In this document: one piece after another, positions 1 to 64,000 of the stretch
How positions within the stretch are numbered: position 1 is the first letter of the stretch
Layout: each line of letters opens with the position of its first letter
Source of the DNA: Lichenibacterium ramalinae
GTDB taxonomy: Bacteria > Pseudomonadota > Alphaproteobacteria > Rhizobiales > Beijerinckiaceae
Assembly: GCF_004137085.1 (NCBI RefSeq)
Contig: NZ_QYBC01000011.1
Coordinates: 1-64,000, forward strand
Reading direction: 5' to 3'
Length of the DNA: 64,000 nt
Translations under genes and position numbers: made by a program
The notes under the pieces: model-generated
The model's database searches: none
What the model saw: the letters and a program-made list of their open reading frames with translations, nothing else
Told to the model about the DNA's origin: nothing

Positions 1-271
<271 letters not shown>

Positions 272-330
272 TCCGCGTCCCTCCGGGCATCCGTGTCGGG
301 TGCCCGCCTGCTCCTCGTTCGGTGGCGTCG

Positions 331-990
331 ATGCGTTCAACCCCCCTGGCCCTGGCCGGCTTGACCGGCCTGGCGCTCGCGATCGCGGGCTGCCGCATCG
401 AGAAGACGCCGGCGGTCGACCCGACCCAGAGCGCCACCTCGGTCTTCATCAACGACGGCTCCTTCGACCCCGCCGCCATGGTGGAGACGGACTGGAGCGG
501 CAAGATCCTGCCTTTCATCCGCTCCAAGGCCGCCCCCTACGACGCTGTCGCCGAGGCCGTGAAGGCGTCGCCGGACGAGGCCGGCGCCCGTCACGGCTTC
601 CGGGAGAACCAGGCGGGTGCGCCCTGGACCTATGCGGCCGAGGTCGACGGCACCGTGACGGCGGCCAACACCGCATCGCGGGCCGCCACGGTCGACGTGA
701 AGACGCAGGGCGGTCGCACGGTGACGTTGCAGCTCGGGCCCGTGGTGCGGGGCACCTCCATCCGGGACATGCTGTCGCTTCACCCGTTCGGCTCCTTCAA
801 GAACCAGGTCGACTACGCGCAATACGGCAAGGCGCTGAACGCCAAGGCGAACGCGACGGCGCTGTCGGCGGCGCCACGCCAGGACCTCGTCGGCCGCCAC
901 GTCACGGCGCTCGGCGTCTTCTCGGCCGCGCCCGGGGACGCCCCGCCGCTGATGACGCCCGTCGAACTCACCCTGGGGCCGAAACCATGA
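331..990 (+). CDS. DUF2291-type periplasmic lipoprotein
   Basis: A 219-residue lipoprotein. The N-terminus has a short hydrophobic stretch ending in a lipobox (AIAGC), so it should be lipid-anchored on the periplasmic side. The rest resembles the DUF2291 family of predicted lipoproteins, which sit between the binding protein and ATPase genes of some sugar ABC operons; their role is not established. I prefer ATG 331; a GTG at 322 in the same frame is possible. Its stop overlaps the ATPase start as ATGA, which points to translational coupling with the transporter. Confidence 0.75.
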   Translation: MRSTPLALAGLTGLALAIAGCRIEKTPAVDPTQSATSVFINDGSFDPAAMVETDWSGKILPFIRSKAAPYDAVAEAVKASPDEAGARHGFRENQAGAPWTYAAEVDGTVTAANTASRAATVDVKTQGGRTVTLQLGPVVRGTSIRDMLSLHPFGSFKNQVDYAQYGKALNAKANATALSAAPRQDLVGRHVTALGVFSAAPGDAPPLMTPVELTLGPKP

Positions 991-2552
991 CGCCGGCCGC
1001 GCGACACGAGGTCGTCCTCAGGCTCGACGACGTTTCGAAGGCCTATTCGGGCACCTTGGCGGTCAAGCGCGCCACTTTCGACGTCCGTCGGGGAGCCGTG
1101 AACGTCCTGGTCGGCGAGAACGGCGCCGGCAAGTCGACGTTGATGAAGATCATCGCCGGCGTCGAGCAGCCGACGCTCGGCCGCATCGTGCTCGACGGCG
1201 AAACGGTCCGCTTCCCCACGACGGCCGATGCGGTGGCGCACGGCATCGGCATGGTGTTCCAGGAGCTCAACCTCTTCGGCAACCTGTCGGTGGCCGAGAA
1301 CGTCTTCGCGACGCGCGAGGTGACGCGCGGGCTTCGCGGCATCGACCACCGGGAACAGGAACGCCGGGCCGCAGCGCTCATGGAGCGCCTGCAGACCGGC
1401 ATCGATCCCCGGGCCCTCGTGGAAGACCTCCGCATCGGCCAACAGCAACTCGTCGAGATCGCCAAGGCCGTCGCCCAGGACGCCCGCATCCTCATCATGG
1501 ACGAGCCGACCTCGGCGCTCAGCGCCACCGAGGTCGAGGTGCTGTTCCGGGTCATCGCCGACCTCAAGGCCCGGGGCGTCGCCGTCGTGTACATCAGCCA
1601 CCGCCTGGAGGAGCTGATCCGCATCGGCGACTACATCACGGTCCTGCGGGACGGGCGCATCACCGGCCAGGCCGAGATGCGCGAGGTCGACACCCACTGG
1701 ATCGTCCGGCAGATGATCGGCCAGGACGCCAAGGACTTCGCCAAGGGCGTCGGGCACCGCATCGGCGATGTGGTCTTCGAAGCGCGGGACGTCAGCCTGC
1801 CGCGCGCCACGGGCGGGCTGGCGGTCGACCACGTCGGGTTCGATCTGCGGGCCGGCGAGATCCTCGGCGTGTACGGGCTGATGGGCGCGGGACGCAGCGA
1901 GCTGCTCGACTGCATCATGGGCCGCCAGCGCCTCGCCACGGGCAGCCTCACGCTTGACGGCCGGCCGATCGGCCACCTCGACACGACGGACCGCATCGCC
2001 CGCGGTCTCGCCCTCGTTCCCGAGGACCGTCAGCGCGAAGGCCAGGTCGGCATCCTGTCGATCGCCGAGAACCTCACCATGGCGAGCCTCTACCGCTACG
2101 TCCGCGGCATCCACATCCGACGCGCGGCCGAGCGCCAGGCCGTCGCGGGCGCCGTCACCGACCTCACCATCAAGGCCGCCGATACGGACCTGCCGGTCTC
2201 GTCGCTGAGCGGCGGCAACCAGCAGAAGGTCGTGATCGGCAAGGCCCTGCTGACCCATCCCAAGGTGCTGCTCATGGACGAGCCCTCGCGCGGCATCGAT
2301 GTCGGCGCCAAGGCGGACGTGTTCCTCACCATGCGCCGGCTCGCCGCCCAGGGCCTCGGCATCGTCTTCGTCACCTCCGACCTCGAGGAGGTCATGGCCC
2401 TGTCCGACCGGATCGCCGTCATGAGCAACGGCAGGCTCACCGCCCTGATGGACCGCGCCGACGCCACCGAGGCCAAGGTCGTGGCGGCCTCGGCGGCCGG
2501 CCACGCGCCGACGACTCCCCGTCCCACCGCCCCCGCAAAGGTTTCCGCATGA
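987..2552 (+). CDS. sugar ABC transporter ATP-binding protein, two-domain (RbsA/XylG type)
   Basis: A 521-residue protein with two fused nucleotide-binding domains, typical of pentose importers. The first domain has a good Walker A (GENGAGKST, about residues 43-51), a degenerate signature (RIGQQQ) and Walker B (LIMDEPTSAL). The second has the degenerate Walker A normal for this family (GLMGAGRSE), a signature LSGGNQQK and Walker B (LLMDEPSRGID). It overlaps both neighbours as ATGA. It should power the RbsC-type permease that follows, and D-apiose is the likely cargo given apsD and apnL downstream. Confidence 0.93.
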   Translation: MTPAARHEVVLRLDDVSKAYSGTLAVKRATFDVRRGAVNVLVGENGAGKSTLMKIIAGVEQPTLGRIVLDGETVRFPTTADAVAHGIGMVFQELNLFGNLSVAENVFATREVTRGLRGIDHREQERRAAALMERLQTGIDPRALVEDLRIGQQQLVEIAKAVAQDARILIMDEPTSALSATEVEVLFRVIADLKARGVAVVYISHRLEELIRIGDYITVLRDGRITGQAEMREVDTHWIVRQMIGQDAKDFAKGVGHRIGDVVFEARDVSLPRATGGLAVDHVGFDLRAGEILGVYGLMGAGRSELLDCIMGRQRLATGSLTLDGRPIGHLDTTDRIARGLALVPEDRQREGQVGILSIAENLTMASLYRYVRGIHIRRAAERQAVAGAVTDLTIKAADTDLPVSSLSGGNQQKVVIGKALLTHPKVLLMDEPSRGIDVGAKADVFLTMRRLAAQGLGIVFVTSDLEEVMALSDRIAVMSNGRLTALMDRADATEAKVVAASAAGHAPTTPRPTAPAKVSA

Positions 2553-3613
2553 CCGCCGTGCCGCAGCCCGTCCCGAGCACCGGCCCCACCGGCGGCACGA
2601 TGCTCCTCACCCTGATGAAGCTCAGGACGTTCATCGCGCTCTTCGCCGTGCTGATCGTGTTCTCGTTCCTGGCACCGAACTTCATGTCGGCGGCCAACCT
2701 CATCTTGATGTCGAAGCACGTCGCGCTGAACGCCTTCCTGGCCATCGGCATGACCTTCGTCATCGTCACCGGTGGGATCGACCTCTCGGTCGGGTCCATC
2801 GTGGGGCTGTGTTCGATGGTGGCGGGCGGCCTCCTCATGAACGGCCTCGCCCTGCCGATCGGCTACACGCTGTGGTCCAGCGTCCCCGAAACGGTGCTGA
2901 TCACGCTGGTGCTCGGGATCCTGGTCGGCGCCGTCAACGGTCTGTTGATCACGCGCCTCAACGTGGCGCCGTTCATCGCCACGCTCGGCACGCTCTACGT
3001 GGCGCGCGGCGCCGCCCTCCTGATGTCGGAAGGCCGCACCTTCCCCAACCTCGCCGGCACGGAAGCCCATGCCAACCAGGGCTTCGACGTCCTCGGCGGC
3101 GGCCGCTTCCTCCAGCTGCCCTATTCGGTCTGGACGCTGATGGCGGTGGCCGTGGCGGCGGCCTATCTGGCGCGCTCGACGCCGCTCGGGCGGCACGTCT
3201 TCGCGGTCGGCGGCAACGAGCGCGCGGCGGGCCTTTCGGGCATCCGGGTCGATCGCGTCAAGATGTTCGTCTACATGTTCTCGGGCTTCTGCGCCGCCAT
3301 CGTGGGGCTGATCATCGCCTCCGAACTGATGGCCTCGCATCCCGCCACCGGGGAAACCTTCGAGCTCAACGCCATCGCGGCGGCGGTGCTGGGCGGCACA
3401 TCGATGTCGGGCGGTCGCGGCACGGTGGGCGGCACCGTCATCGGCGCCTTCGTGATCGGCATCCTGGGAGACGGCCTCGTCATGATGGGGGTCAGCTCCT
3501 TCTGGCAGACGGTCATCAAGGGCCTTGTCATCATCGCGGCCGTCGTCGTCGACCAGGCGCAACGGAAGCTCCAGCAGCGCGTGGCGCTGCTCCAAGTGGC
3601 GCGTCAGTCGTGA
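2549..3613 (+). CDS. sugar ABC transporter permease (RbsC type)
   Basis: A 354-residue inner-membrane protein of the BPD_transp_2 family. It carries the family motif GGIDLSVGSIVGL near residue 75 and AVGGNERAAGLSGI near residue 220, with 8-10 hydrophobic segments. RbsC-type permeases usually form a homodimer with one two-domain ATPase, and there is only one permease gene here, as expected. The start overlaps the ATPase stop (ATGA) and the stop overlaps the apsD start (GTGA). Confidence 0.92.
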   Translation: MTAVPQPVPSTGPTGGTMLLTLMKLRTFIALFAVLIVFSFLAPNFMSAANLILMSKHVALNAFLAIGMTFVIVTGGIDLSVGSIVGLCSMVAGGLLMNGLALPIGYTLWSSVPETVLITLVLGILVGAVNGLLITRLNVAPFIATLGTLYVARGAALLMSEGRTFPNLAGTEAHANQGFDVLGGGRFLQLPYSVWTLMAVAVAAAYLARSTPLGRHVFAVGGNERAAGLSGIRVDRVKMFVYMFSGFCAAIVGLIIASELMASHPATGETFELNAIAAAVLGGTSMSGGRGTVGGTVIGAFVIGILGDGLVMMGVSSFWQTVIKGLVIIAAVVVDQAQRKLQQRVALLQVARQS

Positions 3614-4644
3614 GCCCCGCCCCCCTGCGCGGCGCGCTGATCGGCTGCGGCTTCTTCGCCGTCAACCAGCTCCACGCCTGGCGCGACCTGCCCGACGTCG
3701 AGATCGTCGCCCTGTGCGACCGCGACCCTGCCCGGCTGGCCCTGCTGGGCGACCAGTTCGGCATCGACCGCCGTTACGCCGACGCCGAAGCCATGCTGGC
3801 CGCCGAAGCGCTCGATTTCGTCGATGTCGCCACGACCGTGTCGAGCCACCGGCCGCTCGTCGAACTCGCGGCGCGAAGGCGCGTGCCGGTGATCTGCCAG
3901 AAGCCCTTCGCCGCCACGATGGACGACGCCCGCGCCATGGTGGCGGCCTGCGCCGAGGCCGGCGTCCCCCTGATGGTGCACGAGAACTTCCGCTGGCAGA
4001 GCCCCATCCAGGCGGTGCGGGCCGTGCTCGACCGGGGCGACGTCGGCGCGCCGTTCTGGGGGCGGGTGTCGTTCCGCTCAGGCTATGACGTCTTTTCCGG
4101 CCAGCCGTACCTCGCCGAGGGGAGCCGCTTCATCGTCGAGGACCTCGGCATCCACAGCCTCGACGTCGCCCGTCACCTGTTCGGGGACGTCACGGGCCTG
4201 ACGGCCCGTACGCGGCGCATCAACCCGAGGATCAAGGGCGAAGACGTCGCCACGATGCTGCTCGACCACGCCTCGGGCGTGACCACCATCGTGGACTGCT
4301 CCTATGCGACCAAGCTCGCCGACGATCCCTTTCCGCAGACCATCGTGGAGGTCGACGGGGCGCTGGGCACGATCCGGCTTTCGGCCGGCTATCGCCTCAC
4401 GGTCGCCACCGGGGCGGGCGCGACCGAGACGGACGTGTCGCCGCCCCTGCTCCCCTGGGCGTCACGGCCCTGGCACAACATCCAGGAGAGCGTGCTGGCG
4501 ATCCAGCGCCATTGGGCCGAATGCCTGCGCCAGGGGCGCGAGCCCCAGACCTCCGGGCGCGACAACCTCAAGACCCTGGCCTTGGTCGAGGCCGCCTATG
4601 CCGGCGCCGCCAGCCGAAAGCCGGTCGATCCGGAGGATTTCTGA
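3610..4644 (+). CDS. apsD: D-apiose dehydrogenase (Gfo/Idh/MocA family)
   Basis: A 344-residue NAD(P)-dependent oxidoreductase. The N-terminal Rossmann fold shows GALIGCGFFAVNQ, and the substrate domain has CQKPFA in place of the usual EKP, HENFRWQSP, and EDLGIHSLDVARH. These closely match what I remember of ApsD, which oxidises D-apiose to D-apionolactone in bacterial apiose catabolism. Start is GTG 3610, overlapping the permease stop. apnL, encoding the lactonase for the next step, lies 33 bp downstream. The family is certain; the specific substrate rests on remembered similarity plus gene order. Confidence 0.8.
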   Translation: MSPAPLRGALIGCGFFAVNQLHAWRDLPDVEIVALCDRDPARLALLGDQFGIDRRYADAEAMLAAEALDFVDVATTVSSHRPLVELAARRRVPVICQKPFAATMDDARAMVAACAEAGVPLMVHENFRWQSPIQAVRAVLDRGDVGAPFWGRVSFRSGYDVFSGQPYLAEGSRFIVEDLGIHSLDVARHLFGDVTGLTARTRRINPRIKGEDVATMLLDHASGVTTIVDCSYATKLADDPFPQTIVEVDGALGTIRLSAGYRLTVATGAGATETDVSPPLLPWASRPWHNIQESVLAIQRHWAECLRQGREPQTSGRDNLKTLALVEAAYAGAASRKPVDPEDF

Positions 4645-4677
4645 CCGCGTCGCACCGGGGAAGGGTCGAGGAGCGAG

Positions 4678-6606
4678 ATGACGGACAGAGACAGTCTGAT
4701 CGCCTGGTACGGGACGGTCGCGGCGATCCCCGAAGCGCGGCTGCTCGTCGCCGGCGACCTCGTCGCCGAACTCGTCGACGGGAACCTGCGCGCGATCCGC
4801 TTCCAGGGCATCGAGGTCCTGCGCGCCGTCGCCTATGTGGTGCGCGACGCCGACTGGGGCACCTATGCCCCCGTCATCGTCGACCTCCGGATCGACGAGG
4901 GCGAGGGCGCCTTCGCGGTCCACTACCTCGGCCGTTGCGTGTCGGCGGCGGGGGCGACGCTGAGCTACGACGTCGCCATCCGGGGGACGGCCGACGGCAC
5001 CCTCACTTTCGAGGCCGAGAGCACCGCCCGGGGCGGGTTCGAGACCAACCGCTGTGGCTTCTGCGTGCTCCATCCCATCCGGGACCTCGCCGGACGTCCG
5101 GTGCAGATCGAACATTGCGACGGCTCGGTCGAGCGGACCCGCATGCCCGACCTCATCGCGCCCTGGCAGCCCTTCCAGTCCATGCGGGCCATCACCCACG
5201 AGGTGCGGCTCGGGCTCGCCGCGACCTGCCGCCTGGAGGGCGACGCCTTCGAGATGGAGGACCAGCGCAACTGGTCGGACGCGTCGTTCAAGACCTACGT
5301 CCGGCCCCTCGCCCTGCCCTGGCCGTACCGGCTTCCCGACGCGGAACCGCAGCGCCAGGCGGTTCGCCTCACCCTCGACGGCGGCCGGGATGCGCCCGCC
5401 GTCGCGGCGGGCCCGGCCGACGCCGCCGTGCTGACGCTCGACGAGCCTTCGGGCACGATGCCCGGCATCGGGCTCGTCGTCACGCCCGAGGAGGTCGCGG
5501 CGACGCTGCGGGCGGCGGATCGCCTGCGCGAGGTGGGACCGCAGAGCCTGCTGTTCCACTTCGACCCTTCCACCGGGCATGGCATCGCGGCATTGCGCGG
5601 TTTCGCCCGCGTCCAGGCGCTCGGCGGCACGGAATCCGTGCTCGAATGCGTCCTGCCGGGACGGGACGATCCGCGGGACGAGTTGGACGCCGTCGCCGCC
5701 CTGGTCCGGCAGGCCGGCCTGAAGCTCGACGCCATCGCGGTGAGCCCCTCGGTCGACCGCCAGTCCACGCCGCCCGGCAGCGCCTGGCCGGCCTGCCCAC
5801 CGCTGGAGGAGGTCTACGCCGCGGCCCGCCACGCCTTTCCCGGGCTGCGCCTCGGCGGCGGCATGTTCAGCACCTTCACGGAGTTCAACCGGAAGCGTCC
5901 GCCGGTCGACCGGCTCGACTTCGTCACGCACACCACCAACCCCATCGTCCACGCGGCCGACGATCGCAGCGTCATGCAGACCCTGGAGGCCCTGCCGCAC
6001 ATCACGCGGTCCTGCCGGGCCATCATCGGCGGGGCGCCCTACCGCATCGGCCCCTCGACGATCGGCATGCGGCAGAACCCCTACGGGTCACGCACGATGG
6101 ACAACCCCGACGGGGAGCGGATCTGCATGGCGCGGCGCGACCCGCGTCAGCGGGGCCTGTTCGCGGCCTCCTGGCTGGTCGGCTATGCCGCCAACACGGG
6201 TCCGGCCGCCTTGGAAATGCTCGTCGTGGGCGCGCTGACGGGTGATTTCGGCCTCCTCGGGGAGGAGGGCGAGGCGGACGTCCGGCCGGTGTTCCACGCC
6301 GCACGCGGATTGGCGGCCCTGGCCGGGCAGGCCCGCGTGCCCGTCACGTCGAGCCGCGAGGATGGCGTGCTCGCCGCGGGGGCGCTCGACCGCCGGGGAC
6401 GCCCCATCGTCTGGGTCGCCAACGTCACGGACCGTCCGCAGACGGTCTGCGTCGCGTCGGTCGACCTTTCCGCATGGCTCTGCGCCACACTCGACGACGC
6501 CGCGATGGCTCAGGCGAGAGACGGGCGCTGGCCGCACGAGCGGCCCTGCCCCGCGGGGTCGCTCGATCTGCCGGCCTACGCGGTCGCGCGGCTCAGGCCG
6601 GCCTGA
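4678..6606 (+). CDS. apnL: D-apionate lactonase
   Basis: A 642-residue protein with no signal peptide, so cytoplasmic. Blocks such as RAVAYVVRDADWGTY, FEMEDQRNWSDASFKTYVRP and the following ALPWPY strongly resemble ApnL, which hydrolyses D-apionolactone to D-apionate. I recognise the family by these blocks and cannot point to catalytic residues. The start ATG has a GAGGAG ribosome site 6 bases upstream. It is the last gene of the apiose operon and converges with the GntR-type regulator 16 bp away. Genes for the later steps of apionate breakdown are not in the window. Confidence 0.75.
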   Translation: MTDRDSLIAWYGTVAAIPEARLLVAGDLVAELVDGNLRAIRFQGIEVLRAVAYVVRDADWGTYAPVIVDLRIDEGEGAFAVHYLGRCVSAAGATLSYDVAIRGTADGTLTFEAESTARGGFETNRCGFCVLHPIRDLAGRPVQIEHCDGSVERTRMPDLIAPWQPFQSMRAITHEVRLGLAATCRLEGDAFEMEDQRNWSDASFKTYVRPLALPWPYRLPDAEPQRQAVRLTLDGGRDAPAVAAGPADAAVLTLDEPSGTMPGIGLVVTPEEVAATLRAADRLREVGPQSLLFHFDPSTGHGIAALRGFARVQALGGTESVLECVLPGRDDPRDELDAVAALVRQAGLKLDAIAVSPSVDRQSTPPGSAWPACPPLEEVYAAARHAFPGLRLGGGMFSTFTEFNRKRPPVDRLDFVTHTTNPIVHAADDRSVMQTLEALPHITRSCRAIIGGAPYRIGPSTIGMRQNPYGSRTMDNPDGERICMARRDPRQRGLFAASWLVGYAANTGPAALEMLVVGALTGDFGLLGEEGEADVRPVFHAARGLAALAGQARVPVTSSREDGVLAAGALDRRGRPIVWVANVTDRPQTVCVASVDLSAWLCATLDDAAMAQARDGRWPHERPCPAGSLDLPAYAVARLRPA

Positions 6607-6622
6607 ACCCTTTCGCGTCGCG

Positions 6623-7333
6623 TCACGCGTGGTGGACGTAGAGGGCGGCCGACCTGTCGAGGTGCCGCTCCATGGCCCGCTCCGCCGCGTCCACGTCGCG
6701 GGCTTCGATGGCGGCGAGGATCGCGGCATGCTCCGCCAAGGTATGGTTCTCCTTGCCGCTCCAGATGAGCATCTCGGTGTGGTAGCTCCGCAGCCAGCCG
6801 AGCAGGGCCTCGCTGACGGCCTCGAAGATCGGGTTGCCCGAGATCTTGGCGATCTCGGTGTGGAACCGCATGTCGGCGGCGATGAAGCGATCCGCGTCGC
6901 CGAGCGCCTCGCGCTGCCGTTCGATCGTGTCCCGCAGGCGGCCGATGTCCGGCGCCGCCGCCTTCAGCGCCGCTTCGCGGACCATGCCGCGCTCGAAGAA
7001 GGCGCGGGCACCCTTGAGGTGGTCGAGCGACTGCGGCGAGGTCGCGAGCATGATCTGGGCCGTGAGGTCGACCTGCTGGGTGATGGAGCGCGCCGTGAGG
7101 TGGCACACCCGGGAGCGCTCGCCGTGCGAGATGCTGATGAGGCCCATGTTGGCCAGGGCCTGCATGGCTTCCCGGATCGCCGGCCGTCCGACGCCGAACC
7201 GATCCATCAAATCGCGCTCGGACGGCAAGGCTTGGCCGGGTTGCACCTCGCCCGATACGATCATGCGCTTGAGTCTGTCGAAGACCTCGTCGGAAAGCTT
7301 CCGCCGCGGGATCGGGTCGGGTGCAGATAGCAA
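6623..7333 (-). CDS. GntR family regulator, FadR/FCD subfamily
   Basis: A 236-residue repressor-type protein. The N-terminal winged helix contains LPSERDLMDRFGVGRPAIREAM... (about residues 35-60), followed by an all-helical FCD ligand domain with the expected metal-binding Asp and His positions (DMRFHTEIA near residue 150, plus later His residues). FCD regulators usually answer to sugar acids. Start is TTG 7333: an in-frame stop lies just upstream and no better start codon is available. It faces the apiose operon tail to tail, so control of that operon by apionate or a related acid is a reasonable inference. Confidence 0.88.
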   Translation of the reverse strand: MLSAPDPIPRRKLSDEVFDRLKRMIVSGEVQPGQALPSERDLMDRFGVGRPAIREAMQALANMGLISISHGERSRVCHLTARSITQQVDLTAQIMLATSPQSLDHLKGARAFFERGMVREAALKAAAPDIGRLRDTIERQREALGDADRFIAADMRFHTEIAKISGNPIFEAVSEALLGWLRSYHTEMLIWSGKENHTLAEHAAILAAIEARDVDAAERAMERHLDRSAALYVHHA

Positions 7334-7588
7334 GACGCAGCTCCAGGGTCACGACTCCAGCACCGAAGTCCCGTCATCACACCATTCGACGGACGATACC
7401 AGACGGGCCGCGCCTCGTCCCGGTCGCTGTCCCGAAACGGTGCCGACCGTGCCGGGCTCGGCGGAGGCGGCGCAGGCGCGGGACGGCCCTCCGCACCCGC
7501 GAGGTCCAGCACCAAGGCACGGCGGAGCGTCCCCGCGAGGGGCGATGCCGCGACGATCCTGCAGCCCGAGCGGATGGCCCGCGCCCGA

Positions 7589-8653
7589 TCACGGGATGCG
7601 CAGCCCTTCGGCGTCGAAGAGGCGGAGGTCGCCGGGGTCGAAGGCGAGGGCGATGCGGTCCCCCGGCGCCGGGGTCGCACCCCGGCGGCGCTCGGCCACG
7701 ATCGGCTGACCGTCGGCGATCTCGCCGTGGACGTAGCTGGTGCCGCCGAGATATTCGGAAAACGCGACCGTCACGGCGAGGGCGGGTTCTCCGGCCCGCG
7801 CGTCGCGCAGGTGCTCGGGCCGCAGACCGACCTGGACGGGCCGGCCCGGGACGAGGCGTGCCGCGGGCGGCGGGCTGACGACGACGCCGCCCAGCGTGAC
7901 GCCGCCGCCGGGCGTGGTGCGGCCCTGGAAGAGGTTCATGCGCGGCGAGCCGATGAAGCCCGCCACGAAGGTGTTGACGGGATCGTCGTAGACCTCGGCC
8001 GGCGTTCCCGTCTGCTCGATGCGGCCCGCGCGCAGCACCACGATCCGGTCGGCGAGCGTCATGGCCTCGGTCTGGTCGTGGGTGACGTAGATCATCGTGT
8101 TGCCGAGTTCCCGGTGCAGGCGCGCGATCTCGATCCGCATCGAGACGCGCAACTCGGCGTCGAGGTTGGACAGGGGCTCGTCGAACAGGAACACTTTGGG
8201 GTCGCGCACGATGGCGCGCCCGATGGCGACGCGCTGGCGCTGCCCGCCCGACAGCTGGCTGGGTTTCCGGTCGAGCAGCGGTCCGAGCTTCAGGATGTCC
8301 GCCGCGGCCTCGACGCGCGACGCCACCGCCGCGGCAGGGCGCCTCATCATCTTCAGCCCGAAGCCCATGTTGTCGCGCACGCTCATGTGGGGGTAGAGCG
8401 CGTAGGATTGGAACACCATGGCGATGCCCCGCTCCGACGGGTCGGCATCCGTCACGTCCCGGCCCGCGATGGCGATGTCCCCGGCCGTGACCTCTTCGAG
8501 CCCCGCGATCATGCGCAGCAGCGTCGACTTCCCACAGCCCGAGGGCCCGACGAAGACGACGAAGTCGCCGTCGCCGATCGACAGGTCGACGCCGTGGATC
8601 ACGTCGACCAGGCCGTAGGACTTGGTGACGCCGCGCAGTTCGACGCCGCTCAC
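7589..8653 (-). CDS. sugar ABC transporter ATP-binding protein (UgpC/MsmK type)
   Basis: A 354-residue ATPase with Walker A (GPSGCGKST), Q-loop in VFQSYALYPH, signature LSGGQRQR, Walker B (VFLFDEPLSNLD) and an H-loop in YVTHDQTEA, then a C-terminal TOBE-type regulatory region. This is the ATPase for CUT1 sugar importers. The GTG start overlaps the GH127 stop (GTGA), so it is the last gene of an operon running right to left from lacI at 14819. Confidence 0.92.
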   Translation of the reverse strand: MSGVELRGVTKSYGLVDVIHGVDLSIGDGDFVVFVGPSGCGKSTLLRMIAGLEEVTAGDIAIAGRDVTDADPSERGIAMVFQSYALYPHMSVRDNMGFGLKMMRRPAAAVASRVEAAADILKLGPLLDRKPSQLSGGQRQRVAIGRAIVRDPKVFLFDEPLSNLDAELRVSMRIEIARLHRELGNTMIYVTHDQTEAMTLADRIVVLRAGRIEQTGTPAEVYDDPVNTFVAGFIGSPRMNLFQGRTTPGGGVTLGGVVVSPPPAARLVPGRPVQVGLRPEHLRDARAGEPALAVTVAFSEYLGGTSYVHGEIADGQPIVAERRRGATPAPGDRIALAFDPGDLRLFDAEGLRIP

Positions 8654-10605
8654 GCCTGTCCCTCCCCGTCCCGCGCCGAGGCCTCGACGCCGTCCGCCCG
8701 CAGCCAGACCAGCATCTCGCCGGGCGCGCGGTTGTCCCAGGCGTAGTAGGGCACGGCCCGGAGCGCGGCTGCGCGGCGCTGTGGCGGGACTTCGCGGTAG
8801 AGGTCCCCGCCCCAATCCGCCGCGTCCGTCCGCGCGGCGGCGCTCAGCGCCACGACGCCGCCCAGCAATTCCGGCTCGAACGCGTCCCGGATCTCGGCGG
8901 CTTCCGGCAGGGACAGGCCGTGGAGCCCCGGGCCGTTGTCGACGGCTTCGACGCAATAGACCAGGGGGCCGCGCTTCAGGGCGACGCGGCCCGCATCCTG
9001 TCGGACCTTGGGGTTGGCGTAGAGGCGCTTGGGCGTCATGCCGACGTCGAGTTCGACGACGTCGCCCGGCGACCAGCGTCGGGCCAGGCGCGCGTAGCCC
9101 TTGACGCGGACGGCCGCGACGTCGATGGCCTCGCCGCCCACCGACAGCGTCGGGTCCTGCGCCCAGGCCGGGATGCGCAGCGACAGGACGAAATCGGTCG
9201 GCGCCTCGAGCCCCACCGTCAGCCGCACGGCGCCGCTCCAGGGGTAATGGGTGTCCTGCAGCAGGCGAAGCCGGCGTCCGCCCCCGAGGTCGAGGTCGGC
9301 CTCGCCCGCGCAGTAGAGGTGAACGGCGGCCTCGCCCTCGGCCTCGCCATAGGCGTAGGAGCCGACCGAGGCCACGAGCCGGGCGATGTTGGGCGGGCAG
9401 CAGGGGCAGCGGTGCCAGGTCCAGCGGTTGTGGTCGCCGCGGCTCGCCAGCGGGTTCTCGTAGAAGAACTTCGTCCCGTCGAGCGACAGGCCGGACAGGG
9501 CGCCGTTGTAGAGCGCCTGTTCCATGATGTCGCCGAAGCGGCCATCGGGGCCGCGCCCGAGCATGCGGCTGGCCCAGAACACCAGCGCCACGGCGGCGCA
9601 GGTTTCCGCGTAGGCGCTCTCGTTCGGCAGGTCGTAGTCGAAGGTGAACCCCTCGTTGGCCTGCGACGGCCCGAGGCCGCCCGTGACGTAGAGGTTCTTC
9701 TCGGTGAGGTCGGCCCAGAGCCGCTCGAGGGGTGCCACGAGCGTCCCGTCGCCGGTCTCGGTCGCGACGTCGGCCATGCCGCTGTAGAGGTACATGGCGC
9801 GCACGGCGTGGCCCACCACCTTGTCCTGCTCGCGGACGGGCCGGTGCGACTGGCTGTATTCATGCGTGCCGAACCAGAAGTCCTCTCCCGACTCGCCGCG
9901 CGCCGCGGCTTCGCCGTCGAAGTAGTTGGGGCTCCGGCCGCGCTCGTCGACGAAATAGGTGGCGAGGTCGAGGTAGCGGCGCTCCCCCGTGGCGCGGGCG
10001 AGCCTGACCAGCGCCAGCTCGACTTCCGGGTGCCCGCAATAGCCGCGCTTTTGGCCGGGTTCGCGGCCCAGCGTCGCGATGACGTGGTCCATGCAGCGGC
10101 ACATCACGTCGAGGAGGCGGCGTTTGCCGGTGGCGTGGTGATAGGCCACCGCGCCCTCGATGAGGTGGCCCATGTTGTAGAGCTCGTGGCAGTCGCGCAG
10201 GTTGGTCCAGCGCTCGCCCGGGCGCATGCGCTGGAACCAGCTGTCGAGGTAGCCGTCCTCGGCCTGAAGCCGGGCATAGGCGTCGATGACCTCGTCGATG
10301 CGCCGCTCGAGCCCGGGGTCGCGCTTGCGGTCGATGGCGTAGGCGGCGGTCTCGATGATCTTGCCGAAGTCGGAGTCCCAGAACATCTGGGTCGTCACGC
10401 TGTTGCCGTGCTGGAACGGGATGCGCAGGTCCGGCACCGGCAGGGCCGGATCCACCTGGTCGAGGGTGCCGGCCGCGATGCAGCGGTCGAACAGGATGTT
10501 CACGGTCTTGTCGGCCACCACATCGATGCGGGGACCCCAGAAGCCCGCGATCTTCACCTTGGGGACGGCCGGCGGGCGGAAGCGGTTGGCGGGCGTGTCG
10601 GACAT
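8650..10605 (-). CDS. glycoside hydrolase family 127 protein (beta-L-arabinofuranosidase type)
   Basis: A 651-residue enzyme without a signal peptide, so it likely acts in the cytoplasm on imported oligosaccharides. GH127 enzymes use a zinc-bound cysteine nucleophile; the expected residues are visible as E334/C336 in YAETCA and C400, C402 and C403 in HRCPCCPPN. The family releases L-arabinofuranose from plant glycans or hydroxyproline-linked arabinans, and some relatives have other specificities. I chose ATG 10605; a GTG at 10635 would overlap the upstream permease stop and is also possible. The gene lies inside a CUT1 transporter operon, which fits uptake then hydrolysis. Confidence 0.88.
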   Translation of the reverse strand: MSDTPANRFRPPAVPKVKIAGFWGPRIDVVADKTVNILFDRCIAAGTLDQVDPALPVPDLRIPFQHGNSVTTQMFWDSDFGKIIETAAYAIDRKRDPGLERRIDEVIDAYARLQAEDGYLDSWFQRMRPGERWTNLRDCHELYNMGHLIEGAVAYHHATGKRRLLDVMCRCMDHVIATLGREPGQKRGYCGHPEVELALVRLARATGERRYLDLATYFVDERGRSPNYFDGEAAARGESGEDFWFGTHEYSQSHRPVREQDKVVGHAVRAMYLYSGMADVATETGDGTLVAPLERLWADLTEKNLYVTGGLGPSQANEGFTFDYDLPNESAYAETCAAVALVFWASRMLGRGPDGRFGDIMEQALYNGALSGLSLDGTKFFYENPLASRGDHNRWTWHRCPCCPPNIARLVASVGSYAYGEAEGEAAVHLYCAGEADLDLGGGRRLRLLQDTHYPWSGAVRLTVGLEAPTDFVLSLRIPAWAQDPTLSVGGEAIDVAAVRVKGYARLARRWSPGDVVELDVGMTPKRLYANPKVRQDAGRVALKRGPLVYCVEAVDNGPGLHGLSLPEAAEIRDAFEPELLGGVVALSAAARTDAADWGGDLYREVPPQRRAAALRAVPYYAWDNRAPGEMLVWLRADGVEASARDGEGQA

Positions 10606-10631
10606 GCGGAGAGGGCCTGTGCGAGAGGACG

Positions 10632-11489
10632 TCACTTCACCGCGCCGGCCGTGAGGCCGCGGATGTAGAAGCGTTGGAGGGCGAGGAAGACGACCAGGCA
10701 GGGGATCATCATGACGGTGACGCCGGCCTGCACGGCGCCCCAGTCGATCGAGCCGAAGCGGCCCGCCCGCACCGCCGTCATCAGCACCGGCAGCGTGAAT
10801 TTGTTCTCGTCACTGAGGAAGATCAGGGCGGCGAGGAACTCGTTCCAGCTGTTCAGGAAGGCGAAGATCGCCACCGTGGCGACGCCCGGCATGACGAGCG
10901 GCAGCAGCACCCGCACGAGCAGGCGCAGGTCGCGCACGCCGTCGATGCGGGCCGCTTCCTCGATCTCCTTCGGCACCGCGTCGAAGGCGTTGCGCATCAT
11001 GAAGATCGAGAAGGGGAGTTGCAGCGTCACGTAGACGAGGGTGAGCCCCGTCAGCGTGTTCTGCAGGTGCAGGTGCGTCAGCAGGATGAAGAGCGGCACC
11101 AGGATCGACTGGAACGGCACCATCATGGTGGTCATGACGAGGACGAAGCAGGTGTTGCGCAGCGGGAACCGGTAGCGCGAGAAGCCGTAGCCGGCGAAGA
11201 GGCTGACGACGACGCTGAGCACGACGGTCGCGCCGGCGACGAGGCCGCTGTTGGCGGCGTGCAGCCAGAGGCCGCCGCTCGCGCTGTCGAGCGTGCGGTA
11301 GGCATCGAGGCTGAAGCCCTGCGTCGGCCAGGGCGGCAGTGGTGGCTGCGCGGCCTCGGCGGCCGGGCGGAAGGAGGCCAGGACGGCCCAGGCCAGGGGG
11401 GCCAGGAAGGTCGCGGCGACGATGACGCCCACGAGGGTCGGGAGGGCGGCGACCATGCGGGAGCGGCCATGCCGGCGGCGCGGGCTCAT
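10632..11489 (-). CDS. CUT1 sugar ABC permease (MalG type)
   Basis: A 285-residue integral membrane protein with six predicted hydrophobic segments and the cytoplasmic EAA loop (EEAARIDGVRDLRLLVRVLLP), which contacts the ATPase. The N-terminus is basic (SPRRRHGRSR). The start overlaps the upstream permease stop as ATGA. It is the second of two permeases and is expected to form a heterodimer with the MalF-type partner encoded just upstream. Confidence 0.92.
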   Translation of the reverse strand: MSPRRRHGRSRMVAALPTLVGVIVAATFLAPLAWAVLASFRPAAEAAQPPLPPWPTQGFSLDAYRTLDSASGGLWLHAANSGLVAGATVVLSVVVSLFAGYGFSRYRFPLRNTCFVLVMTTMMVPFQSILVPLFILLTHLHLQNTLTGLTLVYVTLQLPFSIFMMRNAFDAVPKEIEEAARIDGVRDLRLLVRVLLPLVMPGVATVAIFAFLNSWNEFLAALIFLSDENKFTLPVLMTAVRAGRFGSIDWGAVQAGVTVMMIPCLVVFLALQRFYIRGLTAGAVK

Positions 11490-12418
11490 CGCGCGTCCTC
11501 CCGGTCGCGCAGGAGCCAGAGCTGGCCGAGGCTGAGAACGAGCAGGATGGCGAGCAGCACGATGGACAGGGCGGCGCCGTAGCCGAGGCGGAACGACACG
11601 AAGGATTGGTTGAAGATCCAGTAGACCGCCGTGAGGGTCTGGTTGCCGGGGCCGCCCGCCACCATGATGTAGAACTGGTCGAAGGCCAGCATCGAGCCGG
11701 TGATGCACAGGATGAGGGCGAGGCCCAGCGTCCGGCGCATCAGCGGCAGGGTGATGAAGCGGAAGCGCTGCAGCGGTCCGGCGTGGTCGATGCGGGCGGC
11801 CTCGACGATGTCGGCGGGGATGCCCTGGAGCCCGGTCATCAGCAGGATCATGGTGAAGCCCGCCACCTTCCACACCACCATGGCGACGATGGCGGCGAAG
11901 GCGGTGTCGAACGTCCCGAGGATGTTGATCCGCTGCGGCGTGATGCCGAGCGCCTGCAGCGCCGGGCTGAACAGGCCGCTGTCGGTGTTGAGCAGCCACA
12001 CCCAGAGCAGCGCCGCCGTGGCGAAGCCCACCACCACGGGCAGGAAGAAGGCAGTGCGCAACAGGCTGGCGAGGGGACGCGGCTTCTCGACGAGCAGCGC
12101 CAGGGGGAAGGCGACGGCGAAGATCGCGACCGTCGCCACCCCGGTGTAGACCAGCGTGAAGCGCAGCGACGCCCAGAAGCCCGCGTCGGACCATAGCCGC
12201 TCGTAGTTGCGCAGGCCGATGAAACGCGGCAGCCCGAGCAGCGGCCAGTTGTGCAGCGACATCCACGCCGTCATGCCGATCGGCACGATGAAGAAGACCA
12301 GCACCAGCGCCATGGCGGGCAGCACGTAGAGCAGCCCGACGAGGTCGCGCCGGCGGCGGCGGCGACCTTTGGGACGCGACGCCGCGACGGCGGCGGTGGG
12401 CAGGGAGGTGACGGACAT
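11486..12418 (-). CDS. CUT1 sugar ABC permease (MalF type)
   Basis: A 310-residue inner-membrane protein with a basic N-terminus (RPKGRRRRRRD) and six hydrophobic segments. The EAA loop reads VEAARIDHAGPLQRFRFITLP. It lies directly after the binding-protein gene (42 bp gap) and before the MalG-type permease, the standard CUT1 order. Substrate is inferred as an arabinose-containing oligosaccharide from the linked GH127 gene. Confidence 0.92.
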   Translation of the reverse strand: MSVTSLPTAAVAASRPKGRRRRRRDLVGLLYVLPAMALVLVFFIVPIGMTAWMSLHNWPLLGLPRFIGLRNYERLWSDAGFWASLRFTLVYTGVATVAIFAVAFPLALLVEKPRPLASLLRTAFFLPVVVGFATAALLWVWLLNTDSGLFSPALQALGITPQRINILGTFDTAFAAIVAMVVWKVAGFTMILLMTGLQGIPADIVEAARIDHAGPLQRFRFITLPLMRRTLGLALILCITGSMLAFDQFYIMVAGGPGNQTLTAVYWIFNQSFVSFRLGYGAALSIVLLAILLVLSLGQLWLLRDREDAR

Positions 12419-12460
12419 CGGGCTGCTCCCAGGGTCAAGTTCGAGGGATCGCGCGAGGGC

Positions 12461-13711
12461 TCACCGCGCGGCGTCGATGATGTCCTGCATGCGCGCCTGG
12501 CCGTCCTTGATGGCGGCGGCGGGGTCGCTCCCGAAGATCGCGGCGTTGACCATCTGCGCCCAGGGCCCGTTCGGGCTGTTGATGATGTCGTTGAAGACGG
12601 GCGAATAGGGCGTGCGCCCGACCTTGATGGCCGCCACGGCGACGTCGTAGCGCGGGTCCTGGCCCTTCATCGCCTCGGCGGCGATGTCGGAGCGGGCCGG
12701 CAGGCTGCCGTGCGACACCATCAGGCGCTGGCCTTCGAGCGAGTACACGTAGGCCATGAAGGCCTCGACCGCCTTGACGGACTTGGCCCCCTTCGTGACC
12801 ACGATGTTGTTGCCGCCCACGAAGGAGGAGGTGCCGCCGTCCGGGCCCGGGATGAGCGTCACGCCGAAGTGGACGTTCGGGTACTTGTTGATGAGCACGC
12901 CGATCTGGCTGGCTCCGATCGACTGCAGGCCGATGCGGCCGCCGACGATCGACAGGAAATCCGGGCCCGTGTCGGTGCGGGCGCTGGCCGGCACCATGCC
13001 GCCGGCGACGAGCGATCGGTAGAAGTCGACGGCCCCCCTGAGCTGGGGCGTGTCGAGCGTCGCCTTGGCGCCCTCATCGGCCAGGATGTCGCCCCCCGAA
13101 GCCCAGATCAGCGGCGTGAAGGTGAAGATGAAGCAACCCCCGCAGGCCCCGGAGAAGTAGAAGCCGCGGCTGTCGCCCCCGAGCGCCGTCACCTTGGCGG
13201 CATCCGCCTTCCACTCCGCCCAGGTCTTCGGGCCCTTCTCGGGGTCGAGCCCGGCCCGCGCGAACAGGTCCTTGTTCCAGGCGAGAACCGACGTTTCCGT
13301 GGTCAGCGGCAGGCCGTAGATCCTGCCGTGGTAGGTGCCGACAGACAGGTGGGCGGGGGACAGCGCCTCGAAGTACGGCAGGCTCTTCGCCCAGTCCGTC
13401 AGGTCCTCCAGCTGCCCCGCCTGGGCGAAGGCGGGGGTGTGGATGAGGTCGAGCGAGACGGCGTCCGGCGCGGTGCCGGCCGCGATGGCGGTGGCGTATT
13501 TCTGCACGAATTCGTCGACCGGCAGGGTGACGATCGACACCTTGTCGGCGTGGGTGTCGTCGTAGGCCTTAGCGACGGCTTCCAGCGTGTCGCCCTGACC
13601 GCTGCGGCTCCAGATGGTCAGGGTCTCGGCCGAGGCCGGCAGGGCCAAGGTCGGCAGGACCAAGCCCGCCAGGGCGGTGGCGGCGACCAGCAGGCTCTTG
13701 AGGCTATGCAT
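12461..13711 (-). CDS. CUT1 sugar ABC transporter substrate-binding protein
   Basis: A 416-residue periplasmic protein with a clear Sec signal peptide (hydrophobic core followed by LPASAE, cut after ASA) and a MalE/UgpB-like fold (start TLTIWSRSGQGD; later GACGGCFIF and the EGQRLMVSHGSLPAR region). The start ATG has GGAGG a few bases upstream. It follows lacI by 61 bp and leads the transporter genes. Ligand probably an oligo-arabinofuranoside, by context. Confidence 0.9.
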   Translation of the reverse strand: MHSLKSLLVAATALAGLVLPTLALPASAETLTIWSRSGQGDTLEAVAKAYDDTHADKVSIVTLPVDEFVQKYATAIAAGTAPDAVSLDLIHTPAFAQAGQLEDLTDWAKSLPYFEALSPAHLSVGTYHGRIYGLPLTTETSVLAWNKDLFARAGLDPEKGPKTWAEWKADAAKVTALGGDSRGFYFSGACGGCFIFTFTPLIWASGGDILADEGAKATLDTPQLRGAVDFYRSLVAGGMVPASARTDTGPDFLSIVGGRIGLQSIGASQIGVLINKYPNVHFGVTLIPGPDGGTSSFVGGNNIVVTKGAKSVKAVEAFMAYVYSLEGQRLMVSHGSLPARSDIAAEAMKGQDPRYDVAVAAIKVGRTPYSPVFNDIINSPNGPWAQMVNAAIFGSDPAAAIKDGQARMQDIIDAAR

Positions 13712-13772
13712 CGTTTCCTCCCATGGGTTGTCGCGGGACCCGGCACGAGCGTTGGCGCCGGGGTCGAAGGGG

Positions 13773-14819
13773 TCAGCCGCTGGACGCGCGGACGACGAGC
13801 CTGCAGGGCAGCTTGCGGATCCCGGGCGAGACGGGTCGACCCTCGACGAGGTCGAGCAACGTCAGTCCCGCGTGGCGCCCGAGGTCCTTGAGGTTCATGT
13901 CGACCGTGGTGAGCGGCGGTCGGGTCGCGGCGGCGAAGATCTCCCAATTGTCGAAGCCGATCACCGCCACGTCCTGCGGCACGCGCAGCCCGCGCAGCGT
14001 CAGGGCATCGATCAGCCCGCGCGCGATCTGGTCGTTGCCGCAGAACACGGCGTCGGGGGGCGCCGCCGGGCCCTCCAGCAGGGCTCCCGCCGCGGCGAAC
14101 CCCCAGGCTTCGGACCAGTCGCCGATCAGCGGCTCGGCGCGGACGGGAGCGAGGCCCGCCGCGGCGAGCGCCGCGGCGAAGCCCTCGGCCCGCCGGTGCA
14201 CCACCGCGAAATCCTCCGGGCCGGTGACGTGGGCGATGCGACGGCAGCCGCGGTCGACGAGGTGGGCGACGGCGAGCCGGGCGCCTTGGCCGTCGTCCGA
14301 CACGAAACCGACGGAGCCCTCAGGGCCCTCGCAATAGGCATAGACGACCGGCACGTCGACGCCGGACAGGTCGACCGGCAGGCGACTGTCGAGGCGCTTA
14401 CCGGATGCGATGATGCCGTCGACCTGCTTCTCCAGCATGGCGTCGACGTGGCTCTGGCCGATGACGGGATCGCGCTCGACCGAGCACAGGAACACCGAAA
14501 CACCGCGGTCGACGAGCGCTTCCGATATGCCGGCCATCACCGGCAGGGTGAAACGCCCGTAGGTGTCGTTGGTCAGCAGCCCGATGGTGAAGCTGCGCTG
14601 CTTCAGCAGCGCCCGCGCGATGGCGTTGGGCCGGAAGCTCAAGGCCTTCGCGGCGGCCTTGACCCGTTCCCGCGTCGCCAAGGCCATGCGGCCCTGGCCG
14701 CTCAGCGCCTGCGACGCGGTCGTGACACTCACGGATGACGCCTTGGCGACATCGTGGATGGTCACGCGAGCCCCGCGCTTGGCTCTGCCCGTGGCGGCTC
14801 GGGGCGCACGGTCGTCCAT
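13773..14819 (-). CDS. LacI family transcriptional regulator
   Basis: A 348-residue repressor. The N-terminal HTH reads VTIHDVAKASSVSVTTASQA (about residues 19-38), followed by the hinge helix region and a periplasmic-binding-protein-like effector domain ending in LPCRLVVRASSG. It is the first gene of the arabinofuranoside operon and sits directly downstream of a LacI-type operator, so it probably represses itself and the operon until sugar binds. Its first 40 or so codons and its promoter have a diverged second copy at 41180-41382, fused to an AraC-type gene. Confidence 0.93.
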   Translation of the reverse strand: MDDRAPRAATGRAKRGARVTIHDVAKASSVSVTTASQALSGQGRMALATRERVKAAAKALSFRPNAIARALLKQRSFTIGLLTNDTYGRFTLPVMAGISEALVDRGVSVFLCSVERDPVIGQSHVDAMLEKQVDGIIASGKRLDSRLPVDLSGVDVPVVYAYCEGPEGSVGFVSDDGQGARLAVAHLVDRGCRRIAHVTGPEDFAVVHRRAEGFAAALAAAGLAPVRAEPLIGDWSEAWGFAAAGALLEGPAAPPDAVFCGNDQIARGLIDALTLRGLRVPQDVAVIGFDNWEIFAAATRPPLTTVDMNLKDLGRHAGLTLLDLVEGRPVSPGIRKLPCRLVVRASSG

Positions 14820-14857
14820 GTCTGCCTCCCCTGTCGACCCCGCCCAGCCTTCGGCTG

Positions 14858-14901
14858 CGAAAACGTTTCACCAAACTGCTGCAGATCGTGTTTTGCGTCA
14901 A
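14858..14901 (-). promoter_or_regulatory. lacI operon promoter and LacI-type operator
   Basis: On the minus strand a TTGACG -35-like hexamer (14896-14901) is followed about 27 bases later by TGAAACGTTTTCG (14858-14870), whose core AAACGTTT is a perfect palindrome typical of LacI-family operators. It lies about 40 bases before the lacI start codon. The -10 is not obvious. The same hexamer and operator occur in the same arrangement at 41181-41224, upstream of the chimeric regulator. Confidence 0.65.
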
Positions 14902-15057
14902 CCGCAAAGGCACGTGGCGGTAGAAATCGTCGGCGGCGGCGAGGCGGTCGGAGGGACGATGGGCTCGGTCGGGACCGGCTCGGCGACCGCGACCCGACCG
15001 GACGTCACGCGGTGCCAGGCCGGAACGGATCCGGCAAAGGCGCGCGACGCGGTGCCG

Positions 15058-15111
15058 TCTAGAGCGCCGTCCCCTTCGGCGAATCCGCTCCAGCTCCGAA
15101 TCGAGAGCAGT
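15058..15111 (-). repeat. dispersed intergenic repeat, copy 1
   Basis: Read on the minus strand, this runs ACTGCTCTCGA, CGGA, a TTCGCCGAAGG core, and ends GCGCTCTAGA. A diverged copy lies at 39933-39985 on the plus strand in another intergenic gap. The core (TTCGCCGAA) is self-complementary, so it could fold. It looks like a short palindromic intergenic element of the kind common in Rhizobiales. Together with the next hairpin it fills much of the 341-bp gap between lacI and zur, in which I see no gene. Confidence 0.55.
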
Positions 15112-15162
15112 TTCACCGGCTTGGAGTCGCCAAGGCGACTCGGAGAAGGCCGATACTGCTCT
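15104..15162 (-). terminator. nested hairpin at the 3' end of zur
   Basis: An outer 8-bp inverted repeat (AGAGCAGT at 15104-15111 and ACTGCTCT at 15155-15162) encloses a perfect inner hairpin, GAGTCGCC-AA-GGCGACTC (15124-15141). The outer right arm overlaps the zur stop codon. There is no U-run, so it is not a textbook intrinsic terminator; it may stop transcription with Rho, protect RNA ends, or be part of the mobile palindromic element at 15058-15111. Confidence 0.45.
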
Positions 15163-15598
15163 AGGGACGACCGGCCGCCGGACCCTCGCCGGCGCAGGCG
15201 GCGCACAGCCCGTGGATCTCCACGATGCTGGAGCGGGGCACGAAGGCGCCCGCCGCCGCCGCGGCCTCGATGCGCGATTGCAGCGAGGCGTCCTCGAATT
15301 CCGCCACGGCGGCACAGCGATCGCACACCGTGAAGCCGATGCCGAGTTCGCCGTGCCCGTGATCGTGCGGGGCGCCCTCGGCGCCGCGGCAGGCCACGAA
15401 GGCGTTCAGCGATTCGATGCGGTGGATCTTTCCCGAGGCGAGCAGCTTCTCGAGCGCGCGATAGACGGTCGTCGGCGCGAAGACGCCCGAGGGTCGCAGC
15501 CGTTCGAGCAGCTCGTAGGCGGTGTGCGGCTTCGCCGTGCCGGCGAGTTCGGCCGCGATCAGCCCCGCAGTGTCCCGGCGTTTGGGCTTCTCGGTCAT
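15161..15598 (-). CDS. zur: Fur family regulator, Zur-like
   Basis: A 145-residue metalloregulator. The N-terminal winged helix has TTVYRALEKLLASGKIHRIESLNAF split over about residues 43-67, and the dimerisation domain has a His-rich segment (HDHGHGE), a CDRC motif, and a C-terminal CAAC motif forming the structural zinc site. This layout (CxxC, then E..HGLCAAC) fits Zur better than Fur. It senses zinc and represses zinc-uptake genes in known cases. A palindromic GTTATAAC site lies 60 bp upstream. It is divergent from the riboswitch-controlled transporter. Confidence 0.8.
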   Translation of the reverse strand: MTEKPKRRDTAGLIAAELAGTAKPHTAYELLERLRPSGVFAPTTVYRALEKLLASGKIHRIESLNAFVACRGAEGAPHDHGHGELGIGFTVCDRCAAVAEFEDASLQSRIEAAAAAGAFVPRSSIVEIHGLCAACAGEGPAAGRP

Positions 15599-15651
15599 GG
15601 CATCGGCTCAAGTGAGCTTGACCCATACGACATCCTGCCATAGGGATCAAT

Positions 15652-15674
15652 TTGTAACGTTATAACAATTACGA
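15652..15674. promoter_or_regulatory. candidate Zur box
   Basis: The site contains TTTGTAACGTTATAACAATT, AT-rich in a 71% GC region, with a perfect GTTATAAC palindrome at 15659-15666. Zur boxes in alphaproteobacteria are AT-rich with a TGTTATAATATAACA-like core. It lies in the divergent gap between zur and the cobalamin riboswitch operon, so it could autoregulate zur or also act on the transporter promoter. Binding is inferred. Confidence 0.5.
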
Positions 15675-15886
15675 CAGCCCCGTCCGCGGGGCTCCTTGGC
15701 CCGAGGCTCCCGCTTGCTGCACCCGTCGCGCCGCCCCGCCCGCATCGCCGACATCGTTGCGCCGTCGGAGATGGTCGACATCACGAACAGCCAACCCGGC
15801 CTGTGGCCGCATGGCGCCGCCGAGCCCGGCGGATCCGCGTCCGGACTCCGGCGTGACAAGGCCATGGTCCCGTGCTTCCATGGCGG

Positions 15887-16068
15887 CGTCGAAGGTGCCG
15901 CTCCCGGTTCGGGAGCGGATAATTGGGAAGCCGGTGCGAAGCCGGCGCTGCCCCCGCAACGGTATCGAAGGTCAAGGCGCGACACTCACGCCACTGGGTC
16001 GGATGATCCGGGAAGGCGTCACGCCCCGCCGCAAGGCACCTCCGCAGCCCGGAAACCAGCCTTCGACC
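15887..16068 (+). ncRNA. cobalamin riboswitch
   Basis: The conserved elements appear in order: GAAGGTGCCG at the 5' side, AATTGGGAAGCCGGTGCGAA, the B12 box GCTGCCCCCGCAAC (about 15946-15960), and the 3' element AGCCCGGAAACCAGCC (about 16046-16061). It sits upstream of a BtuFCD-type ABC importer, the usual target. Binding of adenosylcobalamin normally lowers expression. A GCCATGG...CCATGGC hairpin (15861-15884) lies just before the aptamer. Confidence 0.92.
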
Positions 16069-16365
16069 GAACCTTGGGGAATCGCGGTGGGCGGTTCGGG
16101 GGTGTCGGCGGTGTCGAGGTGTCCCCTCGCCGCCCGGCCTCTCGTCGCGTCTCCGGCCCTTTCCCGCCGATGCAACGCCAGAGACGAGGGGTCCCCGGCA
16201 TGGATGAAACGACGACGGCGCCGGGACGGCGCTTCAGCTGCGGCGGAGGGCGGGACGTATCGCCCGCCCCGGACGCGCATCGCGGCCGGCCCGCGACGCC
16301 TAAGCCGCCAGCGGCACTTCGGCCGCCCGAGCCCCTCCCTGCCCCGGCCAGCTTCGAGGTCCACC
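16069..16365 (+). other. leader between riboswitch and transporter
   Basis: About 300 bases without a convincing gene. It should hold the expression platform. An imperfect complement exists between CTCGTCGCGTCTC (about 16141-16153) and GAGACGAG (about 16181-16188), and a GAGG ribosome site lies just before the ATG at 16366. A 58-codon frame from ATG 16200 overlaps the transporter start but has no recognisable features. Confidence 0.5.
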
Positions 16366-17409
16366 ATGGCGCCTGACCGTTTCGCCCGCCGCCTCGCGTC
16401 GGTCGCGCTGGCGCTCGCCGGGAGCTTCGCGCTCCTCGGCCCCACGGCCGGCCACGCCGCCGAGCCGACCCGCTACCCGCTGACGATCCAGAACTGCGGC
16501 CTCGCCGTCACGGTCGACCACGCGCCGAAGCGCGTCGTCTCCATCGGCCAGGCCACCACGGAGATCCTGCTCTCGCTCGGCCTCGCCGACCGGATCGTCG
16601 GGACGGCCGTCTGGTTCGGACCGGTGCTGCCGGCCTTTGCGGCCGAGAACGCCACGATCAAGCGGCTCGCCGACAACGACCCGAGCTTCGAATCGGTCGT
16701 GGGCCAGAACCCCGACCTCGTCGCCGCGCAATACGAGTGGCATGTCGGCCCGCACGGCAGCGTCGGCACGCGCCAACAGTTCTCCGATCTCGCGATCCCG
16801 ACCTACGTGTCGCCCTCGGACTGCGTCGCGAAGGACAATGCGGGCGGCGGCGACGGCGTGCGCCGGCAGATGTTCAGCATGGACCTCGTCTACGGCGAGA
16901 TCCACGACCTCGCCCGCATCTTCGACGTCGACGCCCGCGGGGACAGGCTCATCGCCGACCTCAGGGCGCGCGAGGCCGCCGCCAAGGCCGCCGTCGCCGG
17001 CAAGGCTTCGGGCGTGCCGGTGGTGTTCTGGTTCTCCAGCAAGGACGAGAAGGGCGACGCCTTCGTGGCCGGCAAGAACGGCGCCCCGGCCTTCATGATG
17101 CAGGCGCTCGGCGCCCGCAACGTCGTCACCACCGAGGACGAGTGGCCGCTGGCGAGCTGGGAAAGCATCGCGGCCGCCGATCCCGCCGTGATCGTCGTGG
17201 GCCAGATGGACAGGCGCCGCTTCCCGGCCGACGATCTCGCCGTGAAGCGCCGGTTCCTCGCCACCGACCCGGTCGTCAGCCAGCTCCGTGCCGTGAAGGA
17301 GGGCCATGTGGTGGTGATGGACGCCCAGGACATGAACCCGTCGATCCGCACCATCGACGGCCTGGAGGCGCTGGCGAAGGGCATGGCGGCCGCCGGGCCG
17401 ATGCGATGA
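16366..17409 (+). CDS. corrinoid ABC transporter substrate-binding protein (BtuF/FecB type)
   Basis: A 347-residue periplasmic protein with a signal peptide (hydrophobic core then GHAAEP) and the helical-backbone fold of class III binding proteins: KRVVSIGQATTEILLSLGLADRIVG near residues 47-71 and NPDLVAAQYE near 120. Under a cobalamin riboswitch and followed by FecCD-type permease and ATPase genes, it probably binds cobalamin or cobinamide. Other chelated metals cannot be excluded, since the family also takes siderophores and zur is adjacent. Stop overlaps the permease start (ATGA). Confidence 0.85.
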   Translation: MAPDRFARRLASVALALAGSFALLGPTAGHAAEPTRYPLTIQNCGLAVTVDHAPKRVVSIGQATTEILLSLGLADRIVGTAVWFGPVLPAFAAENATIKRLADNDPSFESVVGQNPDLVAAQYEWHVGPHGSVGTRQQFSDLAIPTYVSPSDCVAKDNAGGGDGVRRQMFSMDLVYGEIHDLARIFDVDARGDRLIADLRAREAAAKAAVAGKASGVPVVFWFSSKDEKGDAFVAGKNGAPAFMMQALGARNVVTTEDEWPLASWESIAAADPAVIVVGQMDRRRFPADDLAVKRRFLATDPVVSQLRAVKEGHVVVMDAQDMNPSIRTIDGLEALAKGMAAAGPMR

Positions 17410-18449
17410 GGGACGAGGGTCGGCCTCGGCTGGACGGGTGGCCGCTGCGGGCCGCGCTGGCGGCGCTGTCCGTCGCCGCGCTGGTCCTCGCCATCGGCCT
17501 CGCCGTCTCGACCGGCGAGATGAGGATCCCGCTCGCCGCCGCCCTTGGCGCCATCTGCGACCGGATCTTCGGCACGGCCTTCGCCCCGAGCCGCATCCAG
17601 GCCGGCATCGTGTGGGACTACCGTCTCAGCCGCGCCCTGGTCGCCGCCTGCTGCGGCGCGACGCTGGCCCTCTGCGGCGCCATCCTGCAGGCGCTGCTGC
17701 GCAACCCGCTGGCGGAGCCCTACGTGCTCGGCATCTCGGCCGGGGCCTCGACCGGGGCCGTGGCGGTGCTGATCGTGGGCTTCGGCGGCGACGTGCTCAC
17801 GCTGTCGGGCGGCGCCTTCCTCGGCGCCGTCGCGGCGGTGGCGCTGGTGGCGCTGCTGGCGGCGGGCGCGGGTGGCGGCACCGACCGCGTCATCCTGGCC
17901 GGGGTCGCGGGATCGCAGCTCTTCAACGCCGTCACCTCCTACATCGTGACGACCTCGGCCAGCGCCGAACAGGCGCGCGGCGTCATGTTCTGGCTGCTCG
18001 GCAGCCTCGGCGGCGTGCGCTGGCCCGACGTCTACCTCGCCGCGCCCGTCGCGCTGGCGGGCTTCGCGGTCGCGGCCTTCCACGCCAGGGCGCTCGACGC
18101 CTTCGCCTTCGGGTCGGATGCGGCGGCGGCGCTCGGCGTGCCGGTCGGGCGGGTGCGGGCCGTGCTCTTCGGCCTCACCGCCGCCATGGCCGCCACCATG
18201 GTCAGCATGGTGGGGTCGATCGGCTTCGTCGGGCTGGTGGTGCCCCATGCGGCGCGCTTCCTCGTCGGTCCCGGCCACGCGCGCCTGTTGCCGGCCTCGC
18301 TGGTGATGGGCGCGATCTTCATGGTGCTGGCCGACGTCGTGTCCCGCATCCTCGTCCCCCAGCAGGTGCTGCCCATCGGCGTCGTGACGGCCCTGGTCGG
18401 GGCGCCGGCCTTCGCCGCCATCCTGTACCGGTCGCGGCGCCTCGCGTGA
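17406..18449 (+). CDS. corrinoid ABC transporter permease (BtuC/FecCD type)
   Basis: A 347-residue membrane protein with about ten hydrophobic segments. Family motifs are RLSRALVAACCGATLALCGAI split around residues 76-97, NPLAEPYVLGISAGA, and near the C-terminus GFVGLVVPHAARFLVGPGH, the segment that meets the ATPase. Both ends overlap neighbours (ATGA, GTGA), so the three transporter genes are one translational unit under the riboswitch. Confidence 0.92.
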   Translation: MRDEGRPRLDGWPLRAALAALSVAALVLAIGLAVSTGEMRIPLAAALGAICDRIFGTAFAPSRIQAGIVWDYRLSRALVAACCGATLALCGAILQALLRNPLAEPYVLGISAGASTGAVAVLIVGFGGDVLTLSGGAFLGAVAAVALVALLAAGAGGGTDRVILAGVAGSQLFNAVTSYIVTTSASAEQARGVMFWLLGSLGGVRWPDVYLAAPVALAGFAVAAFHARALDAFAFGSDAAAALGVPVGRVRAVLFGLTAAMAATMVSMVGSIGFVGLVVPHAARFLVGPGHARLLPASLVMGAIFMVLADVVSRILVPQQVLPIGVVTALVGAPAFAAILYRSRRLA

Positions 18450-19213
18450 CGATCCGCCTCGACGCCGTCCGCTGGTCCGCGTCCGGACGGGTGATCGTCG
18501 ACGGGGTGACGCTCGATGTGGCACCGGGCAGCACCCTGGGTCTCGTCGGCCCGAACGGCTCCGGCAAGTCGAGCCTGCTCCGCCTCGTGTGCCGTCTGCG
18601 CCGCGTCGCCAGCGGCGTGGTGACGCTGGACGGCACGGACGTGGCGGCACTGCCGCGCCTCGCCGTCGCGCGCCGCGTCGCCCTCGTCGAACAGCAGGCC
18701 GGCACGGAAGCGCAGCTGAACGTCCGACAGGTCGTGGCGCTGGGGCGCACGCCCCACCTCGGCGCCCTGGCACCCTGGACGACGGCCGACGCCGAGGCGG
18801 TCGAGACCGCGCTGGACCAGGTCGGCATGGCCGAGCGGCGGGACCAGCCCTGGCACACGCTGTCGGGCGGCGAACGCCAGCGGGTGCAGATCGCCCGGGC
18901 CCTCGCCCAGGAGCCGCGGGAGCTCCTCCTCGACGAGCCCACCAACCACCTCGACATCCGGCACCAGCTCGAGATCCTGGGCCTCGTGCGGCGCCTGCCC
19001 GCGACCGTGATGGTGGCGCTGCACGACTTGAACCTCGCCGCCATGTTCTGCGACACCCTGGCGGTGCTGCAGGCCGGCCGGATCGTCGCCGCCGGCCCGC
19101 CGGAGGCGGTGCTGGACGAAGAGCTGATCCGGTCCGTCTTCGGCGTGCGGGCGCGGGTCGGCCGGTCGCCGCATCACGGCCGGCCGCAGGTCGAGTACCT
19201 GGTGGACGTGTGA
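18446..19213 (+). CDS. corrinoid ABC transporter ATP-binding protein (BtuD/FecE type)
   Basis: A 255-residue single-domain ATPase. Walker A is GPNGSGKSS, the Q-loop is in LVEQQAGTE, the signature is LSGGERQR, Walker B is ELLLDEPTNHLD and the H-loop is in VALHDLNLA. It starts at GTG 18446, overlapping the permease stop. It completes the BtuFCD-like importer. The C-terminus has a short His-containing tail (SPHHGRPQ). Confidence 0.92.
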   Translation: MTIRLDAVRWSASGRVIVDGVTLDVAPGSTLGLVGPNGSGKSSLLRLVCRLRRVASGVVTLDGTDVAALPRLAVARRVALVEQQAGTEAQLNVRQVVALGRTPHLGALAPWTTADAEAVETALDQVGMAERRDQPWHTLSGGERQRVQIARALAQEPRELLLDEPTNHLDIRHQLEILGLVRRLPATVMVALHDLNLAAMFCDTLAVLQAGRIVAAGPPEAVLDEELIRSVFGVRARVGRSPHHGRPQVEYLVDV

Positions 19214-19334
19214 GTCCACCCGCCCGACGCGCGATGCCGGTCGCCGGTGCCGTCCTGCCGCACCGCCCCGGCATGGCTTCCGCGCCGGGCGGAACCCATC
19301 TCACCCCCGTGCAGATCGCGTCCGGAGACCACCC

Positions 19335-19976
19335 ATGACAGAGCGTCGCGTGATCGTGATGATCGGCGGCCTCGCGGCCGCCCTGGCGCTCGGCCTGTCG
19401 GCGCTGATCTTCGGCCAGGTGCAATCGGCCGACGGCATGCGCCGCATCGGCGGCCCTTTCGCCATGACGGAGATGACGGGACGGCCCGTGACCGAAGCCG
19501 ACCTGCGCGGCCGGCCCACGGCCCTGTTCTTCGGCTATACCCACTGCCCCGCCTTCTGCCCGGTGACGCTGCAGATGCTCACCAACGTGCTGGCCCGCAT
19601 GGGCCCTCAGGCGGACCGGCTCAACGTCGTCTTCGTCACCGTGGACCCCGAGCGCGACACGCCCGAAGCCATGCGGGCCTATCTCGGCTCCTTCGATCCG
19701 CGCATCCGCGGCTTCGTCGGCACGCCGGCGCAACTCGCCGCCATGGCGGGCGCCTTCAAGGTCGGGTACCGCCGCGTGCCGCTCGACGGGGGCGACTACA
19801 CCATGGACCACACCGTCGCCGTGATCCTGCTCGACGCGCGGGGACGCTTCGCCGGCACGGTGACGTCCGACGACGACGAGAAGGCCGTCCAGTCCCGGCT
19901 CGAAACCCTGGTCCAGGCCGCGTCGCGGTCGGCCGGCGGTGCCGCAGTGGCGGTCGGCCGGCCAGGGTCGGGCTGA
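19335..19976 (+). CDS. SCO1/SenC family copper chaperone
   Basis: A 213-residue protein with an N-terminal membrane anchor (residues 6-28) and a thioredoxin-like domain facing the periplasm. The copper ligands are all present: C71 and C75 in THCPAFC and H159 in TMDHT. SCO proteins deliver copper or reduce cysteines, classically for the CuA site of cytochrome oxidase. No cox gene is near; instead it starts a co-directional run with a DUF2946-like protein, PCuAC and then the secretion locus with a copper radical oxidase. Confidence 0.9.
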   Translation: MTERRVIVMIGGLAAALALGLSALIFGQVQSADGMRRIGGPFAMTEMTGRPVTEADLRGRPTALFFGYTHCPAFCPVTLQMLTNVLARMGPQADRLNVVFVTVDPERDTPEAMRAYLGSFDPRIRGFVGTPAQLAAMAGAFKVGYRRVPLDGGDYTMDHTVAVILLDARGRFAGTVTSDDDEKAVQSRLETLVQAASRSAGGAAVAVGRPGSG

Positions 19977-20050
19977 AGCCGACACGTGCCAGTGCCGAGC
20001 CGGAGGCGGCATCTGCCGCTTCGGCCCGCATGGTGTCGCCTGTGGCCCGC

Positions 20051-20071
20051 GGCGGGCGGAGGCCGCCCGCC
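20051..20071 (+). terminator. strong GC hairpin after the SCO1 gene
   Basis: A perfect 9-bp stem GGCGGGCGG-AGG-CCGCCCGCC, about 75 bases after the SCO1 stop, followed at once by TTGACA (20072-20077). There is no U-run. It may end the SCO1 transcript, with TTGACA as the -35 of a promoter for the next genes, although no good -10 is seen. Confidence 0.4.
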
Positions 20072-20108
20072 TTGACAAGGCCCGTCGGGTCACGCTCCCC
20101 TCGCCGCC

Positions 20109-20474
20109 ATGGCGACTCCGACGGCATCCGGGTTGCGGCGCAGTCTCGTCGCGGCCCTCATCGTCGCCCTGACCCTCGCCGGTCTGGGCCGCGCCACGGC
20201 GTCGGCTGGGCCGGGCAAAGCGCCCCGAGACGCCATCCCCGGCCTCCACGTCCCGATCTGCCACGCGGGCGCGGCCCCGGCCGACCCGGCCCGACCCTCC
20301 CGGCACGATTGCTGCGGCGACTGCGCCCTGCTGGCCGCGGCGCTCGTCCCCCCGGCGCTGTCGCGGCCCGCCCCCGCCGTTCGTGCCGCCCCGCGGCTCC
20401 GCGCCGTCGCGCCTATGCCCGCCATGGCGCGTCCGCGCGGCCCGCGCCTGTCCCGAGGTCCCCCGGCCGCGTGA
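20109..20474 (+). CDS. DUF2946-like small secreted Cys/His protein
   Basis: A 121-residue protein with a signal peptide or anchor (residues 12-32, ending ATASA) and a compact metal-type motif: PICHAG followed by RHDCCGDC around residues 50-72. This resembles DUF2946 proteins, found beside copper-handling genes such as PCuAC and SCO in proteobacteria. Function unknown; copper binding by the His/Cys cluster is inferred. The C-terminal third is Pro/Ala/Arg rich and featureless. Confidence 0.6.
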   Translation: MATPTASGLRRSLVAALIVALTLAGLGRATASAGPGKAPRDAIPGLHVPICHAGAAPADPARPSRHDCCGDCALLAAALVPPALSRPAPAVRAAPRLRAVAPMPAMARPRGPRLSRGPPAA

Positions 20475-20568
20475 CGCGGCGCGACACGGAACCCGACCCC
20501 TTTCCCAGCCCCGGCCGGCCCGCATCGGCGCTCCCGCACGGCCGCGGGCGGACTTCAGGACCCACCCC

Positions 20569-21093
20569 ATGACACGTTTCAGGACGGCCGGCCGCCTGGC
20601 CGGGCTCGCCATCTTCGCCCTCATCCCGATGGCGGCGATGGCCGGCGACGTCACCCTCGGCACCCTCGTCATCCACCAGCCCTGGGCCCGTGCCACGCCC
20701 GGGGGCGCCCAGGTGGGCGGCGGCTATCTCACGATCGAGAACCGCGGCACCGCGCCAGACCGCCTCACCGGAGGCTCCCTGGCGGCATCGGCCGGGTTCG
20801 AGCTGCATTCCATGACGATGGACGGCGGCGTCATGAGGATGCGGCCCGCCGGGCCGCTGGAGATCCCGCCCGGCCATTCCGTCACGCTGGACCCTTCCGG
20901 CCTCCACATCATGTTCACCGGCCTGAAGCGCGGGCTGAAGCAGGGCGAGACGGTTCCGGGCACGCTGGTCTTCGACCATGCCGGCACCGCCAAGGTGGAG
21001 TTTACCGTGGAAGGCATCGGCGCCAAGGGGCCGAACGCCGGGGCGGCGACGCCCCACGCGGGCCATTCCATGCCGGGCATGTCCATGGATTGA
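20569..21093 (+). CDS. PCuAC family periplasmic copper chaperone
   Basis: A 174-residue protein with a signal peptide (to AAMAGD) and one PCuAC domain. The copper site pattern H-x-M, then M, then H-x-M is visible (LHSMTMDGGVMRM and later GLHIMFTGL). A His/Met-rich tail, HAGHSMPGMSMD, adds further likely Cu(I) ligands. PCuAC hands copper to SCO or directly to cuproenzymes. Start ATG 20569. It stands between the SCO1/DUF2946 genes and the type II secretion genes on the same strand. Confidence 0.9.
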   Translation: MTRFRTAGRLAGLAIFALIPMAAMAGDVTLGTLVIHQPWARATPGGAQVGGGYLTIENRGTAPDRLTGGSLAASAGFELHSMTMDGGVMRMRPAGPLEIPPGHSVTLDPSGLHIMFTGLKRGLKQGETVPGTLVFDHAGTAKVEFTVEGIGAKGPNAGAATPHAGHSMPGMSMD

Positions 21094-21434
21094 AGCGGGC
21101 CGGGAGCCGACGGCCTCCCCCGTCCGGCGTTCCCCGGTCCGACCTCGCCGCCCGAGCGCATCGGCGCGAAACGCGTCCGGGACGACCGCGTCTGCCGGCG
21201 CCGCTGCATCCCGTCGGCCGCCACGACGCCGCGGCCTGAGCGCCTGGTCGTACCGGCGCGGGTCCCGGCCGGGCACACGCGGCGAGAACAACATCGCATT
21301 CGTCTAAAATTTTATCTTTAAGCATCGCCAAACACAGGATCGACGTCCAGCGCGATTGCGCTTTGATTCAACTGTTGGGTGCTTTAGAGACCCTCCTGCC
21401 TGAACTGATCGTTGAGCCAGGAGCAAGGACACAG
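21094..21434 (+). other. upstream region of the T2SS locus
   Basis: 341 bases without a gene. The second half (21290-21400) is clearly AT-richer than its surroundings, with CTAAAATTTTATCTTTAA, and holds a small inverted repeat AGCGC-GATT-GCGCT (21349-21362). It probably carries the promoter for gspG and the following genes. A GAGCAAGGA ribosome site precedes ATG 21435. Confidence 0.45.
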
Positions 21435-21896
21435 ATGCCGTATCCCGGAACATCCGGTCGCCGCAGGGCACGGTCCATGCGGCGACGGCGCCGACAGGCC
21501 GGCTACACGCTCCTCGAGTTGCTGGTGGTCATGGGTATCCTGGCCGTGCTGACCGCCATCGCGACACCCCAGGTCATGGGCTACTTCAACAAGGCCAAGA
21601 CCGAGTCGGTGCAGTTGCAGGTACAGAACATCAGCACGGCACTGGAACTCTACTTCATGGAGAACGGCACCTATCCCACCTCGGAGGACGGGTTGCGCGC
21701 CCTCGTCGAAGCTCCCGCCGACGCTCCGCGCTGGGCCGGGCCCTACCTCAAGCAGACGCAGGCGCTCATCGACCCCTGGGGCCACCCCTATCAATACGTC
21801 TACCCCAACGAGGCGGGTCAATACTCGATCTACTCGCTCGGGTCGAAGACGACCGCGAACGCCTCCGACGATCGCGCGATGGAAGCACGCCGATGA
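21435..21896 (+). CDS. gspG: type II secretion major pseudopilin GspG
   Basis: A 153-residue pseudopilin. A basic leader (MRRRRRQAG) precedes the cleavage and methylation site G|YTLLEL with Glu at +5, then a hydrophobic helix and the T2SG C-terminal domain (NGTYPTSEDGLRALVE, DPWGHPYQYVYP). It forms the pseudopilus that pushes substrates through the secretin. I chose ATG 21435 because of its ribosome site; an earlier in-frame start would give an atypically long leader. It is separated from the other gsp genes by a SCO-like gene and a copper oxidase gene, whose start overlaps its stop. Confidence 0.93.
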   Translation: MPYPGTSGRRRARSMRRRRRQAGYTLLELLVVMGILAVLTAIATPQVMGYFNKAKTESVQLQVQNISTALELYFMENGTYPTSEDGLRALVEAPADAPRWAGPYLKQTQALIDPWGHPYQYVYPNEAGQYSIYSLGSKTTANASDDRAMEARR

Positions 21897-22570
21897 TGGC
21901 GAAACCCTCACCGATCCCGACGGGATCGACGATGCCGAGCGTTCGACCTGCCCGCCTGATCGCCGGCCTCGCCATGCTGGCGTCGCTGCTGGCGCCGCTG
22001 CCGGCCTCGGCGGATGCGGCGCGCGACATGGCGAAGGCCGCCTACGACCTGCCGTTCCTGCTCGACACCGTCGCGGGCGGCCCCACCGTCGACCAGGCCG
22101 GTCGGGCGCGGACGGCGGCGGATTTCGCCGACGACCTCGTGGTCGTCGGCCTCGTCACCACCCACTGCCCGAGCCTGTGCGTCATGCGGGCGCTCGACCT
22201 GGCGGCGGTCGCCAAGGCCCTGCCGGACGGCGTGAGGGCGCACCTGCGCCTCGTCGCCATCTCGGTCGATCCCGCCGACAGGCCCGCCGACCTCGCGGGC
22301 TTCGCCGACGGCCTCCACCTCGATGCCGCGCGCTGGACCCTTCTCGCCACCGATGCCGGGCAGGCCGCCCGCATCCGCGACGCCATCGGCCGGCAGGTAC
22401 ACCGCGCTGGAGACGACGGGGCCGAACCCTCGACCAACCTCTTCCTCTTCGATCGGCGGGGGCGGCTGATGCAGAGCTTCGGCGGACGGGCGCTCGACCG
22501 CGCCCGCCTCGCCCGGGACCTCGTCGCGCTCGACGCCTTCGATGCGGCTGCTTCGTCACCCCACCCCTGA
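21893..22570 (+). CDS. SCO-like thioredoxin-fold protein inside the T2SS locus
   Basis: A 225-residue protein with a signal peptide (residues 18-40, ending PASADA) and a SCO-type fold with the CxxxC pair C92/C96 in THCPSLC. The third copper ligand of SCO, a His 8 residues before the core Asp, is missing: the segment reads EPSTNLFLFD, with Pro at that position. It may therefore be a thiol reductase or use another ligand such as the nearby QVHRAG His. It overlaps gspG by ATGA and is followed 27 bp later by the AA5 copper oxidase, suggesting a role in maturing that enzyme. Confidence 0.8.
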   Translation: MMAKPSPIPTGSTMPSVRPARLIAGLAMLASLLAPLPASADAARDMAKAAYDLPFLLDTVAGGPTVDQAGRARTAADFADDLVVVGLVTTHCPSLCVMRALDLAAVAKALPDGVRAHLRLVAISVDPADRPADLAGFADGLHLDAARWTLLATDAGQAARIRDAIGRQVHRAGDDGAEPSTNLFLFDRRGRLMQSFGGRALDRARLARDLVALDAFDAAASSPHP

Positions 22571-22597
22571 CCGCAACACCTCCGGAGACCGCAATCC

Positions 22598-25345
22598 ATG
22601 ACCCCGACGAACGTCCTGCGCCGCCCATCGGGCGCGCGTCACCGCTCCCCCCTGCGCGCCCGCCTCCTCCGAGCCACGATCTCGACCACGCTCCTGGCCG
22701 GCTGCGGCGCCCAGGCCCGGGCCGCCGTCTTCCCGGTGGCGCCGACGCCCGCCCAGGACCCGCTGGTGATGAACCTGACGATCCCGGCCGACGCCGCCGT
22801 GCACGGCATGTGGTCGGGCGTCCTCCCCTGGTCGCTGGTCGCCATCCACACCGCGCTGCTGCCGAACGGCACGGTGGCGTCCTACGGCTCGCCGACCGGC
22901 TCCGCCGTGCAGGACGGCCGGACCTTCGACCTGTGGGATCCCCTCCGCATCGTCGGGAACAGCCCCGTCCACACCACGCTGGCGGGCGTCGCCGCGGTGG
23001 ACAGCTTCTGCTCGACCTCGGCCGAACTGCCGAACGGAAACCTGCTCGTTTCGGGCGGCATCGTTTCGCCCAGCGGCGCCACCGACGACCATGGCAGCGT
23101 GCTGCTGAACGACACCGGCACCGCCGTGACGCAGGCCGGCGCCACGCTGGCCCAGGACAGGTATTACGCGTCCATGGTGACGCTGGGCTCCGGCCTGCCC
23201 ATCATCCTGGGCGGCAATATCCCCTACAGCTACGGCTACAGCGATCCGGACGGCTACATGGCGTCCGGCTTCATGGGCAGCATGACGCCGGAGGTCTACG
23301 ACCCCGCATCGGGCTGGCGGAGCCTGTTCGGCGCCAACAGCCGCCTCGCCTTCGGCCCCGACTATTCGCGCTACTGGTACCCCCGGGCCTGGTTGGCGCC
23401 GAACGGCAAGCTGTTCGGCATCTCGTCCGAACAGATGTGGTCCCTCGATCCCACGGGGAACGGGTCGGTGACGTCCCTGGGCGGCTTCAAGACCGCCATG
23501 AAATTCGACGCCGGCATTTCGGCCGGCACGGCCCCCAACGTCGGCCCGACCTCCACGGCCGTGATGTACGACATCGGCAAGATCCTGCAGGTGGGCGGCA
23601 ACGGGCGCTACAACGGCGACAAGACGGTGTCGAGCAACCTCGCCACGACCATCGACATCAACGGCGGCTCGCCCGCCGTCCGCGACGTGGCGCCGATGCG
23701 CTACGGCCGCCAGTGGGCGACCGCCACGGTCCTTCCGACCGGCCAGGTGGCGGTGACGGGCGGGTCGACCTTCGCCGACAATGACGGAGCCAGCGCCGTG
23801 CTGGCCGCCGAGACCTGGGATCCGGCGACGGCGAAATGGACGGTCGGCGCCAGCGGGGCCGTCTACCGCGGCTATCACTCGACCGCGACGCTGCTGCAGG
23901 ACGGCGCCGTTCTGGTGGCGGGCGGCGGCGTGCCGGGCCCGGTCGACAACCTGAATGCAGAGATCTTCTACCCGTCCTACTTCTTCAAGTCGGTCGCCGG
24001 CCGGGCGGTCCTCGCGACCCGTCCGCAGATCGTGAGCCTCAGCACGTCCCAAGTCGCCCACGGGCAGACGCTCGGCGTCGAGGTCAACACCGCGTCGGGG
24101 ATCGGCAAGGTGGCGTTGGTGCGCCTGAGCGCCACGACCCACTCGTTCAACACGGGACAGCGCTACGTCAACCTCAGCTTCACGGTGGCGGGCAACGTGC
24201 TCTCCTTGGCGGTGCCGTCGTCGCCCAACACCGCGCCTCCCGGCTACTACCAGGTCGTGGTCGTGGACAGCAACGGCGTGCCGTCTCCCGGCGTCATCGT
24301 GGCCCTCGGGGCCGGCATGGCGCCGCCGACCACCCGGATGGTGCCGGCCAACATCGCGGTTCCGCTGGCGGGAGAGGGCTGGAGCACCTGCGCGGCCGAG
24401 GGCGGCACCTGCACGGCCGCCGGCACCCAGGCCGTCGCGTTCGGCAGCGGCACGCAATGGATCACCCAGCCCGTGAGCGGCACGGTCGCCTGCACGGTCG
24501 CGGCCTTCGGGGCCGACCCCATGTTCGGCACCGCGAAGTCCTGCCGCATCCAGTCGGGGCAGGCGGTGGCCGGCGGCACGACGCCTGCCCCATCCGGCGG
24601 AAGCGGCACGGCGGGGACCACGGGCGGCGGGAGCGGCACGGCGGGCGGCGGCTCGGGCGGGACCGCGGCGCCGACCGCCGTCACCATCGGCAGCGGCGGC
24701 GTGAAGATCGCGGCGGCGCCCGACGGCACGACCGCGACCGTCAATACCTCCAACAACATCTGGGTGTCCAACCTCGGCAGCGGCTGGCAGATGTTGCCCG
24801 GCACCTTCAAGGACGTCGCCGTGCTGGGGGCCAACCGGTTCTATGCGATCGGCCTCGACGACAACGTGTATCGCTATGCGGGCGGAGCCTGGAGCCAGGT
24901 CGGCACCTATGCCAACGCCATCTCGGCCGCGTCGGACGGCACGATCGCCATCGTCAACGACCAGAACGGCACCATCTACCTGAAGACCACCGACGACGCC
25001 GGCTGGAACTGGCAGGCGGTGCCCGGCACGGCGGCCAAGCGCGTCGCCCTGGTGAAGAGCGGCTCGATCTACTACGTCGGCACCGACGGCAACGTTTGGC
25101 GGACGGACGGCAGGACGGCGCCGGTCCAGGTGGGGAATGCCGCCAGCGCCATCGCCGCCTCGGCGGACGGCAGCGTCACCGTCGTCGGCAGCGGTGCCGA
25201 CCAGGTCGGCGCGCTGTGGCGCAAGCCGACCGACGACGGGCAGTGGAACTGGTCGCAGGTCCCGGGCACCGCCGTCCAGGTGGCGGCACCCGACCGCACC
25301 ATGCTGGTGACGGTATCGGCCTCGGGCGACATCGTCCGCCGCTGA
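22598..25345 (+). CDS. AA5 copper radical oxidase (galactose/glyoxal oxidase type) with lectin-like C-terminus
   Basis: A 915-residue exported protein with a signal region around residues 22-43. Residues 60-460 form a kelch beta-propeller and 475-570 the DUF1929 domain. The galactose oxidase site is complete: C138 (DSFCSTS) and Y190 (DRYYAS) for the thioether cofactor, Y426-H427 (YRGYHSTATLL) and H515 (TTHSFNTGQR). A Gly/Ser/Thr linker (640-680) leads to a tectonin-like propeller with repeated W...PGT motifs, likely for glycan binding. It oxidises an alcohol or aldehyde and makes H2O2; substrate unknown. Its place between gspG and gspD suggests it is the T2SS cargo. Confidence 0.85.
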   Translation: MTPTNVLRRPSGARHRSPLRARLLRATISTTLLAGCGAQARAAVFPVAPTPAQDPLVMNLTIPADAAVHGMWSGVLPWSLVAIHTALLPNGTVASYGSPTGSAVQDGRTFDLWDPLRIVGNSPVHTTLAGVAAVDSFCSTSAELPNGNLLVSGGIVSPSGATDDHGSVLLNDTGTAVTQAGATLAQDRYYASMVTLGSGLPIILGGNIPYSYGYSDPDGYMASGFMGSMTPEVYDPASGWRSLFGANSRLAFGPDYSRYWYPRAWLAPNGKLFGISSEQMWSLDPTGNGSVTSLGGFKTAMKFDAGISAGTAPNVGPTSTAVMYDIGKILQVGGNGRYNGDKTVSSNLATTIDINGGSPAVRDVAPMRYGRQWATATVLPTGQVAVTGGSTFADNDGASAVLAAETWDPATAKWTVGASGAVYRGYHSTATLLQDGAVLVAGGGVPGPVDNLNAEIFYPSYFFKSVAGRAVLATRPQIVSLSTSQVAHGQTLGVEVNTASGIGKVALVRLSATTHSFNTGQRYVNLSFTVAGNVLSLAVPSSPNTAPPGYYQVVVVDSNGVPSPGVIVALGAGMAPPTTRMVPANIAVPLAGEGWSTCAAEGGTCTAAGTQAVAFGSGTQWITQPVSGTVACTVAAFGADPMFGTAKSCRIQSGQAVAGGTTPAPSGGSGTAGTTGGGSGTAGGGSGGTAAPTAVTIGSGGVKIAAAPDGTTATVNTSNNIWVSNLGSGWQMLPGTFKDVAVLGANRFYAIGLDDNVYRYAGGAWSQVGTYANAISAASDGTIAIVNDQNGTIYLKTTDDAGWNWQAVPGTAAKRVALVKSGSIYYVGTDGNVWRTDGRTAPVQVGNAASAIAASADGSVTVVGSGADQVGALWRKPTDDGQWNWSQVPGTAVQVAAPDRTMLVTVSASGDIVRR

Positions 25346-25356
25346 CGCCGAGCGGG

Positions 25357-25378
25357 ACGCCGACACAGCCGTCGGCGT
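25357..25378 (+). terminator. hairpin between the AA5 gene and gspD
   Basis: An 8-bp stem ACGCCGAC-ACAGCC-GTCGGCGT lies 11 bases after the oxidase stop. No U-run follows directly, but the next 30 bases are AT-richer (CACTATTTAAGC). It may limit readthrough into gspD or protect the oxidase mRNA end. The remaining 80 bases hold the gspD leader. Confidence 0.4.
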
Positions 25379-25460
25379 TCCGTTCACCACTATTTAAGCA
25401 CGTCCCTTTACCTTCGACTCACCGTTGCAATCGCATCGATCGTGATGAGAGTCGAACATC

Positions 25461-27866
25461 GTGCGCTTGAAACGTTCAACGATCTTTGCGGTCCTTTGCC
25501 TCTACCTCGGCCTCTGTACCGGCACCGCCGCCCCGGCCCCGGCGGCGCAACGCGGCGGACCCGTCCCGACCGACGGGGGATCGGCCTTCCCCACGCTCCG
25601 GGCCGATCACGGCAAGGACGACGTCGCCCCGCCGTGGGGCGATGGGCCCCGCTCGCCGATGGTCCCGATCCCCCTGCCCCAGGCCTATTCGCAGGCCGTC
25701 CCCTTCATGGCCTTCGGCAACGGCCACCTCATCCGGAGCGCGCCGCGCCGCGACCCCGCCGAGGCTTCGGCCGGCACCATCACGCTGAACCTGCAGGGCG
25801 TGCCCGTGGCCCAGGCGGCCAGGACCGTGCTGGGCGACATCATGGGCGCCAACTACATGGTCGACCCGCGCCTGAACGGCACCGTCACGGTGCAGACGAC
25901 GCAGCCCATCACCAAGGCGGCGGCACTCGACCTGCTGCAGGCCGCCCTGCTGCCCGACGGCGGCACGGTGATCAAGGCCGGCGGCATCTTCAAGGTCGTG
26001 CCGGTGGACCTCGCCGCCACCGGGAGCATCACCACCAACGGCGCGCCCGTCTCCAGCCTCGACGGCACGGGCTTCCGCGTGGTCTCGCTCCGCTACGTCG
26101 CCGCCAGCGAGATGGCCCGGCTGCTCGAGCCCATCGTGCCCAAGGGGACGATCGTGGAGGCCGACGACGCCCGCAACATCCTGGCGCTGCGAGGGTCGGC
26201 GGCGAGCCTGCGGGCCGTGCTCGACACGGTCGCGAGCTTCGACGTCGACGTGATGCGCGGCATGTCCTTCGGCATCGTCCCGGTCAAGACGAAGCAGCCC
26301 GAGCGGATGGTCGAAGACCTCAAGGCGATCTTCGCGTCCGACAAGGACGGGCCGCTGAAGGGGCGGGTGCGCTTCCTGGCCAACGGCCGCATCGGCGCCG
26401 TCCTGGTCGTGACGTCCGAGCCGAGCTATCTCGCCCTGGCGCAGGACTGGATCCGCCGGCTCGACGCGCAGCGCGAGGGGAGCGAGCCGGAACTCCACAT
26501 CTATCCGGTCCAGAACCGCCCCGCGCGGGAACTCGCCAAGGTGCTGCAGGCCATGTTCGGCGACGACACGGCCGCGGCCGGCGTGACGGGCTCGCTCGTG
26601 GCGCCGCGCTCCGCCGCCGCGGCCTTCGGCCTCGCCGCGACGGCAGGGAGCGCCGGCGGCATGGGCTCCGGCGGCATGGGCTCCGGCGGCATGGGCTCCA
26701 GCAGCGGCTCCTTCTCGCCGGGCGGGTTCGGCGGCGGCATGGGGAGCGGCAGCTCCGAAGCCGCGCCCGCCCCGGGCGCCGCCGCCGGCTGGTCGGCGAC
26801 CGGCTCGAGCCCCGGCTCCGCGCGGAACGCCCGGGCGGCCGGAGCCGGCGGGACGGGCCTTGCCGGCGGCGGCTCCGCCGCGACCGGAGGCGACGGCGCC
26901 GATGCCGGCGGACCGACGACGGCCGTGTCGCAGCCGCGGCTCAAGATCGTCGCCGACGACGTCAAGAACGCCCTCCTCATCATGGCGGACCGCAACGACT
27001 ACCGCCGCATCCTCAAGGTGGTCCGCTCCATGGACGTCGTCGCCAGCCAGGTGATGATCCAGGCCGCCGTCGCCGAAGTGACGCTGAACGACCAGCTGCA
27101 ATACGGCGTGCAGTGGCAGTTGCAGAAGGACGGACACGCGGCGCGGACGAGCTTCACCGATGCGGCCAAGGCGAGCGTCGCCGCCGTCTATCCGGGCTTC
27201 AACTACGCCATGAACGTCGGCAGCATCGCGTCGACGCTGAGCGCGCTCAACGCCATCACCCACGTCAACGTGATCTCGACGCCGTCGCTGATGGTGCTCG
27301 ACAGCAAAACCGCCGCTCTGCAGATCGGCGACCAGGTCCCCATCACGACCCAGACCGCCACCAGCACCGTGACGACCAACGGCGCGATCGTGAACGCGGT
27401 CGAGATGCGCGACACCGGCGTCATCCTGTCGGTGACGCCCCGCATCAACGAGAGCGGGCGCATCCAGCTCGACATCGAGCAGGAGGTCAGCGCCGTCGTG
27501 CAGACGACGAGTTCCAACATCGATTCCCCCACCATCCAGCAGCGCCGGGTCAAGACCACGGTGGTGGTCAAGGACGGCGAAGTGCTGGCCCTGGGCGGCA
27601 TGATCCAGTCCAAGGTCGAGAAGGACAGTTCCGAGATCCCCTTCCTCGGGCAGATCCCGGGGATCGGCGCCGCCTTCGCGTCCCGCAACCACCGGGTCAC
27701 CAAGACCGAGCTCATCATCCTCATCACGCCGCGCATCGTGCGCGACACGGTGGAAGCCCGCCGCGTCACCGAAGACTACCGGCGCGACGTGCATGCCTAT
27801 GCGGCGCCCGAATCCGACGACCGCGGCATGGCCAACACCGCCCGACGCATGCTGGAGCATCCATGA
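25461..27866 (+). CDS. gspD: type II secretion secretin GspD
   Basis: An 801-residue outer-membrane secretin with a signal peptide (to PAPAAQ). N0/N1-type domains begin near residue 105 (ITLNLQGVPVAQAART), further N domains follow, and a long Gly/Ser/Ala-rich insert (about 398-485) includes three perfect 15-bp repeats coding GGMGS (26655-26699). The secretin domain has VISTPSLMVLDSKTAALQIG, the VPITTQT gate region and LIILITPRIV. Start is GTG 25461. Stop overlaps the next lipoprotein gene (ATGA). The insert is longer than usual. Confidence 0.93.
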   Translation: MRLKRSTIFAVLCLYLGLCTGTAAPAPAAQRGGPVPTDGGSAFPTLRADHGKDDVAPPWGDGPRSPMVPIPLPQAYSQAVPFMAFGNGHLIRSAPRRDPAEASAGTITLNLQGVPVAQAARTVLGDIMGANYMVDPRLNGTVTVQTTQPITKAAALDLLQAALLPDGGTVIKAGGIFKVVPVDLAATGSITTNGAPVSSLDGTGFRVVSLRYVAASEMARLLEPIVPKGTIVEADDARNILALRGSAASLRAVLDTVASFDVDVMRGMSFGIVPVKTKQPERMVEDLKAIFASDKDGPLKGRVRFLANGRIGAVLVVTSEPSYLALAQDWIRRLDAQREGSEPELHIYPVQNRPARELAKVLQAMFGDDTAAAGVTGSLVAPRSAAAAFGLAATAGSAGGMGSGGMGSGGMGSSSGSFSPGGFGGGMGSGSSEAAPAPGAAAGWSATGSSPGSARNARAAGAGGTGLAGGGSAATGGDGADAGGPTTAVSQPRLKIVADDVKNALLIMADRNDYRRILKVVRSMDVVASQVMIQAAVAEVTLNDQLQYGVQWQLQKDGHAARTSFTDAAKASVAAVYPGFNYAMNVGSIASTLSALNAITHVNVISTPSLMVLDSKTAALQIGDQVPITTQTATSTVTTNGAIVNAVEMRDTGVILSVTPRINESGRIQLDIEQEVSAVVQTTSSNIDSPTIQQRRVKTTVVVKDGEVLALGGMIQSKVEKDSSEIPFLGQIPGIGAAFASRNHRVTKTELIILITPRIVRDTVEARRVTEDYRRDVHAYAAPESDDRGMANTARRMLEHP

Positions 27867-28321
27867 GCGACCCCGCCTTTCGCCGCGCCCGCCCTGCCCT
27901 GCTGGCCGCCGGCCTGATGCAGGCGATGCTCGGCGGCTGCTCCGCGCCGGCCGCGGGCGTTCCGTCGCTGCAGTCGCCGCCGCCCTACAGGCTCTTCGAC
28001 GTCGACAGGACCATGTCCTGCGCGGCTGTGGCGGCTTCCTTCCACGACGCGGCCGTGCGGGCCGCCCGCCTCCGCCATTGGCTGTCGGTCGGGCCCCTGC
28101 CGGGGTACGGGCTCGGCCGCTTCGAGGCGGATGCCCCGGCCAGGCTGGAGGACGAGCGGGGCAGGCTCGATGCCCTGACCGACCTCCAGCGCTTCAAAGG
28201 GTGCCCGGTCGAGGACCCGGTCGCCGCGGTGGCGGCCGAGATGGCCCGGCTGGCGCCCCACCCGGCCGGCTCCCTGGCGCCCGCCGCCCCGGAGCCCGTC
28301 GTGCTGCGCCGCCTCGGCTGA
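27863..28321 (+). CDS. lipoprotein coupled to gspD, candidate pilotin
   Basis: A 152-residue protein with a signal peptide and a lipobox (LGGC, about residue 30), so an outer- or inner-membrane lipoprotein. The mature part is mostly helical with two further cysteines (MSCAA and KGCPVED). I recognise no family. Its start overlaps the gspD stop, and secretins usually need a small lipoprotein pilotin, so this is a candidate; GspS-type similarity is not visible by eye. Confidence 0.6.
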   Translation: MSDPAFRRARPALLAAGLMQAMLGGCSAPAAGVPSLQSPPPYRLFDVDRTMSCAAVAASFHDAAVRAARLRHWLSVGPLPGYGLGRFEADAPARLEDERGRLDALTDLQRFKGCPVEDPVAAVAAEMARLAPHPAGSLAPAAPEPVVLRRLG

Positions 28322-28476
28322 GGGCTCGGTTGAGCGTTCGTGAGCGGCCGCCTTTCTGCCCGAAGCCGACGCGACGTTGCTCGACGGGCCCGGACGCCAT
28401 TCCGGCACCGGTCCGATCCCTCCACGACCTCCGACGGGGGAGCGAAGCCGGCCAGGGCGCCGGCCCGCCCCTCGCC

Positions 28477-29427
28477 CTATCGGTCCGGGCGCAGGCAGGG
28501 GGGCGCCGCGCCCGGGTCGGTCGCCGAGGCCTCGTCCGGCGCCGGCGTGCCGCGGCGCCACTCGGCGATCCGGTAGGGCGAGCCGCCCGCCCCGACGTCG
28601 ACCAGAGCTTCGCGTACCGCCACGGCGCCGCGCAGGGTGCGCGCCACGGCCCGGACCGTGACGGGCCCGGAGCTGGCGACGGCTCCCGGCAGTTCGCCGG
28701 CACGGGCGGCGTCGGGCGGGCGCAGCCCGAGCAGCGCCAGCAGGGCCGGCGCGGCGGCGTCGGGGTCGGGCTCGGGACTGCCGGCCATGACGGTGACGAA
28801 GGGCAGCGCCGCCGCGACGAGATCCGGCGGCACGCCCGGCACCTGGTCGAGTTCCAGCACCGTGACGAAGGGCGCTCGCTTCGGCCCATCCGGCAGGCCG
28901 TCGGCCCGGGGCGCCGTCGCCTGGCCGGGCGCGAGCCCGTCGTCTCCGGGCGTGCGGAACGCCACGATGGCCCGGGCGACGGCGGCGCCCCGCGCGGGGT
29001 CGCGCGTCAGCCCCGCGAAAAGCCGCGCCAGCAGGGGCAAGGGCGAGGCGTTGAGGTCGACCTTGCCGGCCTCCCGCGACACCAGGATGCGGACGGCGGA
29101 GCCGTCCGGCAGGTTGCACCCGAGCGGCACGGGCCGGCGCAGGGGCGGGTCCCCCGCCAGGGCCCGCAAAATGCCGAGGTCGACGGCGCTCTCGGCATCG
29201 GCGGCGGCCTGGGCGATGGCGGCGAGGTCGCCCGCGTCCCGTGCCCGGTTGCGCGCGCCGACGATCGCCATCGTGCCGAGCAGCGTGACGAGGCCGAGGC
29301 CCCACACCACCACGACGAGGGCGAAGCCGGCGGCCGGGCCCGGCCGGCTCCGGCCCGTCCGGCGCCGGTGCGCCCCCGCCCGGCCACGCCCCGGTCCTCC
29401 CTCCACGTCACTCTCCCGGCTCGGCAT
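28477..29427 (-). CDS. gspK: type II secretion minor pseudopilin GspK
   Basis: A 316-residue protein with a long basic leader and the prepilin-type site AAG|FALVVVVWGLGLV. Glu+5 is absent, as is normal for GspK, the tip pseudopilin. The large C-terminal region has KVDLNASPLPLLARLF and VLELDQVPGVPPDLV, matching the SAM-like insert of GspK. It lies on the minus strand between plus-strand gspD and gspE, so it must have its own promoter, probably in the 111-bp gap shared with gspE. Confidence 0.85.
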   Translation of the reverse strand: MPSRESDVEGGPGRGRAGAHRRRTGRSRPGPAAGFALVVVVWGLGLVTLLGTMAIVGARNRARDAGDLAAIAQAAADAESAVDLGILRALAGDPPLRRPVPLGCNLPDGSAVRILVSREAGKVDLNASPLPLLARLFAGLTRDPARGAAVARAIVAFRTPGDDGLAPGQATAPRADGLPDGPKRAPFVTVLELDQVPGVPPDLVAAALPFVTVMAGSPEPDPDAAAPALLALLGLRPPDAARAGELPGAVASSGPVTVRAVARTLRGAVAVREALVDVGAGGSPYRIAEWRRGTPAPDEASATDPGAAPPCLRPDR

Positions 29428-29538
29428 CGACCACGGCCCGCAACAAACGCGCGATAAATCCAGCCAACACCGCCGCGATGCAAGGACCGGTTAAGCCCCG
29501 TGCCGCATCTAGGGGCACCGGAACCGGATCGGAACCAC

Positions 29539-31377
29539 ATGCTTCAAAGCGCGTTCGAGCCGCCGAGTGCCGTGGCGCCCGCCGCCGGATGCCGAAACGT
29601 GCTCGGGCCGCGGGAGCCGGGCTTCGCCGAAGCCTTCAGTGCCCTGTTGACGGCGCTCCGGCTCGGAGACCCCGCCGCCTTGGCGCGGGCGCGCCGGGCC
29701 TCCGAGGCCACGGGCGAGCGCTTCGACACCGTCCTGACGACGCTCGGCCTCATCGCCGAGGACGACCTCGCCACCGCCTATGCGGCCCATGCCGGCCTCG
29801 CCGTCGTGGAGCCCGAGGCGGTGCCGCTGCGCCCGGTGGACCTCGGGCCGGTCGATCCCGCCTTCCTCAAGGCGAACCGCCTGTTGCCGCTGCGACGCGG
29901 CGGGGACGCCCTCGCCCTCGCCGTGGTCGATCCCTTCCTCGCCGAGCCCGTCGCGGCCCTGCGCTACAAGCTCGGCCTGCGGATCGACACGGTTCTGATC
30001 ACCCCGGGCGATTTCGAGGCGGGTTTCGCGGCGCTCTACGGAGAGGGACCGAACCGCGCCGCGACGGGCCCCGCGCCGTTCGGCGCCACGCCGTTCGGCG
30101 CCACGCCGTTCGGCGCCACGCCGTTCGGCGCCACGCCGTTCGGCGCCACGCCCGGCCCCGACGCCAACGACCTCGATGTCGAGCGGCTGCGCGACATCGC
30201 CAACGAGGCGCCGGTGGTCCGCCTCGTCAACCAGCTCATCGCGCGGGCGGCCGAGCGGCGCGCGTCGGACATCCACGTGGAGCCCGGCCGCGATGCCGTG
30301 GCGGTCCGCTACCGCATCGACGGCGTGCTGCAGCCCGAGACGAGCGTCGACACGCAACTGCGCGCCGCCCTCACCACCCGCATCAAGATCATGGCGAAGC
30401 TCGACATCGCCGAGCGGCGCCTGCCGCAGGACGGGCGCATCAAGACCGTGGTCCGGGGCGTCGAGCTCGACATCCGCGTCGCGACGCTGCCGACCGCCTT
30501 CGGCGAAAGCATCGTCATGCGGCTCCTCGACCGCACCCGCGTCGACCTGCTGCTCGACCGCATCGGCCTGTCGCCCCCGATCCATGCGGGGCTGCGCCGG
30601 CTCCTCGCGCGCCCGAACGGCATCGTGCTGGTGACGGGCCCCACCGGCAGCGGCAAGACCACGACGCTCTACGCGGCCTTGAACCAGATCGACCGGCCCG
30701 GCCTGAAGATCTTCACCGTCGAGGACCCGATCGAGTACCAGATCCCCAACGTCAGCCAGGTGCAGGTCCAACCGCAGATCGGCCTCGACTTCCCCCGCGC
30801 GCTCCGCTCCATCCTGCGCCAGGACCCCGACATCGTGATGATCGGCGAGATCCGCGACCTCGACACGGCCCGCATCGCCATCCAGGCCGCTCTGACCGGC
30901 CACCTCGTGCTCTCGACCCTGCACACCAACGATGCGGTGTCGGCCGTGACGCGACTGGTCGACATCGGCGTCGAACCCTACCTGCTCGGCGCCACGGTGG
31001 CGGGCGTCATGGCGCAGCGCCTGGTCCGCCGCCTCTGCCCGGCCTGCGCCCGGCCCCACCCCGGCGCGGCGCGGATCGCCGCCGACCTCGGCGCGCGGGG
31101 CTTCGCGTGCGGGCCCGTCGACCCCGCGGCGATCCGCGAAGCGGTGGGCTGCGAGGCCTGCCGGGGGACGGGCTATGCGGGCCGGCTGATCGTCGCCGAA
31201 CTGCTCGACATCGACGACGACCTGCGGGCCGGCATCGGCCGGGACCCGTCGGGCACCGCCCTCGCCGGGATCGCGGCCGGCAAGGGTCACCGCGGGCTCT
31301 TCGCCGACGGTGCCCGCAAGGTGCTCGACGGGCAGACCACGCTCGACGAGGTGCTGCGCGTGGCATCGGCGCCCTGA
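29539..31377 (+). CDS. gspE: type II secretion ATPase GspE
   Basis: A 612-residue cytoplasmic ATPase. The N-terminal N1E domain is followed by a repeat (FGATP five times, about residues 180-204), then the ATPase core: Walker A GPTGSGKTT, Asp box, Walker B IVMIGEIRD, His box LVLSTLHTND. A tetracysteine zinc module (CPAC near residue 498, CEAC near 537) is typical of GspE. I chose ATG 29539; an upstream in-frame ATG at 29500 is less likely. The stop overlaps the gspF start by one base. Confidence 0.94.
   Translation: MLQSAFEPPSAVAPAAGCRNVLGPREPGFAEAFSALLTALRLGDPAALARARRASEATGERFDTVLTTLGLIAEDDLATAYAAHAGLAVVEPEAVPLRPVDLGPVDPAFLKANRLLPLRRGGDALALAVVDPFLAEPVAALRYKLGLRIDTVLITPGDFEAGFAALYGEGPNRAATGPAPFGATPFGATPFGATPFGATPFGATPGPDANDLDVERLRDIANEAPVVRLVNQLIARAAERRASDIHVEPGRDAVAVRYRIDGVLQPETSVDTQLRAALTTRIKIMAKLDIAERRLPQDGRIKTVVRGVELDIRVATLPTAFGESIVMRLLDRTRVDLLLDRIGLSPPIHAGLRRLLARPNGIVLVTGPTGSGKTTTLYAALNQIDRPGLKIFTVEDPIEYQIPNVSQVQVQPQIGLDFPRALRSILRQDPDIVMIGEIRDLDTARIAIQAALTGHLVLSTLHTNDAVSAVTRLVDIGVEPYLLGATVAGVMAQRLVRRLCPACARPHPGAARIAADLGARGFACGPVDPAAIREAVGCEACRGTGYAGRLIVAELLDIDDDLRAGIGRDPSGTALAGIAAGKGHRGLFADGARKVLDGQTTLDEVLRVASAP
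30076..30150 (+). repeat. in-frame 15-bp repeat x5 in gspE
   Basis: Five perfect tandem copies of CCGTTCGGCGCCACG, coding repeats of PFGAT, in the linker between the N-terminal domain and the ATPase core of GspE. Perfect identity suggests recent expansion. Each unit keeps the frame, so copy-number change would alter only linker length. Confidence 0.97.
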
Positions 31378-32633
31378 TGCCGGCGCCGGGTCTGTTCCCC
31401 TATCGCTACCGGGCCTACCGGGGCGACGGCAGCGTCGTGGTCGCCACCATCGACGCCGCGAGCCCCGAGGCCGCCGTCGCCGCCGTCTACGATGCCGGGC
31501 TGACGCCGTTCGAGACCGTTCGGGTCGCCGCCCGCGGGGATCGGGTCGCCGCCCGCCGGGCCCGGAGCGTCGCCGGCCCGGCGGGACCGTCCGACCGGCT
31601 TTCGCTAAAGGAGCTGCGGGCCTTCACCGTCGAGCTCGCCACCCTCACCCTGGCGGAGCTGCCGCTCGACGAGGCCATGCGCAGCGTCGCCGGCCCCGGG
31701 GCCAAGCCCAAGGCCGGGCGCCTGGCCCGCAGCCTTCTGGCCGACCTGCTCGGGGGCGCGCAGCTGTCGGAGGCCATGGCCCGGCACCCCCGGAGCTTCC
31801 CGCCGGACTACCGCGCCATCGTCGGGGCGGGCGAAGCCGGCGCCGCCCTGCCGCGGGTTCTCGGCGAGCTGGCCGAAGCCCTGGCCCGCAGGGTCGAGGT
31901 GCGCGGCAAGCTGCTGGCCGCCATGGTCTATCCCGCCATCCTGCTCGCCATGTCGCTGGCATCCGTCGGCGTCATCGTCGCCGTGCTGGTGCCGAACCTC
32001 ACGCCCATCTTCACCGACGCCGGCCTGCCGCTGCCCGGCATCCTCGGCACGCTCGTGGCGGCGCGCGACGCGTCCGGCGCGGCGGCGGCCGTGGCGCTGG
32101 CCGTCGGGCTTGCGCTCGCCGGCCTCGCCAGGGCCGGCACGCGCGACCCGATGGTCCGCCTCGCCGCCGACCGGCTGCTGGTCCGGCTGCCGGTCCTCGG
32201 CGCTTTCCTCACCGCGGGTGAGGCGGCCCGCTTCCTGCGCGGGCTCGGCACGCTGATCGGGGCCGGCGTGCCCATGATGGGGGCGCTGCGCATCGCGCTC
32301 GACCTCGTCGCCAACCGGGACCTCGCGCGGCGCTACGCGGCGTCTCTGGAGCGCGTGCCGAACGGCGAGTCGCTCACGGCCTCGCTCGGCGACGCCGCCC
32401 TCGTGCCGGCTTCCGCCCTGCGCTTCGTCGCGCTGGGCGAGGAGACCGGCCGGCTCGGCCCGATGCTGTCGAAGGCGGCGGGCCTGCTGGAAGGCGACCA
32501 GCAGCGGGCGATCGACCGGCTCCTGTCGCTGCTGACGCCCGTGATGACGCTGGCCGTGGGCGGGGCCGTCGGGGCACTCATCATGTCGGTGATGGGCGCC
32601 GTCCTGTCCATCAACGACCTGGCGTTCAAGTGA
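31377..32633 (+). CDS. gspF: type II secretion inner-membrane protein GspF
   Basis: A 418-residue polytopic protein with two T2SSF domains (about 75-195 and 275-400), each followed by hydrophobic segments. Motifs include ELATLTLAELPLDEAM, VRGKLLAAMVYPAILL and, near the end, EGDQQRAIDRLLSLLTPVM. GspF is the membrane platform protein that contacts GspE. The start codon overlaps the gspE stop (TGATG). Confidence 0.93.
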   Translation: MPAPGLFPYRYRAYRGDGSVVVATIDAASPEAAVAAVYDAGLTPFETVRVAARGDRVAARRARSVAGPAGPSDRLSLKELRAFTVELATLTLAELPLDEAMRSVAGPGAKPKAGRLARSLLADLLGGAQLSEAMARHPRSFPPDYRAIVGAGEAGAALPRVLGELAEALARRVEVRGKLLAAMVYPAILLAMSLASVGVIVAVLVPNLTPIFTDAGLPLPGILGTLVAARDASGAAAAVALAVGLALAGLARAGTRDPMVRLAADRLLVRLPVLGAFLTAGEAARFLRGLGTLIGAGVPMMGALRIALDLVANRDLARRYAASLERVPNGESLTASLGDAALVPASALRFVALGEETGRLGPMLSKAAGLLEGDQQRAIDRLLSLLTPVMTLAVGGAVGALIMSVMGAVLSINDLAFK

Positions 32634-33070
32634 AGCTGAGGCGACGCGGCGGGGCCGCGGGCTTCACGCTGGTCGAGCTTCTCGTCACGATGGCGATCCT
32701 CGGCGGCGTGATGGCGCTCGTCGTGGCGGCCAGGCCGCGCGCGGCGACGCTGCGGCTCGACGCCACCGCCCGGGCGATCGCGTCCGGCCTGCGGGCCGCC
32801 CGTGCGCGCGCCATGCTGAGCGGCACCGAAGCCACCTTCGTGCTCGACGGCGCTGCCCGGACCTACGGCCCGCCGCGCGACCCGCGGCCGCTGCCGGCCG
32901 ACATGGCCGTGGCGGTCGCGGTGGCGTCGAGCGAGCGGGACCACGACGCGGGCGCCTTCCGCTTCTACCCGGACGGACGCTGCACCGGAGGCTCGCTGAC
33001 CATCAGCCTCGGGGACCGCGCCGTCCTCGTCACGGTCGACTGGCTGACGGGCGAGCCATGGATCCGCTGA
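32630..33070 (+). CDS. gspH: type II secretion minor pseudopilin GspH
   Basis: A 146-residue pseudopilin with a short basic leader and cleavage site AAG|FTLVELL (Glu+5), a hydrophobic helix, then a GspH-type globular domain ending in LVTVDWLTGEPWIR. Start GTG 32630 overlaps the gspF stop. It overlaps gspI by 13 bases. Confidence 0.88.
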   Translation: MKLRRRGGAAGFTLVELLVTMAILGGVMALVVAARPRAATLRLDATARAIASGLRAARARAMLSGTEATFVLDGAARTYGPPRDPRPLPADMAVAVAVASSERDHDAGAFRFYPDGRCTGGSLTISLGDRAVLVTVDWLTGEPWIR

Positions 33071-33510
33071 CGAGGGGTCCGGCGCCGCGACGCCGATGCC
33101 CGGGCGGGCGCAACCGGCCGGCCGGCGGGCGGGCCGGCTTCGTGCTGGCCGAAACGCTCGTCGCCTTCGCGGTGCTGGCGGTCGGCCTCGGCCTCATCTT
33201 CACCGGCATCGCGGTGGCGCTCCGCTCCGATGGGCGGGCCGCCGCGAACCGGGCGGCGCTGCGCGAAGCCCAGGGGCTGCTCGCCCGGGCCGGTCTCGTC
33301 GAACCGCTGGCGACCTCTGACCGGCATGGCGGCGAGCCCGGGAGCGCCCGCTGGCGCATGACCATCGTCCGCGTCGTTCCGGCTGCGGCCGAAACGGCGA
33401 CCGCTGGGGCACCGCCGCCGCTCGCGGCCTTCTGGGTCGACGTGACGGTGTCGATGCCGGACGGGTCCGGCGCCGCGCTGGCCGGGCTGAAACTGGCCCA
33501 GCGACGATGA
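33058..33510 (+). CDS. gspI: type II secretion minor pseudopilin GspI
   Basis: A 150-residue pseudopilin with a Pro/Arg/Gly-rich leader and cleavage site RAG|FVLAETL (Glu+5), a hydrophobic helix and a short globular domain (RWRMTIVRVVP, AFWVDVTVSMPDGSG). It forms the pseudopilus tip with GspH, J and K. It overlaps gspH by 13 bases and gspJ by 4. Confidence 0.87.
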   Translation: MDPLTRGPAPRRRCPGGRNRPAGGRAGFVLAETLVAFAVLAVGLGLIFTGIAVALRSDGRAAANRAALREAQGLLARAGLVEPLATSDRHGGEPGSARWRMTIVRVVPAAAETATAGAPPPLAAFWVDVTVSMPDGSGAALAGLKLAQRR

Positions 33511-34169
33511 GGCGGGGCGGCCGCGACACCCGTGCCCGGCTCCGCCGCGGGCGGGCGGGCCGGCGCCATGCGGGCCAGCGCGGCCTCACGCTGGTCGAGC
33601 TCCTCATGGGCCTCGCCCTCCTGGTGCTGGTGACGGGCTTCCTGGCCGCTGGCCTGTCGACGGCCCGGCGCGCCGCCGAGGCGGATGCGGTCGCGGAAAC
33701 CGCGACGCGGACCGATGCCGCGCTCGCGGCCGCCGTCGATCTCGTCGAAGCGTCGCTGCCCATCGAGACGATCGTGGTCGGGACCCAGCGTGCCACCCTG
33801 GCCTTCGACGGCCGGCACGGCAGCCTCGCCGCGATCCTGCTCGGCGACGGGCGGACCCTGCGCGGCGGCCTCGTCTCCCTGACGCTGCGCCGCGAGGGCG
33901 ATGCCGTCCTGGTCGACGTCGCCCCTGTGCGCGAAGGCGTGGCCCTGGCGGCGGTGGATCCCGACAGGGTCCGGCACGTCACGCTGCTGACCGGCGTGCG
34001 GGACCTGCGGATCGGCTACCTCGGCGACGCCGGCCGGGACGGTCGGGCCGCCTGGCGCGACAGCTGGGAGGCGAGCGGGCGGCTGCCGGCCCTGGTGGCG
34101 GTGGAGGTCGACTTCCTCGACCCGCGCCGACGCCCGGCCGCCGCGACGGCGGTCCTGCGCCAGCGATGA
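33507..34169 (+). CDS. gspJ: type II secretion minor pseudopilin GspJ
   Basis: A 220-residue pseudopilin with a basic leader (GRDTRARLRRGRAGRR) and cleavage site QRG|LTLVELL (Glu+5), a hydrophobic helix, then a larger globular domain with VRDLRIGYLGDAGRDG and ALVAVEVDFLDP, as in GspJ. ATGA overlap with gspI. A gap of 79 bases with a local AT-rich TTTAAATT stretch separates it from gspL. Confidence 0.87.
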   Translation: MRRGGRDTRARLRRGRAGRRHAGQRGLTLVELLMGLALLVLVTGFLAAGLSTARRAAEADAVAETATRTDAALAAAVDLVEASLPIETIVVGTQRATLAFDGRHGSLAAILLGDGRTLRGGLVSLTLRREGDAVLVDVAPVREGVALAAVDPDRVRHVTLLTGVRDLRIGYLGDAGRDGRAAWRDSWEASGRLPALVAVEVDFLDPRRRPAAATAVLRQR

Positions 34170-34248
34170 CGGCAGCCCCGGCTTCAACGCATCTTTCACC
34201 ATCGGGCGTTTAAATTCGCGCCGTTCCACGCATCCTCCGGTCGAGCCG

Positions 34249-35388
34249 ATGCGGGATTCCGGATGCCCATCCATGTCAGGACACGCTTCACCCGCGCCAT
34301 CGCGGCCGGGCTCCGGCCCGCAGGCGGTCGCGGCGCGGTGGCACGCGGCGGCGGCCTGGTGGCGCGCCGGCGCGCGGGCGAGCCTGCCGGCACGCTGGGC
34401 GGCGGCCTGGGGCGGCCGCAGCCGCCCGATTTTCGTCCTGTCGCGGGCCGGCGGCGCCTGGGCGTGCCTCAGGGTCGCCGGCACGGGCGTGACCCCGCTG
34501 GACTTCGGCCCCGCCGGCTTCACCCTTGCGGGCCTCGCGGCCTGGCTCGCCGCCCAGGGCCTCGCCCGGGACGACATCCGCCTCGCCGTCGCGCTGCCGC
34601 GGGACGAGGTGTTGCTGCGGACGCTGACGCTGCCCGAAAGCGCTCTGCCGCGCCTCGACGCGCTCCTCGAGCAGGAGGTGCTGCGGCGCACCCCCTTCGC
34701 GCCGGAGGAGATCTGGCACGGCGGCGAGGTGCTGCCGGGCTCCGGCCCGGTCCGGACCGTGCGGCATTGGATCGCGCGGCGCGACTTCGTGCGGCGGGCA
34801 CTGGACTCGCTCGGCCTCGAGGAAGCGGCGGTCGACGCCGTCGCGGTCGAGGCGGACGGGGCCGCGCCCGTGGCGGTGGTCCCGCTGCGGGACGGCGGCA
34901 CCGGGACGGCGCACCCGGATCCCGCACCCCTGCTCAAGGCCGCCGGCGCGGTCGCGCTGCTCGTCACCGCCCTGGCGCTCGCCGGCGCCGACGGCGTCGA
35001 GGGCCTGCGGGCGGCGCGGGCGTCGGACGCGCTGGCGGCGGCGCGGCACGATGCGGAGCCCGGCCGCCGCAACGTCGGGGCGCTCCTGGCGATGAAGGCC
35101 GTGCCGGGCCTCGGCGCGGCCTGGGCCGAACTTTCGCGCATCGTGCCCGACGATACCTACGTGACGGAGCTGCGCCTCGACGACGGCGCGTTCGCGATGC
35201 GGGGCATCTCGGGCAGTGCCGTCAGGCTGCTGCGCACCGTGGACGCGTCGCCGCTCTTCACCGCGGCGGCGCTTTCGGGCGGCATCGAGCCCAACGGCGC
35301 CGGCGGGCTGGACCAGTTCGCGCTCTCCTTCGACCTGCGTGCCAGGCCGCCGCGCGCGCGGCGCCCCGCGGCGGCGGCGGCGCGATGA
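34249..35388 (+). CDS. gspL: type II secretion protein GspL (PilM/PilN-like)
   Basis: A 379-residue bitopic protein. The cytoplasmic actin-like part contains RPIFVLSRAGGAWACLRV and LEQEVLRRTPFAPEEIW; a hydrophobic segment near residues 225-245 crosses the membrane; and the periplasmic part has the PilN/GspL-like strand set (YVTELRLDDGAFAMRGISG). GspL docks GspE to the membrane. ATG 34249 is the first start; ATG 34273 is also plausible. Confidence 0.85.
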   Translation: MRDSGCPSMSGHASPAPSRPGSGPQAVAARWHAAAAWWRAGARASLPARWAAAWGGRSRPIFVLSRAGGAWACLRVAGTGVTPLDFGPAGFTLAGLAAWLAAQGLARDDIRLAVALPRDEVLLRTLTLPESALPRLDALLEQEVLRRTPFAPEEIWHGGEVLPGSGPVRTVRHWIARRDFVRRALDSLGLEEAAVDAVAVEADGAAPVAVVPLRDGGTGTAHPDPAPLLKAAGAVALLVTALALAGADGVEGLRAARASDALAAARHDAEPGRRNVGALLAMKAVPGLGAAWAELSRIVPDDTYVTELRLDDGAFAMRGISGSAVRLLRTVDASPLFTAAALSGGIEPNGAGGLDQFALSFDLRARPPRARRPAAAAAR

Positions 35389-35975
35389 GCCTCGCCGCCG
35401 CCCGCCTGCCGCACCGGGCGGCCTTCCTCGGCGTGAACGGCTTCGCCGCCCTGGCGATCGCCGTGCTGGTGGTGCTGCCGGTCGCCCACCGCTTCTCCGA
35501 CCGAAGAACCGCCATGGCCGAAGACCTCGCGGAAACCCGGCGCCTCGTCGAGACGCGCGGGCGCCTGCGCCTCCTGTCGGCCCGCCTCGTGGGTCCCGGC
35601 GATCCCGCGCTGCCGACCGGCGACGACAGCCTCGGCAGTGCCGACCTCCAGGCCATGCTGCAGGACGCGGCCCGCGCCGGGGGGGCGAGTTTCCTCGGCG
35701 TGCGGGGCGTGCCGGCGTCGCGCAGGCCCGACCTCCGCCTCGTCGCGGCGCGGCTCGAGGTGGAGGGCCCGCCCGCCGCCATCGCCGCCACGCTGCGCGC
35801 CATCGAGGACCACGTGCCCCTGCTCTGGGTCACGGCCGCGGTGCTGCGCGGGACGGGCGGCGGGCCGGTGCCGGGCGCGGCGCTGCGGGCCGAACTGCAG
35901 GTGGAGGCCGCCCTCTCCGGCGCCGCCCCCGGCCCGGCGGCGACGGGCCGGCCGGACGGGAGCCCCGGCCGATGA
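35385..35975 (+). CDS. gspM: type II secretion protein GspM-like
   Basis: A 196-residue protein with one N-terminal membrane helix (about residues 15-35) and a periplasmic ferredoxin-like part (LQAMLQDAARAGGASFLGVRG, then RAELQVEAALSG). This matches the GspM/PilO-like component that pairs with GspL. ATGA overlap with gspL. The C-terminal tail is Pro/Gly-rich. Confidence 0.8.
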   Translation: MSLAAARLPHRAAFLGVNGFAALAIAVLVVLPVAHRFSDRRTAMAEDLAETRRLVETRGRLRLLSARLVGPGDPALPTGDDSLGSADLQAMLQDAARAGGASFLGVRGVPASRRPDLRLVAARLEVEGPPAAIAATLRAIEDHVPLLWVTAAVLRGTGGGPVPGAALRAELQVEAALSGAAPGPAATGRPDGSPGR

Positions 35976-36502
35976 TGCGGCCGGCCGCGGCGCCCACCGT
36001 GGCGTCCCCCCGGGACTGGCGCCGCCTCGCCCCCGGCCCACGGCTCGCCGCCCTGGCGCTGGCGGGTTGGACGCTGCTGGCGGCGGCCCTGGCCGGTGCC
36101 GACCTGGCCGGGGGCGCCGACGCGGACGGCGGGCCCGAACCGGCGCAGGCCGCGCCGGTCCCCGGCACCGCGGCCCCGTCCCTCGCCCCCATCCTGGACC
36201 GGCCGCTGTTCAGCCCGAGCCGGCGGCCCGAAGCCGCCGCGCCCCCGACCCCCTTGGCCGCCCCGCCCCCGCCGGCCCCGCCGCGGCACGACCGCCAGAT
36301 CACACTCAAGGGCGTCTTCATCGACGGGCCCGAGGCCAAGGCCTTCGTGACATCGTCCGACAGGCCCGAAGGCGCCTGGGTGTCGCGCGGCGGCACCGTG
36401 AACGGCTGGCGGGTCGCCGCCGTCCTCGCCGGGGAGATCCGGTTGGAGGCCGACGGCGAAGCCTTTTCGGCGTCGATGACGGCCGCGGCGGGCCACCGGT
36501 GA
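35972..36502 (+). CDS. GspC/GspN-like inner-membrane T2SS protein
   Basis: A 176-residue protein with one membrane helix (about 25-47), a Pro/Ala-rich periplasmic linker (long runs of P and A near residues 85-105), and a small beta domain (ITLKGVFIDGPEAKAFV, GTVNGWRVAAVLAGEIRL) resembling the HR domain of GspC or PilP. It probably links the GspL/M platform to the secretin. There is no PDZ or coiled-coil end, so it is shorter than classic GspC. ATGA overlap with gspM. Confidence 0.7.
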   Translation: MMRPAAAPTVASPRDWRRLAPGPRLAALALAGWTLLAAALAGADLAGGADADGGPEPAQAAPVPGTAAPSLAPILDRPLFSPSRRPEAAAPPTPLAAPPPPAPPRHDRQITLKGVFIDGPEAKAFVTSSDRPEGAWVSRGGTVNGWRVAAVLAGEIRLEADGEAFSASMTAAAGHR

Positions 36503-37155
36503 CGCCGACCGTGAGGGGTGCCGCGCGGCGGATGCGGCGGGATGCCGGCAAGACGCTGGGGCGGACGCGCGCCTATCTCGCCGCGGCGCTGCTGGCGCGG
36601 GCGGCGGCCCGAGACCAGGTGGTCGTGGCCTGGGGCGTCGTGGCGGCGCTGCCGGGGACGATGCTGGCTGCTCCGGAGGCGCCGGCCGCGGCACCGCTCC
36701 CGGCGCTTCTCGCCGGCGTCCTCGTCGTGGCGTCGGCCGCGGTCTGCGCCATCGACTCACGCTGGGGCCTCATCCCCGACCCCCTCACCGGGCTCATCCT
36801 CGTGTCGGGTCTCGCCCGAGCGCTGCTGATCGGCGGCCCGGGCGCGCTCTGGCCGGCCCTGGCCGGCACCGCGGCGATCTATGGCGCGGGTCGGGCCCTG
36901 GGCCGCCTCCACCTCGTCTGGCGGGGCTTCGAGGGGTTCGGCGACGGCGACGTCAAGCTGGTCGCCGCGGCAGTGCCCTGGCTGGGCGTCGCGGGCCTGC
37001 CGGCCATGCTGACCGTGGCGGTCGGATCGGCCCTCGTCAGCATCGCCCTGCTGCGGCTCGAGGGCCCCGTCGGCCGGCACGACGCCGTCGCCTTCGGGCC
37101 GCACCTGTGTCTCGGCCTGGCCTGGATGGCCGTGCTGGCACCCTGGCCGGCATGA
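36499..37155 (+). CDS. gspO: prepilin peptidase (A24 family, short form)
   Basis: A 218-residue membrane aspartic protease. The two catalytic aspartates are visible in CAIDSRWGLIPDPLTG and in the GxGD motif FGDGDVKLVA. The N-terminal Cys-rich methyltransferase domain of full PilD/GspO is absent, so it may only cleave, not N-methylate, the pseudopilins. Start GTG 36499 overlaps the previous stop. It completes the gsp set with gspG, H, I, J and K as substrates. Confidence 0.87.
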   Translation: MTPTVRGAARRMRRDAGKTLGRTRAYLAAALLARAAARDQVVVAWGVVAALPGTMLAAPEAPAAAPLPALLAGVLVVASAAVCAIDSRWGLIPDPLTGLILVSGLARALLIGGPGALWPALAGTAAIYGAGRALGRLHLVWRGFEGFGDGDVKLVAAAVPWLGVAGLPAMLTVAVGSALVSIALLRLEGPVGRHDAVAFGPHLCLGLAWMAVLAPWPA

Positions 37156-37264
37156 GGGCAGGGGCGCGCCCCGGCGATGCAGGGTGGAAAACGATGCATC
37201 GACGCAGGTGAAACTAAACCTTTGGGCTGCAGGGTCGGTCCGTGGCAGCGGGCTCGGGACACGC

Positions 37265-38218
37265 ATGACGACGGGATGCATCATCCAGACCGGGGACGGG
37301 CGCCTGGCCCGACGCTCGAGGCGCCTGGGCCGTGCCGGAGCGGCGGCCCTCGTCGTGCTGTCGGCGGCATCGGCCCTGTCGGCACCGCCCCTGCGGGCGG
37401 CCGAGGCCGGACGCCGCCGCGGCGAGACGCCGGTCCACGTCCTGCGCGAGCCGGAAGGCTTCCGCCCGACCTTCGGCGCCGAGGTGGCGATGCTGGCGCC
37501 CGATCGGGGCGCCGAGGTGGCGATGCTGGCGCCCGATAGGGGCGCCGAGGTGGCGGCTCGGGCGCCCGCGGCGGTGGCGCAACCGCCGGTCGTCCCGGCC
37601 CTGGCCCTGCCGGGGTCCTGGCCCGCCATCGAGGTCCGCACCCTCCTCGTCGGCCTGCATCTCCTCGGCCTGTCCTTCGGCCTCGGCGGCGCCACCATGC
37701 TGGACTTCTGGGTCCTGCGCTGGATGAGATGGGGATACCTGCCCGACAACGTTGTGCGGACCTTCGCGTTCGTCGGCAAGGTCGTGTCGGCCGGGCTCGC
37801 CCTGCTCTGGCTGTCGGGCCTGGGCTTCCTGGTCCTGTATGCGCTGTACGACCCCGCCAAGCTCGGCAATCCGAAGATCCTGGCCAAGCTGGCCATCGTC
37901 GCCGCCCTGACGGTCAACGGCGTGGTCGTCCACCGGCTCGTCCTGCCCTACGTGGCGCGAGCCTGCGGCCTGCCGCTGTTCGACGGTTTCCACCGCCGCC
38001 GCCGCATGCTGTACGTCCTGTCGGGCGCCCTGTCGGGCGTTTCGTGGTATTCGGCCTTCGCGCTCGGCCTGCTGCACGAGTTCAACGGACGCGTGGCGGC
38101 CTCGGCGCTCCTCGCCCTCTGGCTGACGCTCGTGCTGGGATCAATGGTCGCGCTCGACCTGTTGCTGTCGAGGGTCCCGGCGACCGGCTCGACACGCGTG
38201 GCGGAAGCCGCGAGCTGA
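37265..38218 (+). CDS. uncharacterised membrane protein with N-terminal tandem repeat
   Basis: A 317-residue protein. A signal-like segment (APPLRAAEA) is followed by a low-complexity region with the 11-residue repeat GAEVAMLAPDR, then 4-5 membrane helices with conserved-looking His residues (GLHLLGLSFG, VVHRLVLPY, GLLHEFNG). The helical part resembles small CopD/DUF2269-like membrane proteins, which may bind haem or copper, but I cannot name the family with confidence. ATG 37265 is preferred over 37184. It follows the T2SS genes by about 110 bp. Confidence 0.6.
   Translation: MTTGCIIQTGDGRLARRSRRLGRAGAAALVVLSAASALSAPPLRAAEAGRRRGETPVHVLREPEGFRPTFGAEVAMLAPDRGAEVAMLAPDRGAEVAARAPAAVAQPPVVPALALPGSWPAIEVRTLLVGLHLLGLSFGLGGATMLDFWVLRWMRWGYLPDNVVRTFAFVGKVVSAGLALLWLSGLGFLVLYALYDPAKLGNPKILAKLAIVAALTVNGVVVHRLVLPYVARACGLPLFDGFHRRRRMLYVLSGALSGVSWYSAFALGLLHEFNGRVAASALLALWLTLVLGSMVALDLLLSRVPATGSTRVAEAAS
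37475..37555 (+). repeat. in-frame 33-bp repeat
   Basis: Two near-identical 33-bp units (37475-37507 and 37508-37540) plus a partial third, starting GGCGCCGAGGTGGCG, in the periplasmic N-terminal segment of the membrane protein at 37265-38218. Each unit codes GAEVAMLAPDR. The two full copies differ at one base (GATCGG against GATAGG). Confidence 0.95.
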
Positions 38219-38594
38219 TCGCCGCGGCGCGTCCCGATGCTGAGAAGACGGGGGGCCGCGACGTACAGGACGGCGTTGACCGCGCGATGCTTATCACAAT
38301 CACGCAGAATACGATCACTGTTCGCAATTTTGATAGAACAGCCTACACTGCTGAACCCTCGTGTTGACCTAGTGTCGTAACGGTGCAATCCTGTTGCTTA
38401 CAACCTGACGAAATGCCGGAGGTCGACGGCACCTTAAGGTTGCAGCGGCAGTATAGATCGTCGTGAAGTTGCATTCCGGAACGTCAACGAGCCCACGGCC
38501 TCCCCGGTCTTCTGGCAACATGACACCGGAGTCCAAACCGACATTGACAGTGCCGCGATCACGGGCGCGTGGGGCGCCACGACGGACAGCTGCA
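38219..38594 (+). other. long intergenic region, locally AT-rich
   Basis: 376 bases before the chosen start of the PAS regulator. The stretch 38285-38480 is clearly lower in GC than its surroundings (CAATTTTGATAGAACAG, TTGACCTAGTGTCG). I see no gene in it; it probably holds promoters. GTG 38463 and ATG 38520 are alternative in-frame starts for the next gene, so part of this could be coding. Confidence 0.45.
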
Positions 38595-39749
38595 ATGACC
38601 TTCATGGATTGGGAAGAGGCTTGGAGAAAGTCGCGGCGGGTTCTGCCTGAGGACGCGCCGGAGCGGGGCGTCGAACCGTTCATTGTCCGTCCGGGGCCGA
38701 CGACCTGCGGGCCGGGTCAACTCTCCGACCCGGCGCCGCAGGATCACCTGCGCCGTTCGGACGAACTCCTGAACCTCGTCGAGAGCCATGGGCTGACAGG
38801 GGCCTGGGCCTGGATCTTCGACACCGACGAGCACGTGTGGTCGCCAGGATGCTTCAACCTCCTCGGCATCGACCCGCGGGGGACCCGCCCGAGCTACGCC
38901 CTCCTGCTCGACCGCGTCCATCCCGACGACCGCGCCGGGCTGGCCCGGCCCACGGACCTCGTGCGCGGCGACGCGCCGGCGACGCAGACGTTCCGCATCA
39001 TCCGGCCGGACGGCACGCTGCGGATCCTGTGCGGCCGCAACGACATCAAGTTGGGACCCGACGGCGCCCCGCGATCGGCCCTCGGCACCCTTCTCGACGT
39101 GACCGAGCGGGAACGCGACATCAAGGCCCATGTGTCGCTCCGCCGACAAACGCGCGACCTGAGCCGCAAGGCGCGCCTCCTGTGGTTCGCCATGCGCCAC
39201 GACCGGACCTTCGACTTCGAGGCCGATGCGGCCGACGTGCTCGGCTGTCCCCCGGCGAGCCTCGGCAGCGACCCCTTCGCCTGCGCGGGACGGGAAGCGC
39301 GTGAGGGGCTCTACCGGTCCATCGCCGATCACCAGGCATCGGGGACCGAGATGCAGCGCGACATCGTGCTCCACCCCCTCGGCGGAGCGCCCCGACCGTG
39401 CCGGATCGTCATGATCCCGAACCGCGACCCGGGCGCGGTGGCGACCTGGACGGGCCTCCTGCAGGTGATGGACGGGGTGGAACCGGCCTGTCCCGAAAGC
39501 GAGGGCGAAGGCCACCCCGCCGCCATGCGCGGCTTCCACCTCCGGGCGGGGCGCGCGCTGCTCGACTGGTCGATGCACGACCTCGCCGCTGCCAGCGGCC
39601 TGTCCCTGTCGACCGTCCGGCGGATCGAGGTCGACGACGACGCGCAGCCGGCCCGCTCCCGCCCCCGGGCCCTGTCGGCCCTGCGGCGGGCCGGCATCCG
39701 CTTCATGCCCCTGCGCGACGGCACGGTCGCGGTGTCGCGCAGCGGCTGA
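38595..39749 (+). CDS. PAS domain protein with C-terminal XRE-like HTH
   Basis: A 384-residue protein from ATG 38595 (428 if GTG 38463 is used). A PAS fold of the PAS_3 type spans about residues 50-170 (WAWIFDTDEHVWSPGCFNLLG, then FRIIRPDGTLRILCGRND and TLLDVTERERD), a second weaker PAS-like stretch follows, and the C-terminus has an XRE-type helix-turn-helix (HDLAAASGLSLSTVRRIE). No kinase or GGDEF domain is present, so it looks like a one-component sensor-regulator. Ligand unknown. Confidence 0.7.
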   Translation: MTFMDWEEAWRKSRRVLPEDAPERGVEPFIVRPGPTTCGPGQLSDPAPQDHLRRSDELLNLVESHGLTGAWAWIFDTDEHVWSPGCFNLLGIDPRGTRPSYALLLDRVHPDDRAGLARPTDLVRGDAPATQTFRIIRPDGTLRILCGRNDIKLGPDGAPRSALGTLLDVTERERDIKAHVSLRRQTRDLSRKARLLWFAMRHDRTFDFEADAADVLGCPPASLGSDPFACAGREAREGLYRSIADHQASGTEMQRDIVLHPLGGAPRPCRIVMIPNRDPGAVATWTGLLQVMDGVEPACPESEGEGHPAAMRGFHLRAGRALLDWSMHDLAAASGLSLSTVRRIEVDDDAQPARSRPRALSALRRAGIRFMPLRDGTVAVSRSG

Positions 39750-39932
39750 CCCGTCGCGCCGGCCCGGCGGGCCGGCATCGAAGCCCAATCGGCCGTCTCC
39801 GACACGCATTCGGCGACCCCGGCGCCCGTCGGGCCGATGTCGGAGCGGAGCCGCGACGCGCACCTGAACACAGGCGCGCGTCGCGAGGTCGGCGCGTGTC
39901 GGCAGCGGCGTGATGCAGGCCGAGCCGATAAG

Positions 39933-39985
39933 ACTGCTCTCGACCCGGATCCGCAGCGTCTTCGCCGAAGGCGAAAGCGCTCCAG
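39933..39985 (+). repeat. dispersed intergenic repeat, copy 2
   Basis: Runs ACTGCTCTCGACCCGGAT, then CTTCGCCGAAGGCGAA, ending GCGCTCCAGA. It matches the minus strand of 15058-15111 with several substitutions and small indels, and sits in the 285-bp gap before the AraC-type gene, where no other gene is seen. The self-complementary TTCGCCGAAGGCGAA core folds into a small hairpin. Confidence 0.55.
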
Positions 39986-40034
39986 ACCAGTCCCGGCACA
40001 TCGACGCGGGCCATGATTCTGTTATCGTGGCTCC

Positions 40035-41042
40035 ATGCCGAACCAGACGACAGCAACGGTCGCGTCGTGGCGTCCCCAGACCTTCTTCTCCCACCGGATC
40101 GAGACCGCGGGGCAGATCGAACGACTGAACGCGGAGGGCGGCATCGCGGTGCGCTTCAGGCCGCTCGGGCGCGCGGGGGCCGCCTTCACCTTCGTCGGCG
40201 GGCAAAGTGCAGCACTCAGCCTGTGGCGGACGGCGTCGCGCAGCGGCTTCGTGACGATCCCGCAGATCGATGTCGACGTCGTCACGATCCGCTTCGTCAC
40301 GCGCGGCGTCATGCTGCGGCACGACCACCGCCGCGAGCATGTCGGGCGTCCGGGCTGGGCCATGATGGTGATGTTCGACGCGATGCGCGACGAAGAAGCC
40401 TCGGGAGGCTTCGAAGCCCTGAGCGGCACCATTACCCGTCAGGCGCTCGTGGCGGGCCACATGGCGTTCGAGGGCGAGGCCGCTTCCGCGGCGCTGCCGG
40501 ACTTCGAACCCATCGTGGAGATGAAGGGCCTGCCGCTGCAGGCCCTGATGCTGACCATGGACCGGGTGCACGGGCAGTTGCGGGCCGGCGTCTCCGACTC
40601 CGACCTGCTGTTCCCGCTGCTCGAAGAGATCATGGTCTACCAGTTGCTCTCGGCCTGGCCGCGCCGGTCGCCCGCCGCCCTGCGCCGCCGGTCCGCGTCG
40701 GACGCGGCCCCCCTGCGGCGCGCCCAGGACTATATCGACGGCCACATCGCCCAGAAGCTGCTGCTGTCCGACGTCGCGGGCGCCGCCGGGGTCGGGGTGC
40801 GCCGCCTGCAGCTGATCTTTCGCGGCGAGACCGGCAAGACCCCGCTCCAGTTCATCCTGGAGCGGCGGCTCGACCGCGTCCACGCGGACCTGCGCACGTC
40901 CAGCGGCGGCGGCGCCTCCGTCGGCACGGTGGCGGCACGCTGGGGTTTCACCCACATGGGCGACTTCGGCCGGCGCTACCGCGCGCGCTTCGGCGAAGCG
41001 CCCAGCCTGACGCGGCGAAGCCCCCCCTCCGCTCGCGGCTGA
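40035..41042 (+). CDS. AraC family transcriptional regulator
   Basis: A 335-residue regulator. The N-terminal ligand-type domain (about 15-190) includes FRPLGRAGAAFTFVGG, and the C-terminal AraC/XylS double HTH (about 232-330) includes GVGVRRLQLIFRGETGKTPLQF split around residue 265 and VAARWGFTHMGDFGRRYRARFG near the end. From residue 130 on it is nearly duplicated in the chimeric gene at 41260-41997, and the homology continues 41 bases past its stop. Effector unknown. Confidence 0.88.
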   Translation: MPNQTTATVASWRPQTFFSHRIETAGQIERLNAEGGIAVRFRPLGRAGAAFTFVGGQSAALSLWRTASRSGFVTIPQIDVDVVTIRFVTRGVMLRHDHRREHVGRPGWAMMVMFDAMRDEEASGGFEALSGTITRQALVAGHMAFEGEAASAALPDFEPIVEMKGLPLQALMLTMDRVHGQLRAGVSDSDLLFPLLEEIMVYQLLSAWPRRSPAALRRRSASDAAPLRRAQDYIDGHIAQKLLLSDVAGAAGVGVRRLQLIFRGETGKTPLQFILERRLDRVHADLRTSSGGGASVGTVAARWGFTHMGDFGRRYRARFGEAPSLTRRSPPSARG

Positions 41043-41083
41043 CGGGGCCGCCCGGCCTTCACGGCCGGCGACTGCGGGCGGCC
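41043..41083. other. duplicated 3' fragment of the epimerase-like gene
   Basis: These 41 bases after the AraC stop repeat, with few changes, 41998-42038 after the chimera stop. In the second place they encode, on the minus strand, the last 7 codons of the epimerase-like gene (stop at 42014). The copy here is therefore a fossil tail (AARSRRP stop, against AARSRLP stop) with no gene attached. It marks the right boundary of the duplicated unit. Confidence 0.75.
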
Positions 41084-41180
41084 GCATCGGCGACGCGCCG
41101 CAGCGCCGCCGTCAGCACCCCGGCGGTCGACACGGCAGGGGACCTACCCCTCGGATGCAACCTCACCGAGAACGTATGAG

Positions 41181-41224
41181 TTGACGCCGGATTGGATCTG
41201 CAGCAGTTTGATGAAACGTTTTCG
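41181..41224 (+). promoter_or_regulatory. copied LacI-type promoter and operator upstream of the chimera
   Basis: TTGACG at 41181-41186 and TGAAACGTTTTCG at 41212-41224 (palindromic core AAACGTTT) reproduce the lacI promoter/operator at 14858-14901, with the same intervening GATCTGCAGCAGTTTG block. The similarity continues through a GGGGGGAG ribosome site into the coding sequence, so the regulatory DNA was copied with the gene start. Confidence 0.7.
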
Positions 41225-41259
41225 CAGTCCGAAGCCCGGCGACATCCAAGGGGGGAGAC

Positions 41260-41997
41260 ATGGACGATCGCGCGCCCCAGGCCGCCGCGGGTGGGGCCAA
41301 GCTCGCCGCTCGCGTCACAATCCAGGATGTCGCGAGAGCGGCATCGGTGAGCGTCGCGACCGCATCGCAGGCCCTGGGCGGCACCGTCACCCGTCAGGCG
41401 CTCGTGGCGGGCCACGTGGCGCTCGAAGGGGAGGCGCCTTCCGCGGCGCTGCCGGACTTCGACCCCGTCCTGGCGACGAAGAGCCTGCCGCTGCGGGCCC
41501 TGATGTCGACCATGGAGCGGGTCCACGGGCAGTTGCGGGCCGGCGCTTCCGACTCCGACCTGCTGGTCTCGCTGCTCGAAGACGTCATGGTCGACCAGTC
41601 GCTCCCGGCCTGGCCGCGCCGGTCGCCCGCCGCCCTGCGGCCCCGGCCCGCGTCGGGCGTGGACGCGCTGCGGCGCGCCCAGGACTATATCGACGGCCAC
41701 ATCGCCCAGAAGCTGCTGCTGTCGGACATCGCGAGCGCCGCCGGGGTCGGGGTGCGCCGCCTGCAGCTGATCTTTCGCGGCGAGACCGGCAAGACCCCGC
41801 TCCAGTTCATCCTGGAGCGGCGGCTCGACCGCGTCCACGCGGACCTGCGCACGTCCAGCGGCGGCGGCGGCTCCGTCGGCACGGTCGCGGCACGCTGGGG
41901 TTTCAACCACATGGGCGACTTCGGCCGGCGCTACCGCGCGCGCTTCGGCGAGGCGCCCAGCCTGACGCGGCGAAGCCTCCCCTCCGCTCGGCGCTGA
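41260..41997 (+). CDS. chimeric regulator: LacI HTH fused to AraC C-terminal half
   Basis: A 245-residue protein. Residues 1-39 match the lacI product at 14819 (MDDRAP at the start, then VTIQDVARAASVSVATASQA); from about residue 40 (LGGTVTRQALVAGH) it matches the AraC-type protein at 40035-41042 from residue 130, at roughly 85% by eye. It keeps the LacI HTH but loses the LacI hinge and effector domain and the AraC ligand domain, and keeps the AraC double HTH. The join falls in the shared GC[CG]CTGAGCGGC tract. Frame, start and ribosome site are intact, so it is probably expressed. Confidence 0.85.
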   Translation: MDDRAPQAAAGGAKLAARVTIQDVARAASVSVATASQALGGTVTRQALVAGHVALEGEAPSAALPDFDPVLATKSLPLRALMSTMERVHGQLRAGASDSDLLVSLLEDVMVDQSLPAWPRRSPAALRPRPASGVDALRRAQDYIDGHIAQKLLLSDIASAAGVGVRRLQLIFRGETGKTPLQFILERRLDRVHADLRTSSGGGGSVGTVAARWGFNHMGDFGRRYRARFGEAPSLTRRSLPSARR

Positions 41998-42013
41998 CGG
42001 GGCCGCCCGGCCT

Positions 42014-42907
42014 TCACGGCAGGCGGCTGCGGGCGGCCTGTTTCTGCGCCTCCTTGGCGGCTTTGAGCTGCGCCCGCGTGTACATGAGGGCGTGGCTGGC
42101 GAGGTCCTGGCCGTCCTCCCACAGGTTGCGCCAGATGCCGAGGATGCCTTCGAGCGGCTGGCCGACGACGCGCGACGAGAAGGACTCGAAGGTGATCGGC
42201 CCGGCATAGCCCGACTTGACCAGCGCCCGGAAGACGCCGGCGAGGTCGATCGAGCCCGAGCCCATGTAGCCGCGGTGCGAGTCGCCGGTGTGGAAGTAGC
42301 CGAGGTGAGGGCCGGTCTCGAGGATCGCCTGCTGGATGTCGGATTCCTCGATGTTCATGTGGTAGACGTCGAGGTGGACCTTGACGTTCGGCGCCCCGAT
42401 GCGCCTGCACATCTCGACGCCCTGGCTCGCCGTGTTGAGCACGTTGGTCTCGTAGCGGTTCACCACTTCGAGCCCCAGCGTGATGCCGCTCCTGGCCGCC
42501 GTCTCGGCGACGCGCTGCAGCACCCCGACGGCGTTCTTCACCCCGTCGGACGTGGTCGGCACGGCGTATTTCTGGAAGGCCGAGAACAGGATCCCGGCCA
42601 CATGCGTGGCGCCGATGTCGCGCGCCATGGCGACGGCCCGGCCGAGCGTCGCCTCGCCGGCCCGGATCTTGTCGGGGTCGGTGCTGGAGATGTCGGCGGC
42701 CGCATCGAGGCCGAACGAGAAGGTGGCGCCGATGCCGGCCTTGTCGAGTTCCGCGCGGGTGTGGGCCGTGTCGACCGCCGCCGGGTCCATGATCGAGATC
42801 TCGATCAGGTCGAACCCGAGTTCCGCCGTCTTGCCGATGGCCCGCGCGGCTTCCTCGCGGCTCCAGCCCTTCTCCCAGACGAAAGCGTGTACGCCGAGCT
42901 TGTTCAT
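42014..42907 (-). CDS. sugar epimerase/isomerase-like TIM barrel protein (D-tagatose 3-epimerase type)
   Basis: A 297-residue TIM-barrel protein with no signal peptide. Metal-binding residues of ketose 3-epimerases are visible: Glu in LGLEVVNRYE, Asp/His in HLDVYHMNIEE, His in YFHTGDSHRGYMG and Glu in ITFESFSS. Such enzymes interconvert ketoses at C3, but relatives act on other sugars, so substrate is open. It converges with the chimeric regulator (16 bp), and its last codons are duplicated at 41059-41083. Confidence 0.82.
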   Translation of the reverse strand: MNKLGVHAFVWEKGWSREEAARAIGKTAELGFDLIEISIMDPAAVDTAHTRAELDKAGIGATFSFGLDAAADISSTDPDKIRAGEATLGRAVAMARDIGATHVAGILFSAFQKYAVPTTSDGVKNAVGVLQRVAETAARSGITLGLEVVNRYETNVLNTASQGVEMCRRIGAPNVKVHLDVYHMNIEESDIQQAILETGPHLGYFHTGDSHRGYMGSGSIDLAGVFRALVKSGYAGPITFESFSSRVVGQPLEGILGIWRNLWEDGQDLASHALMYTRAQLKAAKEAQKQAARSRLP

Positions 42908-43125
42908 GGTCTCCCCCCTGCCCCCGTGCGGCCCTGGTTGGTCCGGGCCGGCGTGGCGCCGCGTCGACGGGCTTGCCGGGCCCGCCGCGGGCGATCGCCC
43001 GACAGTGTGGCGCGCGACGCGCCGGGTGTCGACCGCGACACCCCCTTGTCGGGCGGGACGGCCACGTCCGATGATGGCGCGGGAGGCGGCGCGCGCGCCG
43101 CCCGGACGCGGGAGCCCGGACGGCG

Positions 43126-44019
<894 letters not shown>

Positions 44020-44300
44020 GCACGAGGTTGCGCACGTAGATGAGGTTCGACAGCACCTGCCCCAGGATGATGATGGCGTCGTGGCGCACCAGGCCGTAGA
44101 CCAGCGTCATGCCGCCGCCGAGGATCGACAGGATCCAGAACGACACCGGGATGACGCTGCGTCCGGCCCGCTCGCTCTCGATCCACTGCACCAGGAAGCG
44201 GCCCGCGAACATCATCTGGGCCACGATGCCGAAGCCGACCCAGAGGTCGAACCGGCCGATGAATACGTCGTAGAGGTAGACGCCGACGTCGTGCGGGAGA

Positions 44301-45059
44301 CTAAAGGACACGTGTTTCGAGCTCCTCGACCCTCGGCAGGCGCCGGCGCCGCATGAGAAGCCAGCCGACGCCCAGGAGATCGACGATCCCGGCGGCGAGC
44401 CGGTCAAAGAAGCCATATTTCGACGTGCCGCTGAGGCGCGGGCGGTCCACCACGTCGACGTGGGCGATGACGTAGCCGTCGCGGCGCACCAGGGCGGGCA
44501 GGAACCGGTGGAGCGCGTCGAAGAACGGCAGGTTCATGTAGACGTCGCGGCGGATGCAGGTGAAGCCGCAGCCCGTGTCGCGCGTGCCGTCGCGCAGGAT
44601 GGCGCGCCGGATGGCGTTGGCGGTGCGCGATTGCAGCCGCTTGAAGGGCGTGTCCTTGCGGCCGAGCCTCTGCCCGTGCACGAGGCCGCAGGCGGGACCG
44701 ACCTCGGCCATGCGGGCGAGGAAGCTCGGGATGAAGGCCGGGTCGTTCTGTCCGTCGCCGTCGAGGGTGACCAGCAGGGGTGCCCGCGCCCGGGTCGCCG
44801 CGGTCTTGATGGCGGCGGACTTGCCGCAGGACGTCTCGTGGCGGAGGCGGCGCAGCCAGGGGTGGCGGCCCGCCAGGGCCTCCACCTCGCGGGCGGTGCC
44901 GTCGGTCGAGCCGTCGTCGACGACGATGACCTCGAAGGCGTGGCCCGCCAGCGCGCGGTCGATCTCCGCCATCAGGGGCGTGAGATTGCCGGCCTCGTTG
45001 AAGACCGGGATCACGAGCGTCACGGCGAGGGGGGCGGGTTCCGGTTGCGGCATGGTCAT
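44301..45059 (-). CDS. family 2 glycosyltransferase (ArnC/DPM1 type)
   Basis: A 252-residue glycosyltransferase with a GT-A fold. It shows TLVIPVFNEAGNL, VVDDGSTDGT, TLDGDGQNDP (DxD-type metal site) and the C-terminal RPRLSGTSKYGF motif of polyprenyl-phosphate glycosyltransferases, plus a C-terminal hydrophobic segment. It probably loads a sugar onto a lipid carrier for the GT39 enzyme encoded upstream. Start overlaps the GT39 stop (ATGA). Confidence 0.9.
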   Translation of the reverse strand: MTMPQPEPAPLAVTLVIPVFNEAGNLTPLMAEIDRALAGHAFEVIVVDDGSTDGTAREVEALAGRHPWLRRLRHETSCGKSAAIKTAATRARAPLLVTLDGDGQNDPAFIPSFLARMAEVGPACGLVHGQRLGRKDTPFKRLQSRTANAIRRAILRDGTRDTGCGFTCIRRDVYMNLPFFDALHRFLPALVRRDGYVIAHVDVVDRPRLSGTSKYGFFDRLAAGIVDLLGVGWLLMRRRRLPRVEELETRVL

Positions 45060-46891
45060 GAGCGGATGAAGACCCCGATGTCGAGCGGCGCGCCGCCGTT
45101 GATGGCGATGCCGCCGACGCGCGTGACTTCCCGGACCGGCGGGTCCTGGCCGAGCGCGGCCCGGAAGGCCGCCTCCTCGCGCCGCTCCACGAAGGCGACC
45201 CGGCATCCACCCTCCCGGACGAACCGGGCGGCGCCGTCGGCATCCGTCATCAGCAGCCTGCCGTTGGTGGCGAACATGAGGCTCGGCTCGCGGTCGCCCA
45301 CGGTGGCGTAGAGCGGGTCGGCACAGGCGGGGCCGAGCGCGGCCCGCGCGGCCCCGGCGAGCCGGGGCGAAACGTCGAGCGCCGCCGAAACGCCGGGCGT
45401 GAGGAGAAAGCCGTAGACGAGGCCGTAGACCGGCACGGCCGCCAGCACGGCGGCCAAGCCCGCCTCGCGCAGGTCGCCGCGGGCGAAGCAGGCCCGCGCC
45501 GCCCAGGCCAGGGCCAGCGCCGCCAGCACGGCGAGGGCGGCGAGGCCGAGGGCGGGGCCGCCGAGCGCCCACAGGCGGCCCTGGCCGCCCGCCACCAGGA
45601 CGAGAATGACGGCCGGCACCAGCGCCAGCAGCCCGAACAGCGCCCATCCGGCCAGCGATGCCGGGGCGCGGGACTGCCGCGCCATAGGACCGAGCGCGCG
45701 GGACTGCCGCGCCATAGGATCGAGCGCGCGGGACTGCCGCGCCTTGGCGTCGGGGGCGCCGAACTGACGCGCCATGCCGTCGAGGGCCCAGGCCACCAGG
45801 ATGGCGAGGCCCGGGAAGACCGGCAGGGCATAGTGGACGAGCTTGGTGTGGAAGATCTCGAACACCAGCCAGGTCGGCACGATCCAGGCGGCGAGGAAGC
45901 GCACGGCCGGCTCGCGCCGATGCCGCCAGGCCGAGGGCGCCGCCAGGGCGACGAAGGGCGCCAACGGCCAGCCGGTGAGCCAGAACGTCAGGAAATAGAA
46001 ACCCGGCGGGGCGCCGTGACCCTCCTGCCCGCCCGCCACCTTGCCGAGCAGGTCATGGCCCACGGCGTCGGCCAGGAAGGCGCCCCTGGTCTGGACCAGG
46101 ATGAGGACGAACCAGGGCAGCACCATCAGGAGGCACAGGGCCGCGCCGGGGAGCGGCCTCAACGCCAGCAGCCACCGGCCCGAGCGCTCCCCGATCGACA
46201 GGGCCAGGGCCGATAGGCCGACCACCAGCGGCGTGATCGGCCCCTTGATGAGCAGGCCGACGCCGATGGCGCCCCAGAACACCACGGCCGTGCCGAGGGG
46301 GCCCGGGCCGTGCCGGTTGCGGGCCGGTTCGGCGCGGGCCGGTTCGGTGCCGGCCAGTTGGGTGCCGGCCAGGTAGGCGCGGGCCAGCGCGCCCATGGCG
46401 GCCGCGACCGAGGCGGCCAGAACGGCATCGGTGGTGGCGAGGCGGGCCTCGACCCCGAGCAGCGGCGTCGCGGCCAGGAACAGCCCGGCCAGGACGGCAT
46501 AGGGGCGCGACACGACGGCGAGGGCGGCCCAGTAGGTCAGCAGGACGGCGCCGACCGCGCCGAGCAGCGAGGGGATGCGGTAGAGCCAGATCTGCCGGCG
46601 CGCATCCGGCACGCCGAGGCCCTCGCCCAGGCCGACGGCGGCCGCCTGGAGCCAGTGGATGCCGACCGGCTTCTTGTTGCGGGCCTCGTCGCCGAAGCGG
46701 ATCGCCACGAAATCGGAGGTTTCCAGCATCTGCTTCGAGGCCTGCGCGAAGCGGGGCTCGTCGCGGTCCATCGGCGGCAGGGTGAAGAAGCCCGGAAGCA
46801 TCATGACGAGCGTCGCCACGACCAGGACCGGCACGCTCCCGACCCGCGCCACGACGGCATCGACCGAGGCCTGGAATGGTCTTGCTTGCAA
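45056..46891 (-). CDS. GT39-type glycosyltransferase (ArnT-like)
   Basis: A 611-residue polytopic membrane enzyme with about 11-12 helices. The first periplasmic loop has the catalytic PMDRDEPRFAQASKQML and ARNKKPVGIHWLQA. It should transfer a sugar from a polyprenyl carrier to lipid A or another envelope acceptor. I chose TTG 46891 because AAAGGTG lies 8 bases upstream; GTG 46852 is possible, and the frame stays open further upstream without a better start. It contains in-frame repeats at 45666-45785 and a Thr/Glu/Pro insert (AGTQLAGTEPARAEPAR). Confidence 0.85.
   Translation of the reverse strand: MQARPFQASVDAVVARVGSVPVLVVATLVMMLPGFFTLPPMDRDEPRFAQASKQMLETSDFVAIRFGDEARNKKPVGIHWLQAAAVGLGEGLGVPDARRQIWLYRIPSLLGAVGAVLLTYWAALAVVSRPYAVLAGLFLAATPLLGVEARLATTDAVLAASVAAAMGALARAYLAGTQLAGTEPARAEPARNRHGPGPLGTAVVFWGAIGVGLLIKGPITPLVVGLSALALSIGERSGRWLLALRPLPGAALCLLMVLPWFVLILVQTRGAFLADAVGHDLLGKVAGGQEGHGAPPGFYFLTFWLTGWPLAPFVALAAPSAWRHRREPAVRFLAAWIVPTWLVFEIFHTKLVHYALPVFPGLAILVAWALDGMARQFGAPDAKARQSRALDPMARQSRALGPMARQSRAPASLAGWALFGLLALVPAVILVLVAGGQGRLWALGGPALGLAALAVLAALALAWAARACFARGDLREAGLAAVLAAVPVYGLVYGFLLTPGVSAALDVSPRLAGAARAALGPACADPLYATVGDREPSLMFATNGRLLMTDADGAARFVREGGCRVAFVERREEAAFRAALGQDPPVREVTRVGGIAINGGAPLDIGVFIRS
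45666..45785 (-). repeat. in-frame 30-bp repeat x4 in the GT39 gene
   Basis: Four 30-bp units (from 45666, 45696, 45726 and 45756), the first two near-identical and the others progressively diverged. They code 10-residue repeats around MARQSRALGP in a loop between membrane helices. The gradient of divergence suggests expansion from one end. Confidence 0.93.
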
Positions 46892-47096
46892 GCTTGGGCA
46901 CCTTTCTGTGACCGGGTCGTCGGCCGAAGCCGCCCGACCCGACCGATCGCCATCGTCCTGCTTCGAGGTGCTGTGGTTTAGGTAAACGGCGCCAGGATGG
47001 CAATTCTGGCGTTCCGCGGCGTCGACGCGGCCGCCGATGCCGGGCACGATGCGCCCGCGGCGGCACGCGCGGGCCGCCGCCGCCCAGGAGCCCATC

Positions 47097-47585
47097 ATGA
47101 GCCATCACCACCACGACGATGCCGGGCGCTGGAAACACGACGGCATCCGCGTCGTCCGGGGCGACCAGCTCGACCCCGCCGCGGCGCAGACGCCCGGCAT
47201 GTTCCGCCAGGTCGCGATCGACCACGCCCGCGTCGGCGCCCAGAAGCTCTGGGCCGGCACGGTGGCGATCGCCCCCGACGCCAAGACGGGCGTGCACCAC
47301 CACGGCGCGCTGGAAAGCATCATCTTCGTCATCCGGGGCCGGGCCCGCATGCGCTGGGGCGAGCGGCTCGAATACGTGGCCGAGGCAGGGCCGGGCGACT
47401 TCATCTTCGTGCCGCCCTACGTGCCCCACCAGGAGATCAACGCCGACCCGGACGGGACGCTCGAATGCGTGCTGGTGCGGTCCGACAACGAGGCCGTGGT
47501 GGTCAACATCACCGACGTCGACCCCGTCGAGGCGCCCGAGGCCGTGTACTGGGTCGACCCCATCCACAGGCATCCCGCGGGCTGA
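47097..47585 (+). CDS. cupin domain protein
   Basis: A 162-residue protein with one cupin barrel. Cupin motif 1 is visible as GVHHHGALESIIFVIRGRAR, motif 2 as PGDFIFVPPYVPHQE. The N-terminus is His-rich (MSHHHHDD). Metal binding is expected through the HHH and His of motif 2. Substrate unknown. It is divergent from the GT39 gene; the gap 46892-47096 (205 bp) should hold both promoters. Confidence 0.85.
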   Translation: MSHHHHDDAGRWKHDGIRVVRGDQLDPAAAQTPGMFRQVAIDHARVGAQKLWAGTVAIAPDAKTGVHHHGALESIIFVIRGRARMRWGERLEYVAEAGPGDFIFVPPYVPHQEINADPDGTLECVLVRSDNEAVVVNITDVDPVEAPEAVYWVDPIHRHPAG

Positions 47586-47905
47586 AGGTTCGTCGGCCGA
47601 GGCGCTTTGTCCCGAAAACGGCGAGAACCCAAGGCACGGTCGCGGCGGCCATCCAGGCACCGCGCTCCAGGCGACGCTGGCCGAGGTCCACCCGGGCGCC
47701 ATGGCCACCGGCGCGAACCTGTTCTCGCACCAGGAGGCCCGCAACCTCCCGCGCTCCGGCGCGCTGCGGCCCGACCGGGCCTGGCTGCAGTTCGACGGCG
47801 CGCTGTCCTGCGGCCGGTGCGAAGCCCGGCCCGGCTCCGCACCGGGCCGGACTTGTGACAGGATGGCGCCGGGCGGCGGGCGTGGAGCGAAGTGTGGAAC
47901 CGGGG
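47586..47905 (+). other. intergenic region upstream of the LysR gene
   Basis: 320 bases without a convincing gene on either strand. Codon use and translation give no recognisable product. It contains the LysR promoter by position, but I see no clear hexamers. Confidence 0.4.
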
Positions 47906-48838
47906 ATGCGAGGACGGGGCCACCAGGGCGGACCCGAGGTACTGACCTTGCGTCAGTTCCGCTACTTCATCGCCGCGGCCGAGGCCGAATCCGTGTCGCG
48001 CGCAGCGCACGAGGTCGGCATCTCGCAATCCGCCATCACGGCCGCCGTGCAGGCCCTGGAGGACGAGACCGGCGCGGTGCTGCTGGTGCGCCATCAGAAG
48101 GGCGTGCGCCTCACCCACGAGGGCCACCGCATGCTGCGCCACGCCCGGCAGATCGTGGGTGCCGTGGCGGACGCCCGCCGAGCGGTGGGGACGCGGCACG
48201 ACGACCTCGCCGGGGAATTGAACCTCGGCGTGACCCGCATGGTGTCGGGCTACTACCTCGCCGATTTCCTGTCGCGGTTCCGCCGCGTCTATCGCCGGGT
48301 CGAGATCCGCATCATCGAGGAGGAGCGCGGCTACCTCGAACACCTGCTGGTCAACGGCGAGATCGACGTCGGCCTGCTGCTGATCTCCAACCTCCAGAAC
48401 CGGCAGGCGCTCGAGACGGAACTCCTGGTCCGCTCGCCGTGGCGGGTCTGGCTGCCGTCGCGCCATCCGCTGCTGTCGGCCTCCATCCTGACCCTGGCCC
48501 AGGTGGCCAGCGAGGGCGTCATCATGTTGACCACCGACGAACTCGCCGAGACCACGGCCCGGTGCTGGGGCAATGCCGGGCTCAGCCCCAATGTCGTGAT
48601 GCGGACCTCGTCGGTCGAGGCCGTCCGCAGCCTCGTCGGGACCGGCCTCGGCCTCGCCACCCTGCCCGACATGGCCTACCGGCCCTGGTCGCTCGAGGGC
48701 GACAGGCTGGAGGCGCGCCACATCAGCGATGCCGTGCAGAGCGTGGATGTCGGGCTCGTCTGGCGCCGCGGCGCGCCGCTCAGGCCTGCGGCGCGCCATT
48801 TCGTGGAAGTCTGCAGCGATTTCAGCAACGGCCGGTGA
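47906..48838 (+). CDS. LysR family transcriptional regulator
   Basis: A 310-residue regulator. The N-terminal HTH (about residues 14-75) reads LRQFRYFIAAAEAESVSRAA and VGISQSAITAAVQALE; the LysR substrate domain follows (LNLGVTRMVSGYYLADFL, IDVGLLLIS, SLVGTGLGLATLPDM). Start ATG 47906; true start could be a few codons later, as the HTH begins near residue 14. It lies 163 bp before a disrupted putrescine-type operon on the same strand, with symmetric AT-rich sites in between, and may regulate it. Confidence 0.88.
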   Translation: MRGRGHQGGPEVLTLRQFRYFIAAAEAESVSRAAHEVGISQSAITAAVQALEDETGAVLLVRHQKGVRLTHEGHRMLRHARQIVGAVADARRAVGTRHDDLAGELNLGVTRMVSGYYLADFLSRFRRVYRRVEIRIIEEERGYLEHLLVNGEIDVGLLLISNLQNRQALETELLVRSPWRVWLPSRHPLLSASILTLAQVASEGVIMLTTDELAETTARCWGNAGLSPNVVMRTSSVEAVRSLVGTGLGLATLPDMAYRPWSLEGDRLEARHISDAVQSVDVGLVWRRGAPLRPAARHFVEVCSDFSNGR

Positions 48839-48900
48839 TGCCGGCCGCCCGTTGCCCGCCGCGCCAGCGCCGAAGGCGGCGTCGTGTCCAAAATCCCGGC

Positions 48901-48956
48901 AATCCGAAAATCAGAAACCCCAACGCTGAATTTCGGATTTTCCTTTCGATTTTCGG
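48901..48956 (+). promoter_or_regulatory. overlapping inverted repeats before the aldehyde dehydrogenase gene
   Basis: AATCCGAAA (48901-48909) pairs perfectly with TTTCGGATT (48931-48939), and CCGAAAATC (48904-48912) pairs with GATTTTCGG (48948-48956). The region is AT-rich. Such dyads fit an operator, possibly for the LysR regulator upstream. A TACACT -10-like box follows at 48962-48967. Confidence 0.5.
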
Positions 48957-49001
48957 CTTCCTACACTCCCGGTGGACGTGGGGCGCGGGGAGGGCCGGAG
49001 C

Positions 49002-50433
49002 ATGATGTCGGATCTGTTGATCGGCAGCGGGTTCGAACCCGGTCGGGGCCCCGCCGAGCCCGTCGTCGATCCGGCCTCGGGCGCTCTCATCCGGGCGCTC
49101 CCCGCCGCCGACGAGGGCCAGGTCGATCGCGCCGTCAGGGCCGCCGAGGCCGCCTTCCTGGGTTGGTCGCGCACCACGCCGGGCGAGCGCGCCGGGATGC
49201 TGCTCCGCATCGCCGACGCCATCGAGGCGGATGCCCAGGCCTTCGCCGAGCTCGAAAGCCTCAACTGCGGCAAGCCGCTGGCGAGGGTCGTGGCCGACGA
49301 GATCCCGGCCATCGTCGACTGCTTCCGCTTCTTCGCCGGAGCGGTGCGCTGCCTGCAGGGGGCGGTGGCGGGCGAATACATGCCGGGCCACACCAGCATG
49401 CTGCGCCGCGACCCCCGTGGGAGTGGTCGGCTCCATCGCGCCCTGGAACTACCCGCTCCTGATGTTGGCCTGGAAGGTCGCGCCCGCCATCGCGGCCGGC
49501 AACACGATCGTGCTGAAGCCTTCCGAGCAGACGCCCCTCACCGCGCTGAAATTCGCCGCCGTCGCCGCCGCCATCCTGCCGCCCGGCGTCTTCAACCTCG
49601 TGACGGGACGCGGCGACACGGTCGGGGCGGCGCTGATCGCCCATCCGGCGGTGCGGATGATCTCGCTCACGGGCGACATCCTCACCGGCCGCAAGGTCCT
49701 CGAAGCCGCCCGCAACGGCATCAAGCGCACCCACCTCGAGCTCGGCGGCAAGGCGCCCGTCATCGTCTACGACGACGCCGACCTCGCCGCCGTGGTCGAG
49801 GGCCTGCGGACCTTCGGCTATTACAATGCCGGACAGGATTGCACGGCCGCCTGCCGGGTCTATGCGGGCGCCAAGGTCTACGACAGGCTGGTGGCCGACC
49901 TCGCCGCCGCCGTCGACACGATCGCCTTCGGCGGGCCGGATCTCGCCGATGCCGAGATGGGCGCTCTCATCAGCGAACGGCAGCGCGGCCGCGTGTCGAG
50001 CTTCGTCGAGCGGGCGCGGGCGCAGAGCCACATCGAGGTCGTGGCGGGCGGACGCGCGCCCGAGGGGCCCGGCTTCTTCTATCCCCCCACGGTGGTGGCG
50101 GGGGCCCTGCAGGGCGACGAAATCGTGCAGCGCGAAGTCTTCGGGCCGGTGGTGTCGGTCACGCGCTTCGAAGCGCCCGACGAGGCCATCGCCTGGGCCA
50201 ACGACTCGGACTACGGCCTCGCCTCCTCGGTTTGGACGCGGGACGTCGGCAAGGCCATGGAGACGGCGGCACGCCTCTCCTACGGCTGCACCTGGATCAA
50301 CACGCATTTCATGCTGGTCAACGAGATGCCGCACGGCGGCTTTCGGTCCTCCGGCTACGGCAAGGACATGTCGCTGCTGGCCATCGAGGACTACACGGTG
50401 GCGCGCCACGTCATGATCAAGCACGGGGCCTGA
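49002..50433 (+). pseudogene. patD: gamma-aminobutyraldehyde dehydrogenase, frameshifted
   Basis: An aldehyde dehydrogenase of the PatD/YdcW type in two frames. The first 140 codons end at MLRRDP; the rest ([20 protein letters not shown], catalytic Glu in HLELGGKAP, catalytic Cys in [15 protein letters not shown]) is in the +1 frame. The break is a run of five C at 49412-49416 where four would restore a 476-residue protein, the normal family length. The 5' frame stays open for the rest of the gene and into the ATPase gene, so ribosomes would make a long nonsense fusion. It could be a real mutation, a sequencing error or a slippage site. Confidence 0.88.
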
Positions 50434-50435
50434 CC

Positions 50436-51491
50436 GTGACGGTCCACGCGCGCTCCCCCTCGGCAGCGGTCGCGGTGGACGGGCCGGACGTCATCCTGCG
50501 CCTGTCGGGCGTGCGCAAGAGCTACGGGGCCGCGGCCGCCGTCGAGGGCGTCGACCTCGCGGTCCTGCGCGGCGAGTTCTTCACGCTGCTTGGGCCGTCG
50601 GGTTCGGGCAAGACCACGACGCTGCGCCTCATCGCGGGCTTCGAGCGGCCCGATGCCGGCACGATCGCGCTCGACGGCGCGGACGTGGCCCGCATCCCTC
50701 CCTTCGACCGCAACATCAACACGGTCTTCCAGGACTACGCGCTCTTCCCCCACATGACCGTGGCCGAGAACGTCGCCTACGGGCTGAAGGCCAAGGGCGT
50801 GCGCGGTGCCGAGCTGCGCGGGCGCGTCGAGGAGGCGCTCGCCACGGTGCGGATGCAGGATTTCGGGCAGCGGCGACCCGGCCAGCTGTCGGGCGGGCAG
50901 CGCCAAAGGACGGGCCTCGCCCGCGCCATCGTGAACCGGCCCGGCCTGCTGCTGCTCGACGAACCGCTCGGCGCGCTCGACCTGAAACTCCGCCGCGAGA
51001 TGCAGTTCGAGCTGAAGCGCATCCAGGAGCAGGTGGGCATCACCTTCCTCTACGTGACCCACGATCAGGAGGAAGCCCTCTCGATGTCGAGCCGCATCGC
51101 GGTGTTCAACCGCGGCCGCATCGAGCAGGTCGACGCGCCGCGCGGCCTCTACGACCGGCCCGCCACCGCCTTCGTGGCGGGGTTCGTGGGGACGTCGACG
51201 CTGCTGCGGCGCGGCGGCCGCAGGCTCGTGCTGCGCCCCGAGAAGATCCGGCTCGCCCCCGTCCGCGACGGGGCGGCGCTGGCGGGACTACACGTCGAGA
51301 CGGGCCGGATCGAGGACAATGTCTTCCTCGGCCTGTTCACCCGCACGCTGGTCCGGCTCGATGACGGCACGCTGCTCGACGCGGTCCGGCCCAACGACGC
51401 CGCCGCGTCGCCGCAGGGCTTCGGGCGAGGCGACACGGTGCGGGTCGGGTGGGACGCCGCGGCGGCCTGGGCCCTCGACGGGGATGGCTGA
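50436..51491 (+). CDS. spermidine/putrescine-type ABC transporter ATPase (PotA-like)
   Basis: A 351-residue ATPase with Walker A GPSGSGKTT, VFQDYALFPHMTV, signature LSGGQRQR, Walker B LLLDEPLGALD and YVTHDQEEA, plus a TOBE domain. GTG 50436 is the likely start, 3 bases after the dehydrogenase stop; by chance it shares the frame of the 5' part of the frameshifted gene. It energises the importer encoded downstream. Confidence 0.9.
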   Translation: MTVHARSPSAAVAVDGPDVILRLSGVRKSYGAAAAVEGVDLAVLRGEFFTLLGPSGSGKTTTLRLIAGFERPDAGTIALDGADVARIPPFDRNINTVFQDYALFPHMTVAENVAYGLKAKGVRGAELRGRVEEALATVRMQDFGQRRPGQLSGGQRQRTGLARAIVNRPGLLLLDEPLGALDLKLRREMQFELKRIQEQVGITFLYVTHDQEEALSMSSRIAVFNRGRIEQVDAPRGLYDRPATAFVAGFVGTSTLLRRGGRRLVLRPEKIRLAPVRDGAALAGLHVETGRIEDNVFLGLFTRTLVRLDDGTLLDAVRPNDAAASPQGFGRGDTVRVGWDAAAAWALDGDG

Positions 51492-51560
51492 GGAGGTTCT
51501 CGCCCGGGCGGATCCGCCGCCGGCGGAGGCGCTTCCGGCAATCGCAAGGAGGATGGAGAG

Positions 51561-52706
51561 ATGATGAAGCGCTTTGCCGGCCGCACCACGATCCTGGTCT
51601 CGCTGATCGCGCCAGGGGCGGGCTGGGCGGCCCCCGTGCCGCCCGCCTATCCGGCAGCCATCGGCCCGGGCGAGGGAACGCTCAACGTCGTGGCCTGGGA
51701 AGGCTACGCCCAGGACGACTGGATCAAGCCCTTCGAGGCCGAGACCGGCTGCCAGGTGAACCGCAAATACGCCGGCTCGTCGGACGAGATGGTGGCGCTC
51801 ATGCGCCAGGGCGGCGGGGGTGAATACGACCTCGTCTCGGCCTCCGGCGACGCCACGCTGCGGCTCATCTACGGGGGCGACGTGCAGCCGATCGCCGTGG
51901 ACCTGGTGCCGTCCTACAAGGATTTCGTCGCCGACCTCCAGTCCCCGCCGCACAACACCGTGGGGGGCGTGCATTACGGGCTCTCCTACGAGTGGGGTCC
52001 CAACGTGCTGCTGTGGAACAGCGCCAAGATCAAGGACGCCCCCACGAGCTGGAGCGCCCTCTACGACCCGCGGTACAAGGGCCTCGTCACGGTGCCGGAC
52101 AACCCGATCCAGATCGCCGATGCCGCCCTCTATCTGTCGAAGACGAAGCCCGCGCTCGGCATCACCGACCCTTACGAACTGACGCCCGCGCAACTCGACG
52201 CCGCCGCCGACCTGCTCACGCAGCAGCGGGTCCTGGTCAAGAAATACTGGTCGCTCGCCTCCGACGAGGTCGAGCTCTTCAAGAACGGCGACGCCACGAT
52301 CGGGGCGGCCTGGCCCTATACCACGAACACGCTGAAGGAGGCCGGCACGCCGGTGGCCGACACGGTCCCGGTCGAGGGTGCCACCGGCTGGGCCGACAGC
52401 TGGATGCTGTCCGCCAAGACCCGGCATCCGAACTGCGCCTACAAGTTCATGAGCTACGTCTCGACCCCCAAGGTCCAGGCCGCCCAGGCCATCTCCTTCG
52501 GCTAGACGCCGGTGAACCTCAAGGCCTGCGCCGAGATGGACGCCCAGCAGGCCGGGTCCTGCGCCAAATATCACCTCGACGCCCCGGCCACCTACCTCAA
52601 GCAGATCAGGTTCTGGAAGACCCCGCTGCAGCAATGCGCCGACGGGTCCAAGTCCTGCACGGGTTATTCCGATTGGCAGAAGAAATGGCAGGACATCAAG
52701 GGCTGA
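51561..52706 (+). pseudogene. putrescine-type ABC binding protein with premature amber stop
   Basis: A PotD-like periplasmic protein with a signal peptide (to PGAGWAAP). Codon 315 is TAG (52503-52505): ISFG-stop-TPVNLKACAEMD. The same frame continues for 66 more codons with family-typical sequence (CAKYHLDAPATYL, QIRFWKTP, WQKKWQDIKG) to a TGA at 52706. Relatives carry Glu at this position, so one substitution (GAG to TAG) explains it. The truncated 314-residue product would lack the C-terminal strands. ATG 51561 has AAGGAGG upstream. Confidence 0.87.
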
Positions 52707-53623
52707 CCCGCCACCGGCCGACCCGCCTCACCCCCGCAGCGGGGACGGGCCGGGCACGCCGGCTTTCGGCCCTCGCCTGGCGGCGGCCGTGGCTGGGGCT
52801 CGCCGGGCTGATGGCGCCGGCCGCCGCCTGGTTCGCCGTGATCTATCTGGCGGCCCTGGCCATGCTGCTCGTCACGGCCTTCTGGAGCGTCGACGACCTC
52901 ACCGGCGCGCTCGACCGGACCTTCACGATGGGCAACTTCCGGCAGGTCGCCGCCGGCGCCACCAACCGCGCCATCGTGCTCCGCACCGTCGGGCTCGCCG
53001 CGGCCGTGACGGTGGCGGATGTGCTGATCGCCTTCCCCTTCGCCTATGTGGCGGCGCGGATCGCCGGCCCGCGCCTGAAGCTCGCGCTGTTCACGCTGGT
53101 CATGCTGCCGCTCTGGTCGAGCTATCTCGCCCGGGTCTACGCCTGGCGCCTGATCCTGGCGCATGACGGCATCCTCAACTGGGCGCTGGGCGGGCTCGGC
53201 TGGCCCGCCGCCGACCTCGGCTATTCCCGCCTCGCCATGGGCATCGTCTACGTCTACCTCTGGCTGCCCTTCATGATCACGCCGCTGCAGGCCGCGCTGG
53301 AACGCATCCCGGACTCGCTGCTGGAAGCCTCGGGGGACCTCGGGGCGCGGCCGTTGCGCACGCTGCTCAGGGTCGTGCTGCCGCTCAGCCTGCCCGGCCT
53401 TCTGGCGGGCTCGCTCTTCACCTTCTCGCTCACGCTCGGCGACTACGTCACGCCGCTGCTGGTGGGCGGACCGGGGTCGGACCTCATCGGCAACGTCGTC
53501 TATGCGAACGTCGGCATCGCCAACGACATCCCCTTCGCGTCGGCCGTCGCCACCGTGCCGCTCGTCGTGATGGCGGCCTATCTCCTGCTCGCCCGGCGCT
53601 TCGGCGCCCTCGACACGCCGTGA
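52685..53623 (+). CDS. spermidine/putrescine-type ABC permease (PotB-like)
   Basis: A 312-residue membrane protein with six helices (LAGLMAPAAAWFAVIYLAAL as the first) and the EAA-type loop LEASGDLGARPLRTLLRVVLP. I chose ATG 52685, which overlaps the binding-protein end by 22 bases. It pairs with the PotC-like permease encoded next. Confidence 0.9.
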   Translation: MAGHQGLTRHRPTRLTPAAGTGRARRLSALAWRRPWLGLAGLMAPAAAWFAVIYLAALAMLLVTAFWSVDDLTGALDRTFTMGNFRQVAAGATNRAIVLRTVGLAAAVTVADVLIAFPFAYVAARIAGPRLKLALFTLVMLPLWSSYLARVYAWRLILAHDGILNWALGGLGWPAADLGYSRLAMGIVYVYLWLPFMITPLQAALERIPDSLLEASGDLGARPLRTLLRVVLPLSLPGLLAGSLFTFSLTLGDYVTPLLVGGPGSDLIGNVVYANVGIANDIPFASAVATVPLVVMAAYLLLARRFGALDTP

Positions 53624-54420
53624 CGGGGGCCGGAATGCGCGTCGATCCGGTCCGCTTCCTCCTCGGCCTCTGGGTCGTGCTCGTGCTGGCCTTCCTGTTC
53701 GGCCCCATCGCGGTCGTGGCCGTCTACGCCTTCAACGCCTCGAACGTCCAGAGCTGGCCCATCGCCGGCACCAGCCTACGATGGTTCGCGATCGCCTGGG
53801 CCGACCGGGAGGTCGCCGCCGCCCTGTCGCTGTCGCTGCGCGCCGGCGCGGTCGCGACGGCGCTGGCGACGCTCATCGGCACGGCCGCGGCCCTGGCGGT
53901 CCACCGCTACCGCTTCGTCGGGCGCGATGCCGTCTCGCTGCTGCTGGTGGTGCCCATCGCGCTGCCCGGCATCATCACCGGCATGGCGCTCAACGCCTTC
54001 TTCACAGCCAGCGGCCTGCCCCTGTCCTTCTGGACCATCGTCATCGGCCACACGACCTTCTGCATCGTCGTGGTCTACAACAACGTGCTGGCGCGGCTGC
54101 GGCGGATCCCGGCGTCTCTGGCCGAGGCCTCGATGGACCTCGGCGCCGACGGCTGGCGCACGTTCCGGCTCGTCACCTTCCCCCTGGTCGCGACCTCGCT
54201 GATCGCCGGCGCGCTGCTGGCCTTCGCCCTGTCCTTCGACGAGGTCATCGTCACGACCTTCACGGCGGGGGCGCAGAACACGCTGCCGCTCTGGATCTTC
54301 GGCGCCATCCGCCTGGGCCAACGCCTGCCGGAGGTGAATGTCGTGGTGCTGGTCGTCACCGCCATCACGGTGCTGCCGGTCCTCGCCGCCTACCGGGCGG
54401 TGCAGCGGTCCGGGCCGTGA
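53620..54420 (+). CDS. spermidine/putrescine-type ABC permease (PotC-like)
   Basis: A 266-residue membrane protein with six helices and the EAA loop LAEASMDLGADGWRTFRLVTFP. GTG 53620 overlaps the previous stop. With PotB-like, PotA-like and the disrupted binding protein it would form a polyamine importer; since the binding protein is broken the importer may be inactive. Confidence 0.9.
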   Translation: MTGAGMRVDPVRFLLGLWVVLVLAFLFGPIAVVAVYAFNASNVQSWPIAGTSLRWFAIAWADREVAAALSLSLRAGAVATALATLIGTAAALAVHRYRFVGRDAVSLLLVVPIALPGIITGMALNAFFTASGLPLSFWTIVIGHTTFCIVVVYNNVLARLRRIPASLAEASMDLGADGWRTFRLVTFPLVATSLIAGALLAFALSFDEVIVTTFTAGAQNTLPLWIFGAIRLGQRLPEVNVVVLVVTAITVLPVLAAYRAVQRSGP

Positions 54421-54503
54421 CCCGGGACCCCCGTCGGCGTGGCGCCACGCTTGCATGATGCCGGCTTCGAGCATCGCCCTTCAACCCAGACAGGATTTCG
54501 CCG

Positions 54504-56024
54504 ATGGACGATCTGCACGACGACGACGTCAGGACGCTGCATTCCATGGGCTATGCCCAGGAGTTGGCGCGCCGCATGAGCGGCTTCTCCAATTTCTCCA
54601 TCTCCTTCTCCATCATCTGCATCCTGGCGGGCGGCATCACCTCCTTCCCGCTGGCACTGGCGACCGGCCGGGGCTTCGAGGTCGGGTGCGGATGGCTGGT
54701 GGGCGGCGTCTTCGCGCTCGTGGTGGCGGCCTGCCTCGGGCAGATCGGCTCGGCCTATCCCACGGCCGGCGGCCTCTACCACTGGTCCTCGATCCTGGGC
54801 GGCCGCGGCTGGGGCTGGGCCACGGCTTGGATCAACCTGCTCGGCCTCGTCTTCGTCGTGGCGTCGGTGAATGTCGGCGTCTACACGCTGTTCCAGTCGC
54901 TCATCGCCGGGCCCATCCTGCACCTCGACGTCGCCGCCTGGGGCTTCCGGGAGCAGACGCTCGCCGTGGTGGCCATCACGATCACGCAGGCTCTGTTCAA
55001 CCATTTCGGCATCCGGCTCACGACGGCCCTGACGGACTTCTCCGGAACGCTGATCCTCGTCGTGTCGGTGGTGCTGACGGTGACGTTCCTGGCCTGGGGG
55101 GCGAGCTTCGACCTCCACCGCCTGACGGATTTCGTGAACACCACCGGGGAAGCCGGCGGCGGCTACGTGCCGGAAGCGCGCAGCGCCACCGTCGCGTTCC
55201 TCATCGGGCTGCTCTACCCGCTCTACACCATCACGGGGTTCGACGCCTCGGCCCACACCGCCGAGGAAACCGTCAACGCCCGCGTCGCCGTCCCGCGCGG
55301 CATGCTGCACGCGGTCTTCTGGTCGCTGGTCTTCGGCTTCGTCATGGCGGCCTCCTTCGTGCTCGCCAGCCCCGACCTCGCGGCCTCGGCCAAGGCCGGC
55401 GGCGATGGCTGGTTCAACCTGTTCAACGGGTTGCCGGCCCCGCTCTGGCTGAAGGACCTGCTGGCCATCGGCATCGTGGCGTCCAACTACCTCTGCGCCC
55501 TCGCCTGCCTCACCTCGACGTCGCGCATGATCTTCGCCTTCTCGCGCGACGGCGGCCTGCCGGCCTCGGGCCTTTGGAAGCGCGTCAGCCCGCGGTGGCG
55601 CACGCCGGTGCCGGCCATCTGGCTCGGCGCCGCGCTGTCGGTGGCGGCGACGCTGTATTCGCCGGCCTTCGCCGCGCTGGCGGCCGGCTGCGCGCTCTTC
55701 CTCTACGTGTCCTATGCCATGCCGGTGGCGGCGGGGCTGCTGGCCGAGGGGAAGAGCTGGACGACCTACGGCCCGTTCCGCCTCGGCGCGCTGTCCAAGC
55801 CCTTCGCCGCCGTCACGGTGCTGGGCGTACTGGTGCTGATGTATGCCGGCATCCAGCCGCCCTTCGACATCCTCGTCAACTACGCGGTCGGCATCGTCGT
55901 GCTGCTGGTGGCGTTGTGGTTCGGCCTGGAGCGCCGCCGCTTCCGGGGGCCGCCGGTCGGCGGCGCCATCGTCCAGCGCCAGGCCGACATCGCGGCGGCG
56001 GAATCGGCCGTGGTCCGGGCCTGA
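54504..56024 (+). CDS. APC family amino acid/GABA permease
   Basis: A 506-residue transporter with about 12 helices. The start LHSMGYAQELARRMSGFSNFS and the FSIICILAGGITSF helix are typical of amino acid permeases of the GABA/choline-like APC group. It follows the polyamine operon by 83 bp on the same strand. GABA or a related amine/amino acid is the likely substrate, consistent with patD upstream. Confidence 0.85.
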   Translation: MDDLHDDDVRTLHSMGYAQELARRMSGFSNFSISFSIICILAGGITSFPLALATGRGFEVGCGWLVGGVFALVVAACLGQIGSAYPTAGGLYHWSSILGGRGWGWATAWINLLGLVFVVASVNVGVYTLFQSLIAGPILHLDVAAWGFREQTLAVVAITITQALFNHFGIRLTTALTDFSGTLILVVSVVLTVTFLAWGASFDLHRLTDFVNTTGEAGGGYVPEARSATVAFLIGLLYPLYTITGFDASAHTAEETVNARVAVPRGMLHAVFWSLVFGFVMAASFVLASPDLAASAKAGGDGWFNLFNGLPAPLWLKDLLAIGIVASNYLCALACLTSTSRMIFAFSRDGGLPASGLWKRVSPRWRTPVPAIWLGAALSVAATLYSPAFAALAAGCALFLYVSYAMPVAAGLLAEGKSWTTYGPFRLGALSKPFAAVTVLGVLVLMYAGIQPPFDILVNYAVGIVVLLVALWFGLERRRFRGPPVGGAIVQRQADIAAAESAVVRA

Positions 56025-56184
56025 CCCTTCCCGGCGTCCCGGGCGCCGGTCGCGCCATCCGCGCGCCCGGCGGCCCGGATCGCCGCGACTGAAAGCTGAC
56101 CGAAAGCTCGCCTCCCCTATCGTGGGCCCGTGCTCGAAACCCAGCCGCAGAGCGGGTGAGCCGGGACCTTGGGGGAGGAACACC

Positions 56185-57258
56185 ATGCTGCGCCATCGCA
56201 CGACGCTCGCGCTCGCCTGCCTGGCCGTGGCCGGGCCGGCCGCCGCCTATGACGGCTGGCACCTCGAACATGCCGCGACGATCCCCGGCAAGGCTTCGGG
56301 CTGGGACTACGTGTCGTTCGACGCCAAGAACCACCACGTCTTTCTCGGCCACCGCAAGGAGGGGCTGCAGGTCTACGATCCCGGAACCATGACGGTGGTG
56401 AAGACCATCGCGGGGACGGCCGAGGCCAGTTCCAACGGCGCCGTCATCATCCCGGAATTCGACCTCGGCCTGTCCAACGACGAGGACGGCACCCTGATCC
56501 CGTTCACGCTGTCGACGCTCGAGGCGCGTCCTGCCGTCAAGGCCGGCCAGGACCTCGACACCAGCCACTACGACCCGGCGAGCCGAAAGCTGGTGCTCAA
56601 CATGGGCGCCGGGCCCGACGGCACCGACCTCGTGCTGCTCGACGTGCCCTCCTTGAAGGAGGTCGGCCGCCTCAAGGTGCCCAGCCGCAAGGTCGAGGGC
56701 GCCGACAGCGACGGCCGGTCCGGCTTCTTCCTGGCGGCACAGGACCTCGACGAGCTTTACCGGATCGACGTCGCGGCCGGACAGGTCACGGCGACCTTCG
56801 ACACGGCGCCGAGCTGCGGCCGTCCGACCGCCGTCGCGGTCGACGCCAAGGACGACCGCGTCATCGTGAGCTGCCGCGGCCACGACGCCATCAAGCCGTC
56901 GCTGAGCGTCTTCGACGGCGCGACCGGCCGGGTCGTGTATTCGGCCGAGATCGGCGGCGGCACCGACAGCGTGATCTACGACGCGCCGGCGCACCGCATC
57001 TTCTCGGCCAACGGCGTGTCGGCCAACCTCAGCGTCTTCGCGCAGGACGGGCCCGACATCTACAGGCCGGTCGAGACGCTCGGCACCCGCGCCGGCATGC
57101 GCACCATGGCGATGGATGCCGCGACCCAGACGATCTACGCCGTCACGGCGGAAGGCACGGCCGATGCCGGCAAGAAGATCCTCACGGCGGTGTCGCCCTT
57201 CTACGCCAACACCGTCTTCCCCGACAGCTTCACGGTGCTGACCTTCGGCACGCGATAG
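56185..57258 (+). CDS. exported YncE-like beta-propeller protein
   Basis: A 357-residue protein with a signal peptide (to GPAAAYDG) and about seven 40-50 residue repeats with YVTN-type patterns (HHVFLGHRKEGLQVYDP, DRVIVSCRGHDAIKPSLSVFD, HRIFSANGVSANLSVF). GGGGGAGG lies before ATG 56185. Such propellers bind small molecules or proteins; specific role unknown. It precedes an NMT1-type importer by 40 bp, so may be co-transcribed. Confidence 0.78.
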   Translation: MLRHRTTLALACLAVAGPAAAYDGWHLEHAATIPGKASGWDYVSFDAKNHHVFLGHRKEGLQVYDPGTMTVVKTIAGTAEASSNGAVIIPEFDLGLSNDEDGTLIPFTLSTLEARPAVKAGQDLDTSHYDPASRKLVLNMGAGPDGTDLVLLDVPSLKEVGRLKVPSRKVEGADSDGRSGFFLAAQDLDELYRIDVAAGQVTATFDTAPSCGRPTAVAVDAKDDRVIVSCRGHDAIKPSLSVFDGATGRVVYSAEIGGGTDSVIYDAPAHRIFSANGVSANLSVFAQDGPDIYRPVETLGTRAGMRTMAMDAATQTIYAVTAEGTADAGKKILTAVSPFYANTVFPDSFTVLTFGTR

Positions 57259-57298
57259 GCGGCGGCGCGGCCGCCCTCCCCCTCACAGGACCCATCCC

Positions 57299-58318
57299 AT
57301 GACGAACCTCCGCTTCACCTCCGCATTGGCCGCCCTCGCGCTGTCCGGCACGCTGCTCGCCGCCCCCTCGGCCCACGCCGCCGACAAGATCAGCATCATC
57401 GTGGGCGGCATGGAAAAGCAGATCTACCTGCCGCCCGTGCTCTGCGAGCGCCTCGGCTTCTTCAAGGAGCAGGGCCTCGACGTCGAGCTCATCAACAGCC
57501 GCGCGGGCGTCGAGGCCGAGAACGAGCTGCTGGCCGGGGCCGTGCAGGGCGTCGTCGGCTTCTACGACCACACCGTCGACCTCCAGGCCAAGGGCAAGTC
57601 GATCGTCTCGATCGTGCAGTTCAGCGCAGCACCGGGCGAGGTCGAGATGCTGTCGGCCAAGGACGGCTCCATCAAGACGCCGGCCGACCTCAAGGGCAAG
57701 ACGCTCGGCGTCACGGGGCTCGGCTCGTCGACCGACTTCCTCACGCAATATATCGTGACGCGCGCCGGGCTGAAGCCGGGCGAGTTCACGCTGCTGCCGG
57801 TGGGCGCCGGCAACACCTTCATCGCCGCCATCAAGCAGGACCAGATCCAGGCCGGCATGACCACCGAGCCGACGGTCGGCCAGCTGCTCAAGACGGGTGC
57901 CGCGACCGTCATGGTGGACCTGCGCACGCCCGACAGCACCAAGGCGGCACTCGGCGGTCCCTACCCGGCCGCCTCCTTCTACGTGCAGTCGACCTGGCTC
58001 GAGACCCACAAGGACGAGGCCCAGAAGCTCGCCAACGCCCTCGTCGAGACCCTGCACTGGATCCACGACCATTCGGCCGAGGAGATCGCCGACAAGATGC
58101 CCAAGGACTATTACGTCGGCGACCGGGCGCTCTACGTGAAGGGTCTCACGGACGGCAAGGCCATGTTCACGGCGGACGGCCGCATGCCGGCGGACGGCCC
58201 CGAGACCGTGCTGAAGGTGCTCTCCTCCTTCAGCCGCAACCTGAAGGGCAAGACCGTCGACCTGTCGAAGACCTTCACGACCACCTACGTCGACGCCGCC
58301 CGGACGGCGGCCAAGTGA
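57299..58318 (+). CDS. NMT1/SsuA-type ABC transporter substrate-binding protein
   Basis: A 339-residue periplasmic protein with a signal peptide (to AHAADK) and the NMT1/TauA fold: YLPPVLCERLGFFKEQGLDV near residues 40-60 and LKGKTLGVTGLGSSTDFLTQ near 130-150. The family carries sulfonates, nitrate, thiamine precursors and other small anions or amines. Substrate here unknown; the downstream proline racemase family gene suggests an amino acid or hydroxy acid. Confidence 0.88.
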   Translation: MTNLRFTSALAALALSGTLLAAPSAHAADKISIIVGGMEKQIYLPPVLCERLGFFKEQGLDVELINSRAGVEAENELLAGAVQGVVGFYDHTVDLQAKGKSIVSIVQFSAAPGEVEMLSAKDGSIKTPADLKGKTLGVTGLGSSTDFLTQYIVTRAGLKPGEFTLLPVGAGNTFIAAIKQDQIQAGMTTEPTVGQLLKTGAATVMVDLRTPDSTKAALGGPYPAASFYVQSTWLETHKDEAQKLANALVETLHWIHDHSAEEIADKMPKDYYVGDRALYVKGLTDGKAMFTADGRMPADGPETVLKVLSSFSRNLKGKTVDLSKTFTTTYVDAARTAAK

Positions 58319-58351
58319 GCCGGCCGGACCCGGCGACGCAGTGAGGACCCG

Positions 58352-59191
58352 ATGACGCCCGCCCCCCTCCCCTCCGCCCCGGCCTCCGGCCCCGCCATCG
58401 AGCTCGTCGACGTCACGCGCCGCTTCGTGACGCCGGACGCCAAGGTCATGACGGCGCTGCGCGATTTCACCATGACGGTGGAGCGGGGCGAGTTCGTCTG
58501 CGTGGTCGGCCCCACGGGCTGCGGCAAGTCGACGACGCTGAACCTCGTCACCGGCCTCGCCCGGCCCAACGTCGGCGAGGTGCGGGTGTTCGGCCGGCCC
58601 ATCACCGGCATCAGCCCCGACATCGGCTTCGTGTTCCAGGCCGATGCGCTGTTTCCCTGGCGCAGCGTGCTCGACAACGTCGCGGCCGGGCCGGTCTTCC
58701 GCGGCATGCGCAAGGCCGAGGCCCACGACAAGGCGCGCGACTGGATCGACCGCGTCGGGCTCAAGCGCTTCGAGCAGCACTATCCCCACCAGCTTTCGGG
58801 CGGCATGCGCAAGCGCGTCGCCCTGGCCCAGACCTTCATCAACGAGCCCAAGATCCTGCTGCTCGACGAGCCCTTCAGCGCGCTCGACATCCAGACGCGC
58901 ACGCTGATGCAGGACGAGCTGCTGGGCCTGTGGTCGGACGCCAGGGCCTCGGTCATCTTCGTCACCCACGACCTCGAGGAGGCCATCGCCATGGCCGACA
59001 AGGTCTACGTGCTCACCGCCGGCCCCGCCACGGTGAAGTCCGTCTACACGATCGACCTGCCGCGCCCCCGCGTCACGGCGGAGATCCGCTACGAGCCCGC
59101 CTTCGTGGACTATGCCCGGCTGATCTGGAACGACCTCCGCGAGGAGGTGCAGCGCAGCCACAACCAGGCCTCCGCGGCCGCCGCAGCCTGA
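58352..59191 (+). CDS. NMT1/SsuB-type ABC transporter ATPase
   Basis: A 279-residue ATPase with Walker A GPTGCGKST, the Q-loop in FVFQADALFPWRSV, signature LSGGMRKR, Walker B ILLLDEPFSALD and FVTHDLEEAI. It belongs to the SsuB/TauB group. Between binding protein (33 bp) and permease (8 bp). Confidence 0.92.
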   Translation: MTPAPLPSAPASGPAIELVDVTRRFVTPDAKVMTALRDFTMTVERGEFVCVVGPTGCGKSTTLNLVTGLARPNVGEVRVFGRPITGISPDIGFVFQADALFPWRSVLDNVAAGPVFRGMRKAEAHDKARDWIDRVGLKRFEQHYPHQLSGGMRKRVALAQTFINEPKILLLDEPFSALDIQTRTLMQDELLGLWSDARASVIFVTHDLEEAIAMADKVYVLTAGPATVKSVYTIDLPRPRVTAEIRYEPAFVDYARLIWNDLREEVQRSHNQASAAAAA

Positions 59192-59199
59192 GGTTCGCC

Positions 59200-60072
59200 A
59201 TGTCCTCCATCATCGCCCAGACGCTGGACCCGCCCGCGACCCTGACGAGCCCGTCCGAGATCGAGATCGCGGCGCGGCACGCCTCGCGGCGGCGGCGGCA
59301 GATCGTCGTCGCGGCCCGCATCGGCATCCTGGTCGCCGTGCTGGCCGGCTGGGAACTCGGCGCGCGCTCCGGCGTCATCGACCCCTTCTTCTTCGCCAGC
59401 CCGTCGGGCATCGCCGAGCAGATCTGGACCTGGGTGACGGAAGGCACCAGCCAGGGGCCGCTGTGGGAGCAGATCCTGGTCACCATGGAGGAAACCGTGC
59501 TGGGCTTCCTCATCGGCGCGGCGGGCGGCGTGGTCTGCGGCATCGTCCTCGGCCGCAACCGGCTGCTGGCCGACATCTTCTCCACCTACATCAAGGTGGC
59601 CAATTCCATCCCGCGCGTGGTGCTGGGCTCCATCTTCATCATCGCGCTCGGCCTCGGCATGGCCTCCAAGGTGGCGCTGGCCGTCGTCATGGTGTTCTTC
59701 GTGGTCTTCGCCAACGCCTTCCAGGGCGTGCGCGAGGCCGACCGCGCCATGATCGCCAACGCCCAGATCCTGGGCGCGTCGTCCTACCAGATCACCCGCA
59801 CGGTGATCATCCCGTCGGCGATGAGCTGGATCCTGGCGAGCCTGCACGTCAGCTTCGGCTTCGCGCTGGTGGGCGCCGTGGTGGGCGAGTTCCTCGGCGC
59901 CAAGAAGGGCGTCGGCCTCCTGATCTCGACCGCCCAGGGCTCCTTCAACGCCGACGGCGTCTTCGCCGCCATGGTGATCCTGGCGGTGCTGGCCCTGGTG
60001 GTGGAGGGCCTCATCACCCTGGTGGAGAACCGCCTCGTGAAATGGCGTCCCGTGCCCTTCGACGGGCATTGA
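59200..60072 (+). CDS. NMT1/SsuC-type ABC transporter permease
   Basis: A 290-residue membrane protein with six helices and the EAA-type loop [20 protein letters not shown]. Group SsuC/TauC. The N-terminus is cytoplasmic with RHASRRRRQ before the first helix. ATG 59200 lies 8 bases after the ATPase stop. Confidence 0.9.
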
Positions 60073-60169
60073 GCGCCGAACGCCACCGCCCGGGCTGGAC
60101 AGGGGCGCGGGCCCGTGCCGATCTTGGCGCCGGAGCGGCCGCGCGGCGGCGGCGGCCGGGAGGACGGGC

Positions 60170-61210
60170 ATGCGCACCAGCAAGGTCATCCACGTCGTGA
60201 GCTGCCACGCCGGCGGCGAGGTCGGCGACGTCATCGTCGGCGGCGTGGCGCCCCCGCCCGGGGGGACGCTGTGGGAACAGTCCCGCTTCATCGCGCGGGA
60301 CGACGGGCTGCGGCGCTTCGTGCTGAACGAGCCGCGAGGCGGCGTGTTCCGACACGTCAACCTGCTGGTGCCGCCCAAGCAGCCCGGCGCCGCCATGGGT
60401 TGGATCATCATGGAGCCGTCCGACACGCCGCCCATGTCGGGATCGAACGCCATCTGCGTCGCCACCGTGCTGCTCGACACCGGCATCGTGCCGATGCAGG
60501 AGCCCGAAACCCGGATGGTCTTGGAAGCCCCCGGCGGCCTCGTCGAGATCACGGCGAGCTGCCGGGACGGCAAGGCCGAGCGCATCAGCCTGCGCAACGT
60601 GCCCTCCTTCGCCGACCGGCTCGACGCCGCGCTCGACGTGCCGAGCCTCGGCACGCTGACGGTGGACACCGGCTACGGCGGCGACAGTTTCGTGATGGTG
60701 GATGCCGCCGCGGCGGGCTTCACCGTCGCGCCCGACGAGGCCCGCGACATGGCGGAGCTCGGCATGATCGTCACCCGCGCCGCCAACGAGCAGCTCGGGT
60801 TCGCCCATCCCGCCGCCACCGGCTGGAACCACATCTCGTTCTGCCTCTTCTCCGGCCCCGCCACCGAGGCCGACGGTGCCCTGCAGGTGGCCCATGCCGT
60901 GGCGATCCGCCCCGGCAAGATCGATCGCTCGCCGACCGGCACGGCCGTCTCGGCCCGGATGGCAGTGCTCCACGCCAAGGGCCGCATGAAGGTCGGGGAC
61001 CGCTACGTGGCGCGCTCCATCATCGGTTCGGTCTTCGAGGGACGCATCGCCGAGACCGCGACCGTGGGCGGACGTCCCGCCATCGTCCCGATCGTGTCGG
61101 GCAGCGCCTGGATCACCGGCACCCACCAGCTCATGCTCGATCCCACCGACCCCTATCCGCTGGGCTACCGCCTGTCCGACACCTGGCCGGCGACCGCCAC
61201 GGACCTGTGA
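60170..61210 (+). CDS. proline racemase family protein with Ser/Thr catalytic pair
   Basis: A 346-residue cytoplasmic protein of the proline racemase / hydroxyproline epimerase family, seen in [18 protein letters not shown] and FVLNEPRGG near the start. Racemases have Cys in MCGHN and Cys in SPCGTGTSA; here these read MSGSN (Ser) and SPTGTAVSA (Thr). Cys/Thr is the pair of trans-3-hydroxyproline dehydratases and Ser/Cys occurs in some epimerases, but Ser/Thr is unusual as far as I know. It could be a dehydratase-like or a different enzyme. Follows the NMT1-type importer by about 100 bp. Confidence 0.83.
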
Positions 61211-61238
61211 GGACAGCGGTCCCCCCGGAGTGCCGGGA

Positions 61239-61339
61239 CGCGGTAGCGCGACGCGCCGCTGCCCCGGCCGGGACGTCGCGGACGTGCCCGAGGCCGTCCG
61301 GCTCCCGACGGCGGCGCACCGGCGCGTCGCGCTACCGCG
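61239..61339. repeat. 20-bp perfect inverted repeat between convergent genes
   Basis: Arms at 61239-61258 (CGCGGTAGCGCGACGCGCCG) and 61320-61339 are exact reverse complements, separated by 61 bases. The right arm overlaps the last codons of the histidine kinase gene (stop at 61332-61334). It lies between the convergent racemase-type gene and the kinase gene and could act as a two-way terminator or be a relic of an inverted duplication. Confidence 0.8.
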
Positions 61340-62699
61340 CCTCGGCGGAGGCCGGCAGCCGCACCTCCACCCGGAGGCCGCCGCCGGGGCTCCGAATCGC
61401 CGCCACCCGGCCGCCGGCCACCTCCGCCACCTCCTTGACGATCGACAGCCCCAGCCCGCTGCCGCTCGGCACCGTGCCTTCGACGCGGTAGAAGCGCTCG
61501 AACACCCGCTCCTCCTCGCCGGGCGGCAAGCCGGGGCCATCGTCCTGCACGGCCAACACCGCTTCGCCGCCCGACGTCTCGATCACCACCGTGACGCTGC
61601 AGCCCGCCGGGCAGTAGCGCAGCGCGTTGTCGACGAGGTTGACCAGCATCTCGCCCATCATGGTCTCGTCGCCGGCCGCTTCGGCGGCGGGGTCGCGCTC
61701 GTCGAGGCCGAGGTCGATGCCGCGCTCGAGCGCCAGGCCGGCGACATCCTCGAGGACGCGCCGCGTCAGGGCGCCGAGCCTCACCCGGTCGTCCCGCGCG
61801 CGGCGGCTGCCCGGCTCGGCGCGCGACAGCGTCAGCAGCTGCTCCGCCAGGCGCGACATCTGCCCGACGCCGACCTGGATGGCCTTCAGCGCCGTCGCCT
61901 GGTCGTCGGCGCCGATGCGGCGCAGCGCGTAGGTGGCCTGGAGGTTCAGTACGGCCAGCGGGGTGCGCAGCTGGTGGGCGGCGTTGGTGACGAAGCGGTG
62001 CTGGGCGGCGAGCTGCGCCTTCACGCGCGCGATGCGGCCGTTGATGGCCTCGACCAGCGGCCGGATCTCGGACTGGACCGTCTCGGGCGCGAAGGGTTCG
62101 AGGCTGGCGGTGGGCCGGGCCCGCACCTCGTCGCGCAGGCGGATCAGCGGCCCGAGGCCGCGCTTGAGGCCGAAGGCCATGAAGACGCCGGCGGTCGCCA
62201 GCAGGGCCAGCCCCTGGCCGAGGCCGGTGAGCCACAGGCGCCGCACCATCGCGTCGCGCCCGACCAGCGAGGTGGCCACCACCACGGTGATGCCCCGGTG
62301 CGGCCCCGGCCCCGCCAGGGCATGGTCGAGCGCGTGGAACCGCATGATCCGGCCGCGATAGGCGGCCTCGTAGGCGTCGGCCCCGCCGGTCGGCAGCGGC
62401 AGGTCGGCGGCCCCCGCCACGAGGCGCCCGGCGCCGTCCGTCACGCGGACGTAGACGAAGTCCCCGGCGCCCGTGTCGAACATTTCCAGCGCGGCCGGCG
62501 GCACCGTCACCTGCAGCAAGCCGTCCTCGGCCCGCGTTTCCTCGGCGATGACGCGGGCCGAGCCGAGCAGCATGCGGTCCGTCACGAGGTCGGCGGTGGC
62601 GCGGGCCGTGGCATAGCCCGTCACGGCATTGACGGCGGCCAGCAGGGTCAGCGGCACCAGCAGCCAGGCGAGCAGCTGCGAGCGCAGGCTGGACATCAT
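61332..62699 (-). CDS. sensor histidine kinase (TctE-like)
   Basis: A 455-residue membrane kinase. An N-terminal helix (about 10-30), a periplasmic 2CSK_N-type sensor, a second helix (about 160-180), the H-box (FVTNAAHQLRTPLAVL), then N- and G-boxes (LVNLVDNALRYC, VQDDGPGLPP, GSGLGLSIVKEV). The TctE group senses tricarboxylates or related acids in known cases. It follows the response regulator gene by 21 bp. Its 3' end is part of the inverted repeat at 61239-61339. Confidence 0.9.
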   Translation of the reverse strand: MMSSLRSQLLAWLLVPLTLLAAVNAVTGYATARATADLVTDRMLLGSARVIAEETRAEDGLLQVTVPPAALEMFDTGAGDFVYVRVTDGAGRLVAGAADLPLPTGGADAYEAAYRGRIMRFHALDHALAGPGPHRGITVVVATSLVGRDAMVRRLWLTGLGQGLALLATAGVFMAFGLKRGLGPLIRLRDEVRARPTASLEPFAPETVQSEIRPLVEAINGRIARVKAQLAAQHRFVTNAAHQLRTPLAVLNLQATYALRRIGADDQATALKAIQVGVGQMSRLAEQLLTLSRAEPGSRRARDDRVRLGALTRRVLEDVAGLALERGIDLGLDERDPAAEAAGDETMMGEMLVNLVDNALRYCPAGCSVTVVIETSGGEAVLAVQDDGPGLPPGEEERVFERFYRVEGTVPSGSGLGLSIVKEVAEVAGGRVAAIRSPGGGLRVEVRLPASAEAR

Positions 62700-62720
62700 C
62701 GGGCCACCGCCGGGCCGGGG

Positions 62721-63392
62721 TCAGGCGCCATCGTGGCGCAGCAGGTAGCCGAGGCCCCGCAGCGTCGCGATCGACACCGAACTGCCGTCGAGCTTCTTGC
62801 GCAGGCGATGGACGTAGATCTCGATGGCGCTGGGGTCGGCGTCGTCGTCGAAGCCGAACACCGTTTCGGCCAGGGCGGCCTTGCTGAAGGCGCGCCCGCT
62901 GCGCCGGATGAGCTGCTCCAGCACGGCCGATTCGCGCGGCGTGAGCGGCAGGGCCGCGCCCTTCAGCGTGAAGCCGCGCGTCACCGTGTCGAAGCCGAGG
63001 TCCCCGCAGCGCAGCAGGGTTCCGGCCTGGCCGGAGGAGCGCCGCAGCTGCGCCCGGATGCGGGCCTCGAGTTCCGACACTTCGAAGGGCTTGGCGAGGT
63101 AGTCGTCGGCCCCCTCGTCCAGCCCCGAGATCCGTGCCTTCAGGCTGCCGTCGGCCGTGAGCACGATGACCGGCATGGTGCTGCGCCGCCCGCGCAGGCG
63201 TCGCAGCACGTCGAGCCCGTCGAGGCGCGGCAGGGCGAGGTCGAGGATCATGAGCGCATAGGCGGCGACGCGCAGGCAGTCCTCGGCCTCGACCCCGTCA
63301 TGCGCCACATCCACCGTGTAGCGGCTGGCGCGCAGGATCTCGGCCAGCCAGCGGGCGAGATCGCGGTTGTCCTCCACCAGCAGCAGCCGCAA
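62721..63392 (-). CDS. OmpR-type response regulator (TctD-like)
   Basis: A 223-residue regulator: receiver domain with acidic pair in LVEDNRD, phospho-acceptor D51 (MILDLALPRLDG), conserved Lys in LAKPFEV, and a C-terminal OmpR/PhoB winged helix (LTPRESAVLEQLIRRSGRAFS, IYVHRLRKKLD). Start is TTG 63392 with GGGGAGG 8 bases upstream; the frame stays open further upstream, but that sequence is repeat-derived and not conserved. First gene of a two-gene operon with the kinase. Confidence 0.9.
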   Translation of the reverse strand: MRLLLVEDNRDLARWLAEILRASRYTVDVAHDGVEAEDCLRVAAYALMILDLALPRLDGLDVLRRLRGRRSTMPVIVLTADGSLKARISGLDEGADDYLAKPFEVSELEARIRAQLRRSSGQAGTLLRCGDLGFDTVTRGFTLKGAALPLTPRESAVLEQLIRRSGRAFSKAALAETVFGFDDDADPSAIEIYVHRLRKKLDGSSVSIATLRGLGYLLRHDGA

Positions 63393-63456
63393 ACCCGTCG
63401 CCTCCCCGGCGCGGGACGCTCCCGGCCTCCGCGCCGCCGCAGTGTGGCGTGGCGTC

Positions 63457-63596
63457 GCCGGGCAAGGCAAGCGGAGCCGGCGAAGCCGGGCAAGGCAAGC
63501 GGAGCCGGCGAAGCCGGGCAAGGCAAGCGGAGCCGGCGAAGCCGGGCAAGGCAAGCGAAGCCGGCGAAGCCGGACAAGGCAAGCGAAGCCGGCCGG
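63457..63596 (+). repeat. 28-bp tandem repeat (VNTR) upstream of the response regulator
   Basis: Five contiguous 28-bp units starting GCCGGGCAAGGCAAGCGGAG, at 63457, 63485, 63513, 63541 and 63569. Units 1-3 are identical; 4 and 5 differ at a few bases (CGAAGCC for CGGAGCC; GGACAAGG), and the last is incomplete. It lies in the 302-bp divergent gap between the response regulator and the FMN reductase gene, where no other feature is seen. Confidence 0.96.
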
Positions 63597-63694
63597 CTTG
63601 CGTCCCCGGCGCGTCTCGAACATATGGGACGGCACCCGCCCGTCCCCGGCCGCCGCGCCCGGAGGCGCGAGGCGCGGCACCGGAGGATCGAGCC

Positions 63695-64000
63695 ATGGCG
63701 TTGAACTACGCGGTCCTGCTCGGCTCCGTGCGCCGCGACCGGATGGGGCTCCGGGCGGCCCGGATGGTGATGGCGTCGATCGCCGCCCGCGGCCATTCCG
63801 CCACGCTGGTCGATCCGCTGGAGCTGGGGCTGCCGCTGCTCGACCGCATGTACAAGGAATACCCCCCCGGGGAAGCGCCCGCGGCCCTGCGCGACCTCGC
63901 CGCGCTCTACCGGGCCGCCGACGGCTTCCTGGTGGTCAGCGCCGAATACAACCACGGCATCCCGCCGGCGCTGAAGAATCTGCTCGACCATTTCCTCGAG
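63695..64000 (+). CDS. NADPH-dependent FMN reductase family protein, 5' part
   Basis: The first 102 codons of a gene that runs off the right edge. The flavodoxin-like start LLGSVRRDRMGLRAAR (FMN phosphate loop) and SAEYNHGIPPALKNLLDH (FMN ring loop) identify the NAD(P)H-dependent FMN/quinone reductase family. CGGAGGA lies 7 bases upstream of ATG 63695. Divergent from the two-component system; co-factor reduction or chromate/quinone reduction is typical of the family. Confidence 0.85.
   Translation, partial: MALNYAVLLGSVRRDRMGLRAARMVMASIAARGHSATLVDPLELGLPLLDRMYKEYPPGEAPAALRDLAALYRAADGFLVVSAEYNHGIPPALKNLLDHFLE

Follow-up and report, generated by a model that had tools for sequence, protein, structure and literature searches.

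A chimeric LacI-AraC regulator gene at the joint of a tandem duplication in Lichenibacterium ramalinae

A fused gene and its two parents

The window analysed here comprises bases 1-64000 of the 213,560-base contig NZ_QYBC01000011.1 of Lichenibacterium ramalinae. It contains a full-length gene for an AraC-type regulator, a second open reading frame behind it in which the 3' part of an AraC-type gene is preceded by the 5' end of a lacI-type gene, and, on the opposite strand, a complete lacI-type gene (Table 1). Elsewhere in the window, a cobalamin riboswitch (Rfam RF00174, 102.7 bits) lies at 15876-16078 (+) inside the 5' part of an open frame (15757-17409) whose later part, as we take it, resembles a metal/cobalamin ABC substrate-binding protein, and three consecutive ORFs at 32630-34169 (+) have prepilin-like N-termini (GFTLVE, GFVLAE and GLTLVE) and presumably encode minor pseudopilins of a secretion system. 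An 842-aa open frame at 38559-41087 (-), antisense to a PAS-domain gene and to the AraC-type gene, is probably a by-product of high G+C.

Table 1 Features of the chimeric gene, its parents and their surroundings (positions in the window)
Feature	Position	Strand	Remarks
Genes downstream of lacI	8650..13711	-	Solute-binding protein, permease, GH127 beta-L-arabinofuranosidase (Pfam); second permease by eye
Parent-type lacI gene, first gene of apparent arabinofuranoside operon	13773..14819	-	
lacI upstream block with candidate operator 14859-14870	14855..14887	-	
Full-length AraC-type regulator, upstream tandem copy	40035..41042	+	
Duplicated 25-base 3' end of epimerase-like gene, behind upstream AraC copy	41059..41083	-	Offset 955 to 42014-42038
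Spacer at novel joint, ~110 bases, followed by lacI-derived piece	41084..41194	.	Last bases share GTTGACGC with lacI upstream region
Upstream block common to lacI-type gene	41195..41227	+	32/33 bases identical to window lacI upstream region
Candidate LacI-family operator TGAAACGTTTTC, palindrome-like	41212..41223	+	
Chimeric regulator ORF, 245 aa	41260..41997	+	Intact ATG-to-stop; HTH_18 68.2 bits, LacI 26.8 bits
lacI-derived codons 1-37, first part of headpiece only	41260..41370	+	
AraC-derived remnant of sensor/dimer region (helices), fast changing	41371..41676	+	
Complete AraC-type DNA-binding domain, residues 140-239	41677..41976	+	
Convergent epimerase-like gene	42014..42907	-	Best NCBIfam match D-psicose 3-epimerase, 177 bits, cut-off 300

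Local alignment assigned the two parts of the chimeric gene to separate parents. Bases 41195-41382 align to the lacI locus at 14697-14887 (minus strand) with 156 of 187 aligned bases identical and 5 gap bases, and bases 41350-42038 align to the AraC-type gene and its 3' flank at 40397-41083 with 633 of 687 identical and 2 gap bases. In a DNA search of the organism's own genome the lacI piece found the lacI locus at an E value of 2.8e-41 and the AraC piece found the AraC-type gene at 6.9e-275, far above chance, which rules out a chance match. An initial annotation of this DNA had described a fusion of these two parents, with a ribosome site and upstream region derived from lacI, and the alignments uphold that description; the coordinates it gave for the matching lacI stretch are replaced by those above. 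Beyond these, the search gave one weaker match, to an AraC paralogue on contig C69 (E 6.1e-57), and two short ones. An AraC-type paralogue on that contig (L058), 63% identical to the full copy, served as an outgroup in the comparisons below.

The AraC portion of the chimera corresponds to the full copy's C-terminal 208 residues (128-335). Since codon 37 reads CAG, the lacI form, and codon 38 reads GCC, the AraC form, the join lies most likely at about 41370/41371, a position that depends on a single base. The join thus falls inside a tract common to both parents, as initially proposed, and 37 codons rather than 39 derive from lacI. The two halves differ from their parents by 17% (lacI) and 8% (AraC), with no closer copy in the genome; on these grounds misassembly, which the initial annotation had named as a refutation, is rejected, and the LacI-AraC fusion is evidently natural and genuine.

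The two AraC copies are direct repeats at an offset of 955 bases, and their homology extends 41 bases past the chimera stop into the 3' end of the convergent epimerase-like gene. The epimerase-gene ends of three relatives align to the duplicated tail, which is therefore the epimerase gene's own 3' end, and this 25-base scrap reads as a direct mark of tandem duplication. No AraC-type match was found beside the epimerase at nine other epimerase loci, each with about 1500 bases of flank, one of them partly unreadable. It is thus the upstream full-length gene that bears the scrap, whereas the chimera has the original 3' surroundings, and the novel joint is 41084-41370. For the spacer within this joint, no convincing donor emerged from six genus genomes or four window regions: among many short matches, the best were a 31-base stretch in the relative G002 (94%, E 2.4e-6) and, in another part of the window genome, one of 42 bases (83%, E 1.5e-5), and scores against the four window regions were within the range of shuffles.

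Overall, the direct repeat, the novel joint and the 5' region of a foreign gene standing there make up the layout of a tandem duplication that took in the 5' end of another gene at its joint. Coding regions fused to new promoters at tandem-duplication joints are known from the his genes of Salmonella (Anderson and Roth 1978, as cited in PMC11111574). In both cases a coding region is joined to a foreign promoter at such a joint, whereas here the joint additionally brings in 37 codons and a candidate repressor operator, the gene so joined is a regulator in its own right, and it stands in a natural genome rather than in a selected mutant.

The search for the same fusion in related genomes, suggested by the initial annotation, yielded no second example in the genomes searched. 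When 149 genomes (its own and five other genus members included) were searched with the protein, 42 matched at E 1e-10 and, among the best 18 or fewer candidates per genome, no match outside the window genome started before residue 18. In an order sample of 397 genomes, 27 matched at E 1e-18, own included, and the lowest match start outside the window genome was residue 17 among the best six or fewer candidates per genome; one early-starting match (L059) is an ordinary full AraC-type ORF. Pattern scans returned 146 contig stretches and 17 viral stretches, none a relative, from collections in which records of the window's or very near genomes were possibly excluded. The 5' DNA matched in 31 of 397 family genomes at E 0.001, own included, and among the matches listed beyond the window genome and the lacI gene of G002 at most 54 of its 216 bases were covered; four plasmid records covered 4-15% of the query. 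No report of a fusion of this type was recognised in searches of open-licence papers. The combination in the chimera was met nowhere else among the genomes searched, while LacI-AraC hybrids are known in another arrangement.

Domains kept and lost

The AraC-type DNA-binding domain of the chimera is complete: the Pfam HTH_18 profile is matched over positions 1-79 of 80 with 68.2 bits against a cut-off of 33.6, and both helix-turn-helix motifs of an AraC/XylS C-terminal domain are present. The N-terminal sensor/dimerisation domain, common but not universal in that family, is absent. In the full copy as modelled (mean pLDDT 75.8), a beta-barrel at about residues 18-134 is followed by helices at 135-146, 166-183 and 188-206 and then by the DNA-binding domain at 226-328. 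Missing from the chimera are full-copy residues 1-127, that is, most of the predicted barrel; with the full-copy model as a guide, it retains the end of the last barrel strand, the helices and the DNA-binding domain. The earlier statement that no ligand domain remains was thus nearly right, as the predicted barrel is gone but the helices behind it are still there. The model of the chimera itself has residues 133-238 as an AraC-type domain (ten-residue pLDDT means of 81-98), helices at 76-93 and 98-117 at pLDDT 68-86, and residues 1-80 at 44-58. Its best structure matches are AraC-type DNA-binding domains, and 4 of 100 residues in this domain differ between chimera and full copy.

The LacI part is much less complete. 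A complete LacI/GalR headpiece consists of three helices plus a hinge. In the chimera the LacI Pfam profile is matched over positions 1-21 of 46 with 26.8 bits (cut-off 27), and over positions 1-18 when codons 1-37 are taken alone, while the window lacI gene matches positions 1-46 and includes a Peripla_BP ligand domain. Profile positions 22-46 are absent, which rules out the complete headpiece expected of a LacI/GalR member, and no Peripla_BP match to the periplasmic-binding-like ligand domain of that family was found in the chimera. We take its LacI residues to cover helix 1 and the recognition helix but neither the third helix nor the hinge helix; the LacI piece is an incomplete DNA-binding module. 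In the chimera model this part shows a single helix of low confidence without any helix-turn-helix, but the alignment contained no LacI rows, which makes the test a weak one. The initial annotation had proposed two unrelated DNA-binding modules, a claim that these comparisons do not support. That the gene encodes a functional regulator with two working modules, binding LacI and AraC sites at once, draws on the start of the LacI helix-turn-helix that is kept with family-like residues; with more than half of the headpiece profile lacking and the model as described, we consider it highly improbable.

Proteins that combine the two families, or that lack a sensor, offer two comparisons. In E. coli XylR, a LacI-type sugar-binding domain is fused with an AraC DNA-binding domain. 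The chimera resembles it in uniting LacI/GalR-family and AraC-family parts in one protein, but it has only a partial headpiece and no LacI ligand domain and so does not show the XylR-type arrangement; the E. coli XylR structure 4fe4 was a weak match (E 0.28). MarA and SoxS are stand-alone AraC DNA-binding proteins, which illustrates that a sensor-less protein can work. With the MarA/SoxS/RamA type the chimera shares an AraC-type DNA-binding domain without a sensor, which would be controlled by the amount made, as we understand that mode; it differs in about 100 residues of ancestral helical region and in its LacI leader, and its NCBIfam matches to those families are partial and far below their cut-offs. 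The best NCBIfam match of both copies was to AndR-like AraC/XylS regulators (NF041686), at 91.8 and 90.6 bits and far under the 350-bit cut-off.

Divergence of the two halves

Nonsynonymous and synonymous divergence (dN and dS) was counted by the method of Nei and Gojobori. Codons 1-37 compared with the window lacI gave a dS of 0.64 (13 of 30.2 sites) and a dN of 0.12 (ratio 0.19), whereas the AraC part (codons 42-245) compared with the full copy gave a dS of 0.077 (12.5 of 171.3) and a dN of 0.080 (ratio 1.04). Synonymous divergence is thus about eight times higher in the lacI part (p 6e-6 by Fisher's test, counts rounded); at fourfold sites, differences number 7 of 20 there against 7 of 122 in the AraC part (p 7e-4). 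For scale, the whole window lacI and its G002 orthologue have a dS of 0.52. The two halves of the chimera evidently differ in age, and the earlier derivation from two genes of the same window holds as homology but leaves this excess in the lacI part unaccounted for.

Three histories fit these values: an old fusion with later gene conversion, a recent one whose lacI donor had already diverged, and a recent one after which the window lacI was replaced. According to the first, the fusion would be old and selected; gene conversion from the copy next to it would have renewed its AraC part repeatedly, and only the lacI part would reveal its actual age, close to that of the separation from G002. Beyond the difference in dS, the low lacI-part ratio argues for it, as do the N-terminus MDDRAP and the upstream block, common to the chimera and the window lacI and absent from the G002 orthologue. 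However, the lacI part may have come under purifying selection before the fusion, the argument rests on 37 codons, and there is no direct conversion trace, with fourfold differences at 4 of 56 sites in the linker and 3 of 66 in the domain. We regard this history as unlikely. The same age difference would arise if the fusion were recent and its lacI piece came from a second, diverged homologue (a lost paralogue or a sister-species copy), or if the window lacI was later replaced by a diverged allele. R26 and A33 of the chimera match G002 LacI and not window LacI, but at other sites (e.g., H22 and S28) window LacI equals G002 and the chimera differs; moreover, the lacI piece has no second DNA match in its own genome, and in the 397 sampled family genomes the only long match besides the own one is G002 lacI. 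A recent fusion of either kind is a realistic prospect, if a little short of an even chance, and neither of these two readings of age excludes the other explanations.

The check for purifying selection gave a different answer for each half. The lacI part looks constrained, though the constraint may be older than the fusion. On the chimera branch, codons 17-37 carry 2 nonsynonymous and 4 synonymous changes (p 0.05, on small counts). The chimera branch of the AraC part is compatible with neutrality, and the pairwise dN/dS of about 1 gives no detectable purifying selection on that part since the copies split, which makes a decaying duplicate a serious rival reading. When changes were polarised with outgroups, the linker had nonsynonymous to synonymous counts of 15 to 4 for the chimera and 11 to 3 for the full copy, with 4 changes assigned to neither; in the binding domain the counts were 2 to 2 and 2 to 1, respectively. 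Outgroup states past chimera residue ~239 are unreliable because the row from contig C69 extends beyond its own stop. Several residues altered in the chimera are identical in all three outgroup sequences (e.g., Y112D, L114S, F103V and P104S). Total base change was 37 of 306 in the linker against 10 of 318 in the binding domain (p 3e-5), a contrast that selection on the domain and gene conversion would both produce. The linker of the full copy (40416-40721) has likewise been rich in amino-acid changes since the duplication, and its 11:3 ratio suggests that both AraC copies may be under relaxed or shifted constraint.

Under the rival reading, a chance fusion in a tandem duplication would be drifting towards a pseudogene, its frame open just because the duplication is young. 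The frame at 41260-41997 is free of stops and frameshifts, as initially reported, but this is weak evidence of function because just 1.9% of single changes would create a stop. The AraC-part ratio of about 1, the 15:4 linker changes on the chimera branch and the absence of the fusion from every other genome searched are all as a dead end would leave them. Decay would be harder to reconcile with the upstream block, almost unchanged beside diverged synonymous sites, with LacI residues that have not decayed by profile score (23.5 bits for the 37 residues, against 19.0 for the same residues of the parent), or with a DNA-binding domain changed less than the linker, though gene conversion could cause the last. 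We hold a dead-end duplicate to be possible but, on balance, doubtful.

A candidate operator, its probable capture and the possible consequences

The 33-base block upstream of the chimera has 1 mismatch to the lacI upstream region, compared with differences at 7 of 20 fourfold sites in the adjoining lacI codons (Fisher p 0.003, which is optimistic because the block was chosen from the alignment), and the 5' leader adjoining the block has several mismatches and gaps relative to lacI. Of all that the chimera inherited, this regulatory DNA is the best preserved. Within the block, TGAAACGTTTTC has two exact matches in the 5.8-Mb genome, one before the chimera (41212-41223) and one before lacI (14859-14870); three more places match with one mismatch. 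Each of the 80 lacI homologues retained (the best of 413 relatives found) has a similar palindrome within the 220 bases ahead of its match, with 12 of 12 bases in 6, 11 in 67 and 10 in 7, whereas in-gene control stretches of the same loci reached at most 9 of 12. Its central two bases vary, and AAACGTTT occurs in just 8 of the 80. The occurrence before all homologues, together with the lower control scores, supports the lacI-type upstream palindrome as a candidate autoregulatory operator. A first operator pattern, GAAANCGTTTTC, gave no match with one mismatch allowed, and a sigma-70 consensus scan gave no passing site before the chimera or lacI. The order of lacI, solute-binding protein, permease and GH127 is conserved in two genus relatives.

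Taken together, the anatomy of the gene and the second copy of the operator, which are observed directly, suggest promoter capture. A partial tandem duplication copied the 3' two thirds of the AraC-type gene together with 25 bases of the epimerase-like gene, and in the second copy the lacI-type operator block, ribosome site and 37 codons stand where the gene's own promoter and sensor domain would be; both points can be read from the sequence. We infer the remainder, namely LacI repression, expression and binding of the chimera. The LacI-family repressor of the arabinofuranoside operon, acting on its own operon, would also repress the chimera, and in the presence of a sugar inducer a sensor-less AraC-type DNA-binding protein would be made, which could act on, or compete at, the sites of its full-length counterpart. 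The 37 LacI residues would then serve mainly as a translated leader. That a sensor-less AraC-type regulator came to answer to this repressor by promoter capture seems to us about as probable as its opposite. Two regulons could plausibly be linked by means of the captured operator, and not by a LacI DNA-binding module. A stronger version would have the gene as an old, selected bridge between regulons, in which repressor promoter, operator and leader were grafted onto a sensor-less AraC domain that conversion keeps matched to the parent's sites; this we consider quite unlikely, but if it were true, the sugar to which a LacI-family repressor responds would directly govern an AraC regulon.

Altered binding sites are the usual evidence for the rewiring of regulatory networks. 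Here, one rearrangement seems to have stripped a regulator of its sensor and supplied it with the control site of another regulator, and since both parent kinds are present in the same genome, the promoter-capture model is testable. A working gene would illustrate, compactly and in nature, how promoter capture can link regulons; a gene that does not work would show how such fusions arise and decay.
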